Shown here: positions 1-64,000 of the stretch, piece by piece
Layout: every line of letters starts with the position of its first letter
Numbering within the stretch: position 1 is the stretch's first letter
NCBI GenBank assembly: GCA_001051155.2
Contig: JYIP02000010.1
Span: 1,178,001-1,242,000, forward strand
Source: Chrysoporthe austroafricana
Lineage: Eukaryota; Ascomycota; Sordariomycetes; Diaporthales; Cryphonectriaceae
DNA: 64,000 nt
Reading direction: 5' to 3'
Position numbers and translations under genes: made by a program
The notes under the pieces: generated by a model
Database searches by the model: none
What the model was told of the DNA's origin: nothing
Seen by the model: only the letters and a program-made list of their open reading frames with translations

Positions 1-405
1 CGCACCAACAACAACGCCCACAACATCTCGGTGCTGCTCAACCAGACCACGCTTGAGGACTTTCAGAACACTCTCTCGAGCCCTGAGGGCGCCACCTGGT
101 TCGGCGCGCACGGCGGCGGCCACGTGGCCATGGGCGGCGATGGCTCCGACCTCTTCACCAGCCCGACTGACCCGGCCTTCTTCCTGCACCACGCCCAGGT
201 CGACCGCGTCTGGTGGCAGTGGCAGCAGCGGGACCTCGAGGCTCGCGCCTACGCCCTCTTCGGCACCAAGACGCTCGAGAACGTGCCGCCGTCAGACAAC
301 CTGACCCTCGAGGACTACCTCACGTGGGGACCCCTGACGGATGACCAGCAAGTCGTGGACCTCATGCTGCCGAACGAGGCGATCTTCTGCTACCGCTACG
401 AGTGA
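1..405 (+). CDS. Tyrosinase (polyphenol oxidase), 3' end only
   Basis: The reading frame is open from base 1 to the TGA at 403-405, so only the last 134 residues of the protein are in the window. The segment DPAFFLHHAQVDRVWWQWQ is the second copper-binding motif (CuB) of the tyrosinase family. Its two adjacent histidines help hold one of the two coppers that oxidise monophenols and diphenols to quinones. The GC-rich third positions contrast sharply with the AT-rich DNA that starts about 130 bases downstream. No signal peptide or CuA site can be seen because the N-terminus lies outside the window. The protein ends about 60 residues after CuB, so a long C-terminal cap domain seems to be absent. 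The family call is firm. The substrate (melanin precursor or secondary metabolite) is unknown. Confidence 0.9.
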   Translation, partial: RTNNNAHNISVLLNQTTLEDFQNTLSSPEGATWFGAHGGGHVAMGGDGSDLFTSPTDPAFFLHHAQVDRVWWQWQQRDLEARAYALFGTKTLENVPPSDNLTLEDYLTWGPLTDDQQVVDLMLPNEAIFCYRYE

Positions 406-984
406 GATCTAGACGCTGTCGTCAAGGCGGAGTGGAGAGAGAGAAGAAGGATGCTGAAGGAAGGCGCTAGAGGGGAGCGAGGGTGATCCTCCGTGGATGA
501 TCATCGCTATGGGCCATCTGGCATCAAGACTATGTTCTCTTTATTAACCATTTTACTTATAGATTATAAAGTAGTATTAGAAATTATAGTCTCTACAGCG
601 GTCAATTTTGCCCATTATACACCCGAGTGTAGTAATCTTAAGCGTATTCGGGTTAGGGACTGTTTAAAAAGTAGCGAGACTTAATGAAAATTTGTCGGTT
701 ATCTTTAATACGGAACTCTTTTATTATGCCATTTGCCTTTATATATAACGCTTCGCACTCAGACTTTCTTTATATTATTTTATTTAGTTATTATAAACTA
801 ATAAACGGTTTAAGTTATAAGAACAGGTCGGATTAATAAACTTAGGACCGATATAGCTCGGAATTAATATCTGGAACTAAGAAATCCTTTTATATAAGAA
901 TATTAAATATTCTGGATTATATAATTAAGGGTTACGGTTAGAATCGCTGGATTATTAGCAATCCAGCAAGTTTAGCTTGCTAGC
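406..984. other. Tyrosinase 3' flank grading into AT-rich repeat DNA
   Basis: About 406-535 keeps normal base composition and is probably the tyrosinase 3' UTR. From about 540 the sequence becomes TA-rich and stop-filled in all frames, like the retroelements that follow. I recognise no gene or LTR terminus before 985. It is probably an older repeat remnant. Confidence 0.5.
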
Positions 985-1173
985 TATTATAACCCAATAT
1001 GCAGAATTAGGGTATAGTATTAAAGTGCCTTAAAACGAATTATATAGTATAAGGATTTTCAGACTTTATAGAAAAACCCAATAATGCTTATATAAGTAAA
1101 GGTTAGGATTAAATCTAGGATCGATAAAATCGGTATCGATATTATTAATATATAAACGGATTAATAAGATCGG
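985..1173 (+). repeat. Partial LTR, truncated by element D
   Basis: The start TATTATAACCCAATATGCAG is the RIP-mutated form of the TGTTATAACCC terminus seen at other LTRs here. The body (GCTTATATAAG, then the ATCGAT-rich palindromic stretch) matches, in inverted orientation, the LTR at 1174-1559. The copy stops at 1173 where that inverted LTR begins, so element D appears to have inserted into it. Confidence 0.65.
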
Positions 1174-1559
1174 TATTATAAACGCTGCAATAATTTTAAA
1201 ATATACTTTAAAGTTAAAAGGTTTATATTAATAAAAGCAGTGCTAAGTATAAGCTTTGAATTCGAAAATATATTAAGTTTTCGATATAATAGTTTATAAG
1301 CTATAAAGCTATTATTTTATAAGAGATAATACTTAGATTTACGATTAAAAAGCTATAGCAATTTATTTAATAAGTGTTTTTATTCTTATATAACTAGCTT
1401 TTCAGTTTGGGATTAATAATATCGATATCGATTCTATCGATCCTGGGCTTAACTTTAACCCTTACTTATATAAGCATCTGTTAATTTTTTTCTATAACGG
1501 CTGGAAATCTTAACATTATATAATTCGTTCCTTAATACTGTATTCTAATTTTGCATATT
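1174..1559 (-). repeat. LTR of element D (left part), interrupted by element A
   Basis: The sequence starts TATTATAAACGCTGCAATAA, which is the reverse complement of the usual LTR end (GCAGCGTTTATAACA). It is cut at 1559 by element A. The last bases of the same LTR resume at 9058-9068 (GGGTTATAATA). The ATATT at 1555-1559 recurs at 9053-9057 and is the target-site duplication of A. Joined length is about 397 bp. Confidence 0.7.
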
Positions 1560-2002
1560 TGTTATGAACCTATATGCAGAACTAAGATGCGGTACTAAAG
1601 CTACTCAAAACAGCTTACTCGGTGCCGGGATTTTTAAGCTTAGCTGCAGAATCTGACAAACGCTTATATAAGCTAAGGTTAGAGTTAGATAAGATAAGGA
1701 TTATTGGATTACCAAGTAAGCCGGCAAACCAGGCTTACTAGCTTACTTAATGAGCCAGTAATCCTATACTGAAAAACCGGATATATAAAGATTAGATATT
1801 TACCAAATAGGAATAATAGCTTTTCAGCAATCAATCTAAATATCAATTGGACCCTATTATTAATAGTCGTTCCAGACTTATAAATATTGCAATACTCAGT
1901 AAACGTATTTCGATATTCAAAGCGTATATTTAGTACCGTTTTTATTAGTATAAACCCTTTTGATTCTATAATTATCTCAGGATTATTGCAACATTTATAA
2001 TA
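1560..2002 (+). repeat. 5' LTR of element A
   Basis: It begins TGTTATGAACCTATATGCAG and ends ...CAACATTTATAATA. It is 443 bp long, equal to the 3' copy. The two copies differ mainly by C/T and G/A. Confidence 0.85.
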
Positions 2003-2074
2003 TTTTGACTGCTTTTATTCAAGAACGGTTCAGTATATACTTTTTGGGCAATACTAGAAATACGATAGCGTTTT

Positions 2075-3060
2075 AGACCTTGTCTTCTTCCAGTAACCAA
2101 GCCTTTCCGGAAAAGGTTCCGACCGTCCTTATTAACGAGCAGCTCTAGTAATAGAATATGGCCTTATACCAATAACTTGAAGAAATCAAGAACGAGGTTA
2201 TTCGCCTTAATGCCTTTTAGCAGGCCAAGGCTTTCAAGCTTAATAAGCCTAGGCCTTATAAAAGCATTCAAGGAAACTTTCAGGCTTTCTTAATGCAATT
2301 CAAGGCTTATTTCAAGCATTACGGGATTTAGTTCAGGATTATTTATAACAAAATCGATTTCGCGGGAAGTTATTTTGAAAGGATAGCCTTTCAGTAATAG
2401 GAATTAACTTTTCGCGATTATCTAAATAATAGCAAGGATTTTCGTTCCGAGAATACTAAGCGCATTTTCTAGCGCTATGCCAATTTCGAATCAGTTCTTA
2501 CGAAAACTTTCGGAAATCCGGACGAACGATATACCGCAATACGGCAGCTAGAAACATTGCGATAAACCGATTCGGCCACGGATTATACGGCTAAATTCCG
2601 GCAGATTATTGCCTATTTCGATTACGAGAATAAACCCTTTATAAACGCTTATTATACAGGATTTAAAGAAGAAATTAAGAACGAACTCTATAAAAAAGAC
2701 CGATCCGAAAAACTTAACGAGTTTATTAATAAAGCAGTTCGTATCGATAATCGACTTTATAAACGGTATTAATAACGATAGAAAAACTATAGCTATATTC
2801 CGAAATATTAGCTTAATTTTGGGAAATGCAGATTCTAATAAAAAAATCGGAATAGTATAGCTTATTTGGGCATTACATATACTAAACTTATAGAATTAAA
2901 TGCTTTCGTAAAGGAATAGCATAAAAGAATTATTTGCTATAATTATAGCAAAAAGGGATATATTGCTTGCAATTGTTATTAAGAAAAGAAGAAATAAGAA
3001 TGGAAGCTAATCCCGAAAAAATAAGTTAGTATTACTTAATAATAGAAACTTAATTAGCTA
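2075..3060 (+). pseudogene. Element A gag remnant with zinc knuckle
   Basis: One frame shows recognisable Gag text broken by stops, for example FDYENKPFINAYYTGFKEE followed by a helix-rich segment. Near 2935-2985 is a CCHC-type knuckle relic (CYNYSKKGYIACNCY), in which a Cys and the His have become Tyr, as expected for RIP transitions. The protein would have coated the element RNA. It is not functional in this copy. Confidence 0.75.
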
Positions 3061-4099
3061 AGCAATAATATTTAGCTAAAGCAAATAATAAATTCTAATT
3101 ATAGCAATATAAGCTGGATAGCTTGCTATCAAAATTATTGTTTATTATACTTTTCAGCAAAAAAAAGTTTAGGATAATTCTTATACAAACTTAAAAGATA
3201 ATAGCAATTCGCTATAAGAAAAAAAGGCTTATTCTATAATATAGCTATAAACGATAGCAATTCGAATTATTTAAGTAACCCGCTAAATATTAGGAAAAAG
3301 GATTTGGGAAAATTTTTCTTAGAAATATACTTTAAATAATAATAAGAAAAGACAATAGAAGAAGAACTTAGCATATAAGCGCTAATACTTAGCGCTATGC
3401 TCGATAAGATAACTTTATAAAATAGATAGCTAAATAACTTGCCGATTCAAATATTCGAAAAAAAACTTATCGAAAAAATAGGAAAACCGGTTATTTGGCA
3501 TATTAAGCAGAATTATCCTAAGAACCGCGACTGGATAACCAAATATACGAAAGTAGAACATTTCGTGTATAGATTTACTCTAGAAGAACTCTTTTAAAGC
3601 ATTCCGTTCCAGAATAGCAAATATAAACCTTAAGAAAATAAAAGGATTAATTACTTATACTTTCATTATTATAAACTTGCTTGGATATATTATATATATT
3701 ATAATTGCTAGATATATTTCGGCAAGAAAGTTAAATACAATTAGTTTTCAATTAAAGAATAGGACTAATTAATCCAACTTATTATAAAATCTTAAAGAAG
3801 ATATAAAAAAGTTTTGCATATCGAATATAGCAATGCTTATATCGGATTACTTAATAATTATTTATAAAAGTATATTCAGAGAAAAATAATATAGGAATAA
3901 TGCTATATATTAGCATATTCTATCCATATATAAGATAAAGCTAAAGAATAATACCGATTGCAAAAAGCCGAAAAGGTAAAGCAATACGCTTAAAGCCAAA
4001 TAAGAAAGTTAACAAAGCAAATAACGAAATAAATATAAAATAACTTAAAAGGAAAGGATTGCCTGTAAAGGGATAGCAGTCGATTAAGGTTACAAAATC

Positions 4100-7000
4100 C
4101 CTATACGCTATTACGAAAAATAAAGAAGAATATATTATTTTAGATATATATATCGATAAGTAATATTATAGCGCATTATTGGATAATAGCGTATAAAGAA
4201 ATTTCATTTCGCTAGAAATCGTTAATAGGAAACGAATTCTTTAAATATAAAAGAAAGATCTTTATAAACTTAATATTATAGAAAGAAAAGCGGTAGTATA
4301 TAATTTCGGTATAATTGATATAGAAACTAATTATTTACTTATCTCGATTTAAAGCCTTATAACGAATACTACTTTCGATATTATAAATATAGCATAGTAT
4401 AAATTAATTTTAGGAATACTTTAGCTTAAAGAATATAACCTTTATATCGATTGGACTATTAGCCAAATTTTATAAGAATTAGCCGTATTTATTAAAAGGG
4501 TTGCAATTAATAGAAAAAGGAAAATTTTAATTATTAAAGATAGCATTAAAAGCATGCATTCAAACAAGCTTAAATATATCCTTAAAGCAGAAATACTTGC
4601 TAAACGATAAGGAAAGGTTACGGATATTTCGAATTTATTAGCATAAATTGAGAACGGACCGAGAATTCAAGCAATTAGCGGTTAGCAAAAGGCTAATTTA
4701 GCGCAAAGCGTTACGAAATTATATAGATTATAGAACTATAAGGAAATTCAGCTTTTAATATAATAAGCATAAGAAAATTACGAAAAGAGGTTCGGCCTTA
4801 TAAATAATAAATACCCAAAGCTACTAGAAACTAGGATATACAGATAAAGAAAAAAAGCGATAAAAGAAAAGTATGCTTAATAATACTTTCTATTGTTCCA
4901 AATTGCAGAAAACGAAAAAGGACCGCTACCCGAATTTAAGAACGTACCAAAAGAATACTATAAATTCAAGAAATTATAGCAAAAAAGATTTGATATTGGC
5001 TTATTAAAATACGGCCTTTACGATTACGAAATTCTATTAAAAGAAAGAATTTAGCCGAAATTCTATTCTATTTACAGATTTAATAAAGCAAAATTCGAAA
5101 TGCTTAAGGAATATATCGACAAAAACTTAAAAAGAAGCTATATACAATTATCGCAATTACTTGCAAAATACTCAATTCTATTTATACCCAAAAAGAATAA
5201 TAAGCTACGACTTTATATAAATTACCGGCAATTCAATAATATTATAATTAAGAATTAATACCCGCTATTATTAGCAAGTGAAATAAGAAATTAATTAATA
5301 AGAGCAAAATAGTTTATTATATTCGATTTTAAAAAAGGATATTATTATATCCGGATTAAAGAAGATAATATCTGGAAAATAGCTTTCAGAATATACTACG
5401 AATATTTCGAATACGTAATTATACCTTTCGGACTTACAAATATACTAATATCCTTCCAAGAAATAATTAACTATATTTTCTACGAATTTCTAAATATTAC
5501 TATTATCGTTTACTTTAATAATATCTTTATCTTTTCCAAAAATTTCGAATTATATAAGCAATATATATATAAGGTATTCCAAATGCTATAAAATAATAAA
5601 TTCTTAATTGAATTTAGCAAATGCTATTTCTATTAACAGAAAATTAATTATTTCGGTTATATTATTAAGCTAGGATAGATTAGCATGCAAAAAAATAAAA
5701 TTAAAGCAATACGGGAATGGCTTATATTAAGAAATGTTAAAGATATTAAAGCATTTTTAGGATATATTAATTTCTATCGATAATTTATTTGAAACTATAG
5801 CAAGATCGCATACCCTTTTACAGATTTTATAAAAAAAGACTGAAAATTTGAATAGACCCCAGAAATATAAAAAGCATTTGACAAAATCAAAAGACAAATT
5901 ATATTAAAACCTATTCTTTGCGAAACAAACTTAAAGAAACTTTTCGAAATTGAGACCGATATATCGGATTATGCACTTAGCAGACAATTAAGCTAACAGG
6001 ATAATTAAGGACGTTTCAGGATTATAAGCAACTTTTCAAAAAAATTAAACGGCCCAGAATTCAATTACGGCATTCCAAATAAGGAATTAATAGCAATTGT
6101 CAAAGCATTCGAAAAATAATAACGATATTTAATTGGAATTAAATACCAAATTATAATATATTCGGATTATAAAAATTTAATAATATTTATAATTACGAAA
6201 GTCTTAAATAAATAATAAATCAGATAGGCAAAATTCTTCTTGCAATTCGATCTGAAAATTGTTTATTGCAAAGGATCCGAAAATGGCAAAGCAAATATAT
6301 TTAGCAAACGATCGGATTATTAAAGTATAAAGCCAAAAAAATTCCAAAATATCTTTCGGCAAAATTAGAATAGCAATTTTGTAAATAAAGCCAGAAAACT
6401 TAATATAATTATCAAAATTAGTAATAATAAAAAGGGATTAGAAAATATAACCCTTAAAGAACAGGATAAATATATCCGAAATATATATAATATATTAGCA
6501 TATAGCTATTAAGGAATCAGAGCTATATATAAAAGAATTAAGAAATATTAGAACTTTTTAAAATTAAGGAAAAAGATTAAAAGAATCTTACGAAAATACG
6601 ATAATTGCAAGAAAAATAAGATCGAATACTATAAGCTTTATAGATTGCTCTAACCGCTTCTTATCCCAGAAACAATTTAGCAATCTATTAGCTAGAATTT
6701 CATTATTAAGCTATTTCTCTTACGAAAACCTTTAATTAAAATGCAATACAATAGTATTTTAATAATAATTTACAAACTGAACAAATATGCTTATTTCTTT
6801 CCGTATAAGAAAAGCAGTATAATAGAAGATTTTGCATATATATTCTTAAAAACAGTTATAGCCAATTACGGTATGCTTAAGGAAATTATTTCTAATAGAA
6901 ATAGGAAATTCGTATCAAACTTTTAGACTTTATTTACAAAATTATTCGGAATATAACAAAAAATATCTATAGCATTCCATTTATAAACGGATAAATAAAT

Positions 7001-7750
7001 AGAACGAATAAACCAGATTATTAAACAATATTTATAGCATTATATAAACTATAAACAGGATAATTGGGTTAACTTATTGCTTCTAATATAATTCGTATAT
7101 AATAGCGCAAATACAAGTATAATAAAAAAAGTTATTATTTTACGTATTATACGGCTATAACTTGATAGCCTATTATAACGAATTACTAGGAATAAATGCA
7201 AAAGCAGCAAAAAAACGAATTAAGAAAATCAAGAAAGTATAAAAAGAACTGCAAGAAGAACTAAAATTTGTACAAAAAAGAATAACCCGATACGCTAATT
7301 CCAAGAGAATTAAAAAACCAATTCTGCAAAAAGGAAATAAAGTCTACTTCGTTCGACAAAAAGAATATATCAAAACAATCAGACCCTTTTACTCGTTAAA
7401 TTATAAGAAACTTAGCCTATTCAAAATCCTAAAGAAAATCTCAGATATCAATTTCGAACTCGCATTACTTTATAGAATAAGAATCTATCCGATATTCCAT
7501 ATCTTATTTTTCGAACTAATACCCAAAATAGCTGAAATAGATAATATAGTATAAGTCGAAAATAATAAACTAGAATACGAAATCGAACGGATCTTTAAGT
7601 ATCGAAAATTAATGAATTATAAAGAATATTTAATTAAATAGAAAGGATATTATTTAAGCGAAAATAGTTAGAAATTAATTAAGAATCTGGCTAATACGAA
7701 ACAAGCATTCCAGGTTTACTGGGAAAAAGAAAAAAAAAAAGCAGCTATTA
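4100..7750 (+). pseudogene. Element A pol remnant: protease, RT, RNase H, integrase, chromodomain
   Basis: A retropepsin relic lies near 4130-4215 (LLDNS followed by NFISLEIVNR). The reverse transcriptase core is near 5310-5600: FDFKKGYYYIRIKEDNIW, then PFGLTN, then YFNN in place of the catalytic YxDD. Integrase is near 6560-7200 with KEIISNRNRKFVSNF around the second catalytic Asp, here mutated to Asn. A chromodomain relic is at about 7555-7720 (EYEIERIF, then EYLIK-stop-KGYYLSENS). The domain order, with integrase after RNase H, marks Ty3/gypsy, and the chromodomain marks the chromovirus branch. Many in-frame stops make it dead. Confidence 0.85.
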
Positions 7751-7959
7751 AAATACAAAGATTTTCCTAGTAAAACGGACTAACTAATCGAACAATCCAA
7801 CCAGAAAACCCGTTACGGTATTAATATAAGCAAAACTATATTAGAAAACTGCAAATAATAAAGCGCTATTACTAATTAGCGCTCAGTATTGAAATAAGGA
7901 AACGACTTATCAGAAAAACTTACTAGTTAACCAAAAAGATAGTTAATACTAAAAGAACC

Positions 7960-8605
7960 GGCCGCATTTTCAAGCCTAACCTCTAAAATAATAACGGATT
8001 AACTAATTTCGGAACTAAACTGCTATAAAGCAGCTTCAAAATCGAAACTCTTAGAAAGAAAACTCTCAAGAACGAAAAACTTTATAATATAACGCTCGGC
8101 CTTAGCCTTACAATATTCTTCCTCGGCTTCCTCAGCTTCTAGCCTTTCTAATTCCTCTATACTATTAATTCCCTAATAAATGGCCCGCATTATTTTTTCA
8201 TACTATATACGCTTTTAATATCGAAAACGGAAAACTTTCTCTTCCGCTACTTCCAGTTTATTCTTTAATTTCTTATAATAATAAGCTATCTTGCGTAACT
8301 CATTAAGGGTAATGCTTAATACGTTATAATGAAAACAGTTAAGCCGTACGCATTCCGAATAATAAAAGGAATTCTGCTCGGAAACCTAGCAAACCGGAAT
8401 ACCGCAACCCTTACAAAATAAATAGGAAGGCATTTGAATAGCATATTGAAAAATCGCCTTTAAAAGAGAATTACAATATTAGGTTTTAAACAAACGATTC
8501 TTTTGCACTTTACCCGATATTTTAATCAAGAAAGCACGATAAGCAATAAAAAAAACTAAAAAAGCTTACAGAAATTAATAAGGATATTAACCGATAAAAC
8601 GGGAA
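7960..8605 (-). pseudogene. Element A antisense accessory ORF remnant (coiled-coil protein)
   Basis: Between the chromodomain and the 3' LTR the coding signal switches to the minus strand. The charged, helix-rich Lys/Glu/Ala text near 8040-8290 matches the better preserved copies at 10.2-10.6, 48.0-48.5 and 56.5-57.2 kb. I do not know its function. Position and orientation relative to pol are the same in all six copies in this window. Confidence 0.6.
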
Positions 8606-8609
8606 ATAA

Positions 8610-9052
8610 TATTATAAACTTATATGCAAAACTAGGATATAGTATTAAAGCTACTCAAAACGGCCTATTCGGTACTAGGATTTTTAAGCTTAGTTGCAAA
8701 ATCCGACAAACGCTTATATAAACTAAAGTTAGGATTAGATAAGATAAAGATTATTAGATTACCAAATAAGCTAGCAAGCTAGACTTACTAGCTTATTTAA
8801 TAAGCCAGTAATCTTATACTGAAAAACCGGATATATAAGGATTAAATATTTACCAAATAGGAATAATAGCTTTTTAGCAATTAATTTAAATATTAATTGG
8901 ACTCTATTATTAATAGTCGTTCCAGATTTATAAATATTACGATATTCAGTAAACGTATTTCGATATTCAAAGCATATATTTAGTATTGCTTTTATTAATA
9001 TAAACCCTTTTAACTTTATAATTATTTCAGAATTACTATAGCGTTTATAACA
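8610..9052 (+). repeat. 3' LTR of element A
   Basis: It starts TATTATAAACTTATATGCAA, pairing with the 5' copy by G-to-A and C-to-T changes, and ends TTTATAACA. It is followed by the ATATT target duplication. Confidence 0.85.
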
Positions 9053-9057
9053 ATATT

Positions 9058-9238
9058 GGGTTATAATATTATTTCTTTCTTATCGGTTATTATCTTTAAT
9101 AATCTTTTATAAATTTTTATACTTTACTTGCCTTTTATTATACTTTTCTAGTCGAAATATCGAATAAGGTTAGCAAGTTTTATATATCGAAATTAGCGCT
9201 TAAGTTAATATATAAGGCTTTCTTTCTTTCTGCAATAA
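9058..9238 (-). mobile_element. Element D internal segment between insertions A and C
   Basis: The first 11 bases (9058-9068) complete the LTR of D. The rest matches the region just inside the LTR in elements B, E and F (TTATTTCTTTCTTATCGG...). This is the start of the antisense accessory ORF, which on this element reads on the + strand. It is interrupted at 9238 by element C and resumes at 24359. Confidence 0.6.
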
Positions 9239-9486
9239 TATTATAACTTAATGCGAGAACCGGAAATACGCAAAATATAAAAAGGTTAACAGGATAACTT
9301 ATTAATAGCCTTACTAAAAAGAATTCGTAAGTATTATATAATCAAAAGATAGGGTTTAAACCGACAAAATCTTTATCGGTTTTAACAGTCCTAATATAAA
9401 CCGATATAATTAATATCGGTCCTATTAGTCCTATCCGAAAAGCTAGATATATAAAAATAGAATATTTATTGAATAGTTTACGATAA
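9239..9486 (+). repeat. 5' LTR of element C, first part
   Basis: It starts TATTATAACTTAATGCGAGA and aligns by eye with 23919 onward, including the shared CCGAT...ATCGG inverted repeats. It is cut by element B at 9487. Confidence 0.75.
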
Positions 9487-9898
9487 TATTATAAATATTG
9501 CAGCAATCTGAAAGTATACCGTAATATTAAAGGTTTATGCTAGCAAGAGCAATGCTAAGTATAAGCCTTAAATACCGAAAATACAATTAACGAATATTAC
9601 AATATTCGTAAGTCTTAAGCGACTATTAATAATAGAATCCAATTGATACTTAAATTAATAATTAAAGAGCTATTTGCTATATTTACTTAATAGGTAATAA
9701 GCGTATCCTTATATAACTAGCTTTTCAATATAGATTTGCGAATCTGGAATAGATCTTCAGATCCTTTTTCTTTCATAACCCTAACCCTAAGATTATATAA
9801 TCTTTTCCGTATCGTTTTTAGTCCGGGTTGCGCTAAATTTCCGTACTTTATTATAGAGTTATTTTACTTATAACTTGCATATTGGACAGGTTATAATA
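9487..9898 (-). repeat. 3' LTR of element B (left end)
   Basis: It starts TATTATAAATATTGCAGCAA and ends GGACAGGTTATAATA, 412 bp, matching 16422-16833. It carries a short telomere-like CCCTAACCCTAA at about 9778-9790. Confidence 0.8.
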
Positions 9899-10600
9899 TT
9901 ATTTCCTTTCTATTAATCGTTATCCTAACGATTTTCCGTAAGTAACCTTTATTTATCCTATCGCTTATTTATGCTTTCTTAATCGAGATATCGAATAGGG
10001 TTTTGAAACCGAAATCCTTTAATTTGCATTTTAATAAGAATAAATAACGTAAATCCTTAATTCTTCGGATTATTTACTGCGCTATTATTATGCGTTCTTA
10101 TTCTTATTGCAATTGCTTTAATTTCGAATTGTATGCAATTTCTGAAAAAAATTCGTCTCGTTATCTTAAGTATATCTAGCATAATTAGTTAAGCTATAAC
10201 GTCCTAGAATCGATTAATATTGCGGAATTCTCTTTCGCATTTAATTAATTCCAGAAATTGGAAAACGAAATCGAAGGTTTGGAAGATAAATTAATAAAGC
10301 TGCAAAAGCAGAAACGAATATAGCGCGAGCGAATAGCTCGGGCTTTCTATTGTAATTTGTTCAATCTTAAGGATTTGGAATAGTTGGAAAAGGAAAAAGC
10401 TAAAGAAGAGCGTTATAAGGCCGAGGTTGAGCGTTATATTATAAAGCTTTTTATTTCTGAAAAGCCTTTTCCCGAGAGTTTCGATTTTGAGAATACTTTG
10501 CGGCAATTTAATACCGAAATTAATTAGTCTGTTACCGTTTCGGAAATTGGGCCTGAAAATATAGCCAGTCTTTCTAGTATTAATTATTTTTCCGGTTAAT
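9899..10600 (+). pseudogene. Element B antisense accessory ORF remnant
   Basis: It reads on the + strand, opposite to the pol of this element. Near 10370-10520 a frame shows LEKEKAKEERYKAEVERYII and later ESFDFENTLRQFNTEIN, interrupted by TAG at likely glutamine codons. The charged heptad-like stretch suggests a coiled coil. Homologous text is present in elements A, C, D, E and F. Confidence 0.65.
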
Positions 10601-10689
10601 TAATAGGTTTTTCTAATTGGTTATTCCTTTATTCTAATACGGAACGTTAATTAATAATAGCGTTTTATCGAAAAGGCTTTTATATTTTA

Positions 10690-13600
10690 ATAGCTATTCT
10701 TTCTTAATATTTCTAGAATGCTTGTTTTATATTAGCTAAGTTCTTGATTGGTTCTTAATTATTTTCGTTTAAGTAATATCTTTTTTATTTGATTAAGTAT
10801 TCTTTATAATTTATTAATTTTCGATATTTAAGGATTCGTTCTATTTCGTATTCTGGTTTATTACTTTTTGCTTATGCTATATCGTCTATTTTGGCGGTTC
10901 TGGGCATAAGTTCGAAAAGCGAAATATAGAAAATAGGATAGATTTTCATTCTATAAGGTAATGCAAGTTCGAAATTGATATTCAATATTTTTTTCAGGAT
11001 TCTGAATAATCCAAGTTTCTTATAATCTAACGAATAGGAAAATCTAGTTATTTTAATATATTCTTTTTATCGAACGAGATAAATTTTATTTCTTTCTTAT
11101 AGAATTAATCTCTTAATTTTCTTAGAATTAGCATATCGGGTTATTCTTTCTAATACAAATTTTAATTCTTCTTGCAATTCTTTTTATACTTTCTTAATTT
11201 TCCTAATTCGTTTTTTTACTGCTTCTATATTTGCCCTTAATAACTTATTATAATAGGCTATCAAATTATAATTATATAATATATAGAATAATAACTTTTT
11301 TATTATACTTATATTTGCGTTATTATATGCGAATTATATTAATAATAATAGGTTAACTTAATTATTTTATTCGTAATTTATATAATATCGTAAATATTGC
11401 TTAATAATTTGGTTTATCCGTTCTATTTATTTATTTATTTGTAAATGGAATGCTATAAACATTTTTTATTATATTCCGAATAATTTTATAAGTAAAGTCT
11501 AAAAGTTCGATACGAATTTCCTATTTCTATCGGAAATGATTTCTTTGGGTATGCTATAATTGGTTATAACCGTTTTTAAGAATATATATATAAGGTCTTT
11601 CGCTATACTGCTTTCCTTATAAAAGAAGAAATAAGCATACTTGCTTAATTTACAAACTATTATTAGGATGCTATTATATTGCATTTTAATTAAAAATTCT
11701 TATAAGAGAAATAACTTAATAATAAAATCCTAGCTAATAAATTGCTAAATTGCTTTTAAGATAAGAAGCGGTTGGAATAATCTATAGGGCTTATAGTATT
11801 TAATTTTATTTTTCTTGCAGCTATTGCATTTTTGCAAGATTTTCTCGATTTTTCGCTTAAAGCTTAAAGAGTTTTAATATCTCTTAATTCTTTTATATAT
11901 AGCTCTGATTCCTTAATAGCCGTATGCTAGTATATTATATATAATTCTAATATATTCGTCTTATTTTTCGGGTATTATATTTTTTAATTTTTCTTTATTA
12001 TTAACGATTTTGATAATTATATTGAATTCTCTAGCTTCGTTTATTAAGTTGCTATTTTTATCTTATCGGAATATATTTTAAAGCTTTAATAATTCCGTAT
12101 TTCAGTAATTTAATCTTTTGCTAAATGCATTTGCTTTACTATTTTCAGATCTTTTATAATAAGCAATCTTTAAATTAAATTATAAGAAGAATTCTGCTTA
12201 TCTGATTTATCGCTTATTCAGGATTTTAATTATTATAAATATTATTAGGTTTTTATAATCAGAATGCATTATAATCTAGTATTTTATTCCGATTAAGTAA
12301 TGCTGCTATTTTTCGAATGCTTTAATAATTGCTATTAATTCTTTATTTAATATATTATAATTAAGTTTTGGTCCGTTTAATTTTTTCGAAAAGTTGCTTA
12401 TTATTCTGAAATATCTTTAATTATTTCGTTAGCCTAGCTATTTGCCGAATGCATAATTTGATATATCGGTTTTAATTTCGAAAAGTTTCTCTGGGTCGGC
12501 TTTATAAAGAATTGGTTTCGATATAACTTTCTTTTTAATTTTTTCGAAAGCTTTTTATACTTTAAAGGTTTATTCGAATATCTTATCCTTTTTTATAAAG
12601 TCTGTAAAAAGGTATACGATTTTGCTATAATCTTATATAAACTATTAATAGAAATTAATATATTTTAGAAATACTTTAATATCTTTAATATATTCTAATA
12701 TAAGCTATTCTTTTATTGCTTGGACTTTATTTTTTTATATATTAATTCGCTCTAATTCGATAATATAACTTAAATAATTAACCTTTTATTAATAGAATTA
12801 ATATTTGCTTAATTCGATTAGGAATTTATTATTTTAAAGCGTTTGGAATACTTTCCGTATATCTTATTTGTATATTTCAAAATCTTTGGAATAAATAAAG
12901 ATATTATCAAAATAAACGATAATAATAATATCTAGAAACTTATAGAAAATATAATTAATTATTTCTTGGAAAAATATAAGTGCATTCGTAAATCCAAAAG
13001 GCATAATTATATATTCGAAATATTTATAGCATATTTTGAAAGCTATTTTCCAGATATCGTTTTCCTTAATTCGAATATAGTAATATTTTTCCTTAAGATC
13101 GAATATAATAAACTATTTTGCTCTTGCTAAGCAATCTTTTATCTTACTTGCTAGAAATAGCGAATAACGGTTTTTGATTATAATATCGTTAAGTTATTAG
13201 TAATCTATACAGAATTGTAATTTACTATTTTTCTTAAATATAAAGAGGATTGGGTATTTTGCGAATAATTGCGATTTCCGTATATAATTTCTTTTTAAGT
13301 TTTTATTAATATATTCTTTAAGAGCTTTGAACTTTACTTGGTCGAATTTATAAATAAGGTAAGATTATAGCCTTATCCTTTTTTTTAATGGAATTTTATA
13401 GTCGTAAAGGCCGTATTCTGGTAAGCCGGTATTAAATCTCTTTTGTTATAATTTCTTAAACTCGTAATACTTTCTTAATATATTCTTGAATTCTGATAAC
13501 GGTCTTTTTTCGTTTTTTGCGATTTAGAGGAATAAAAAGTACTATTAAGCGTATTTTTCTTTTCTGGCTTCCTTTTTTTTCCTATATATTCTGATTTCCG

Positions 13601-14300
13601 GAAGTTTTGAATATCTATTATTTATAAAGCCGAATTCCTTTCCGTAATCTTTTTATGCCCGTTATATTAAAAGCTAAATTTCCTTATAATTTTATAATTT
13701 ATATAATTTCGTAATGCTTTGCGCTAAGCTAATTTCTTATTATCCGCTAATTGTTTGGATTTTTAATCCGTCTTTAACTTATATTTATAAATTCGAAATA
13801 TTCGTAACTTTTCTTTATTTATCGGCAAGTATTTCTGCTTTAAAGGTATATCTAAGCTTATTTGAGCATATATTCCTAATATTATTTTCAGTAATTAAAT
13901 CTTTCTTTGCTGCATTAATTGCAATTCTTTTATTAAGTATAGCTTATTCTTATAAAATCTGGCCAATAGTCCAATCGATTCGAAAATTATATTCTTTAAG
14001 CTAAAATATTTCTAAAATTAATTCGTATTATGCTATATTTGTAATATTAAAAATAGTATTTGTTATAAAGCCTTAGATTAAGATAAGTAAATAATTAGTT
14101 TCTATATCGATTATTCCGAAATTATATGCAATTGCCTTTCTTTTTATAATATTGAATTTATAAAGATCTTTTTTTTATATTTAAGGAATTCGTTCCTTAT
14201 TAATAATTTCTAGCAAAATGAAATTTCTTTATACGCTATTATCTAATAGTATGCCGTAATATTGCCTATTAATATATGCGCTTAAAATAATATATTTTTC
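10690..14300 (-). pseudogene. Element B pol remnant
   Basis: Minus-strand relics: chromodomain (EYEIERILKYRKL near 10850), integrase core with KEIISDRNRKFVSNF at 11499-11684 that keeps the catalytic Asp lost in element A, RT around 12,880-13,130, and a protease LLD motif near 14,240. Stops interrupt all domains. Confidence 0.8.
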
Positions 14301-15449
14301 TTTATTTTTAGTAATAGCATATAAAGACCTTATAATTTTAATTGGCTGCTATCCCTTTATAAGCGATCTTTTCCTTTTGGGTTATTTTGTACTTATTTTG
14401 CTATTTATTTCGCTAATCTTCTTGCTTGGCTTTAAGCATATTGCTTTGCCTTTTCGGCTTTCTGCAATTAGTACTATTCTTTAGCTTTATTTTGCATATA
14501 AATAGAATATATTAATATATAGCATTATTCTTATATTATTCTTCTTTAAACGCATTTCTATAGATAATCGTTAAATAGTCCGATATAAGCATTGCTATAT
14601 TCGATATACAAGATTTTCTTATATTTCCTTTAGGATTTTATAATAAGTTAAATCAATTAGTCTTATTCCTTAATTGGAAACTAATTATATTTGATTTTCT
14701 TGCTAAAATATGCTTAGCAATTATAATATATATAATATATCTAAGCAAGTTTATAGTAATAAAAGTATAAGTAACTAATCTTTCTATTTTCTTAAGGCTT
14801 ATATCCGCTATTCTGAAACAAAATATTTTGAAAAAGTTCTTTTAAAATAAGTCCGTATATAAAGTATTCGACTTTTATATACTTGGATATTCAATTACGG
14901 TTCTTGGGATAATTCTATCTAGTATATTGAATAATTGGTTTTTCTATTCTTTCGATAAATTCTTTTTCGAATATTTGAGTCGGCAAGTTATTTGGTTATT
15001 TATCTTGCAATATCATTTTATCGAGCATAATGCTAAGTAGTAATATTTATTTGCTAAGTTTTCTTTTTATTGCCTTTTCCTATTATCGGTCGAAATATAT
15101 TTCTAAGGAGAATTTATTCAAATTTTCTTTCTTAATATCTATCGGGTTGCTTAAGCAATTCGAATTATTATCGTTTATAGCCGTATTATAAAATAGGATT
15201 TTTCTTCTTATAACGATTTGCCGTTATTTTTTAAGTTTATATAGGAATTATCCTAAATTTTCCTTATCCGAAAAGTATAATAAGTAATAATCTTGATAGC
15301 AAGCTACTTAACTTATATTATTATAATTAAAATCCGTTATTTATTCCGGTTAAATATTATTATCTAGCTAATTGGGTTCTTATCGCTAAGCAATATTAAC
15401 TTATCTTTCCGGGACTAGCTTCTATTTTCGCTTTTTTTTTTCTTAATAG

Positions 15450-16350
15450 CAATTGCGAGCTATATATCCCTTTTTGCTACAATTATAGCAAGTAACCCTT
15501 TTGCATTATTCGCATATAAAAGCATCTAGTTCTATAGGTCTAGCATAAATTGTATTTAAATGAGCCGTATTATTCCGATTGCTATATTAGAATTTGCGCT
15601 TCCTAGAATTGGATTAGTACCGAAAGGTATTATAATAGTTCTTTTATCGTTATCGTTTCCGTTCGTAAAGTCGATTATTAATACGAATAGCTTTATTAAT
15701 GAATTCGCTAAGTTTTTCAAGCCGGTTTTCCTTATATAATTCGTCTTTAATTTCTTCTTTAAGTCTCGCATAATAAGCATTTATAAAAAGTTCGTTTTCG
15801 TAATCTAAATAAGCAATAATTTGCTTAAATTTGGCCGTATAGTTTGCTGCTAATTCTGTTTGCCGAAATGCTTCTAATTGCTATATTGTAATGCGTCATT
15901 CGTTAAGGTTTCTGAAGGTTTTAGTAAGGGCTTTTTCGAAATTGGAATAATATTGGAAGATGCATTTGGTTTCTTTAGAGCGAAACGCGTTATTATTATT
16001 CAGATAGTTGTGAAAAGTGGGTTTCTATTATTGGAAAGCTATCCTTTCGAATCGGCTTCTTGCGAAATCGATCTTATTATAAATAATTCTGAACTGAATA
16101 CTATAATATTTGAAATAAGCCTTAAGTTAAATCAAGAAAGCTTAAAGGTTTCTGCAAGTATTTTTATAAAGTCCGAGCTTATTAAGCTTGAAAGCTTTGG
16201 CTTGCTGGAAGGCGTTAAAGCGGAAGATTTCGTTCTTGATTTCTTCAAATTGCTAATATAAGGCTATATTTTGTTCCTGGAATTATTCGTTAATAAGGAT
16301 AACCAGGTTTCTTTCTTAAAGAGCCTGATTGCTAAAAGAAGATAGAATCT
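15450..16350 (-). pseudogene. Element B gag remnant
   Basis: The minus strand carries the same gag text as element A, including the zinc-knuckle region near 15,460-15,500. Open frames on either strand here (for example 15878-16261 on +) are by-products of RIP base composition. Confidence 0.65.
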
Positions 16351-16421
16351 AAAGCGCTATCGTATTTCGGTATTGTCCAAAAGGTATATACTGAATCGTT
16401 CTTGAATAAGAGTTATCAAAA

Positions 16422-16833
16422 TATTATAAATATTGCAGCAATCTGAAAATATACCGTAATATTAAGGGTTTATACTAGTAAAAGCGGTATTAAGTATAAG
16501 CTTTGAATACCGAAAATATAGTTAACGAATATCGCAATATTCGTAAGTTTTAAGCGATTATCAATAATAAAATCCAATTAATATTTAAATTGATAATTAA
16601 AGAGCTATTTGCCGTATTTATTTAATGGGTAATAAGCGCGTCTTTATATAACCAGCTTTTCAATATGGATTTGCGGATCTGGAATAGATCTTTAAATTCT
16701 TTCTCTTTTATAACTCTAACCCTAGGATTATATAATCTTTTCCGTATCGTTCTTAATCCGGATTGCGCTAGGTTTCCGTACTTTATTATAGGGTTGTTTT
16801 ACTTATAACTTGCATATTGGACGGGTTATAATA
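16422..16833 (-). repeat. 5' LTR of element B (right end)
   Basis: It is 412 bp, starts TATTATAAATATTGCAGCAA and ends GGACGGGTTATAATA. It is followed by GATAC. Confidence 0.8.
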
Positions 16834-17030
16834 GATACCTTTTTAATCGTAAATCTAAATATTATTTAGACCCTATTATTTTTCTAAATAATAGCCGCTT
16901 AAGCTTATAAATATTGCAATTATTTTATTAAACGTATTTCAATATTTAAGCTATATTTAATACCGCTTTTGCTAGTATAAACCCTTTTAACTTTATAGTT
17001 TATCTTAAGATTATTATAGCATTTATAATA
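16834..17030 (+). repeat. 5' LTR of element C, second part
   Basis: It continues the LTR broken at 9486 and ends ATTATAGCATTTATAATA at 17030, aligned with the end of 23919-24358. Confidence 0.75.
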
Positions 17031-17089
17031 TTTTTACGATTCTTATTTAAAAACGGTTTAGTATATATCTTTTAAATAATATTAGAAAT

Positions 17090-18520
17090 ACGAATAGCGT
17101 TTTAAATTCCGTCCTTTTCTAGCAACCAAGCTTTTCAAAAAGAAGCCCCGACTATTTTTATTAATAAACAGCTTTAACAATAAAATATAACTCTATACTA
17201 ATAACTTGAAAAGGTTAAAAATAAAATCTTCCGCCTTAATGCTTTCTAATAGATTAAAGCTTTCAAGCTCGATAAGCTTAAGCTTTATAAAAGCATTCGA
17301 AAAAACTTTCAAGCTTTCTTAACGCAATTCAAGTATTATAAACGCTGTAGCAATCCTGAAATATACCGTAAAGTTAAAGGGTTTATATTAACAAAAGCAG
17401 TGCTAAGTATAAGCCTTGAATACCGAAATACGTTTACCGAATATTGCAATATTCATAAGTCTTAAACGACTATTAATAGTAAAGTTTAATCGATATTTAA
17501 ATTGACTACTGAAAAGCTGCTGCTATTTATCTAGCAAATATCTAATTCTTATATATTCAGCTCTTTAGCATAAAATTACCGGCTTATTAAGTAAGCTAAT
17601 AAGCCTAGCTTACCGGCTTACTTAATAATCCAATAATCTCTATTTTATTTAACCTTAACCCTTGCTTATATAAGCATCTTATTTGGTTCTGCAGTTAAGC
17701 CTGAAAATTCCGGTATTAAGTGGGCCGTTTTGGGTGGCTTTGGTACCGCATCCTGGTCCTGCATATTAGTTTATAATATCAAGGCTTATTTCAAGAATTA
17801 TAGTATTCAGTTTAAAACTACTTATAACAAGATTAATTTCGCGGGAAGCCGCTTTGAAAGGATTGCTTTTTAATAGTAAAAGCCAACTTTCCGCAATTAT
17901 TTAAATAATAATAAAAACTTTTGTTCCGAAAATATTAAGCGTATTTTCTAATGCTATGCTAATTTTGAATTAGCCTTTATAAAAACTTTTGGAAATCCAG
18001 ATAAATAATATATTGTAATATAGTAATTAGAGGCATTCCAATAGACCGGCTTAGCCGCAAATTATATAGCTAAATTCCGGCAAATTATTGCTTATTTTAA
18101 TTACGAAAATAAATTCTTTATAGATGCTTATTATACGGAATTTAAAGAAAAAGTTAAAGACGAGCTTTATAAGGAAAATTAACCTGAAAAATTTAACAAA
18201 TTTATTAATAAAGCAATTCGTATTAATAATGGATTTTATAAGCGGCGCTAATAATAATAGAAGAATTATAATAGCATTCCGAAATATTAATTTAATTTAA
18301 GAAAACGCAAATTCTAGCAAAAAAACCGGAATAATATAGCTTATTTAAGCATAATATATATTAGATTTATAGAATTAAATACCTTTATATATAAATAATG
18401 CAACGGAATTACTTGCTATAATTGCAATAAAAAAAGCTATATCGTATGCAATTATTATTAGGAAAAGAAGAAATAAAATTGGAAATTAATTTCGGAAAAA
18501 TAAGTTAATATTGCTTAGCG
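17090..18520 (+). pseudogene. Element C gag remnant, split by a solo LTR
   Basis: The text parallels element A gag from about 17,090 to 17,333 and again from 17,779. A zinc-knuckle relic CYNCNKKSYIVCNYY lies near 18,412-18,460. The frame is broken by the solo LTR and by many RIP-type stops. Confidence 0.72.
17334..17778 (-). repeat. Solo LTR inserted in element C gag
   Basis: A 445 bp LTR starts TATTATAAACGCTGTAGCAA and ends TTAGTTTATAATA, flanked by a perfect TCAAG duplication (17329-17333 and 17779-17783). Its reverse complement begins like the LTR of element A. No internal element sequence remains, so the element was lost by LTR-LTR recombination. The last 100 bases are noticeably less AT-rich than the surroundings, so this copy looks less heavily mutated. 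Confidence 0.85.
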
Positions 18521-19599
18521 ATAAAAACCCAATTAGCTAAATAATAATATCTTACTAGAATAAGTAGCGGACTTTGATTATAGCAGTATAAGCTAAATAG
18601 CCTGCTATTAAAATCGTTATTTATTATACTTTTCGGCGAAAGAAAGTTTAAGATAATTCTTATGCTAATTTAAAAAATAAAAGCAATTTGCTATAAGAAG
18701 AAAAGGGCTTTTTTACGATACGGCTATAAATAATAATAATTCAGATTATTTTAGCAATTCCTTAAATATTAAAGAAGCAGATTTGGGAAAATTTCCTTTA
18801 AATTATTACTTTAAACAATAATAGAAAGCAATAATAGAAAAAGAAATTAATACTTAATAAATTAAAGTATTTATACTAAATGCTATGCTTAAAGAAATAT
18901 TTTTTATAAAATAAGCAGCCCGATAATTTACTAAGCCTTATATTCGGGAAAGAATTAAATATAAAAGAAATAACCGCTTAATACGAAAATTAAAAACGAC
19001 TTAAGCAAAATAATTAAATATTCAAATATACGAAAATTAAATACTTTATTTATAGGCTTATATTATAAGAACTCTTTTAAAATATCTTATTCCAGAATAG
19101 TAAATGCAAACTTTAAGAAGATAGAAGGATTAATTACTTATATTCTCATTATTATAAACTTGCTTGGATATATTATATTTATTATAATTGCTAAATATAT
19201 TTTAATGAGAAAATTAAATACAATTAATTCCTAATTAAGGAATAAAATTAGTTAATTTAACTTATTATAGAATTTCGAAAAAGATATAGAAAAGTCTTGT
19301 ATATTAAGAATAATAATGCTTATATTAAATTACTTAATAATTATCCGTAAAAATGCATTTAAAGAAAAACGATATAGGAATAATGCTATATTGCAATATA
19401 CTTTATTTATATACAAGATAAGGCTAAAGAATAATATAAATTATAAAAAGCCGAAAAAGCAAAGCAGTACGGCTAAAGCTAAATAAAGAAGCTAATAAAG
19501 CAAGCAATAAAAAAAGCCCGGAATACTCTAAAAAAGAAGGATCGCTTATAGCAGAATAGCAGCCGATTAGAATTATAAAGTCTTTATACGCAATTATTA

Positions 19600-22500
19600 A
19601 AAAGAACGAAAAACATATTATACTGAATATATATATTAACGGGCAACGATATAGCGCACTTTTGGATAATAATATACAAGGAAATTTTATCTTATTAGAA
19701 ATCGTTAATAAAGAACGAATTCTTTGAATGCAAAAGAAAAATCCTTATAAGCTTAATATTATAAAAGGAAAAGCAATAGTATATAATTTTAATATAATTA
19801 ATACGAAAACTAATTATTTACTTATTTCGATTTAAAGCTTTATAATAGATATTACTTTCGATATTACAAATATAGTATAATATAAGTTGATCTTAAAGAT
19901 ATTTTGGCTTAAGAAATATAATTCTCGAATCGATTGAACTACTAGCTAGATTTTATAAGAATAAGCTATATTTACTGAAAAGGTTATAATTAACGGAAAA
20001 GAAAAAGTTTTAATTATTGAAAATAATATTAGGAATATGCGCTCAAATAAGCTCAAATATACTTTTAAGACAAAAGGATTTATTAAAATATAAAAAAAGG
20101 TTACGAATATTTCGAACTTATAAATACGGGTTAAGGATAAATTAAAAATTCAAGCAATTAGCAATTAATGGACGATTAATTTAGCGCAAAGCATTACGAA
20201 ATTATATAGACTATAAAATTATAAGGAAATACCGCTTTTAAAATGACAAATATAAAGAGATTACAAGAAGAAATTCGGGCTAATAAACGATAAATATCTT
20301 AAACTACCGGAAATCAAGCTTTACAAGCAATAATAGAAAGCAAGAAAAGCAAAATACGCTTAATAGTACTTTTTATTCTTTCAAATTTCAGAAAACGAGG
20401 AAAGACTATTACTTTAACTCAAAAATATATTAAAAGAATACTATAAGTTCAAAAAACTATAGCAAAAGAAATTCGATATTAGCTTATTAGAATATAGCCT
20501 TTATAATTATAAAGTCCTATTAAAAGAAAGTATTAAATTACAGAATTACTCTATTTATAAGCTCGATTAAATAAAACTCGAAACATTTAAAGAATATATT
20601 AATAAGAATTTAAAGAGAAACTATATATAAAAATTACAATTACTTGCAAAATATCCAATCCTATTTATATTTAAGAAAAATGGCAAATTGCAACTTTATA
20701 TAAATTACCGATAGCTTAATAATATTATAATTAAGAATCGCTACCTTTTACCCTTAATAGAAAAAATACAGGATTGTTTGATCGAAACAAATTGGTTTAT
20801 TATATTCAATTTCAAAAAAGGATATTACTATATCCAGATTAAGGAAAATAATATTTGGAAGACAGCTTTCAAAACTTATTACGAATACTTTAAATACGTA
20901 ATTTTATTCTTTAAACTTATTAATATGCCCGTATTTTTCCAGGAAATAATTAATAGCGTTTTCCGCAAATACTTAAATATTATTATTATTATTTATTTTG
21001 ATAATATTCTTATTTATTCGAAAGATTTCGAATTATATAAGCAATATATATAATAAGTATTTTAGATTTTGCAAAATAATAAATTCTTTATTAAACTAAT
21101 TAAATATTATTTTTATTAGCAAAAAATCAATTATTTCGGCTATATAATAAAGCTAAAAAGGATTAATATATAAAAAAACAAAATTCAAATAATAAAAGAA
21201 TAGCTTATACTGGAAAAGATTAAAAAAATTAAAATATTCTTTAAATATATTAATTTTTACCAATAATTCATTTGAAATTATAGCAGAATTATACGCTTTC
21301 TTACAAACCTTATAAAAAAGGATCGAAAATTCAAATAAAGTTAAGAAATATAAAAAGCATTCGACAAAATCAAAAAACGGGTTATATTAAAACCTATATT
21401 CTGCAAAGCAAACCCAAATAAGTTATTTGAAATCGAAACCAATATATCGGATTATGCATTCGGAAAGTAATTAGAATAACGAAACGACTAAAAATACTTC
21501 AGAATTATAAGCAATTTCTCGAAAAAGTTAAATAGCTTAGAACTTAACTATAGCATTCCAGATAAGAAATTGATAGCAATTATTAAAGCATTTGAAAAAT
21601 AGCAATACTATTTAATTAGAGCTAAATATTAAATTATAATATATTCCGATTATAAGAACTTAATAATATTTATAATAATAAAAATCTTGAATAGATAATA
21701 AATTAAATAAACAGAATTCTTTTTATAATTTGATTTAAAGATCGTTTATTGCAAGGGATTTGAAAATAGCAAAGCAAATATATTTAGCAAATAATTAAAT
21801 TATTAGGATTTAGAACTTAAAGAATTTCAGAATATCTTTTAGCAAAATAAAAATAGCAATTTTGTAAACGAAATTAAAGAGCTTAATACGATTATTAAAA
21901 TCTCAAATAATAAAAAGAAATTAGAAAATATAATCTTTGAAAAATAAGATAAATATATTAGAATTATATATAATGCATTAATATATAGCTATTAAGGAAT
22001 TAAAGTTATATACGAAAGAATTAAAAAATATTGGAATTTTTTAGGATTAAGAAAAAAGATTAAAAGAATTTTACGAAAATGCAATAGCTATAAGAAAAAT
22101 AAAATTAAATATTATAAGCTTTATAAATTGCTTTAATCGTTCCTTATTCCGGAAATAGTTTAGCAATTTATTAGCTAGGAATTTATTATTAAGCTACTTT
22201 TCTTACGAAAACCTTTAATTAAAATATAATACAATAGCATTTTAATAATAATTTGCAAGTTAAATAAATACGCTTACTTCTTTTATATAAAGAAAGCAAT
22301 ATAGTAAAAAACTTCGCATATATATTTTTCAGAACAATTATAATTAATTATAGCATATTTAAAGAAAGTATTCCGGATAAAAATAGAAAATTTATATTAA
22401 ATTTCTAAATTTTATTTATAAAATTATTCAGAATATAGCAAAAGATATTTATAACATTTCACTTATAAATAAATAAATAAATAAACCAAATAAACCAAAT

Positions 22501-23200
22501 TATTAAATAATATTTATAATATTATATAAATTATAAATAAGATAATTAAATTAACTTATTATTATTAATATAATTCGCATATAATAATATAAATATAAAT
22601 ATAATAAAGAAATTATTATTTTATACGCTTTATAGCTATAATCCGATAGCTTATTACGACGAATTATTAGGAATAAATGCAAAAATAGCAGAAAGACGAA
22701 TCCGGAAAATTAAGAAAATCTAAACGGAATTTCAGAAAGAATTGAAATTCGTATAAGAAAAAATAATAAAATATGCCAATTCCAAAGAGATTAAAAGACT
22801 AATCCTATAAGAAAAGAATAAAGTTTACTTTATTCGATAAAAAGAGCATATCAGAATAATAAAACCCTTTTATTTATTAGATTATAAGAAATTTAGCCTA
22901 TTCAAAATCTTAAGGAAAATCTCAAATATTAATTTCGAATTCGTATTATTCTATAAAATAAGAATCTATCCGGTATTCCATATTTCGTTTTTCGAATTAG
23001 CATTTAAAACAGCCAAAATAAACGAAATAATGCAAATCGAAACTAACGAACTAGAATACGAAATCGAATAAATCTTCAAATACCGAAAATTAGCCAAATA
23101 TAAAGAATACTTAATCAAATAGAAAGGATATTACTCGAGCGAAAATAGCTAGGAACTAATTAATAATCTGAAAAATGTATTATAAATATTCGAAAAATAT
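19600..23200 (+). pseudogene. Element C pol remnant
   Basis: Protease relic near 19,615-19,710 (YSALLDNNIQGNFILLEIVN). RT is in an open stretch at 20,778-21,053 with FNFKKGYYYIQIKENNIW and YFDNILIYS, where the second Asp of the catalytic pair is now Asn. Integrase is near 22,000-22,690 and the chromodomain near 23,040-23,190. Stops and G-to-A or C-to-T changes run throughout. Confidence 0.8.
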
Positions 23201-23259
23201 TGAAAGAAATAATTAACCCGCTAAATAAAAAGATAATCAGAAAAACTTAGCATAATTTC

Positions 23260-23918
23260 GTGCTTTATAAACAAATTAATAACAGACTAATTAATATCGG
23301 AACCAAATTGCGGCAAGGCAGTATCCAAGTCGAAACTCTCAAGAAAAAGACTTTCAGAAACTAAAGGTTCCGTAACGCAATATTCAGCCTTAGCCTTACG
23401 ACGCTCTTTCTTAGCCTTTTCCGCTTCTAACCTTTCCAGTTCCTTAATTATATCCAAGCCCCGATAGACTATACAAGCTATCTTCTCGGCTTATAAGCGA
23501 TGCTGTTTCCGCAGACGAAAGACTTTCGCATTAGCTAGCATTGCTTCTTTTTCGGCAGCATCTAATTCCATTTCAACTTAAGAATGCTATTTTACGATCT
23601 TCTGTATCTAGACCGGGATAAAACCCGCTATATTATAGTTGTTACGCTTATTACGGATGCATTCCGTATAGCGTAAAGAATCCTTTTCCGAAGCATAGCA
23701 AAAGAGATTGCGATCCGAATAAGAAAAGCATATAAGCATTTCGGAATAATAGGAAAAAACCGTAAGCCAAAAGGTATTGCTCTAGTCAGTCTTTTTGTGA
23801 AAACGTTTCTCGACCTTGCAGGATATCCTAATTAGGAAAGAAATATCGATAAGCAAGTATTGATAAAAGGCCTTACGGAAGAAATTGTCGGGGACGATAA
23901 TCGATAAGAAAGGGATAA
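23260..23918 (-). pseudogene. Element C antisense accessory ORF remnant
   Basis: The minus strand has few stops over about 600 bases. Visible pieces include a cysteine-containing stretch ECIRNKRNN, then a coiled-coil stretch LERLEAEKAKKERRKAKAE, then ESFDLDTALPQFGSDIN. The same order of motifs appears in the other copies. Confidence 0.65.
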
Positions 23919-24358
23919 TATTATAACCCAATGCGGGAACCGGAAATACGCAAAATACAAGGAAGCTAACGGAATAATCTATTAATAGCCTTATTAGAAA
24001 GAACTCGTAAGTATTATATAATTAAAGGATAGGGTTTGGACCGACAAAATCGTTATCGGTCCTAATAGTCCCGGTATAAACCGATATAATTAATATCGGT
24101 CTTATCGGTCCTATCCGAAAAGCTGGATATATAAGGACAAAACATTTACCAAATAGTTTATTATAGCTTTTCAGTTGTAAATCTAAGTACTATTTGAACC
24201 TTATTATTTTTCCAAGTAATAGCCGCTTAGGCTTATAAATATTGCAATTATCTTATTGAACGTATTTCGGTATTTAGGCTATATTTGGCACTGCTCTTGC
24301 TAGCATAAACCCCTTTAACTTTACAGTTTATCCTAGGATTACTGCAGCGTTTATAACA
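23919..24358 (+). repeat. 3' LTR of element C
   Basis: It is 440 bp, starts TATTATAACCCAATGCGGGA and ends CTGCAGCGTTTATAACA. It contains several CCGAT/ATCGG inverted repeats. It is followed by AGTAG. Confidence 0.82.
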
Positions 24359-25050
24359 AGTAGCTTCCCTAAGAGTTACTTATTTAATGCTTTGCTCTTA
24401 TTGCAAGGATTATAACTTTGCTTTCAATTATAAGGTTATTAGTTCTGAGTTTTCCCGTTATTAAACTTGCATTCGCTTAAACCTTTCAAATTGCGATATT
24501 CGGGAATTATTGCTTAGATAATTCGATAGGATTACTGCTTATTATTGTCGCTTAAAAACCGAGGTCGAGTTTATTGAAAAAGAAGCTGCTGCTTTAAATC
24601 CTAAATTCTTGTATTTTCGCAAGCAAAAGCGAATATAGTACGAGAAGATAATGCGAGCAATATATTAGGGAATTGATAATATAGCGGAACTGGAAAAGGT
24701 AGAAGCCGAAAAGGCTAAGGAAGAGCGTTGTAAAGCTAAAGCCGAGAGTTGCGTTACGAAACCCTTAGTTTTTAAAGGTTTTTTTCCTAAAAGCCTTAAT
24801 TTAAATGCTGTATTGCAGCAGTTTAAGTCGGATACTAATTAGTTTATTATCGATTTAAGTTCTAAGTTTGAAAATATAGCCGGGCTTTTTAGTATTAATT
24901 ATTCGTATAGCTAATTAATACAACGTTTTAATTAATTACTTATTTAATTAGTATTTTTGCTAATTATTTTCCAGTATTTCTTAATAGGTTTATTTTATTG
25001 GTTTCGGTTTGCATTGCTTAATTAGAGTTTTTTATAGCTAATAAAAGTAC
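24359..25050 (-). mobile_element. Element D right remnant: antisense ORF (reads +) and end of the element
   Basis: This continues the sequence broken at 9238. On the + strand a frame reads KEAAALNPKF, then ELEKVEAEKAKEERCKAKAE, then AVLQQFKSDTN, matching the antisense ORF of the other copies. Homology to the elements fades near 25,000-25,050, and no gag, RT or second LTR of D follows, so D is truncated. Confidence 0.6.
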
Positions 25051-25937
25051 TAGTTTTTTGATCCGGCTGTTAGCCTCTTGAAGACAACTAAGTCTCAGAT
25101 TCAATGCTTTAGAGCACTGCAGCAACCCGAAACTCGACTTGCTCCTTAACTCAGCCTTCAGTCTGCTGCTTGACATACGCATATTGAATCTTCCAATGCC
25201 TATGCTCTGGGGGCTGTAGTTGAATATACTTAAGAGAGCTTCGATGGTTTTCATGTTCAAGCCCTTGCAGTGCCAGTTATTTCACTTATATCTTTTGAGC
25301 TTGACACTTTTTCTCGGCCCTCTTCTCAAGTGCTGCGGTTTTTGGTTAGTTCTAATTAGAATCCGAAGACCGGGATATCAGTCCGACGTAGCCGTATTTA
25401 AAGGTCTTTCTGGCCACCGCTAAGAGTGCAGCTCTCTTAGAAGGCTGAGGTGAGATTACTGGCTTGGGCGCATTAATGACTTCATTTATGATAGGTAGCA
25501 ATTTGCAGAGAATATAGAGCTCCCGGCGCTTGAGATTCATCTGCAATTTTGTGCGTATTCAAAGTCTCTTGCCCTCGAAGCCGCGGTGCGTAAGCGACTC
25601 TGGCCGCATTGGAGGTTTCGAAATCCCCTAGCTGACTCCGTAGTTTTAATAGTAAGCTAGCCAGGGTGAGGCCGCTTCGCTAGGCATCATGACGATACCA
25701 CAGTCACAAACGCGCATAGAAGGGAGGAAATCAAACGGCGAGGGCCATGATGGGTTCGATCGTGATGAGCCGGATTCATATAATACAAAGACCTCTCGTC
25801 CCGTCCTCGAGACACACGTCCTCCGAAGCATCCAACCCGTCGCACCATCGCAATACAATATTGTCTTCTACAGCTGTCGCGTACCAAGACTCGTTCACAT
25901 TCTTCACTTCTTTTACTAGTCATATCCGCATCCCTAA
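25051..25937. other. Island left border, no recognised gene
   Basis: Base composition returns to normal at about 25,050. Several short overlapping open frames on both strands (for example 25018-25260 and 25352-25546 on -) have no motif I recognise and no consistent coding signal. The last 200 bases are the likely promoter and leader of the secreted protein starting at 25,938. Confidence 0.4.
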
Positions 25938-26351
25938 ATGACTACAATGCAAATCATTGCCATCACTTCCGCGTTTCTCACGGCCATCGCTGCCGCCGCT
26001 CCCGGCACCTCCACCCTAGCCGAGCGAGACAACGTCTCGGGCTACAACGCAGACATGGATGTCGCTCATTACGAGGACTGCTGGAACCTCTGGGTTACCC
26101 AGCTCGGCATCACGGGCATCAGCGACAACCAGGGCGAGAGCACCTTCACCTGCTCCAACAGCAGCTATCCTGACATCCCCTTCTGGAACGACAAGTACCA
26201 GGGATACCTCTGGAACGGCAGTCCTGTCTCGGCCGTGACGAACTCTAAAGATCAGATGTTCAGGGATATGTCTGCCAAGTATGAGCATAGCGACTACATT
26301 GTGTGGGATGGAGCGTATGCACGAGCCGTTGGGTACCAGACCAACAATTAA
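25938..26351 (+). CDS. Small secreted protein, 137 residues, unknown function
   Basis: The N-terminus MTTMQIIAITSAFLTAIAAA is a typical signal peptide, with likely cleavage near the Ala-Ala-Ala-Pro stretch at residues 18-22. The mature part is about 115 residues, acidic and rich in Trp, Tyr, Asp and Asn. It has only two cysteines, in EDCWNLW (about residue 48) and FTCSNSSY (about residue 72), which could form one disulfide. NSS is a possible N-glycosylation site. There is no intron. It is the first gene after the left AT-rich block, a common setting for effector-like secreted proteins, but I see no known effector motif. The reading frame and secretion are well supported and the role is unknown. 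The second Met at residue 4 could be the true start. Confidence 0.75.
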   Translation: MTTMQIIAITSAFLTAIAAAAPGTSTLAERDNVSGYNADMDVAHYEDCWNLWVTQLGITGISDNQGESTFTCSNSSYPDIPFWNDKYQGYLWNGSPVSAVTNSKDQMFRDMSAKYEHSDYIVWDGAYARAVGYQTNN

Positions 26352-27145
26352 CTTATGGCTGATTGTGGTCTGATCCTAAGATTTGCGTGTGGGCCTTTTA
26401 CGATAGATTGACCAGTGGTCTGCGAGATAGCTTGAGGTGCTGATGGCTTCGAGGCCGGCCTCGGAGAGTGAATGAGATTGACCTGACCTTGTTCGCTGCT
26501 GCTTTACGGAAAGAGTTCGTCCCAAAACTTGAAGAAAGAGTTTATCCGTTCTAGCTGACTTAAAAAAAAGAACTTCCGTTTCTGTATAAATTATGATGTT
26601 ATTGTATTATTAACCCAGGGTTCAGTGGGGCCAGGACCACGCTGGTCTGAATCCAACACCCGCGGCAAGGAACGTTCTCATGTAAGCATCTTTGTACGTA
26701 AGCCTGGGTTAGCGATGGGCTCGCTGGGCTCGATATCGATCCAGGACTGGTAGGTTGCATGTTTCATAGCTGCTCTTCAGTCGTCAATCTAAGTAGCAGT
26801 TCCCTCTACAACTGTGGCCTCACCTCTGATACCTCTTTGGTGTATTTTTGTATAGCCTAGCGTAAACTTATTATTGAGGTGTCACTCGTGCCCCGCCTTT
26901 TCCCCGCGTGCAGACAACCCAACCCCTCCACCTTGCTCCCTTGCTCCCTGCGGAGTAAGCCCGAGCGCCCTAACGAACGACTGTTCCTCCCTTTATTATT
27001 GCCTTTCTGTGGCGGCAGACTCGATATAGAGCCTTCCCACACATACACACACACGCACACACTCTCTTGTCCCTTCGAATCGAGGCGCTACCAGGTCCCT
27101 ACATCACACTAGACCACCAGCCCACGAGCATTATTCTTCAGGAAC
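26352..27145. other. Intergenic region with a CA-rich microsatellite
   Basis: I see no gene. A short CA repeat (about 27,043-27,062) and pyrimidine-rich stretches lie within 100 bases upstream of the 27,146 start, as is common in fungal promoters and leaders. Confidence 0.45.
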
Positions 27146-29281
27146 ATGGAGCAACCCGATGCTAGTGTTGTCATCCGGGACTTGCACCAGGATCTGGCGC
27201 GGAAATATCGGCTGCATGGTGCCACGATTGAGACGCTATGGAAGGCATTCACCAAAGCACAGCGGACCAAGGCTATCAGAGAGGGAGCAGCGGATGGTGT
27301 TGTGCTCAAGCATCGTATGGACCCCTCGATGGGCAATGTCTGCAAGATCGTTCCAGAGTGGAATCTTCGAGATGTCGCCGACTCAAGCGATTTCCTCCTG
27401 GACCTCCTTCGCTACCGTGCCACGACTACATTGATGGAACAGTATGGCGAGCATCATCCCATGAATCCAGGAGGCGATCTCGGCTTCATCTCAACCATGA
27501 TGCAGACAAGAAATCTCCGGCTCGTGGACGAGCTTCGCCTGAGCGATGCCTTCACTGTCTTCCTCGACAACGACGACCACTATGGAAAATGTTACACTAT
27601 CGCGCCGGGGCTGGATCGCAACCAAGCGCTTGCCGGCTTTGAGCCTGCGATACAAGGGGGCCTTTGCATCCCCCAGTCTACTGCGGAGTTGGTTTTCATG
27701 AGACAGAGCAACCTTCTCCAGGCGCTCAATATCATCATCGAGGACATTCTAGAGATCGGATCCAAAACCAGAGCCGAGAAAAAGCAACACTCTAGAGACG
27801 TTGATGCGGCGGCTGCGGCTATGACCCGGCTGTCTATCCAGGCGCGGCCGACGAAACGCTCTCTCACCGACCTTCTCGAGGCTGCCAAGGACCAGAAGGG
27901 TCTGTCTGATGAGTACCTCCACCTGCTCATCGAGGAGCCGGTTGTGCTGGCGCACGCCGTGAACGTCACATTTTTCAGCCGCCCTGAGCTTGTCGCTGAT
28001 GAGAAGGGTCGTTCGCTGCCTATTCATACGGATCGCTTTATCAGCCCTGTCTTCTTTGATGTGATCCATGGGGCCATCCAGGGTGCTGCGATCTGGAACT
28101 ATCTCCATCAGCTACTTGGGCTTCTTGAAGCAACAGCCGACAGAGTCCGCCGGATGGTCATCCTCCAGGAGTTCTCCAATGTCTGCCATCTTCAATACGA
28201 CCGGACGCAGTGTCTCCTCAAGCGCCAGGTTCAGACCGGCACCGGCAAGAGATACTTCAAGAGGGTTGCCAATGTCTATGACAATGGCAATGCACGAGTC
28301 ACCATGAGAATCAAGCCGGAGGAGTTAACGCGAGCCGAACCCCAGCTGCGCTACCTTTTGCGGCTCTGCCAGACTGAAACCAATGCCACGACGGCCGCGG
28401 GATGGATGGAGAAGCTGGGCAGTTTGCACGTTTCGCATCCAGAGGAACGCGAGAAGCTCGCGGAGCGAGAGTTCAATGCTCTTTGGGATTATGCTGCCAT
28501 CGTCGCTTTTATGCAGGACGTAGCGCTTGGCATTTCCGTGCCACCACTCTCCCGCAAGACAGGACAGCTCTTTGTGTCACGATACAACGGTCTAGATAAC
28601 GAGCTAGCTCAGATCAAAGGCGATATCGATCTCACACAGTTTATAGTGCCAATCGACAACCTGCAGGAACCCGGTGTGGCAACCAGCACGCTAAGAGCTC
28701 TAGAAGAGGCCATCGTTGACAAGAAAGCAACCAAACTGGGTTTTATGTACCAGGATATGATAGAAGACTGTATTGCAGACGTCGAGAAGCAGTACCAAAA
28801 GATACAGGCCAAATTCGATCAGAAGGAGGAGCTGGCTCGATACCCTGCGCCGGATCCTCAGGTCCGCATTGAGCAGCGGAAACAGAAAGAGAAAACCCGG
28901 CCGAGTCATTCCTCAATTTTCGAACTCGTGCGCCCAACGGAAACGCCAGGGCAGGGGGATGGGAACACACCTCAGCTGCAGACATTTGTGGTGAGGAAGG
29001 CCACGGCAGAGGTCTTCACGACGCTTTTTGATAAGTCGAAGTCCCGGCGCCCAATTGCCTGGGCCTCTTTCGAAGCAGCCTTGGCCGACCTAGACTTCTC
29101 TGTCATTCCTAGGTTCGGGTCCGTCTATACCTTCGTTCCACCAGCGACTATGGCCGTGAACAAGTCTCTGACGCTGCACCGACCGCACAAGTCGAACATC
29201 GAGGGGTGGTTGGTGCCGACCTTCGCACGTCGGCTGAACAGGTTGTATGGATGGGGAAAGGATACCTTTCGGTCTGAGTGA
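27146..29281 (+). CDS. Large fungal protein of the 'ipa protein' type, 711 residues
   Basis: A single uninterrupted frame starts at the ATG after a pyrimidine-rich leader and ends TGA at 29,279-29,281. There is no signal peptide or membrane segment, so it is probably intracellular. The middle (about residues 200-620) is mostly helical and charged, with Lys/Glu/Gln-rich stretches near 570-610. The C-terminal 110 residues form a compact block (FVVRKATAEVFTTLF, then PRFGSVYTFVPPATM, then a His-containing strand LTLHRPHKSN, then FARRLNRLYGWG). That block loosely resembles the small HicA-type alpha/beta fold, where a His follows a strand. I recall similar proteins annotated as 'ipa protein' in many Pezizomycotina, without proven function. 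The frame is certain and the family name is from memory. Confidence 0.7.
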   Translation: MEQPDASVVIRDLHQDLARKYRLHGATIETLWKAFTKAQRTKAIREGAADGVVLKHRMDPSMGNVCKIVPEWNLRDVADSSDFLLDLLRYRATTTLMEQYGEHHPMNPGGDLGFISTMMQTRNLRLVDELRLSDAFTVFLDNDDHYGKCYTIAPGLDRNQALAGFEPAIQGGLCIPQSTAELVFMRQSNLLQALNIIIEDILEIGSKTRAEKKQHSRDVDAAAAAMTRLSIQARPTKRSLTDLLEAAKDQKGLSDEYLHLLIEEPVVLAHAVNVTFFSRPELVADEKGRSLPIHTDRFISPVFFDVIHGAIQGAAIWNYLHQLLGLLEATADRVRRMVILQEFSNVCHLQYDRTQCLLKRQVQTGTGKRYFKRVANVYDNGNARVTMRIKPEELTRAEPQLRYLLRLCQTETNATTAAGWMEKLGSLHVSHPEEREKLAEREFNALWDYAAIVAFMQDVALGISVPPLSRKTGQLFVSRYNGLDNELAQIKGDIDLTQFIVPIDNLQEPGVATSTLRALEEAIVDKKATKLGFMYQDMIEDCIADVEKQYQKIQAKFDQKEELARYPAPDPQVRIEQRKQKEKTRPSHSSIFELVRPTETPGQGDGNTPQLQTFVVRKATAEVFTTLFDKSKSRRPIAWASFEAALADLDFSVIPRFGSVYTFVPPATMAVNKSLTLHRPHKSNIEGWLVPTFARRLNRLYGWGKDTFRSE

Positions 29282-31351
29282 TTACGATCGGCAAATCTTG
29301 GGCGAAGTGTTCTCGGAATTCTATCGAGGGAATAAGTGATCTATGTCCGGCTCTGCAGCTGCGCAGGTCGCGGAACGTACTGAAGAGAACGCCCTGAGCA
29401 CGTTGGCAAGGGCGCAGACCTGGTGGAACCCCATCGACGGGTGGAAAGACCCGATAGATGGTGGCCAAATACCACATTTTGTAGCAGGGCCAAGACGTGG
29501 CTGCAAGCACCCATCTGACCCCATCTTTTCACTCAACCCAGCTTTCGCACGTGAAATTGGTAATTGACACACTCTTACAGAGTATCATCTGTAAGTATAG
29601 CACACAGGATGACTTCGATATTGGTTTGCTACGCCCCATGGCTCCTTTTGTTATTTCGGCTCAGAGCTGCTTGTAATCGAGGTCTTGAAGGCGTCGAAAC
29701 CATATTTGCACGGGCACAAAGGCTGCTCTACGCCTGTGAAAGCTAATTATATATAATAATAGGACTGCAAGCATTGTCATAGGTCGTATGATCGATATTT
29801 ATGAAGCTGTAGGACTGAATGGAAGCTCGAGTGCGGCTAAGTCGAGTTCTTCTCAACCAGCCACCCCGATTGTCGGTTCAAAGCTGTCCTGGACGACGCT
29901 GAAAGTTGAATACGATGAAGAGCACGAATACATGTAGTGCATACAATTTCGAAAGCTTGAAAAGCTTATAAAGAATCTTGGAGTATTAGCGGTCAGCCTA
30001 ATAAATGCGCAAGGCAATAACAACTTTACATATATAATAGGCAGTCAATATATTCACGTATGGTTAATTCAGAACGCGAATAATTTGAGATATCTATAGT
30101 AGAAATGATCTAAGAATAACTTGTTGAATTACGCGCTTGGAAAGGAGGCGATTTAAAATATTCAAAATGAATGTTTTTTTTTTAATAAAAAAAAAACCAA
30201 AAAAAAAAACCCCTTCCCCCACAAACTGATCTCCAAGCTCCTCCGTATCTTCCGGTCTATGGACATAGCAGTCTCCAACAATCATCACTGGTCGTTTGCA
30301 GCCCACAAAACAAGCGGATGCTAGCAGCATTCAAAAATAGCAACCTTGATTCCTAACATCACGCCGTCGACCGCCAGCCAAGCGATCTACCTCAGAAACA
30401 GAAAACCATCGCTGAAAATACATAAATATGTATTTTATATGAAAACAGCAAATACCTTAATAAGTACTTATCAAATTGAAGTCATTAATTGCTAGAATTA
30501 TAGAATTTAAATAATTAGAAATCGTTTGAAAAATTGATATTTAAACGATTTGAAATTAAGAACGAAGTACATATAATTAAAACTTTTTTATTAAAGATAT
30601 TCTATAATTGCTATTTAATTGCAGTCCGACCTATGCCTTGTCTCGACGACGGCTCCGATAGCATCTGTTCTTAGTCTTTAATTGCCCTTACCTCTCGATG
30701 ATGTCAGGCCAGGCCATAGGCACTGTTCGTTTTGCTAGGCCTCGTTCTTTCGTCTGTCTGTACACACGCTTAATTTTGTTCGAGCTTACTGCTCTAGACC
30801 TGGTAGTTGGCACGAAATGCTAATACTATTTCTGGTTTATAAGCAAGACGTTTCAGGGAACTATTTTGTATTATAATAGTAAATTCGTATTTTATCCGTA
30901 TATCATACAATAATCATCAGCTATCTTGGCTATAGCATTGAAAGAAAACCGTTTACTTAAATTGCCGTTTAAAAGTAAGAAAATTCTAGCTTTACATATC
31001 CAGCTCTTCAATCTGGGGTCGACTGGATCGATATCGATCCTATCGATCCTAACTCTAATTTTTGCTTATGCAATTACGAACCCTTGTACTCCTTACACAA
31101 GGGAGTTCTTTTGCTGCGGGTGTTGGATGCGGCCAGCGTAGCCCTGATTCCACTGAGTCGGCCTTGTTCCGTAACCTTCCTTAAGCCTAGATCATGACAC
31201 TATATAAATAGCATAACTAATACATTTTACTGCTTAAAAAGGAATTCTTAAGCTAAGCTTCAATGGAAGACTATATATATAAAAAAAGAGCTAAGCAATA
31301 ATCTACTCCCCAGCAGGATCTACTAGTCCGCTTTGTCCATATACTCGTTTC
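29282..31351. other. Gene-poor stretch with AT-rich repeat fragments
   Basis: I see no gene in about 2 kb. A homopolymer-rich segment (T, A and C runs) lies at 30,174-30,218. About 30,430-30,630 and 30,850-31,080 are AT-rich. The latter contains TGGATCGATATCGATCCTAT-like palindromic text also present in the LTRs of this window, so it is probably a decayed LTR fragment. Confidence 0.5.
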
Positions 31352-31966
31352 TCATTTCAAACTCGTGCATAAGCCTAAGCTTAAAACGTGATCAAATATC
31401 TTTTGGGCTGCTTGCTCAGCGGTCAAAGTAGTAGTATCCAGCTCCAATGCATATTTTGATTCTGCAAAACGATGAATAGTGCATCCGCGGCGGAAAAATC
31501 GCAAGAGGTCGGGATCGAGTATTTTATGGTGTCTCTCGCGTTCTGCTGTACCAAGCCTCTCCAAGTTGACTATCTCATCGCACTCGAGCACGATTGGGAT
31601 CAGAGCGCATTTCCGGGATTGAGCCGCTTTAAGGAATTCGGCACATGTAGCTGATCCTATAGGGTCACTGGATTGAAAATCGGTGAAAATGTAGAAGTGG
31701 GCGTATGTCGATACGTTTTCGGCCAGGCTAGTGAAAATAGCGGCCCGGATACCTTTACGGAGATCTTGGTAGCCAGACTCTGTGCGGTGCAGAACGGCAT
31801 CGGCCGGATCAATCAGGAGGTGGTTGTGAACAAGTCGGCCATGCTGTCCGAGCAGACGCTGAAGGATGCGCGCAATAGTAAGCTTGCCTGTGCCGGGGAA
31901 CCCGTTGATATGAATGATTGGCCTGGGTTCTGCAATACGTGCAAGATTACCACCCTGAGAAGTCAT
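31352..31966 (-). CDS. P-loop kinase-like protein, 204 residues
   Basis: The segment HINGFPGTGKLTIA (Walker A, residues 22-30) follows a short beta strand (PIIHI). This is the start of a small nucleotide-binding kinase fold. After it comes a Leu-rich helix, then HNHLLIDPADAV, a layout like shikimate-kinase or chloramphenicol-phosphotransferase-type P-loop enzymes. A second strand (CALIPIVLECDE, about residues 119-130) precedes RLGTAERERHH, a possible lid with arginines. It ends with a helix (TAEQAAQKIFDHVLSL) typical of such kinases. The substrate is unknown. The gene has no intron, lies about 640 bases beyond the 3' end of the repeat precursor and is on the same strand, so it may or may not belong to that cluster. 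Fold call good, function open. Confidence 0.7.
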   Translation of the reverse strand: MTSQGGNLARIAEPRPIIHINGFPGTGKLTIARILQRLLGQHGRLVHNHLLIDPADAVLHRTESGYQDLRKGIRAAIFTSLAENVSTYAHFYIFTDFQSSDPIGSATCAEFLKAAQSRKCALIPIVLECDEIVNLERLGTAERERHHKILDPDLLRFFRRGCTIHRFAESKYALELDTTTLTAEQAAQKIFDHVLSLGLCTSLK

Positions 31967-32605
31967 TTTCCAAAGTTGCGATCCAAATGAGAAAAAGCAA
32001 AGAGAAATTCAGGACGAGAGAGGCTCGCTTAACAGGTAGGAATTCGTAGTGGCGTTACTGATGGGTAGCTATGGAGGAATGATAACGATACTAGGGCGAA
32101 AGGCCTCGCTGAGATTTAAATTAAGACGGCATTAAGGAGTCAAAGGATTACCTAGATCCTGGGTTCGTCGTGATATGCTATGGGTCCCAGGTTCTCCGTC
32201 TCTTATTGCCGGCCTCACCTGGGATCCAATCATTTTCATCGATAAGTACAGTGAACATTTACGAATGTGACTGTCGTAAAAGCACATGATTTTACAAATA
32301 CCCACTTACAACTGACCGGATTCGGAGATATAGGAAGAGATCAGGTCAAAAAAGTGAAAGTTAAAACATCCCATAACACAGATGTGGCAAATAGTACTTC
32401 ATTTAGATTCGTCAAGCCATAAAGGCTATGCGGTTGCTAAACTAAATACTGTGTGGGCCAAATACTTACTGATTTCATAGAAGGCGGAACACCACGCCAC
32501 GAGCCACTCCCTCCGCGAGCAAGACGAGAACACTGCTGCTCATAAAGTTTGTAAGTCACTCACGACAAGAATCTATCTGCGGGCAAAAGCCTTGGAGATG
32601 CAGAT
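31967..32605. other. Intergenic, no gene seen
   Basis: This 640-base stretch separates the P-loop gene start from the 3' end of the repeat precursor. It should hold the promoter of the former and the 3' UTR of the latter. No motif recognised. Confidence 0.4.
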
Positions 32606-33466
32606 TTAATGCTTCTCAACAAGCTGTAGATTCGAAGTCAGCCTATATTCTAATACATAAGATTTTTCCCTACTCAGAATACTTACACCAGCGCAAGCCA
32701 TATCGCCGCGAGCAACGCATGCAAGCTCGTTGGGGCTGATCTCCTCTCTTATGACGAGCTAGGTCTCGGTTAGCTCGGAATTCATGTGAGGTCATGTGAA
32801 AAAGCAATACTTACGCCAGCACAAGCCATATCACCGCGGGCAACGCATGCCAGCTCGTTGGGCTTGACTTCGGCACGCTTCTTGTTCGCCTCGTTACGTG
32901 CAACAAGCTACATAAAATTGTTAAGATTGGGCGCCTGAAGCCGAGCTCGAAATCTCTATATATTATCACTCACACCGGCACAGGCCATGTCACCGCGGGC
33001 AACGCACGCAAGCTCGTTGCCAACCTCCTCCACGGACCGCGTGTCTGCAACAAGCTGAACCGAAGTGTTCATAATTAGTTCCCATTAGATTGCAAGCTAG
33101 TATAGGAGGATAACTTACCCCAGTGCAAGCCATGTCACCACGAGCCACGCAGGCGAGCTCGTTGGCAAGGGCCTCGTCGGCGCGCTTGCCCACGAGGCCG
33201 GCGCAAGCCATGTCACCTCGGGCAACGCAGGCCAGCTCGTTGCTCAAGTCCTCCACAGATCGTGTCTTCCCGACAAGCTGACTGGGGTGTTAATTTATTA
33301 TCACTCGTCCGCAAGTTTTGCAAGTGAGACTTACCCCGGCACATGCCATGTCACCACGAGCCACGCAGGCCAGCTCATTGCCAACCTGCTCAACAGTGCG
33401 TGTTTGGACTGGCAGAGTGCTAGCAGAAGCCAATGCAGCGGCGACGACGAAGATAGTGCAACGCAT
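32606..33466 (-). CDS. Secreted tandem-repeat peptide precursor with six Cys-flanked RGD units
   Basis: Six exons on the minus strand: 33466-33335, 33277-33119, 33054-32974, 32907-32815, 32758-32687 and 32623-32606. They total 555 nt and encode 184 residues. Introns are 56-66 nt with GTAAGT or GTGAGT donors and CAG or TAG acceptors, all in phase 0. Residues 1-16 (MRCTIFVVAAALASAS) form a signal peptide. Then come six copies of NELACVARGDMACAG, one with T for the second-last A. Spacers begin LVGK, LVAD, LVAR or LVIR. Two spacers contain KR (GKR-A and KKR-A), possible Kex2 sites; the others have single Arg (TR, AR, IR). The last exon encodes only LVEKH. Each unit could close a CVARGDMAC disulfide loop. 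The layout fits a Kex2-processed repeat protein, a RiPP precursor or a pheromone-like precursor (alpha-type pheromones share C-x3-G spacing but carry Trp, absent here). I do not recognise a named family. It lies head-to-head with the asparaginase gene, about 600 bases apart. Confidence 0.85.
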
Positions 33467-34069
33467 TTTAGGCGATTGAGGGGGAATGCAAATGAGATAT
33501 GTAGGCAGATCTTGGAATTGGTTTTCTCTAGACGGGGTGAAATTGCTGGCTGTGTGCTGTTGAGAATAATTTCATAGTCATCGCAATCTTTTCAATTTAT
33601 ATAGACTGTAAAGTGCTGAAATGCCCCCCTTAGCGTCACTGACTGTTCCGCGCTACTCGCCGTCGCCACCTTCGGCTTTGGGAGCCGCAAGATGAGGCCG
33701 ACCATAAGATTGCTTTACGGATAGTGGATCACCTTCACAGCATGCACGTTAGGTCTCACTTTCAGGCACACTTCTCGTTTACCGCTCGTTCGGCCCTGCA
33801 CTACTTCTGGCCTCACAATGCTTTTTTTTTATGCCGCACCTATGCATGCCAACCTTAGACCCCTAGTCAGCGCACTCACTTCCCTTTCTTGGCCTTCTTG
33901 CGCCCGGGGTGACGAACCTCCAGAGGATGCCTTTGTTTCTCCACTTAAGCCATATCTACTACCCAGAAAGAAACCATCTATAATATGCACAAGATTCTCT
34001 ATGTTAACGAGGCATATACACGAGAACAATACGCAAAATCTAGCGATATTGAATACATTTCGCTGCAGG
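33467..34069. promoter_or_regulatory. Shared divergent promoter of the repeat precursor and asparaginase genes
   Basis: These 603 bases separate two divergent start codons. On the minus strand a TATA-like TATATAAAT lies at 33,595-33,603, about 130 bases upstream of the precursor ATG, giving a plausible leader of about 100 bases. A C6 run is near 33,622. Divergent spacing suggests shared control, which is an inference. Confidence 0.5.
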
Positions 34070-35928
34070 ATGGCATCCCAAGCAAAAGCTCCTTACGGTA
34101 TTGTTGTCCACGGGGGTGCTGCGGACTCGTGGATAGGAAACCCCGAGTCATGGGCGGCGACTAGGTCATTCCTGGGAAAACTGATGGATGACCTAACTAC
34201 GTCTCTCGAGAGGGGATGTGCGGCAGTCAATGTGGCTGCTGACGCGGTCGCAGCTCTTGAGGACTATCCCGAATTGTAAGTGTGGCCCTAACTTCCAAGA
34301 CCTGTGGTCTGTAGCAAGCTTGTGATGGAGGACGCGGAAACTTCAAAGACCGGATCGGAACCGTTTTCTTTTTCTTCTTTTCAGTGCTGATTTAAGTCTT
34401 GGCGCTGTAGCAATGCCGGCAAAGGTTCTGCTCTGAATCGTGCCGGCCTACATGAGCTCGAGGCAGGCATTGTACAAGGCACCGACTCGTGCTACCGCGC
34501 AGCGTTGTGCCTCAAGGCTACCAAGAATCCCATTCGCCTTGCGCAGGCTATGATGGCAGATTGTCGGCCGATAATCGTTTCCGGTGCTGGAGGCGATGAG
34601 CTCGCTAGAACCCTCGGACTTGAGACGGTACCAAACACATATTTCACGACCGAGAGAAGAAGACGCTTCTGGTCTAGTAGACAAAAGGGAATGGACGAAC
34701 ATGGAACAGTAGGAGCTGTAGTCTTGGACATACACGGCCATCTTGCAGCAGCCAATTCAACGGGTGGGACCATGTTCAAGCACGCTGGGAGAGTAGGAGA
34801 CACAGCAATTCTTGGCGCCGGTCTGTATGCCGATGGCGACGTAGCCATAACATGGTAAGTCTCCTTGAAAGACCTCGTTAAGGCTTGAGAATCCATTCTA
34901 ACAGGGGTACTGTACACAGTAGCGGTGGAGGAGAGCCAATCCTCGCGTCCATGCTATCAAACAGGATAGTAAATTGTCGGCGCATAGGCAAATCACTCGA
35001 CCAGGCCGTGTCATGTGCCATCCTGGAAGCTACTGCGCTCTTTCCAGACACGTCCTGCGGTGTCATTGCCATTTCTTCTTCTGGAGAGCAGGTCGTACAC
35101 TGTAACAGTCGCATATTCACAGTTTCTAGAGGTGGACTCCATGTTTCCTCAGCCCTCGATGTGGTTGTTCCCTGCACCATTCCGATCATTGCTCCTCTGT
35201 GCATCTTCCAGGATGATGTGGTCAGAATTGGGTTCTCGAAACATCCAACGGTGCCAATGCAAATACGTTTCCAGTTGCTCCAGTACGGAAATTTGGCTGA
35301 GATGGATCATAGCAGATTTAATCATGTGATGATGGCATTAAAGAAGGTAGCAGGTGTTTTGGTTCAGCTGGCTGATGTGCCGTATGTGGCCATGATGGCG
35401 GTGTCAGCAGGGAACGTGGGGTGCTTGTTCCCACTTGCACGACCGACAGATAGCATGAGCAGCTCCCAGGACGACGACGACGGAAGAATAGAAGCAAACT
35501 TGGATCTGAAGAGAGAGGTGGAACTGGAGGAAGACCACTCAGCATTGCTGTTTCCCAGGCGTCTCCAGATGCGTTGGTCGGGGGGGCCCGTCTCGGTTAC
35601 TGGGCAGAGGGGTCCGCTTTCCTTGTTCGCTTTGGGCGACGATGACTTTGCCAGGGCCTGCAATGCGCTCCACAGCGCTATACGGCTGGGCCTACGGGAG
35701 GCCTTGCAGGTCGAATCCTCCTGGTGTCTGATAGTCGCTCCAGAGCAAGGACCCACTTGGGCGGTGCTGAGGGAACACGTTGGTCCCGATCCCAACTGGC
35801 CTGCGCCATCACCTTCGAATCCTGACTGCCGAGGCCCGTTTCTCATTGGCTTGGGCACCAAGATATCGGACATGCAGCTTCAAGATCTATGCGAGCTGGC
35901 CAAGGAAGCTCGAACAAGACTCAGATAG
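34070..35928 (+). CDS. Ntn-hydrolase asparaginase-like protein with unassigned C-terminal domain
   Basis: Proposed exons are 34070-34275, 34411-34854 and 34920-35928 (552 residues). Donors are GTAAGT and acceptors TAG and CAG. The splice at 34275/34411 rebuilds the family motif FNAGKGSALN, which supports it. N-terminal landmarks of plant-type asparaginase/isoaspartyl peptidase: IVVHGGA (residues 11-17), FNAGKGS (69-75), the autoprocessing GTVGAV with nucleophile Thr168, STGG and GRVGDTAILGAG. Enzymes of this class cleave themselves before the Thr and hydrolyse Asn or isoaspartyl bonds. The usual family length is 310-350. Here about 250 further residues follow, with a DDDD-containing acidic loop and hydrophobic strands. 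I cannot assign them; a weak resemblance to HIT-type folds (DDVVRIGFSKHP) is not enough to call. It neighbours and is divergent from the repeat precursor. Confidence 0.78.
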
Positions 35929-36270
35929 CTGTGGGCCTCACTTTGTTTACGACAGGTCTCCGTTAATTTAAATACGGGCTGAAATGATGCATAGGAATTA
36001 CTATGCACAGCTGTGAATATTCCAGCTTTCCGGGGTTTGTATTCATCCTGATTTGGCGGGCGCGCGGCCTTCTCAAGCCTAGCAGGTCCCTCGATCCGAC
36101 GGGATTTGATGGTCCGCACGGGCTTTACAAATCCTATATTTCGTTGAACTTTCTAAGTTGTCTATCGATTCTCATCGTCGGCTAGACCTGAGACTACGCG
36201 GGTACTAGGTCAATGACACGTCCTTTTTTTCTGAGTTTCACGCAAATTAAATAAGTCTTTTGCCATTACG
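35929..36270. other. Intergenic between asparaginase and MFS genes
   Basis: This is 340 bases with no gene seen, probably the terminator of one gene and the promoter of the next (same strand). Confidence 0.4.
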
Positions 36271-38515
36271 ATGAGTGCCGATGGAATGTCCCTACGCCCG
36301 ATAGTCGCGCCCAGGACTAAGTGGAGATTCGCTCTCTGCATATGGAGTATGTGATCGGGGTTGGATCTCGAGGTCGACCATTAGGCTAAAACAGATATTA
36401 GCTATTCTACTTTCTAACTTTGTGGGATTATTTGGCTCCGTCTGTCATGCGAGGATTCAAGACTTATTGTAACATAGGTTACGGCTCTTGATTCTAGCCT
36501 GTCGTCCTCAGCCTATGTAGCCGTCGCATCCCATTTCGACTACTCTCACGCCTCAACATGGCCAGTCAACGCTTTTCTGATATGCTCACTGATTGCGCAA
36601 CCACTATACGCCGGAACATCGGAGCATGTTGGCCGCAGGCCCGTCTTCTTAACAGCCGCTGTGCTTTTCTTACTGGGAACTCTGTCTGCCGCCACCGCTT
36701 CATCTTGGACTTTACTCATCATCGCCAGATGTCTCTGCGGATTTGGTGTGGCAGGGCTTATGACTATGGGTAAGCAGACTCTCGATTTAATATTGCCAAT
36801 CTCTGAATTGCTGATCATAGGGGCTTCAGGCTCGGTGATTCTGACGGATCTCGTCGGTGTGGAAAGAAGAGGCCATTACCAGTCCTTGAATTATGTGAAT
36901 TACGGTTTGGGGTCTGCGTGGGTACTCCTCGCCTTTATGTTGGGTATTTTAAACCACAGCTGACGCAATAATGTTTCTTGAAACCAGCATCGGTTCCGTC
37001 ACGGGCGGTGCCCTCGTGGATCGTTTTGGCTGGAGCTACGTCTACAAAGTATGTTTCCCTTTTAGGGAGGGTCGGGGCATGACTAACGACGTTTCAATTC
37101 CCTGGCGATAGTCTCAACTGCCATTATCCGTTACGTCTATTGTGATGATTTGGGCTTTCGTGCCCTCTCAGGACCGATCAGGGGGGGAACCTGTCAGTCC
37201 GGAGCCGGCCGCCTCGTGTTTTTTTGAGGTTTATGACATTAAGGGTTCTTTCTACTTGGTCAGCATTGAGACGTATCGGATCGCCTTTGCAAACTTGTTG
37301 TACTGATACCGTCTCTGTAGGTTTCTTCGTTGTTGTGTTTTATATTCGTTCTTGGCACCGGTGGCAATGTATTTCCTTGGTCGCATCCACTGGTTTTGTC
37401 TTCCGGTGCCTTGCTCGGCTGTCTCCTCGTGGCTTTGGCCATTACGGAGAAGAATACCAGCAATCCTATCCTGCCTCCAGCAATTTTCCTTTCACCGTTG
37501 CGGAGCGTTGTAGCCACCGGATTTTTGTTTTCTATGATCAACTACACTGCAAGTGGCTTTTTACTCTTAACATTACCTAGTGCCTCCAATTTCTCTTACT
37601 GCTCTTATGTGAGTTTGTGGCCCTGAAACTGACTGCATATATGAATAGGTCATGTACAACACCACTTTGTTCTTTCAGACTGTGAGGCTAGAGAGTGCTG
37701 AGGAAGCAAGCGCTCACCTGCTCATTCCCTCTGTTGCATTCACCCTTGCAAGCGCAGCCACCGGGACTTTGATAGTCCGCTTACAGACACCTCGACCTAC
37801 GTTACTGGCAAGCCGTAACCTGCTGCTCATGGGCTCGATTGGATCCGTTTTCATGGTAGCCGTGCTTTCGAGCCTTGGCGTCTCAGACGTTGCTTATGAC
37901 CTCTTGCTCATGTTGTCAACGTCAGGAGCCGGTATGATGGCACCCAGCACTGTGCTCACTCTACTCAACCTTTGCAACAGAGATGAGCACGCTACGGTCA
38001 ATGGTGTTTTCATCATGATGCGATCCCTAGGAGTGATAACAGCGACATCTCTGAGCACAACAATTATCCAGAACATATTCCAAGAATATCTGAGCCTCCA
38101 CAACTATAGTGATGCAACTCTTGAGGTAATCTAACCGACCCATCTTTCTTTACTGTACCGTCGTAAGCAAAAGATGGAGAGGCTCATGAGTCTAACGGCT
38201 ATTTCCCCCCGCAGATGATTGAAGAAGCTCGCCTCAATATAAACTTGATCAAGCAGCTTCCAAGTGCCATAAAATTAGAAGGTTAGCAAACACCCCACTT
38301 AGTGTGTAAGTACAGTCGCGGCTGATAACTGTATAGTCACCAGAGCTTACAAAATGGGGTTCACTTGTATATTTGGACTGAACATTGTATTGTCCTTGGC
38401 AATCTATTGGACTATCAGCTCATTACCAACCCAAGGATTTCTAGACAAGTCTGCGACTGCAACGGATGGTACTGATGTAGAACTTCTTGGTAATGAGGTT
38501 GATGATGACGTTTGA
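36271..38515 (+). CDS. Major facilitator superfamily (MFS) transporter
   Basis: A multi-intron gene for a 12- to 14-helix transporter in the plasma or a vacuolar membrane. Visible pieces in order: HFDYSHASTWPVNAFLI, then the family loop EHVGRRPVFLT between helices 2 and 3, then CLCGFGVAGLMTMG joined across an intron (36,770-36,820) to ASGSVILTDLVGVERRG. Next comes GSVTGGALVDRFGWSYVYK, matching the drug-transporter motif C region before a helix, then further hydrophobic helices to a tail ending EVDDDV at TGA 38,515. The loop motifs are those of DHA-type multidrug exporters. I place the start at ATG 36,271, but the first two splice sites are weak and the exact N-terminus is uncertain. A later splice near 38,130-38,345 is also unresolved. 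In this setting it could export the cluster product. Confidence 0.72.
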
Positions 38516-38670
38516 AATCGAAGGACTAAGAAAAGAAAAAAAGGTTTGTCCTGGGGGGGGGGATGGGCAAGGGCGGGCGTAGGTATAATTGGAAGACTGT
38601 AACTCCTTGAGATAATTTTGTCAAAAGAATATTCTTCAGGAGAAAGTGGATCTCGAGTAAAAACGAAAAT
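38516..38670. other. MFS 3' flank, no gene seen
   Basis: Short intergenic stretch with a G run at about 38,549-38,560. Confidence 0.35.
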
Positions 38671-38683
38671 CGCTTTTAAACGC

Positions 38684-38962
38684 ATCTGCTCAGCACTATG
38701 GGATTGAACTCGTCGATTAGCCTCCGTATTCACTTGACTTGAATCCTATCGAATCTGTAAAAGAAACCCTAGAACAACGCGCTTTCAAAACTAGTCCAGC
38801 TCTGGAGACAGAGGCTTCGAATACTAATAGTGTTCGACAGTTAATAAGACTCGCCATTTAAGTATAGAGTGAGATCGAAGAAGTAGTAGTTATTTGAGCT
38901 AATTGCATCGACGCCTCGGCGTCTTTTAGTAGTTATTGCTAAATGGTTATTAGTATGCGAAA
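38684..38962 (+). pseudogene. Tc1/mariner transposase C-terminal relic
   Basis: A frame reads HYGIELVD-stop-PPYSLDLNPIESV, which is the conserved DDE-transposase segment around the final catalytic residues (usually W-P-x-Y-S-P-D-L-N-P-I-E). Further on, CIDA near 38,907 resembles the usual C-terminal end. The relic is short, contains stops and has no inverted repeats that I can pair. It is not active. Confidence 0.6.
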
Positions 38963-39652
38963 TACTGAGGGACAAAAAATCAATACAGCGAAGGACGGGA
39001 CTGGAGTCGGAGTGTTCCTCGTGCATTCGTAACGAGTAATAGAGTTATTAAAGCTTACTTGCCTGAAATGGGTACCAATAGCGTTATCTACGGCGATAGT
39101 GATGTCGATAGCGATAGTAGTGTTAATAGCGTTGGTGGTGTTGATGGCAATGGTACTGGTTGTAAGGTTGACAGCTTGGCATAGCTTATTTGGATGTAAA
39201 TAAAGTAGAATTTCAATTTTCAGAAGCTCTGGCAACATCCCAGAGTAGAACCCCCTGGACCCCCTTTGCCTGCGGCGCCTGCCTATTGCTCGCTACCTAT
39301 TACGGCAAGACTTCCTATATAGGCAATTGCGATAGCACACTGCACTCTTCACTACCCTCCTTATCAACCACGTGGGATTTTAGTAAAGGGGGTGGGTGGA
39401 AGAGGGTCTGTAGGTACTTCCGCGCGTGGAATTCGACCAATCCCTCTTCAAGGAACTTTTGCAGTGAACAGTATTTAGAACACTCCGCCGCACCGCCCCC
39501 TACTCTGCTGAATTATACACGAGCAAGACAAGTTTGCGATTGTTATATAAGGTAATCACCTGAAGCGAATAGCTAACATAAACCCACCCGACTATCCGAA
39601 GTACAGTGATATCTAGACTTGAGGGTTTGATGTGTGATCACTACACCCAAGC
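38963..39652. other. Intergenic, low-complexity GATAGCG-like repeats
   Basis: About 39,070-39,160 holds imperfect repeats of GATAGYG/GTTRRTG type. No gene is supported from there to 39,652. Confidence 0.35.
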
Positions 39653-40813
39653 TTAAGGAGCGGTATTTACACCCTTGAGCCTAGGCAGCAGCTGAATATC
39701 TCGAATATCATCATGCTGCATCAGCCAGCAGAGAAATCTTTCCGAACCAATCCCCCAGCCGGTAGTCTCGAGAGCTCTGAAGCGCCGCATCTCTACATAC
39801 CATGAATAGTCTTCTGGGCTGACATTGTGCTGCTCCAGAGCTTCTAAAGCAGCCTCAGCCGTGTCGTGGCGCTTGCCGCAGCCTACAACCTCCCCCAGGC
39901 CTAGGAGTAGATCACCACAAGTAGCCTTCTTTTTGGTTTCATCAGCGTATCCTTGGTAGAAAGGGACGCCAAGGTGATCCATTTCCACTACCCAGCAGGC
40001 CCCTCCAAATCGCGTGATGAGAGCTTGTTCTCCTCTCCTTGTGAGGGATCGCCCGCACTCGGGTCTCCCGGGAACTGTGTGGCTCCACATGGCTGCGTTC
40101 TTCATCTCAGGGAATTCCAGAGCATTATCCAAGGTGACCACTGGAAACCTGTTCCCATGACGTGAATAGAGCTCCAGCAAGCTTCTGATGTGAGCGGTGG
40201 AGCCCGCAAATAACTCGATCTCCGCGCTGTGCTGCTCGAGGAGTGCCCTGGCCAGGTGGACAATATAGTCGTTGGCCACAGCCATCCCGTCCTCGAGACC
40301 ACCACGGAGTTCACACTCGACGTGGCAGAACTGGTTCAGATGAGAACTGTCCGGATCCTCGCCGCGGCAGCTGGTACCGACGTAGTAGGTGCCTGGCACA
40401 CGGGTATCGTAGCGCAGCGCGTACTCCAAAAGAAATTGCTGCGAGTCGGCAAGGTAGGTATCCCTGCCGTGGAGCTTGATCTCAACAGGCTGTGAGTCCG
40501 AGCCGAGCCCCATCGGGGAACTAATGCTTCCCGTGGTCAAGGGCACGAGCAGATAGCGATATTTCAGCTGAGGTTGGCGGAAGTAGTCGATAGAGGCGTG
40601 GAAGAAGGTGCTTTGGACGGAGAATATTGTCTGGTACCATTTTGAGCGCAAGGCCGAGACAGCGAATGAGTCCCCCAGGCCCCAGATTCTGGGCACCTGC
40701 TCTTTGGGTCGTTGCTTCAGCTCTACAGTCGTGACACAAGCTGATTTGGAGGGCTCGGGAGCGAAAGCCGGGTCCGTGACGGCGGTCAGAATCGGATCCG
40801 CTACGGTCGCCAT
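39653..40813 (-). CDS. Stand-alone asparaginyl-tRNA-synthetase-like catalytic core (class II aaRS paralogue)
   Basis: 386 residues from the preferred ATG at 40,813 (A at -3 and G at +4); an in-frame ATG 34 codons upstream is the alternative. The protein is a class II aminoacyl-tRNA synthetase catalytic core of the Asn/Asp group. Residues about 119-135 (TYLADSQQFLLEYALRY) match the conserved block before motif 2. Motif 2 is SCRGEDPDSSHLNQFCHVE with Arg150. Motif 3 is GWGIGSERFLCWLMQHDDIR, followed by DIQLLPR. The ATP-binding arginines appear intact. There is no N-terminal OB-fold anticodon-binding domain, which normally occupies about 100 or more residues. An AsnRS paralogue lacking that domain in the archaeon Pyrococcus abyssi is a tRNA-independent asparagine synthetase. 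This one may likewise activate an Asp/Asn-like substrate, which is inference. It is divergent from the UstYa gene. Confidence 0.82.
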   Translation of the reverse strand: MATVADPILTAVTDPAFAPEPSKSACVTTVELKQRPKEQVPRIWGLGDSFAVSALRSKWYQTIFSVQSTFFHASIDYFRQPQLKYRYLLVPLTTGSISSPMGLGSDSQPVEIKLHGRDTYLADSQQFLLEYALRYDTRVPGTYYVGTSCRGEDPDSSHLNQFCHVECELRGGLEDGMAVANDYIVHLARALLEQHSAEIELFAGSTAHIRSLLELYSRHGNRFPVVTLDNALEFPEMKNAAMWSHTVPGRPECGRSLTRRGEQALITRFGGACWVVEMDHLGVPFYQGYADETKKKATCGDLLLGLGEVVGCGKRHDTAEAALEALEQHNVSPEDYSWYVEMRRFRALETTGWGIGSERFLCWLMQHDDIRDIQLLPRLKGVNTAP

Positions 40814-41410
40814 GTTGTGTGGTTGTAAGGATATTTGAGAGTCAGGGAAGGCTATTGTGGGGAGAGTTGGTGGAGGTCTGGTTGAATCTGGAGAGTTGTG
40901 TAGGCTATTTTTCATCTGTTTATACTCCGTTACATATCATTCGTATCACGACTTTGGTTCGTAGTGATATGCTATCTGAAGGAGAATCCCTCCAACGCGA
41001 CCAACCTCGATGCGCGATGATTACCTCAATTTTCTGTGCTAAACGATAGATGACCATTTTTTTCATTCTCACCAAGATGGTGGCCCTACGTAAGAGGAGC
41101 CCCTAAGGCAGCTGTGATTTGTCGGGGCAAAACGACGATCGCCAAAGTTTACCCGAACACTAAATCCCCATACCATTTGGCGGCCCAGCCCCGTGGGGCC
41201 CAGCCCAGCAAAGTAAGGCCTCCCACATAGCAAGGGGCTACAGCTGGATCCGGCCGCACCACCCCATCCATCGGAGATTAACCACGCCGTGCCGGTCTGA
41301 AGCGGTGACACTACATGATATATCTGGAAAATGTGTTTTGATCTCTGCAACCCTCTGGTGTACCTACCGCTACTGCTCCTCAATCGGCTCAACACTGCGT
41401 GAACAAAACC
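40814..41410. promoter_or_regulatory. Shared divergent promoter of the synthetase-like and UstYa genes
   Basis: This is 597 bases between two divergent ATGs, almost the same size as the precursor/asparaginase divergent region. It contains GC-rich GGCCCAGCC-type stretches at about 41,180-41,220. No specific operator is proven. Confidence 0.4.
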
Positions 41411-42434
41411 ATGGACAATTCGCAGCGTCACCTCGAGTACTATCCTGCGCCGACGAACAGCTCGGATGCAGAGGCCAACGAAATCTCAGACAGCGAGAAG
41501 GAGTCCTTTCTGTGGCGCGACTCGCATCCCAGACTAAGCATCTGCTCAAAGATTGCATCTCAGTGGCCGACGCTGACCTTGCTCGTTCTGATACTAGCTC
41601 TCAATCTTTTCTCACTCTTGTTGTCCAAGGAAAGCCCATCCCAAGAGCAAACACGAGACGACTATTTTTGTGAGTCCGAGTGATCGTACGCTAGCAACTT
41701 GCATGCCAATAGCTGTACGCTGACGTTTAAACGCCGTTCACTACAGTGAAGGCTCCCAACGGACAGACTTTCCCGGGCTCTGTGACCCGGACATATTGGG
41801 ACTATGATGATGATTTCCTCAACCATAATTTGACGATCGCTCATGAATTTTGGGCTAGTCTTTTTCCATGTAACGAGATACCTATGTAACTCCAATAATC
41901 TGGCAACCCTTACTCACGTATCTCTGCTCGGTAGATGGAGACGGTATTGTTGCTCTCACCGACGCAGAAGTCGAGGATCTAGGTGTCGTACAATCCAGAC
42001 CCACTTTCCACGACCCTTCTAAGCGAGTCTATCTCGTTGCTGCCTTTCATCAACTCCACTGTCTCGTAAGTCACCAATTGGACACTATTCCCCCCCGGGG
42101 TGATCAGGCTGATGATATTATCAAATAGAGTCAGCTCCGATCCCTCATCATCAAACTGCACCTCGACCCACAGTTCTCGGTGGCGGACCCAACCTACTAT
42201 CACACGATGCACTGCGTAGATATACTGCGGCAGTCAATACTCTGTCACTCTGATGGTACTCTCATTTACAAACGCCTAGAGGACAAATGGCCAGGCGACG
42301 GAGGCCTCCGGACGTGCAACAACTTTGACGCCTTGACGCGGTGGACTAATGAACATGGCTACGAGTCCTTTCCTGAAGATCCAAAGTTGATCCCCGGCGA
42401 CCAAGATGATCATACGGGGCATGTGTCTGAGTGA
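41411..42434 (+). CDS. UstYa-family (DUF3328) oxidase-like membrane protein
   Basis: Exons 41411-41669, 41747-41869, 41935-42065 and 42129-42434 give 272 residues with continuous family text across all three splices. A hydrophilic N-terminus is followed by one membrane helix (about residues 54-71, TLLVLILALNLFSLLL). Two copies of the diagnostic HxxHC motif are present: HQLHC (166-170) and HTMHC (196-200), followed by VDILRQSILCHSD. In this family these motifs are needed for oxidation or cyclisation of peptides made by RiPP clusters (ustiloxin, phomopsin, asperipin types) and for modifications in some other fungal pathways. The upstream GTG at 41,399 is not a credible start in a fungus, so I chose ATG 41,411. 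No damage is seen. The substrate is unknown; the repeat precursor 8 kb away is the obvious candidate. Confidence 0.9.
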
Positions 42435-42806
42435 AGGTGAACGGAGAAAGATGTTTTGAGGATATATGGTTGTCTTGGAAACAGATTTGGCAGGATAGCC
42501 TGAACACTAAGGACTATCGGAACAGGAATGCCAGGAAACACTCGCCTAAAAATAAATGCTGACTTCGCTCATCTTTTAGAATATTCAAAATTCTTTGACG
42601 AGTGAGACCAAACCTACGTATCATGATTCTACTTAAGCCAAACCGTCATAATTCAGCAAATAATCAACAATGCTCTCTTCAGAAATCTGTTCAATCTTCA
42701 CCAGAGCGTCTTCTGCATTCACACAAGGCAAACTCATGCATTAAGGCCTAGCCAGAACGATGATTTTTATGGCTGTGCGATTGTATACAATTTTCTCGAT
42801 CACTTT
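42435..42806. other. Intergenic between convergent genes
   Basis: 3' flanks of the UstYa gene (+) and the C2H2 regulator (-). No gene seen. Confidence 0.4.
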
Positions 42807-43681
42807 TCATGTGCTATAATGCATGTTCAGATTCACATTTGCTTGCTCGTTGCCGTTTACTGGCGATGGACTCGCTGTGGTACCTTGCCTCCTACTTCCG
42901 CTCCTACGACACGGTCTAGGGAAGAGAGTATTCTGGCGGCGTAAGTGAACTTTCGTGTAGTGATTCCTCTGAGAGTAAGTTAGCCACATATACACGATGC
43001 AGTAGTGAGGAGCTTCTTCACCATATTATCGGTTCGACTGAAAGTCCGATTGCATCCAGATTGTGGACACGTCAGAATGGGGCTGTGAGCTCTCATATGC
43101 CTGTCGCGATCCTTTTTAGTCGAGAAGCCCCTGCCCGACTGTGCCCAAGAACAATCTTCCTTGGTACAAAAGAACGTCTTGATATGTGTCGAATAGTGCT
43201 TGCGCAGATCACAGGCCCGGAGAAAGATGCGCTGAGAGCTGCAGCCGTGGAATCCGCATCGCCAATTGGCATTTTCATCCTGGTAACCCATACTGTAAAT
43301 GTCTTCCGGTACCCAATCATCCTGCATAGTAGTTGACACGCATATGTCTGGCGAATGTACCGTAAGGTTATCCTGCAGAAGTTGTCGGTGATCCGGAAGA
43401 TCAAGGTCCGGCGGTGTCAAATTTTCACATGCACTGTTGCTCTCGAACACGGAAGCGGTCGCGCTTAGCTCTGTGACAACGTGGCTACTGAACGCCACGT
43501 TGTCAAATTCTATTAGTGGATCCGAGTCAAACCAACATCCATTCTCATAAGGGAAAGCAGTTGCTGAAGGCAGCAAATTTGCTTCGACCTTGCCCAGGTG
43601 GGAGACAGGCAGGTCTGTCTTCATCCCTCGACCATAAGCATGATCAAACTCATTTAGGATGAAGTTTGAACAGCACTCCAT
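42807..43681 (-). CDS. C2H2 zinc-finger transcription factor
   Basis: Two exons, 43681-43022 and 42968-42807, with a 53-nt intron (GTGAAG donor, CAG acceptor), give 273 residues. Splicing is supported because it completes the third finger: CPQSGCNRTFSRTDNM joins RNHYTKVH. Without splicing the frame ends shortly after in unrelated text. Three finger-like units span about residues 135-230: CGFHGC...HYSTH, CTKEDCSWAQSGRGF...HMRAH and CPQSGC...HYTKVH. This pattern is common in fungal single-cluster regulators. The N-terminal 130 residues are acidic and Ser/Pro-containing, a possible activation region. A basic stretch (RRQNTLFPRPCRRSGSRRQ) follows the last finger. It is a nuclear DNA-binding protein and its place at the edge of the candidate cluster suggests a pathway-specific regulator. 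Confidence 0.85.
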
Positions 43682-44283
43682 TTTCTGGAAAGAAACTTGT
43701 AAGCAACAGCATGCTCGATCGTTATTTGAGATGTATGAAACTGCAAGAGAAGATCAGAAACATACTCTTCTCTATTTCGGGATTACTAGAAAAGCAAGAG
43801 TGAGAAAGGAATTCAGAGAGACAATGATTTAGAACAATATTCAAGTGCAAGTACACTGCCATAGCACTATTGCTAAATGTTAGAACAAAAGCGACATGAC
43901 GACTTTTATACTTGTGAATCCTGATTCCTAGCCACATCAGCAGAACCAGCTGCTGATCGCAGGATTCAAAGAGCCTATTAGCAAGTGGATACTTTAAATA
44001 TCAGGATTCGAACTTTTGGCGGTGGCCAGTGTACGGATGTCGATTACGAAAATTCTTTACGAACTTAACAGGGGGACTTGCTATCTATTATCGTGGGGAA
44101 GAAGGATTCTAGTACTGACCCCTATGTTGAACCAGGCACAGGCAGGTCACAGGAACAGGCCGGCTCCGTAGAATCAGAGATATCCTTGATTGTCTCTTGT
44201 ATTCTGTGTCTGAGCCGCCAGTCGGTATCCTCTTCGCCCCTTAGCAGGCAGCTAACTTTCTTGACTCCTGGCTCCTGAGCAAC
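43682..44283. other. Intergenic, divergent flank of the regulator and GMC pseudogene
   Basis: This 600-base stretch is the likely promoter of the regulator (-). No supported gene. Confidence 0.4.
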
Positions 44284-44830
44284 ATGGCTTCTCGTGACTA
44301 CATCATCGTCGGCGGCGACACATCTAGCCTTGTCGTTACCAACCGTCTATCCGACGACCTTGATGTTCAAGTCTTGGTGCTTGAAGTCGGCGAGGATCTT
44401 TCGGCCGATTTCCGCGTCAAAATCCCGGCCTTCTTCACTTCCATCATAGGCTCTAATACCGACTAAAAATACCACTCGGTTCCCCAACCTAGCCTGCGCG
44501 GCCGGTCCATCCGAGCTCCAACGTAACGCCCTCGGTAGCTCGCCGGCCATCAATGGCCAGACTTTCATCGATCCGACCTAGGCTAAGAATGATGCCTAGG
44601 CTAAGCTAGTAAACCCGGGATGGGACTGGGCTGATCTGGTCCCTTCGAACAGGAAGTCATACACGCTCCTGCTGCCAACAGACCAGGCCACGCTCAGCCA
44701 TCTCGGCATCGACTAGATTAAGGATGAATGCCGTGGCACTTTGGGCCCTATCAAAGTATCCTTTCCTGGCGTCTTGTACAGCTCACTTTGCAAAGCGTGG
44801 ATTAATGCCTCATGAACAAGGTCACCAACG
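44284..44830 (+). pseudogene. GMC oxidoreductase pseudogene (N-terminal part)
   Basis: MASRDYIIVGGDTSSLVVTN is the FAD-binding N-terminus of the glucose-methanol-choline oxidoreductase family, with two glycines of the dinucleotide-binding loop changed to Asp and Ser. The frame stops at TAA 44,464-44,466, where a Trp codon is expected (before KYHSVPQP). Downstream pieces such as SVPQPSLRGRSIRAP and NPGWDWADLVP continue the family text in shifted frames with further stops, one TAG again at a likely Trp. The changes are G-to-A type, so leakage of RIP or similar decay is plausible. Only about the first third of a GMC enzyme is recognisable. It is non-functional. Confidence 0.75.
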
Positions 44831-45389
44831 CCGGTCAGCAAGCTAGATGAACCGCCAACCGTAACGACAACCCATAGCCGCGAAGACGATTCCCGAAAGT
44901 GCGTTGATGAGACTTTTCGACTTTTCTAGGGAGGACCTGTACTGAATTTGTTCATTCAAGTCCTCTCCGGACATACTAATATTTTGATATCGGATATTTT
45001 AGTAGTTGAGCATGTTTGGCAAGTGGTGGACCCCGTCAGTGTGGCACATTAAGATCGCACGCACCCTTTCACTTCAATTCTTCCCATGAAGGATAGTATA
45101 TCAAATTGCTGCTCTTGCCTTGTAAAGGTAACTTCAATCAATAGTTTTTATTTTTCGTATCCGTTTTGAAGCTACCCTCCCGTGATTTGACCAGCATTCG
45201 ATCTTTCTTTTTCTTTTTCTTTTTCTTTTTCTTTTTCTTTTTCTTTTTCTTTTTCGGTCGTGACCTTGGGATCTCACCATTCGTTATGTCCACGAATTTC
45301 TTCAATAACACAATCGTTATCTGACTCTTGATGGTGATGCACTACTAACGTAACATTCTTCGACCTGGCTTGATCCTACAATAAACACT
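44831..45389. repeat. Intergenic with TTTTTC hexamer microsatellite
   Basis: No gene. A perfect run of CTTTTT units lies at about 45,203-45,255. Confidence 0.7.
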
Positions 45390-46800
45390 TCAAGTCAAAG
45401 ATATTCTTCGCCATACAAGATCTGTTACAATCGTACAACTCTTCCATAGTGGCGTGATAACCTTTTCTTCCCGTACTCCTAATTGCTTCATTAAGGGCGA
45501 CAGGATATACAAATCACACCATCTCGAAGGTTCGCTTGACCTGAATCCCCCCGAGCGGATGTATTTGGTCCTCAACCAGGGACGTCCGGCCCGCCGCTCG
45601 CACGACGCCCCTTGTACTGCTGCTTTCGGCCGAGATATGAACCCAGGGCTGGCTGTGCTCGCTGCTAGCGCGGTCAGATAAGGCTCCCAACTCGGTACTC
45701 TGGCTAGCCTATGTTGTTCTGCCCGTCTAATGAGAGCTACGGCAGAAGCGGGGGCTTTTCTGATATGAGTCGAGGCGAGCCTACCCCAGAAGTCTTCCTT
45801 GGGCAGCAAGGGACCAAGAACAGACGCCAAGCAGCAGATAATTAGGGATGCCATTTGCAGAACATCCCATATGCCGATCGTCTGAAACAAATCTAAGTTG
45901 AAGGAACATACGTTCGTACCTGGGGTGTGGTTTCTTTTTCCTCTTGTTTCCTTTCCTGCTGATTACTCTCTGTATTAGTTTGGAATTTGCCCGAGACCTG
46001 GTATTACCAGGACACAGGGCTTTTGGTGTGACCACAAGAAGAAGAGGAAAAGGCTTAAAAAGGAAAAGAAAAGTAAAACACTTACTATCCCGTGGAGATG
46101 TGTATGGTAGTCCTATCTTTATAAATCCAAATACACCAGCACTATATAGAAAATCCAATGCCCATCCATCGGCCACACATTTTGCGATACCTAATATGCA
46201 AGAGAGTAAAATGGGAGGCGGGGGTTAGAGATGATAGACTGACAGTCCTAGCACAAAGAGGAAACGTAGCCTTCAGATTGTCCTGCTGGGCATCTGAAGC
46301 CTGCGCACCATGATCATCGCCAGGGCCACCAAAATAAATCGACAATGCTATTTGGGCCTTCGAGGCCGAACATCATCGCGCCCGTGCTCAGACAACTGCC
46401 CTCAATCTAAGGCTCCCAGAAGTAATTAACAGGTGCTGTGAGGCTTTCAGATTTGTGATCTTTTTGACTTGCCAATTGGCAACATGGCACTGCTATGGGT
46501 GGAGCCTAGCACGTGCTGTTTGAAATAAGAAGGAGCAGTGGGGTCGGCGGGGAGAAAGAGCAGAGGTGTATCGCTAGGTGTGGCGACGGTGAGAAGATCA
46601 GGCTTACTACATTCAAAGAACTGGATGAACAGCATAATGAGTGATCTGACAATCTGAATTACGCTAAGTGCGTAGATGTGAGCATTATAACTCTGGTTGA
46701 CCCTAAAAATTCGATGATAGAGGGCTAGGATGCTGAGTTTTCCAAAACGTTGTTGGACAGGGTACATCTCGTTACTGATATATGCCCACTATTATCAAAA
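45390..46800 (-). pseudogene. SAT4/rhodopsin-like fungal membrane protein, decayed or badly split
   Basis: On the minus strand two separated pieces look like the SAT4 family (fungal rhodopsin-domain integral membrane proteins). QRFGKLSILALYHRIFRVNQ and the next helix (about 46,767-46,600) fit transmembrane segments 3-4. MASLIICCLASVLGPLLPKEDFWGRL (quoted from two adjoining parts, MASLIICCLASV and LGPLLPKEDFWGRL; about 45,850-45,770) fits the last helix and tail. The linking region (45,900-46,450) holds some hydrophobic text (FLYSAGVFGFIKI) but no clean splice path. The N-terminal helices should lie upstream of 46,800, where a long pyrimidine microsatellite is found instead. I favour a pseudogene; a gene with unseen introns is the alternative. 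Confidence 0.5.
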
Positions 46801-46855
46801 TGTTAGCAAAAAGCTCGAGACGAGTCCAGTACGGCAGAAAATCTTTATCTGTATT

Positions 46856-46887
<32 letters not shown>

Positions 46888-47319
46888 TTTTTCTTTCTTT
46901 CTTTCTTTTTTTCTTTCTTTCTTTCTTTTTTTCTCCCTTTCTTTCTTCCTTTTTCTTTTCTTTTTTCTTTTTCTTTCCTTTTTTCTTTTTTCCTTTTTTT
47001 CGCAAAAAAATAAGACCCGGGGGGTATGCAAGACATCAAATAGGCAACGGCCATCCAAAGCTCAAATGGCTACGGCCGAGTAAGTAAACGCCAAGGAAGC
47101 TCTGTAGCGTGGTTGGAAAGACTGCAGGCAATAATTCGCTAGCTTTCTTCCTTTCGCATCTGTAGAGATAAGAGCTATAGAGGAAAAGAATACTCTAGGA
47201 TCTCATTCCTTACTTGAAAGAGAAATGCATATTCTCCAGGCTTTATATACACGGCAAGACCCATTCCGCTGCTATTAACCCAATATATGTCTGTATTATT
47301 AAGCATTGTTAGAAATGAG
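46801..47319. repeat. Long TTTC/TTTTC microsatellite and island right border
   Basis: A pyrimidine tract of about 150 bases (46,854-47,000) is made of TTTC and TTTTC units. It creates spurious Phe/Ser- and Lys/Glu-rich open frames on both strands. From 47,000 to 47,319 there is no gene, and element E begins at 47,320. Confidence 0.75.
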
Positions 47320-47730
47320 TGTTATGAACGCTGCAGCAAATCCTAAGATATACTGTAAGGTCAAAGGGTTTATGCTAATAAGAGCGGTGCCAAGTACAGC
47401 TTTGAGTTTCAGGACAAAATTACTGAATTTCGCAATATTCATAAGCCAATATGGCTATCAATAATAGGGTTTAATTGATATTTAAATTGACAACTGAAGA
47501 ATTACCTGTCTATTTAATCGGGGAATTCTTCTATTCTTATATATCTGGTTCCTTATCCTTGGCCTATAATTGCCCGATAAGGCTTACTGCTGTTTACCAG
47601 GCTTCAGTAAGCTGGGCTAAGCCCTCGTAACCCTAACCCTAACTTACGTAATCCTTGCGGGGTACGTATTTCATTCTGTTAGCTTGATCCCGAGCCGGAG
47701 TTTGTCCTTTTTATATATTAGTCCATAATA
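47320..47730 (-). repeat. 3' LTR of element E (left end)
   Basis: It starts TGTTATGAACGCTGCAGCAA with an intact TG and ends GTCCATAATA. It contains telomere-like CCCTAACCCTAAC near 47,629-47,643. Confidence 0.83.
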
Positions 47731-48480
47731 TTATCCCCTTTCTATCGGTTATTATCCTTAATAATACTTTTGTAAGTATTCTCGTTTGGCAAGTTTCTTA
47801 TCGTACTTTCCTTATTGAGATATCTTATAGGGTCAATAAAGCTCGTAATTTTTCGTCCACTCTTTCTTCAAAAAGTCTTGCCCGCCTTAAGCGATTTTCG
47901 TTTATCGAGTTCCGAGAGTACGAAATTATGCTTTGTTTATTCTGCCTTGAAAAGGGCTTGTCGTATCGTATAGTAGATAGGGTTAAGAGTTGTTCTAATT
48001 GTACGAAACGGGGGCGTTCTTGTAATGCCGGACGGGTTCCGTTATCGTTTTATGGGTTCCCCCTTTTTTTTTTTTTTTTCATCTTACTCTTCCTAATCCT
48101 GCTATAATATTACGAGTTACTGACGAATTGTCCCGGATCGATAGCTATAAAGTCGAAAAGGAAAGGCAGCTTTTCGAGCTTTAATCCCGTATAACCGAAT
48201 CCTTAGCTTGTTTTATACGGTTAAAGAGGCAATGCCGCTTTCTCCAGGAAAAAAGGATAAAGTTAGTAAACTAGGGTTTGGAAAAGGAAAAGCGTAATTG
48301 TATGGCTGTCGAAATGCAAGCGGTAATTTCTGAAAAATCTGCAGCTATTGCTGCAAATCCTTCTTTTAGTAGTTTTGATTGGAATTCCGTAAGTATTAGT
48401 AATTCTGTAATGGACTAGTTTGGTTTTTTGGGTAAAGCTAATTCCTATTCTGGATCCGGGCAGTTTTCTTAAGAGCTTTG
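47731..48480 (+). pseudogene. Element E antisense accessory ORF: Cys-rich plus coiled-coil protein (best-preserved copy)
   Basis: It reads opposite to the pol of this element. From 47,938 a frame shows C-x2-C-x15-C-x2-C-x6-C, ending NCTKRGRSC at about 48,033. This resembles a small metal-binding cluster with a basic loop, somewhat like fungal zinc-cluster DNA-binding domains. It is followed by a T-run and then helix-rich text (SRIDSYKVEKERQLFEL, later LEKEKRNCMAVEMQAVI), ending near 48,480. TAG stops fall at likely glutamine codons. I recognise no named family. The presence of the same ORF in the same place in six elements argues that it was once functional in the element life cycle. Confidence 0.65.
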
Positions 48481-48539
48481 AGTAAGTAAAATCTTTTACA
48501 GGTTTATTCCTTTCCGCTATTGTTTGTCCAAGTAATTTG

Positions 48540-51500
48540 CTAATGCTCGAAATGCATTTTGTAAATTAATCTTAAGTTCCTATGAATTTTTATTTGCCAG
48601 GTAGCCTTTCCATTTAATAAAGTATTCGGAATTGTAATTTAGTCCGCAATATTTGAAAATTCGTTCGATTTTGTATTCTGGCTTATTACTTTCTACTTGA
48701 ATGCTTTTATCTGTTTTAGTCGATCTTAATACTGGTTCGAAAAGCGAAATATAGAATACCGGATAGATTCTTATTCTATAGGGTAATGCGAGTTTGAAAT
48801 TGATATCTAAGATTTTCTTTAAGATTTTGAATAGTCCTAATTTCTTATAATCCAGTAAGTAAAAGGGTCTTGTTATTTTGATATATTCTTTTCGTCGAAC
48901 AAAATAGATTTTATCCCTTTCCTATAGGATTAATCCTTTAATCCTTTTGGAATTAGCGTATTTCGTTATTCTTTCTTGTACGAATTTCAGTTCTTTCTGG
49001 AATTCTTCCTGAACTTTCTTAATCTTTCTGACTTATCTTTCTGCAGCTTCTGCATTTGCTCCTGGTATTTCGTTATAATAAGCTATCGGGTTATAGCTAT
49101 AGAATGCATAAAATAATGATTTTTTTATCGTACTTATATCTATACTATTATATGCAAATTGCGCTAGGGGTAGGAAGTCGATCCAGTTATCCTATTCGTA
49201 ATTTATATAATATCGTAAGTATTGCTTAATAATCTAATTAGTTCTTTCCGTTTATCTATTTGTTTATAGATAGAATACTATGGATATTCTCTATTATGCT
49301 CTAAATAGTTTCGTAAATAAGGTCCAGAAATTTGATACGAACTTTCTATTTCTATCGGAAATAATTTCCTTAAATATGCCATAATTGGCTATAACCGTTC
49401 TGAAAAACGTATATGCGAGTTCTTCCGCTATATTGCTTTCCTTATATAGTAGGAAATAAGCGTACTTGCTTAATCTGCAAACTATTATTAGAATGCTATC
49501 GCATTGCATTTTAGTTAAGGGTTCTTATAAGAGAAATAGCTTGGTAATGAAATCCCAGCTAATAGATTGCCAAACTGCTTCCGGAATCGGGAATAATTAG
49601 AGCAACTTATAGAGCTTATAATATTCGATCTTATTCTTCTTGCAGCTATCGCATTTTTATAAGATTCTTTCGATCTTTCGTTTAAATCCTAATAAGTTCC
49701 AATATCTCTTAATCCTTTCGTAAATAGCTCTGATTCTTTAATAACTATATGCTAATGCACTATATATAATTCTAATGTATTCGTCTTGCTTTTCGGGGGT
49801 TATATTTTCAGGATTTCTTTCTTAATTCTCGATTCTAATAATTGTATTGAATTCTCTTATTTTATTTATAAGGCTATTATTTTTGTCTTATCGAAAGATA
49901 TTCTGGAATTCTTTTAATTCTGAATTTTGGTAGTCTGATCGTTTGCTAAGTACGTCTGCTCTGTTATTTTCGGATCCTTTGCAATAGACAATCTTTAAAT
50001 CAAATTGTAAAAGGAATTCTGCCTATTTGATCTGTCGTTTATTCAAGATTTTGGTAATTATAAATATTATAAGATTCTTGTAATCCGAATATATTATAAT
50101 TTAATACTTGATTCCGATTAAATATCGCTGCTATTCCTCGAATGCTTTGATAATTGCTATTAATTCTTTATCGGGAATACCGTAATTAAGTTTTGGGCCG
50201 TTTAGTTTCTTTGAAAAGTTGCTTACAATCCTAAAGCGTCCTTGATCGTCTCTCTGGCCCAGTTATTTGCCGAATGCATAGTCTGATACGTCGGTTTCAA
50301 TTTCAAAAGGTTTTTCTGGATCTGCTTTGCAAAAAATAAGTTCTATCGTAACTTGTCTTTTGATTTCGTTAAATGCTTCCTGTATTTCTAAGGTCTATTC
50401 GAACTTCCGATCTTTTTTCGTTAAGTCTGTAAGCGAGTATGCGATCTTGCTATAGTTTCGGATAAACTATCAGTAGAAATTGGCATATCCGAAAAATGCT
50501 CTGATATCCTTAATATTCTTTGGGGTAAGCCATTCCCGTATTGCTCTAACTTTATCTTATTGCATACTAATCTATTTTAGCTCGATAGTATAGCTTAAAT
50601 AATTAACCTTTTGTTAATGGAAATAATATTTGCTTGGCTCGATTAGAAGTTTATTATCTTATAGCGTATGAAATACTTCTTGTATATGCTGCTTGTATAT
50701 TTCGAAGTTTTTCGAGAAAATCAAGATATTATCGAAATAGATAATAATAGTAATATCCAGAAACTTACGCAAGACATAATTAATCATTTCCTGGAAGGAT
50801 ACTAGTACGTTTGTAAGCCCGAAAAGCATAATTACATATTCGAAATATCTATAGCGTATTCTGAAAGCTATCTTCCAGATATCGTCTTCCTTAATTCTGA
50901 TATAATAATATCCTTCTTTGAGGTTAAGCATAGTAAACTATCTTGCTCTAATCAATCGATCTTTCATTTCACTTGCTAGCGGCAATGGGTATCGATTCTT
51001 GATAGTAATATCGTTAAGCTATCGGTAATCTATATAAAGCCGTAATTTACCGTTCTTTTTGGGTACGAACAGGATAAAGTATCCTGCTAGTAATCGCAAT
51101 AGTTGTATATAGCCTCGTTTCAAGTTCTTATCAATATATTCTTTAAGCGCTTTGAGTCTTGCTTTATCAAGTCCGTAAATGGGGAAGAATTTTGGCTATA
51201 TTCCTTTTTTCAAAAGGATCTCGTAATCGTACGGGCTATATTCTAGTAATCCCGTATTAAACTTCCCTTGCTATAGTTTCTTGAATTCGTAATATTCTCT
51301 TGATATATTTTCGAATATCGGTATTGGTCCTTTTTCGTCTTCTGCAATTTGTAAGAATATAAGGTACCGTTATGCGTATTTTCTTTCGCTAGCCTCCTGT
51401 TTTTGGGGCTTTCTTATTTCTAGTAATTTCGGGTATTTATTAAGTATCGAACCGAATTGTCTTCTGGCATATTCATGCTATAGGAGCTATATTTCCTTAT

Positions 51501-52100
51501 AGTTCTATAATCCGCATTTTTTCGTATTGTTCCGTACTTGACCGTTTTTCTGTTAGTCGATAGTTACTTGTAATTTTGGTTTATCCCTAACTTTTGTCTG
51601 GAAGTTTAAAGTATTCGTAACCCTTCCTTATATTATAGCTTGTTCTTTAGCCTTAAGGGTATTTATAAGCCTATTTGAACGCATTTCTCTTATACTGTCC
51701 TCAGTAATTAAGTCTTTTCCTTTCCTAATAATTGCAACCTTCTCGGTAAGTATGGCTTATTCCTATAAAATCTGGCCAGTAATCCAATTAATTCGAAGGT
51801 TATGCTTCTTAAGCTAAAGTATTCCCAAGATTAACTTATGCTATGCCGTATCTATAATATCGAAAGCGACGCTTATCGTAAGGCCTTAGATCGAAATAAG
51901 TAAATAATCAGTTTCCATATCGATTATATTTAGGTTATACGTAACCGACTTTCTTTCTATAGTATTAAGCTTGTAAGAATCCTTCTTTTGCATCCAAAGA
52001 ATTCGTTCTCTATTAACGATTTCGGGCGAGATAAAATTTCCTTATACGCCGCTATCCAATAATGCGCTATATCGTTATCCTTTGATATATGCGTCCAGAA
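48540..52100 (-). pseudogene. Element E pol remnant
   Basis: Minus-strand relics: chromodomain near 48,700-48,560, integrase 49,509-49,294 with KEIISDRNRKFVSNFW, RT 50,931-50,659 with LKEGYYYIRIKEDDIW and YFDNILIFS (second Asp of the catalytic pair changed to Asn), and a protease relic near 52,060. Stops are fewer than in the other copies but the frame is not intact. Confidence 0.8.
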
Positions 52101-53229
52101 TAATATGCTTTTCGTCCTTCTTGGTAATAGCATATAAGGACCTCGTAATCCTGATCGGCTATTATCTTATTATAGGCGATCTTTCCTTTTTGGGATTTCT
52201 TAAGCGTTTCTCGCTGCTTGCTATACTAGCCTTCTCGCTTAAGCATAGTTTCGCTACCGATTCTTCTCGATTTTCTGCAGCTTATGCTATTCTTTAGCTT
52301 TATCCTATGCATATATGGAATATGCTATTACATAGCATTATCCCCATATAGTTCTTCTATCTATGCATGCTTATAGGCAATTATCGGGTAGCCCTATATA
52401 TGCATTATTATTTTCGATATGCAAGACTTTTCTGAATTTTCCCTTTCTTTCTGTAACGGGATAGATTAATTAGTCTTATTCCTTAAATAGAAACCAATTT
52501 TGTTTAACTTTCTCGCTAAAATATATCTGGCAGTTATAATAAATACAGCTAATCCAGGCAAGTTTATAATATCGAAAGTATAAATAACTAATCCTTCCGT
52601 CTTTTTAGAATAGGCATCCGCTATTCTGGAATAGTATGCCTTAAAGGAATTCTTTTATCGTAAGCCTATAAATAATATGCTCTACTTCCGTATATTTGGA
52701 TATCCATTTATTGCAATTTTGGCAATTCTTCTGCTAATAGCGAATTGTTTCTTTTAATAATTCTTTATTAGGGACTGGAATTAGTAGGTTATCTGGCTAT
52801 CTATCGGGATATGCCGATTCCTCGATAATAATGCTAAGTATTAAGGATTCTGGTCTTATAATGCCGATTTCCTTTTCTACTATATTATTCCATTATCATT
52901 CCAGATAATAATTTAAAAAGTATTTTCCTAAGTCTTCCTTGTTTCGTAAAAGTCTTTCGCTAAAGCAATCGGAATTATTATCCTGGATAATAGTATTGTA
53001 AAGTAAGCCTTTCTTGCTTATAGCGAATTGCTATTATCCCTAAAGCTTGCATAAGAACTATCCTGAATTTTCCTTTTCCGAGAGGTGCAATAAGCAATAA
53101 TCCTAATAGCAAGCTATCTAGCTTATGCTGCTATAATTAGGGTCCGCTACTTATTCCAGTAAGATATTTTTATCTAGCTAATTGGGTTCCTATTGCCAAG
53201 CGATATTAAGCTATTTCTCTAAGACTAGC

Positions 53230-54190
53230 TTCTATTCTCGCTTCCTTTTTCCTTATTAGTAATTGCGGGCAATATAGCCTTTCTTGCCGCAATTATAACA
53301 AGTAACCCTTTTGTATTATTCGCATATAAAGGCATTTAGTTTTATAAGCTTAGCATATATAATGCTTGAATAAGCCGTACTGTTCTTGCCCTTATATTGG
53401 AATTTACGCTTCCCAATATTTGGCTAATACTATAAGATAGTACCGTAATTCTTCTGCCGTTATTGCTATTATTCGTATAGTCGGTTATTAATGCGGATTG
53501 CTTTATTAATAAACTTACTAAGTTTTTCGGGTCGATCTTCCTTATAGAATTCGTCTTTAATTTCTTCTTTAAATCTTGCGTAATAAGTATTTATAAGAAG
53601 TTCGTCCTCGTAATCGAGATAAGCGATAATCTGTCGGAATTTCGTTATATAGTCCGCAGCCGAACTGGTTTATCGAAATGCCTCTAGCTGCCGTATTGCA
53701 ATTCGTCATTTATCCGGGTTTCCAAAAGTTTTAGTAAGGGCTGATTCGAAATTGGCATAGCGCTAGAAGATGCGCTTGGTATTTTCCGAGCGAAATTCTT
53801 TAGTATTATCTAAATAGTCGCGAAAGGTCGGTTCCCATTACTGGAAAGCTGTTCTTTCAAGACGACTTCTCGCGAAATCGATCTTGTTATAAGTAGTTCT
53901 AAACTGGGTTCCATAATGCTTAAAGTAGGCTTTGAGTTGCGTCAAGAAGGCCTGGAAGTTTCCCCGAATGCCTTTATATAGGCCGGGTTTGTCAAGCTTA
54001 AAAGCCCTGGCTTGCTAGAAAGCATTGAAGCGGATAATTTCGTTTTTAATTTCCTCAAATTGCTAGTATAGAGCCATATTCTGCTGCTAGAATTATTCGT
54101 TAATAAAGACGACCGGAATTTCTTTTTAAAGGGCTTGGTTATTGGACGAAAATAGAATCTGGGGCGCTATTATATCCTGAATATTATTCA
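53230..54190 (-). pseudogene. Element E gag remnant
   Basis: Minus-strand gag text with a zinc-knuckle region near 53,265-53,310, collinear with elements A and C. Confidence 0.65.
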
Positions 54191-54232
54191 AAAAGTATAT
54201 ACTGAACCGATCTTGAATAAAAGTTATCAAAA

Positions 54233-54469
54233 TATTATAAATGCTGCAGCAAATCCTAAGATATACTATAGGGTTAAAGGGTTTATGCTAATAAAAGCAG
54301 TGCCAAGTACAGCCTTAAGTTTCAGGATAAAATTACTGAGTTTCGCAATATTCATAAGCCAATTCGTAACCCTAACCCTAACTTACGTAATCCTTGCGGG
54401 GTACGTGTTTCATTCTGTTAGCTTGATCCCGAGCCGGGGTTTGTCCTTCTTGTATGTTGGTCCATAACA
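54233..54469 (-). repeat. 5' LTR of element E (right end), internally deleted
   Basis: It starts TATTATAAATGCTGCAGCAA and ends TTGGTCCATAACA with an intact CA. After ATTCATAAGCCAAT it jumps to the CGTAACCCTAACC segment, missing about 174 bases present at 47,320-47,730. Confidence 0.82.
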
Positions 54470-54474
54470 ATAAG

Positions 54475-56030
54475 GGTCTGCAATAGTTAATCGGGGATTC
54501 AGTGACTATGGTTGTGCTATGTCCAGGACCAGACAAGGGCTCGGTATAATGGCATCAGGTTGTAAACGGAGGACGGATATAAGTACTTATAGCGAAACAG
54601 GCATCTGATATCGAGCATAGGAAAGAATAAATAAGTGTTGAGATAGAAATCTGTCTATTACAAAAGAGAGTGAAAATAGCTGTATAGTGCTTAGCCGTAA
54701 ATATATAGAGTATAGAAATGCTAAGATTAAAGTGCTAGTTATTCCACTTTTCTATATACTCCCTATTTGATTGGTCAAGTGCTTAGAGAAAAAATAAGGT
54801 ATTTTCTTAATATTTCCTTACTAAATGCTTTTATTCTTTCTTAGGATTTTCTTTTACCAAATAATAATAATAATTTATTATAGAATAGTTTTTTAATAGC
54901 TATTTCAGTCAAAAATAAATTATCAAATTAACTTTACTATTTTTCTTAATATATCAGATAGCTTATCTGATACTCTTTCTGCTATTATAATATCGCGCGA
55001 TAATTCTCTTTTTTTTCCTCTTATTACCTTTTATTATTTAATTTCTAAAAATTATAATTAATCTAATTATAATATGCTTAATACGGGCATATCGGATAAA
55101 TTAAATAAAGATCTTATAGCGCTTATTTCTAATATTATAAATAATATGCTTTTAATAAATAAAAATAATGCATATTGCTTTAAATAGTTTCGCGCTTAAA
55201 ATGCTATTAATAATTTAGTTAATCCTTTTTCTATAGCTCTTTTTAGCCGAATAAGCGTATATAATAATTTTAATTATATTTAATTTTATTCTTTTTATTT
55301 TGCAAAGCTTGAAATTAATAATTTTAATAGCTAAAATAATAATTAGCTTAATAATAACTATTTTTTCTTTTTTATTATATTATTTATTTAATTATTTCTT
55401 AATTTAAATAATTTTGCTAATATTAAATTAGTTTTAAAAAAAGAGATTTATAAATTAATTAAAGAATAGCTCGATTAGCTATTTCAAAATATTTTGAATT
55501 TTCCTTTTAAGACTTTTTATTATAATGCTAGTATTGTTTTCCTTATTCCGTTAAATATTTAACTCTTTTTATTTATAAAACGGCTTATTTCAGAATAAAA
55601 TAAATATAATATTAAAATGCGCAAATATTTTATTAAATTATAAAATGCTTATTTTATTTTGAAAGGTAAATACGAAATAATAAACGAATATATTCAATAT
55701 TAAACTTTTCTTAATCCAAGCTTTAATAAATATATCCGATAGCAAACTTTTGCTAATTTAAGCTTTATCTTTTCGATAAGTAAATAGAAAAAAATTAATA
55801 TTATTATTTAAAGAGCTTTTTCTATTTTTAAAAAAGCTAAAGCAATTCTCAAAATACTTATTTCGATATTTAAAAAGACTATTCCGATTATTAAAATATT
55901 ATTTAATAAAGCTGCTTTAATCGCAAAAATAATATTCAAAAAGGCTATTCCGATTGCAAAAACGCTTATAAAGGCTATTTTTACGAAAAGGAAAGCAGTA
56001 TTTGCTCTTTAATTAATACCGTTTAAAATT
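54475..56030. repeat. Unassigned AT-rich, RIP-like repeat
   Basis: About 54,475-54,780 has moderate GC and may be an LTR or flank of another element type. From 54,790 the sequence is extremely TA-rich with no open frame. Near 55,830-56,000 a frame reads repeated Lys/Ile/Ala units (FKKTIPIIKMLFNKAALIAK, then AIPIAKTLIKAI). This is not gag-pol of the Ty3/gypsy family seen elsewhere here. Class unknown. Confidence 0.45.
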
Positions 56031-56468
56031 TATTATAAACGCTATAATAATCCTAAAATAAACTGTAAAATCGAAAGGTTTATGCTAGCAAAAGCAGTAC
56101 CAAATATAGCTTTGAATACCGAAATATATTATAAAATAATCGCAATATTTATAAACTTAAGAAGCTATTACTTGAAAGTATTGTAAGGTCCAAATAGTAT
56201 TTAAATTTATAACTGAAAAGCTATAATAATTTATCTGGTAGGTAACCTATCCTTAAATATCTAGCTTTTCATTTCTGGATCGACAGGCTTTTGCGTCGAG
56301 CTTTTCGATCTTCCGGGATCGATACCGATCCTATCGATCCGGGCTAACTCTAACCCTTAATTCCTGAAACGGGTATGGGAAATCTCTTAAATAAAGTTTG
56401 TCGGTAAGGTATTTTGCTAGCTTTTTTCCTGTATTGCATACTCTAGTTTCTTTCGTTAAGTTATAATA
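56031..56468 (-). repeat. 3' LTR of element F
   Basis: It starts TATTATAAACGCTATAATAA and ends TCGTTAAGTTATAATA. It is 438 bp, the same length as the LTR of G, and carries a palindromic GGATCGATACCGATCC-like stretch. Confidence 0.8.
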
Positions 56469-57180
56469 TTATCCTTTTCTTATCGATTATTATTTCCAAT
56501 AATCTTTTATAAGCTTTTCAGATTTGTTTAGTATTTATTGCAATTTCTTAATTAAAATAACTAGCAAGGTTATTAGTTCCCGAATATTGAAATTTCTTAA
56601 AGCTAAGCAAAAAGCTTTCTTTTTCCATATTATAGCATTATTTGGGTTAGTTATACTTATGCTTTATTCTTATTGCGAATCCTATAAGCTAAGGGAAGAA
56701 TATTATTTGCTAAATTCCAAGTTTTCCCGTTATTTGTCCTATATTTGCTTGGGCTTTGCGAGCTGCGATATTCAGGGCCTTTCTTTTGCCTAGCTGGATT
56801 ATATTACAATTAAGTACCGATAATTCGAAGCCGAGCTTAAAGCTATAAAAGAAAAGGCATTAGCGCTAAACGCTTGTATTTTTCGTTAGCGAAAGTTGAA
56901 ATGCGAATAGTATATTAAAATAATACAGGCTATTCGCTAGAGAATCGATAATATCAAGAAATTGGAAAAGTTAAAGGCGGAAAAGGCCGAAGAAGAGCGC
57001 TATAAAGCCGAAGCCGAGTATCGTGCTATAAAACCCTTAGTTCCTGAAAGTCCTCTTTTTGAAAGTTTCGATTTGGATATTGCTTTGTAGCAATTTGGTT
57101 CTAATATCGATTAGTCTATTATTGATTTGTTTGTAAGGTATAAAGTTATGCCGGGTTTTTCTGATTGTCTTTCTAGCTAG
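56469..57180 (+). pseudogene. Element F antisense accessory ORF remnant
   Basis: A frame open from 56,524 to 56,793 contains LYSYCESYKLREEYYLLNSK and then GFASCDI, where some Tyr residues probably replaced Cys. After stops it continues KLEKLKAEKAEEERYKAEAE and ESFDLDIAL. The same motif order occurs in elements A to E. Confidence 0.68.
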
Positions 57181-57189
57181 CTAGTTAAT

Positions 57190-60051
57190 TGCTTTTCCTA
57201 ATATTTTTTAAATGCCTGTTACGCATTTTCTAAATTACTAATTAGTTCTTAGCTATTTTCGCTCGAATAGTATTCTTTCTATTTAATTAAGTATTCTCTA
57301 TATTTGGTTGGTTTTCAATAACGAAAGATTCATTCGATTTCGTATTCTGATTCGTTAGTTTCGATTTGTATTAATTTATTTATTCTGGCTGCTTTAAGTA
57401 TTAGTTCGAAGAATGAAATATGGAATACCGGATAGATTCTTATTCCGTAAAGTAATGCGAATTCGAAATTAATATCTGAAATTTTCCTTAAGATTTTAAA
57501 TAAGCTAAGCTTTTTATAATTTAGCGAATAAAAGGGTCTTATTATTCTAATATGCTCTTTTTATCAAATAAAATAAACTTTATCCCTTTTTTATAGGATT
57601 AATCCTTTAATTCTTTTGGAATTAGTATATCTTGTTATTCTTTCTTATACGAATTTTAATTTTTCTTGAAATTCTTTTTGGATTTTCTTAATTTTGCGGA
57701 TTTATTTTTCTGCTATTTCTGCATTTATTCCTAGTAATTTATCGTAATAAGCTATCGTATTATAGCTATAAAATGCATAAAATAATAATTTCTTTATCGT
57801 ATTCGTATTTGCGTTATTATATGCGAATTATATTAATAATAGCAAGTTAATTTAATTATTCTATTTATAATTTACGTAATGCTATAAATATTACTTAATA
57901 ATTTAATTCGTTTGTTCTATTTGTTTATCCGTTTATAAGTAAAATGCTATAAATATTCTTTGCTATATTCCGAATAGCTTTATAAATAAAGATTAGAAAT
58001 TTAATGCAAATTTTTTATTTCTATCGGAAATAATTTCTTTAAATATGCTATAATTAATTATAATTATTCTGAGAAATATATATGCAAAGTTTTCTATTAT
58101 ATTACTTTCTTTATATAAAAGGAAATAAGTATATTTATTTAATTTGCAAACTATTATTAAAATACTATTATATTGCATTTTAATTAAAGGTTTTTATAAA
58201 AAAAATAGCTTAATAATAAAATCTTAGCTAATAAATTGCTAAACTGTTTCTAGAATAAAAAATAATTAAAGCAGTTTATAAAGCTTATAATATTCGATTT
58301 TATTCTTTTTGTAATTATTATATTCTCGTAAAATTCTTTCGATTTTTCTTTTTAGCTTTAAAAAATTCTAATATCTCTTAATTCTTTCATATATAGCTTT
58401 AATTCCTTAATAGCTATATACCAATGCATTATATATAGTTTTAATATATTTGTTTTATTCTTTAAAAGTTATATTTTCTAATTTCTTTTTATTATTGGAA
58501 ATCTTAATAATTATATTAAGTTCTTTAATTTCGTTTATAAAATTGCTATTTTTATTTTGCCGAAAGATATTTTAAAGCTCTTTAAGTTCTATATTCTAAT
58601 AATTTAATTATTTGCTAAGCATATTTGCTTTGCCATTCTTAAATTCTTTATAATAAACAATTTTCAAATCGAATTACGAAAGGAATTTTGCCTATCTAAT
58701 TTATTATTTATTCAAAACTTTTATTATTATAAATATTATTAAATTCTTATAATTGGAATATATTATAATTTAGTATTTAACCCCGATTAAATAGTGCTAT
58801 TATTTTTCAAATGCTTTAATAATTGCTATTAATTCTTTATCTAGAATACCGTAATTGAATTCTAAGCTATTTAACTTTTTCGAAAAATTATTTACGATTT
58901 TGAAATGTTTTTAATTATTTCGTTATCCAAATTATTTCCCGAATATATAATCTGATATATCGGTTTCGATTTCAAATAGCTTATTTGGATTTGCTTTATA
59001 AAGTATAAGTTTTGATATAACCCGTTTTTTGATTTTATCGAATGCTTCTTATATTTTTTGAATTTATTCGAATTTTCGATTCTTTTTCGTAAGGTTTATA
59101 AAAGGGTATATAATTCTATTATAGTTTCGAATGAATTATCGGTAAAAATTAATATATTTAAAGAATGCTTTAATTTTTTTAATTTTTTCCGGTATAAATT
59201 ATTCTTTTATTGCTTAAATTTTATTTTTCTATATGCTAATCTTTCTTAGCTTTATTATATAACCGAAATAATTAATTTTTTGCTAATAGAAATAATATTT
59301 GCTTAATTCGATAAAGAATTTATTATTTTGTAAAATCTGAAATATTTATTATATATATTGCTTATATAATTCAAAATTTTTCGAATAAATAAAAATATTA
59401 TTAAAATAAATAATAATAATAATATTTAAATATTTGCGGAAAATATTATTAATTATTTTCTGGAAAAATATAAGCGTATTAATAAGTTTAAAAGGTAAAA
59501 TTACGTATTTAAAATATCTATAACGAGTTCTAAAAGCTATTTTCCTAATATTATTTTCTTTAATTCGGATATAATAGTATTTTTTTTTTAAATCAAATAT
59601 AATAAATTAATTTATTTCGATTAAGCAATCCCGCATTTTTTTTATTAAAAGTAAAGAATAGCGATTTTTGATCGTAATATTATTAAGCTATTAATAGTTT
59701 ATATAAAGTCGTAATTTGCTGTTTTTCTTAAATACGAATAGGATTGAATATTTTGCAAGTAATTATAATTTCTATATATAGCTTTTTTTCAAATTTTCAT
59801 TAATATATTCTTTAAATATTTCAAGCTTTATTTAATTGAACTTATAAATAAAGTAATTTTATAATTTAGTCTTTTCTTTTAATAAAATTTCGTAATTATA
59901 AGGGCCGTATTTTAATAAACCGGTATCGAATTTCTTTTATTATAGTTTTTTGAATTTATAGTATTCCTTTAATACGTTTTTAAGTTCAGATAATAGTTTT
60001 TCTTTATTTTCTGAAATTTGAAAAAATAAAAGGTATTATTAAGCGTACTTT
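57190..60051 (-). pseudogene. Element F pol remnant (chromodomain, integrase, RNase H, RT)
   Basis: Minus strand: chromodomain near 57,350-57,200, integrase relic 58,178-57,993 (KEIISDRNKKFALNF), RNase H region about 59,050-58,250 and RT about 59,720-59,330. It is heavily mutated and broken by element G at 60,051. Confidence 0.75.
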
Positions 60052-60489
60052 TATTATAATTCAATAAGGAAGCCAGGGTATATAGTACGAAAAAAGAGCT
60101 AGCAAAGCACTTTATTAACAAACTTTACTTACGAGGTCCTTTATACTTATTTATATAATTAAAAGGTTAGAGTTAGCCCGAATCGATAGAATCGGTATTA
60201 ATTTCGGAAAATTGAAAAGCTCGGCGCAAGAGCTTATCGATTTAGAAATAAAAAGCTAAATATTTAAAGATAAAGCATTTATTAAATAAATTACTATAGC
60301 CTTTCAGTCGTAAATTTAAATACCGCTTAAACCCTATTATACTTTCAAATAATAGCCTTTAAACTTATAAATATTATAATTATTTGTTAAATATATTTCG
60401 GTATTTAAAGCTATATTTAATATTATTCTTATTAATATAAACCTTTTGATTTTATAATTTATTTTAGGATTGCTATAGCGTTTATAATA
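60052..60489 (+). repeat. 5' LTR of element G
   Basis: It starts TATTATAATTCAATAAGGAA and ends GCTATAGCGTTTATAATA, 438 bp. It is the inverted counterpart of 56031-56468. Confidence 0.8.
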
Positions 60490-60589
60490 TTTTTACGATT
60501 CTTATTTAAAAACGGTTTAATATATACCTTTTAAGCAATACTCGAAATATAATAGCATTCCAAATTCCGTTTTCTTTTAGCAATTAAGC

Positions 60590-61500
60590 TTTTTAAAACA
60601 AAGCTCCGATTATTTTTATTAACAAACAATTCCAGCAATAGAATATAGCTTTATATTAATAGCTTGAAAAAATTAAGAATGAAATTTTCCGCCTTAATGC
60701 TTTCTAATAAGCTAAAGCTTTTAAGCTCAATAAGCTAAAACTTTATAAAAGCATTCGAAAAAACTTTTAAGCCTTCTTAATATAGCTTAAAGCCTATTTC
60801 AAGCATTATAGTACTTAATTCAAAACTATTTACAACAAACTTGATTTTACAGGAAGCTGCTTTAAAAGAACTGCTTTTCAATAATAAGAACTAACTTTCC
60901 GTAATTATTTAAATAATAACGAAAACTTCCGTTCCGAAAATATCAAGCGTATTTTCTAGCGCTATGCTAATTTTGAATTAGCCTTTATTAAAACCTTTGG
61001 AAATCCGAACAAATAATGCATTGCAATATAGCAATTAAAAGCATTCCGATAAATTAGTTTAGTTGCAAATTATATAGCTAAGTTTAAGCAGATTATCGCT
61101 TATTTAAATTACGAAAACGAGTTTCTTATAAATGCTTATTACGCAAGGCTTAAAGAAGAAGTTAAGGATAAGCTTTATAAGGAAAACCGGCCCGAAAAAT
61201 TTAATGAATTTATTAATAAAGCGATTCGTATCGATAACCGGCTTTACGAATAGCGCTAGTAATAATAGAAAAACTATAATAGCATTCCGAAATATTAACT
61301 TAATTCGGGAAAATGCAAGTTTTAGCAGAAAAATCGGAATAATACGGCTTATTTAAATACAATATATACTGGACTTATAAAATTAAATACCTTTATATAT
61401 AAGCAATGCAAGAGAACTATTTGCTATAATTGCGGCAAGAAAAGCTATATTGCATGCAATTATTATTAAGAAAAGAAAAAGCGAGATTGGAAACTAGTTT
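60590..61500 (+). pseudogene. Element G gag remnant with zinc knuckle
   Basis: Collinear with element A gag. The knuckle CYNCGKKSYIACNYY near 61,420-61,470 keeps the first two Cys, while the His and the last Cys are now Tyr. Confidence 0.72.
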
Positions 61501-62599
61501 TAGAAAAACAAGTTAGCATTGTTTAGCAATAAGAACTTAATTAGCTAAATAATAATATTTTATTAGAATAAGCAGCAAGCTTTAATTATAATAGTATAAG
61601 TTAAATAGCTTATTATTAAGATTATTGCTTATTGCATTTCTTAATGAAAAAAGGTTTAGAATAATTTCTATGCAAATTTAAAAAATAAAAACAACTTATT
61701 ATAAGAAAAAAGGGCTTTCTTTACAATACGGCTATAAATAATAATAATTCAGATTATTCTAGCAACCTTTTGGATGCTAAAGAAGCAGATTAAAGAAAGT
61801 TTCCTTTAAATTATTATTTTGAATAATAATAAGAAATAATAATAAAAGGAAAAATTAGCATTTAATAAACTAAAGCATTTATATTAAGTATTATGCTTAA
61901 AGAAATATTCTTGCAAAATAAGCAGCCCGATAACCTATTAACCCTTATATTCGAAAAAGAATTAAATACAAAAAAAACGACTGCTTAATATAAAAAATAA
62001 AAATAATTAAAGCAAAATAACTGGATATTTAAGCATATAAAAGTCGAATACTTTATTTATAAGCTTATATTATAAGAACTTTTCCAGAGCATCCCGTTCT
62101 AGAATAGCGAATATAAATTTCAAGAAAACGGAAAGATTAATTACTTATACTTTTATTATTACGAACTTGCTTAAATATATTATATTTATTATAACTGCTA
62201 AATATATTTTAATGAGAAAGTTAAATATAATTGGTTCCTAATTAAAGAATGGGATTAATTAATCCAATATATTATAAAATCCCGAAGAAAATACAGAAAA
62301 GTCTTGCATATTAAGAATAATAACGCTTATATTGAACTATTTAATAATTATCCGTAGAAATGCATTCAAAGAAAAACGATATAGGAACAATGCTATATTA
62401 TAGCATATTCTATTTATATGCAAAATAAGGCTAAAGAATAGCATAGATTGCAAAAAGCTGAGAAAACGAAATAGTATAGCTAAAGCTAAGCAAGAAAGCT
62501 AGCAAAGCAAGTAGCAAAAAAAGCCCAGAATACCTTAAAAAAGAAGGATTGCTTATAATGGATAGCAGCCGATTAGGATTATAAGGTCCTTATGCGCAA

Positions 62600-63933
62600 T
62601 TATTAAAGAGAACGAAAAATATATTATATTAGATATATATATTAACGGGCAACGATATAGCGCACTTTTGAATAATAGCGCATAAAGAAATTTTATGTTG
62701 CTAGAAGTCGTTAATAGGGAACGAATTCCCTAAATGCAAAAAAGGATTTCTATAGATTTAATATTATAAAAAGAAAAGCGGTTATATATAACTTTAATAT
62801 AATTAATACGGAAATTAATTACTTATTTATTTCGATTTAAAGCCTTATAGTAAATACTATTTTCGATATTATAAATACGGCATAGCATAAAATAATCTTA
62901 AGAATACTTTAGCTTAAGAAATATAACTTTTAAATCGATTGGATTATTAACTAGATTTTATAAAAATAAGCTATACTTATTAAAAGGATTGCAATTAGCG
63001 GAAAAAGGAAAATCCTAATTACTAAAGATAATATCGGAAATATGCGCTTAAATAAGCTTAAATATACTCTTAAAGCAGAAGGATTTATTAAAATATAAAG
63101 AAAGGTTATAAATATTTCGAACTTATAAATATAAATTAAAAATAAATTAAAAATTCAAGCGACTAGCAATTAGCGGAAGATTAATTCAATATAAAGCGTT
63201 ATAAAATTATATAAGCTATAAAACTATAAAAAAATACCGTTTCCAAAATAATAAATATAAAGAGATTACGGAAAAAGATTCAGATTAATAAATAATAAAT
63301 ATTCAAAACTACCGAAAATTAAGCCTTGTAAATAATAATAGGAAACGAAAAAAGCAAAGTACGCTTAATAATACCTTTTATTCTTCCAAATTTCAGAAAA
63401 CGAAAAAAGATTATTACTTAAACTTAAAAATATATTAAAAAAATATTATAAATTCAAGAAACTATAGCAAAAGAAATTCGATATTAGCTTATTAGAATAC
63501 GGCTTTTATAATTATAAAATCTTATTAAAAGAAAGAATTAAATTATAGAATTATTTTATTTATAAGTTTAATTAAGCAAAGCTCGAAATATTTAAAGAAT
63601 ATATTAATAAGAATTTGAAAAGAAGCTATATACGAAAATTACAATTATTTGCAAAATATTCAATCTTATTTATATTTAAGAAAAACGGCAAGCTATAATT
63701 TTGCGTAAATTACCGATAGCTTAATAATATTACGATTAAAAATTGCTATTTTCTATTCTTAATAAAAGAAATATAAAATCGCTTAATCGGAATAAATTGG
63801 TTTATTATATTTGATTTCAAAAAAGGATATTATTATATCCGGATTAAAAAAGATAATATTTGAAAAACGGCTTTCAGAATTCGTTACAAATACTTTAAAT
63901 ATATAATCTTACCTTTTAAACTTATTAATGCAT
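62600..63933 (+). pseudogene. Element G pol remnant: protease and RT start
   Basis: Protease relic at about 62,620-62,730 (YINGQRYSALLNNSA, where the catalytic Asp is now Asn). RT begins near 63,650, with FDFKKGYYYIRIKKDNI at 63,810-63,860, and is cut at 63,933. Confidence 0.74.
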
Positions 63934-64000
63934 TATTATGAACCAACATACAGAAGGACAAACCCTGACCTAGGGCCAAATCAAGAGAATGAAAATACGT
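63934..64000 (+). repeat. Start of another LTR, cut by the window end
   Basis: TATTATGAACCAACATACAG resembles the LTR starts of element A and the solo LTR. It interrupts element G RT directly after TGCAT. The sequence to 64,000 is much less AT-rich than the surroundings, suggesting a younger or less mutated copy. Confidence 0.6.

What the first reader, a model, noticed from the sequence alone, without database searches (positions are those of the whole stretch)
32606..33466. Secreted precursor with six Cys-flanked RGD repeats
The spliced minus-strand gene encodes a signal peptide followed by six units NELACVARGDMACAG. Each unit holds a nine-residue CVARGDMAC segment that could close by a disulfide. 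RGD between cysteines is the layout of integrin-binding loops in animal disintegrins. A fungal multi-copy precursor of such a loop would be unusual, although RGD alone can occur by chance. Other readings are a RiPP precursor or a pheromone-like precursor (C-x3-G spacing as in alpha-type pheromones, but without Trp).
Basis: partly seen in the sequence, partly recalled or inferred. Interest (0 to 1): 0.92.

Follow-up and report, generated by a model that had tools for sequence, protein, structure and literature searches.

The report
Fungal multi-copy cyclic-peptide precursor gene
A fungal gene encodes a probably secreted protein holding six near-identical copies of a small peptide with two cysteines, and it sits near a gene for a peptide-modifying enzyme of the kind that helps make fungal cyclic peptides, so it is probably the raw material of a peptide natural product rather than an animal-style integrin ligand.

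Summary
The spliced minus-strand gene lies exactly at 32606-33466 with five GT-AG, phase-0 introns and encodes 184 aa with six NELACVARGDMAC[A/T]G units. Pairwise, the units differ by 107 synonymous and 5 nonsynonymous changes: strong purifying selection.

The integrin/disintegrin reading is not supported: in 29 units from seven proteins the R of RGD is kept in 25 and intact RGD in 24. It is not the main alpha-pheromone gene: ten WCLFHGEGCW copies lie in one ORF on another contig.

Relatives: four named Colletotrichum proteins, one unnamed, and a metagenome protein with GCTLGGDMACAG. A UstYa/DUF3328 oxidase gene lies 7.9 kb away (41411-42434). Its top homologue is CFIO01_03540 in C. fioriniae, where the precursor homologue is CFIO01_03534; C. 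phormii shows the same pairing by identifier and contig length. An AsnRS-like gene maps to contigs of the same lengths.

Best reading: precursor of a UstYa-type fungal RiPP with a tyrosine-free, two-cysteine core and an intron after five of six repeats. Product, modification and activity are inferred, not shown.

The parts
32606..33466 (-). Precursor gene, six exons, 184 aa, six two-cysteine units
33278..33334 (-). intron 1, after unit 1
33055..33118 (-). intron 2, after unit 3
32908..32973 (-). intron 3, after unit 4
32759..32814 (-). intron 4, after unit 5
32624..32686 (-). intron 5, after unit 6
41411..42434 (+). UstYa/DUF3328 oxidase gene, exons 41411-41669, 41747-41869, 41935-42065, 42129-42434, 272 aa, one hydrophobic segment, HQLHC and HTMHC motifs
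   Evidence: model; PF11807 E 2e-25, 90.4 bits against cut-off 25; genome hit
39653..40813 (-). AsnRS-like gene (class II aminoacyl-tRNA synthetase core, 386 aa); putative cluster member
   Evidence: PF00152 E 4.5e-23; homologues; closest solved chains are asparaginyl-tRNA synthetases
34070..35928 (+). Asparaginase_2 (isoaspartyl-peptidase-like) gene, first intron 34276-34410, later exon borders not modelled; membership of the cluster not tested
   Evidence: PF01112 on two pieces, E 1.7e-39 and 1.1e-6; intron
36478..38134 (+). MFS transporter gene, several exons, borders not modelled; membership of the cluster not tested
   Evidence: PF07690 on two pieces, E 2.2e-15, and 1.5e-6 (the latter below the curated score)

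Best explanation
The gene is the multi-core precursor of a UstYa-type fungal RiPP. Steps: the chain enters the secretory pathway through its N-terminal signal (inferred); Kex2-like cleavage at KR, and perhaps at single Arg sites such as TR|TV and TR|SV, frees fragments of roughly 20-30 residues, each holding NELACVARGDMAC[A/T]GLV (inferred from linkers); the two cysteines close a nine-residue ring as a disulfide and/or the UstYa oxidase, a membrane protein with its catalytic part predicted outside the membrane, makes an oxidative side-chain change (inferred from family); the product is exported. Shown: gene structure, repeats, selection on the unit, UstYa gene nearby, and the same pairing in C. 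fioriniae and, by identifiers, in C. phormii. Not shown: transcription, cleavage, modification, activity.
For: Six units under purifying selection. Relatives carry dibasic residues in 14 of 15 linkers under 30 residues. UstYa gene 7.9 kb away with both HxxHC motifs; 50 PF11807 places in 48.15 Mb give 0.021 expected within 10 kb either side; the only other one on this contig is over 1.1 Mb off. Top UstYa homologue CFIO01_03540, precursor homologue CFIO01_03534, both on contigs of 275967 bases; C. phormii BDP81DRAFT_396714 and _396710, both 1257961. UstYa and AsnRS-like trees both place the window outside Colletotrichum plus Hypocreales. In a published survey 1758 of 7878 Kex2-processed repeat proteins have a DUF3328 neighbour, on average 3.09 genes off, and pheromone precursors with three exceptions do not (PMC7329392, passages and Discussion); three recognised genes lie between here.
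Against: Only 2 of 5 linkers of this gene are dibasic. The protein has no Tyr, the residue used in ustiloxin, phomopsin and asperipin cores (PMC7329392). No close precursor was found for Trichoderma, Beauveria, Boeremia, Penicillium or Coleophoma, which have UstYa homologues. No tyrosinase, P450 or S41 peptidase was recognised among the ORFs scanned (not a full annotation). UstYa could belong with the AsnRS-like/asparaginase genes instead: Boeremia and Coleophoma have both on contigs of equal length.
Confidence: 0.72

Rival explanations
1. An unmodified Kex2-processed signalling peptide (hormone- or pheromone-like), folded only by its disulfide; the UstYa gene serves another product.
For: Signal-like start, repeats and KR linkers are the layout of such precursors (PMC6339444, section 10 and passages). 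C-x3-G-x3-C recalls the C-x3-G-x2-C of the alpha-pheromone in this genome. No Tyr.
Against: UstYa pairing kept in C. fioriniae and C. phormii. The dipeptides after KR are not the XA/XP series of this genome's own pheromone precursor (compare). That pheromone locus on C18 has no PF11807 place within 280 kb.
Confidence: 0.2
2. RGD-bearing effector that disturbs RGD-dependent wall-membrane adhesion of plant cells, as reported for the oomycete effector IPI-O and LecRK-I.9.
For: RGD between cysteines; R kept in 25 of 29 units, 6 of 6 in this gene despite three different Arg codons. Four named relatives are from Colletotrichum, a genus of plant pathogens. RGD of IPI-O is needed for its effect (PMC3068997, abstract).
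Against: R is lost in 4 and G in 1 of 29 units; all 15 positions are equally constrained in this gene, so RGD does not stand out.
Confidence: 0.05
3. The canonical alpha-pheromone gene of this fungus.
For: Repeats, two Cys with a Gly between, KR sites.
Against: Ten WCLFHGEGCW copies with KR-E/D-A/P spacers in one open frame on C18, and one STE2 gene.
Confidence: 0.02
4. A disintegrin-like animal integrin ligand.
For: CxxRGDxxC layout only.
Against: RGD not invariant; no solved-structure match; fungal biosynthetic neighbourhood.
Confidence: 0.01

Closest known systems
UstYa-dependent RiPPs of ascomycetes (dikaritins: ustiloxins, phomopsins, asperipins; victorin)
   Same: repeated cores in a precursor with a likely secretion signal; Kex2-type linkers in relatives; UstYa/DUF3328 gene nearby (PMC9233826 passages)
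   Different: no Tyr in the whole precursor; two Cys per core; core unit longer than the 4-6 residue cores; intron after five of six repeats; neighbours are an AsnRS-like and an asparaginase-like gene, no tyrosinase recognised
Kex2-processed repeat proteins (KEPs)
   Same: tandem near-identical units; KR linkers in relatives
   Different: in this gene only 2 of 5 linkers are dibasic; core not among the cross-genus motifs listed in PMC6339444 section 10, which left out genus-level families
Alpha-type mating pheromone precursors
   Same: repeats with C-x3-G-C pattern
   Different: C-x3-G-x3-C without Trp, no XA/XP series; separate canonical gene present
Disintegrins / RGD loops
   Same: RGD between cysteines
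   Different: RGD not kept in all units; no relationship found

Membership tests
KEP | three or more near-identical tandem units | tested here: met
   six units
KEP | Kex2 dibasic site between units | tested here: inconclusive
   2 of 5 linkers here; 14 of 15 short linkers in six relatives (two linkers of 30 or more residues left out of the count, both also dibasic)
KEP | signal peptide | tested here: inconclusive
   hydrophobic start with ASA-S site read by eye; no predictor available
UstYa-type RiPP | UstYa/DUF3328 gene near the precursor | tested here: met
   pairing in C. fioriniae and by identifiers in C. phormii
UstYa-type RiPP | both HxxHC motifs in the oxidase | tested here: met
   HQLHC and HTMHC; in the 11-row alignment one row (P0011) lacks the first His of the second motif
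UstYa-type RiPP | post-translational change of the core | not testable with these tools
   needs mass spectrometry
Dikaritin in the narrow sense | Tyr in the core for the cross-link | tested here: not met
   no Tyr in 184 aa; so not filed as a dikaritin proper. Victorin is a UstYa-era relative cyclised without Tyr (PMC9233826 passage)
Alpha-pheromone | W-C-x3-G-x2-C-W core and XA/XP spacers | tested here: not met
Disintegrin-like RGD ligand | RGD kept in homologues | tested here: not met
   intact RGD in 24 of 29 units

The most novel reading that the evidence does not exclude
A RiPP family not described in the texts searched: a cysteine-anchored, tyrosine-free core matured by a UstYa oxidase together with an AsnRS-like ligase and an isoaspartyl-peptidase-like hydrolase, spread over Sordariomycetes, with a precursor gene that grows by duplicating frame-neutral exons.
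Probability: 0.3. Interest if true: 0.82.

Novelty: new variant of a known kind. Interest (0 to 1): 0.58.

Why it matters
UstYa-family oxidases are numerous (50 PF11807 places in this genome alone), and those with known products act mostly on Tyr-containing cores. A conserved precursor-oxidase pair with a two-Cys, Tyr-free core would widen what these enzymes are thought to act on and gives a directly testable peptide mass. The neighbouring AsnRS-like and asparaginase-like genes suggest chemistry not reported for fungal RiPPs in the texts searched here. The layout of frame-neutral exons also explains why the gene is often mis-annotated: five units in relatives are followed by a residue pair (V-R or V-S) that looks like a read-through donor site.

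Tried and rejected
Integrin/disintegrin reading: rejected. Canonical pheromone: rejected. Pfam on the precursor gave V4R (E 6e-5, 23.5 bits against a cut-off of 31) and DUF5799 (E 0.047), both below their curated cut-offs and taken as repeat-driven chance. Second copy in the genome: none at E 0.001 outside the locus (an 80-aa piece as query); at E 10 one further place, C5, E 0.77, whose matched stretch I did not read (one search read the first 1200 bases of that locus only). Bacterial/archaeal and viral collections: 76 and 39 pattern matches, none confirmed; UstYa in viral contigs 178, none confirmed. A precursor alignment was made for a wider protein search that I did not run; the last protein search went to the AsnRS-like gene. 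Exact core strings in the paper library: one unrelated paper on crystallins holds RGDMAC. Thematic paper searches. WCLFHGEGCW and CLFHGEGC: no paper text found. Supplementary tables could not be read, so this precursor may already be listed in the KEP tables of PMC7329392 or PMC6339444.

Order of the fungus: WCLFHGEGCW is recalled as the Cryphonectria parasitica pheromone, which would suggest Diaporthales; this is recall, from no call. The trees place the window outside the Colletotrichum rows that it meets.

Full report
Observation. The gene is as described: minus strand, 33466 to 32606, six exons, five short GT-AG introns in phase 0, 184 residues, six NELACVARGDMAC[A/T]G units. Introns follow units 1, 3, 4, 5 and 6; units 2 and 3 share an exon. 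Each exon length is a multiple of three, so skipping an inner exon would keep the frame. Without splicing the frame starting at 33466 ends after 58 codons, inside intron 1.

Selection. Over 15 pairs of the six units there are 107 synonymous and 5 nonsynonymous differences; uncorrected pS is 0.655 and pN 0.0098. Twelve of 13 variable columns are third codon positions (P 1.9e-7). The units are old copies held constant as peptides, not fresh duplications. All 15 positions are constrained, so RGD does not stand out.

Relatives. Of 7052 candidates, six proteins reach E 0.001: Colletotrichum fioriniae, C. eremochloae, C. phormii, C. nupharicola, one unnamed (P0003) and a metagenome protein (P0006). 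With the window they give 29 units that fit C-x4-DMAC-x-G. One decayed unit of P0001 (NKLASDAQPDGACLLN) does not fit and is not counted. N1 and L3 are kept in 29 of 29, E2 27, A4 24, V6 25, A7 27, R8 25, G9 28, A14 26; the other positions were imposed by the search expression. RGD is intact in 24 of 29. P0006 reads NALGCTLGGDMACAG. Linkers are dibasic in 14 of 15 short cases in relatives but in 2 of 5 here; the others hold single Arg sites such as KTR|SV and DTR|SV, which resemble the R-T-V (in one relative R-N-V, in another R-T-I) before unit 1 in relatives. Five units in relatives are followed by V-R or V-S and then unrelated residues, as expected if the annotated model ran past a GTRNGT donor at the same place; this is inferred from protein letters, not DNA.

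Neighbourhood. The window holds a gene island between AT-rich blocks. Between the precursor and UstYa lie an Asparaginase_2 gene, an MFS transporter and an AsnRS-like gene. The UstYa gene (41411-42434) was found by a genome-wide PF11807 search (50 places listed), modelled, and scored E 2e-25. Expectation for a PF11807 place within 10 kb either side is 0.021, treating places as evenly spread and some genes as more than one place.

Conservation of the pairing. Twelve UstYa homologues reach E 1e-30. The first is CFIO01_03540; the precursor homologue is CFIO01_03534, on a contig of the same length. C. phormii has BDP81DRAFT_396714 and _396710, again equal contig lengths. No contig could be read, so adjacency rests on identifiers and lengths. 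C. noveboracense has UstYa, C. nupharicola the precursor; each was found without the partner, and no UstYa partner was listed for C. eremochloae. Trichoderma, Beauveria, Boeremia, Penicillium and Coleophoma homologues of UstYa have no listed precursor. The AsnRS-like search (482 hits at E 1e-30, best 120 listed) shows C. fioriniae and C. phormii on contigs of those same lengths, and Boeremia and Coleophoma on contigs of the same lengths as their UstYa.

Trees. UstYa: 11 rows (10 of 12 hits; two fragments left out), midpoint root: the window is sister to Colletotrichum plus Trichoderma/Beauveria, support 88/89, below the starred level. AsnRS-like: 26 rows (25 chosen from 120 listed), quick method, rooted on Streptomyces: the window with two unnamed rows is sister to Hypocreales plus Colletotrichum (94, also below the starred level), inside a 12-row clade of support 99; C. 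somersetense falls elsewhere, with Trichoderma gamsii, so a second lineage exists. The two trees agree in outline, weakly.

Against a pheromone. The genome has one STE2 match and ten WCLFHGEGCW copies in one open frame. The nearest PF11807 place on that contig is about 282 kb away. A survey reports that of 227 yeast alpha-factor and 216 fungal pheromone precursors all but three lack a DUF3328 neighbour (PMC7329392, Discussion read).

Mechanism. Best supported: secretion, Kex2-like release of units, ring closure through the two cysteines and/or UstYa chemistry, export. Cleavage sites, modification and activity are inferred. UstYa homologues are described as oxidases whose two HxxHC motifs are thought to be the active site (PMC12048977 passages). 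The AsnRS-like protein has asparaginyl-tRNA synthetases as closest solved chains (best E 4.1e-19, matched over residues 112-380), and in the homologue list its kind occurs fused to an Asparaginase_2 domain in Fusarium flagelliforme and carp. This pair may be a general module rather than RiPP tailoring.

Novelty. No paper in the searched library holds the core string apart from an unrelated crystallin text with RGDMAC. Searches combining UstYa, RiPP, tRNA synthetase, Kex2, Colletotrichum and cysteine listed no description of this precursor; listings were capped and supplements were not readable.

Noticed in passing
34070-35928 (+) and 39653-40813 (-): Asparaginase_2 gene and AsnRS-like gene as near neighbours; homologues of the AsnRS-like protein occur in fungi, fish and Streptomyces, some fused to Asparaginase_2. 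Looks like a separate module worth its own study.
   Followed up: partly
44284-44900 (+): Stretch that by eye recalls a GMC oxidoreductase start (MASRDYIIVGG) interrupted by stops; not tested, as one search failed on a stop codon.
   Followed up: no
2001-24000 and 48001-64000: AT-rich blocks (GC about 18-35% in most 2-kb bins) on both sides of the gene island.
   Followed up: no
27143-29281 (+): 712-residue open frame with no Pfam match.
   Followed up: no
25938-26351 (+): 137-residue frame with a signal-like start and no Pfam match.
   Followed up: no
46450-46788 (-): Piece of a fungal rhodopsin-domain protein, PF20684 E 8.6e-9.
   Followed up: no
31352-31966 (-): AAA_18 kinase-like open frame next to the precursor (PF13238 E 5.4e-7).
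   Followed up: no
L007 (G000:C18:1036043-1039072), frame from 1300: Alpha-pheromone precursor also holds other two-Cys pieces between Kex2 sites, such as ACNQPGEACDIARR.
   Followed up: no
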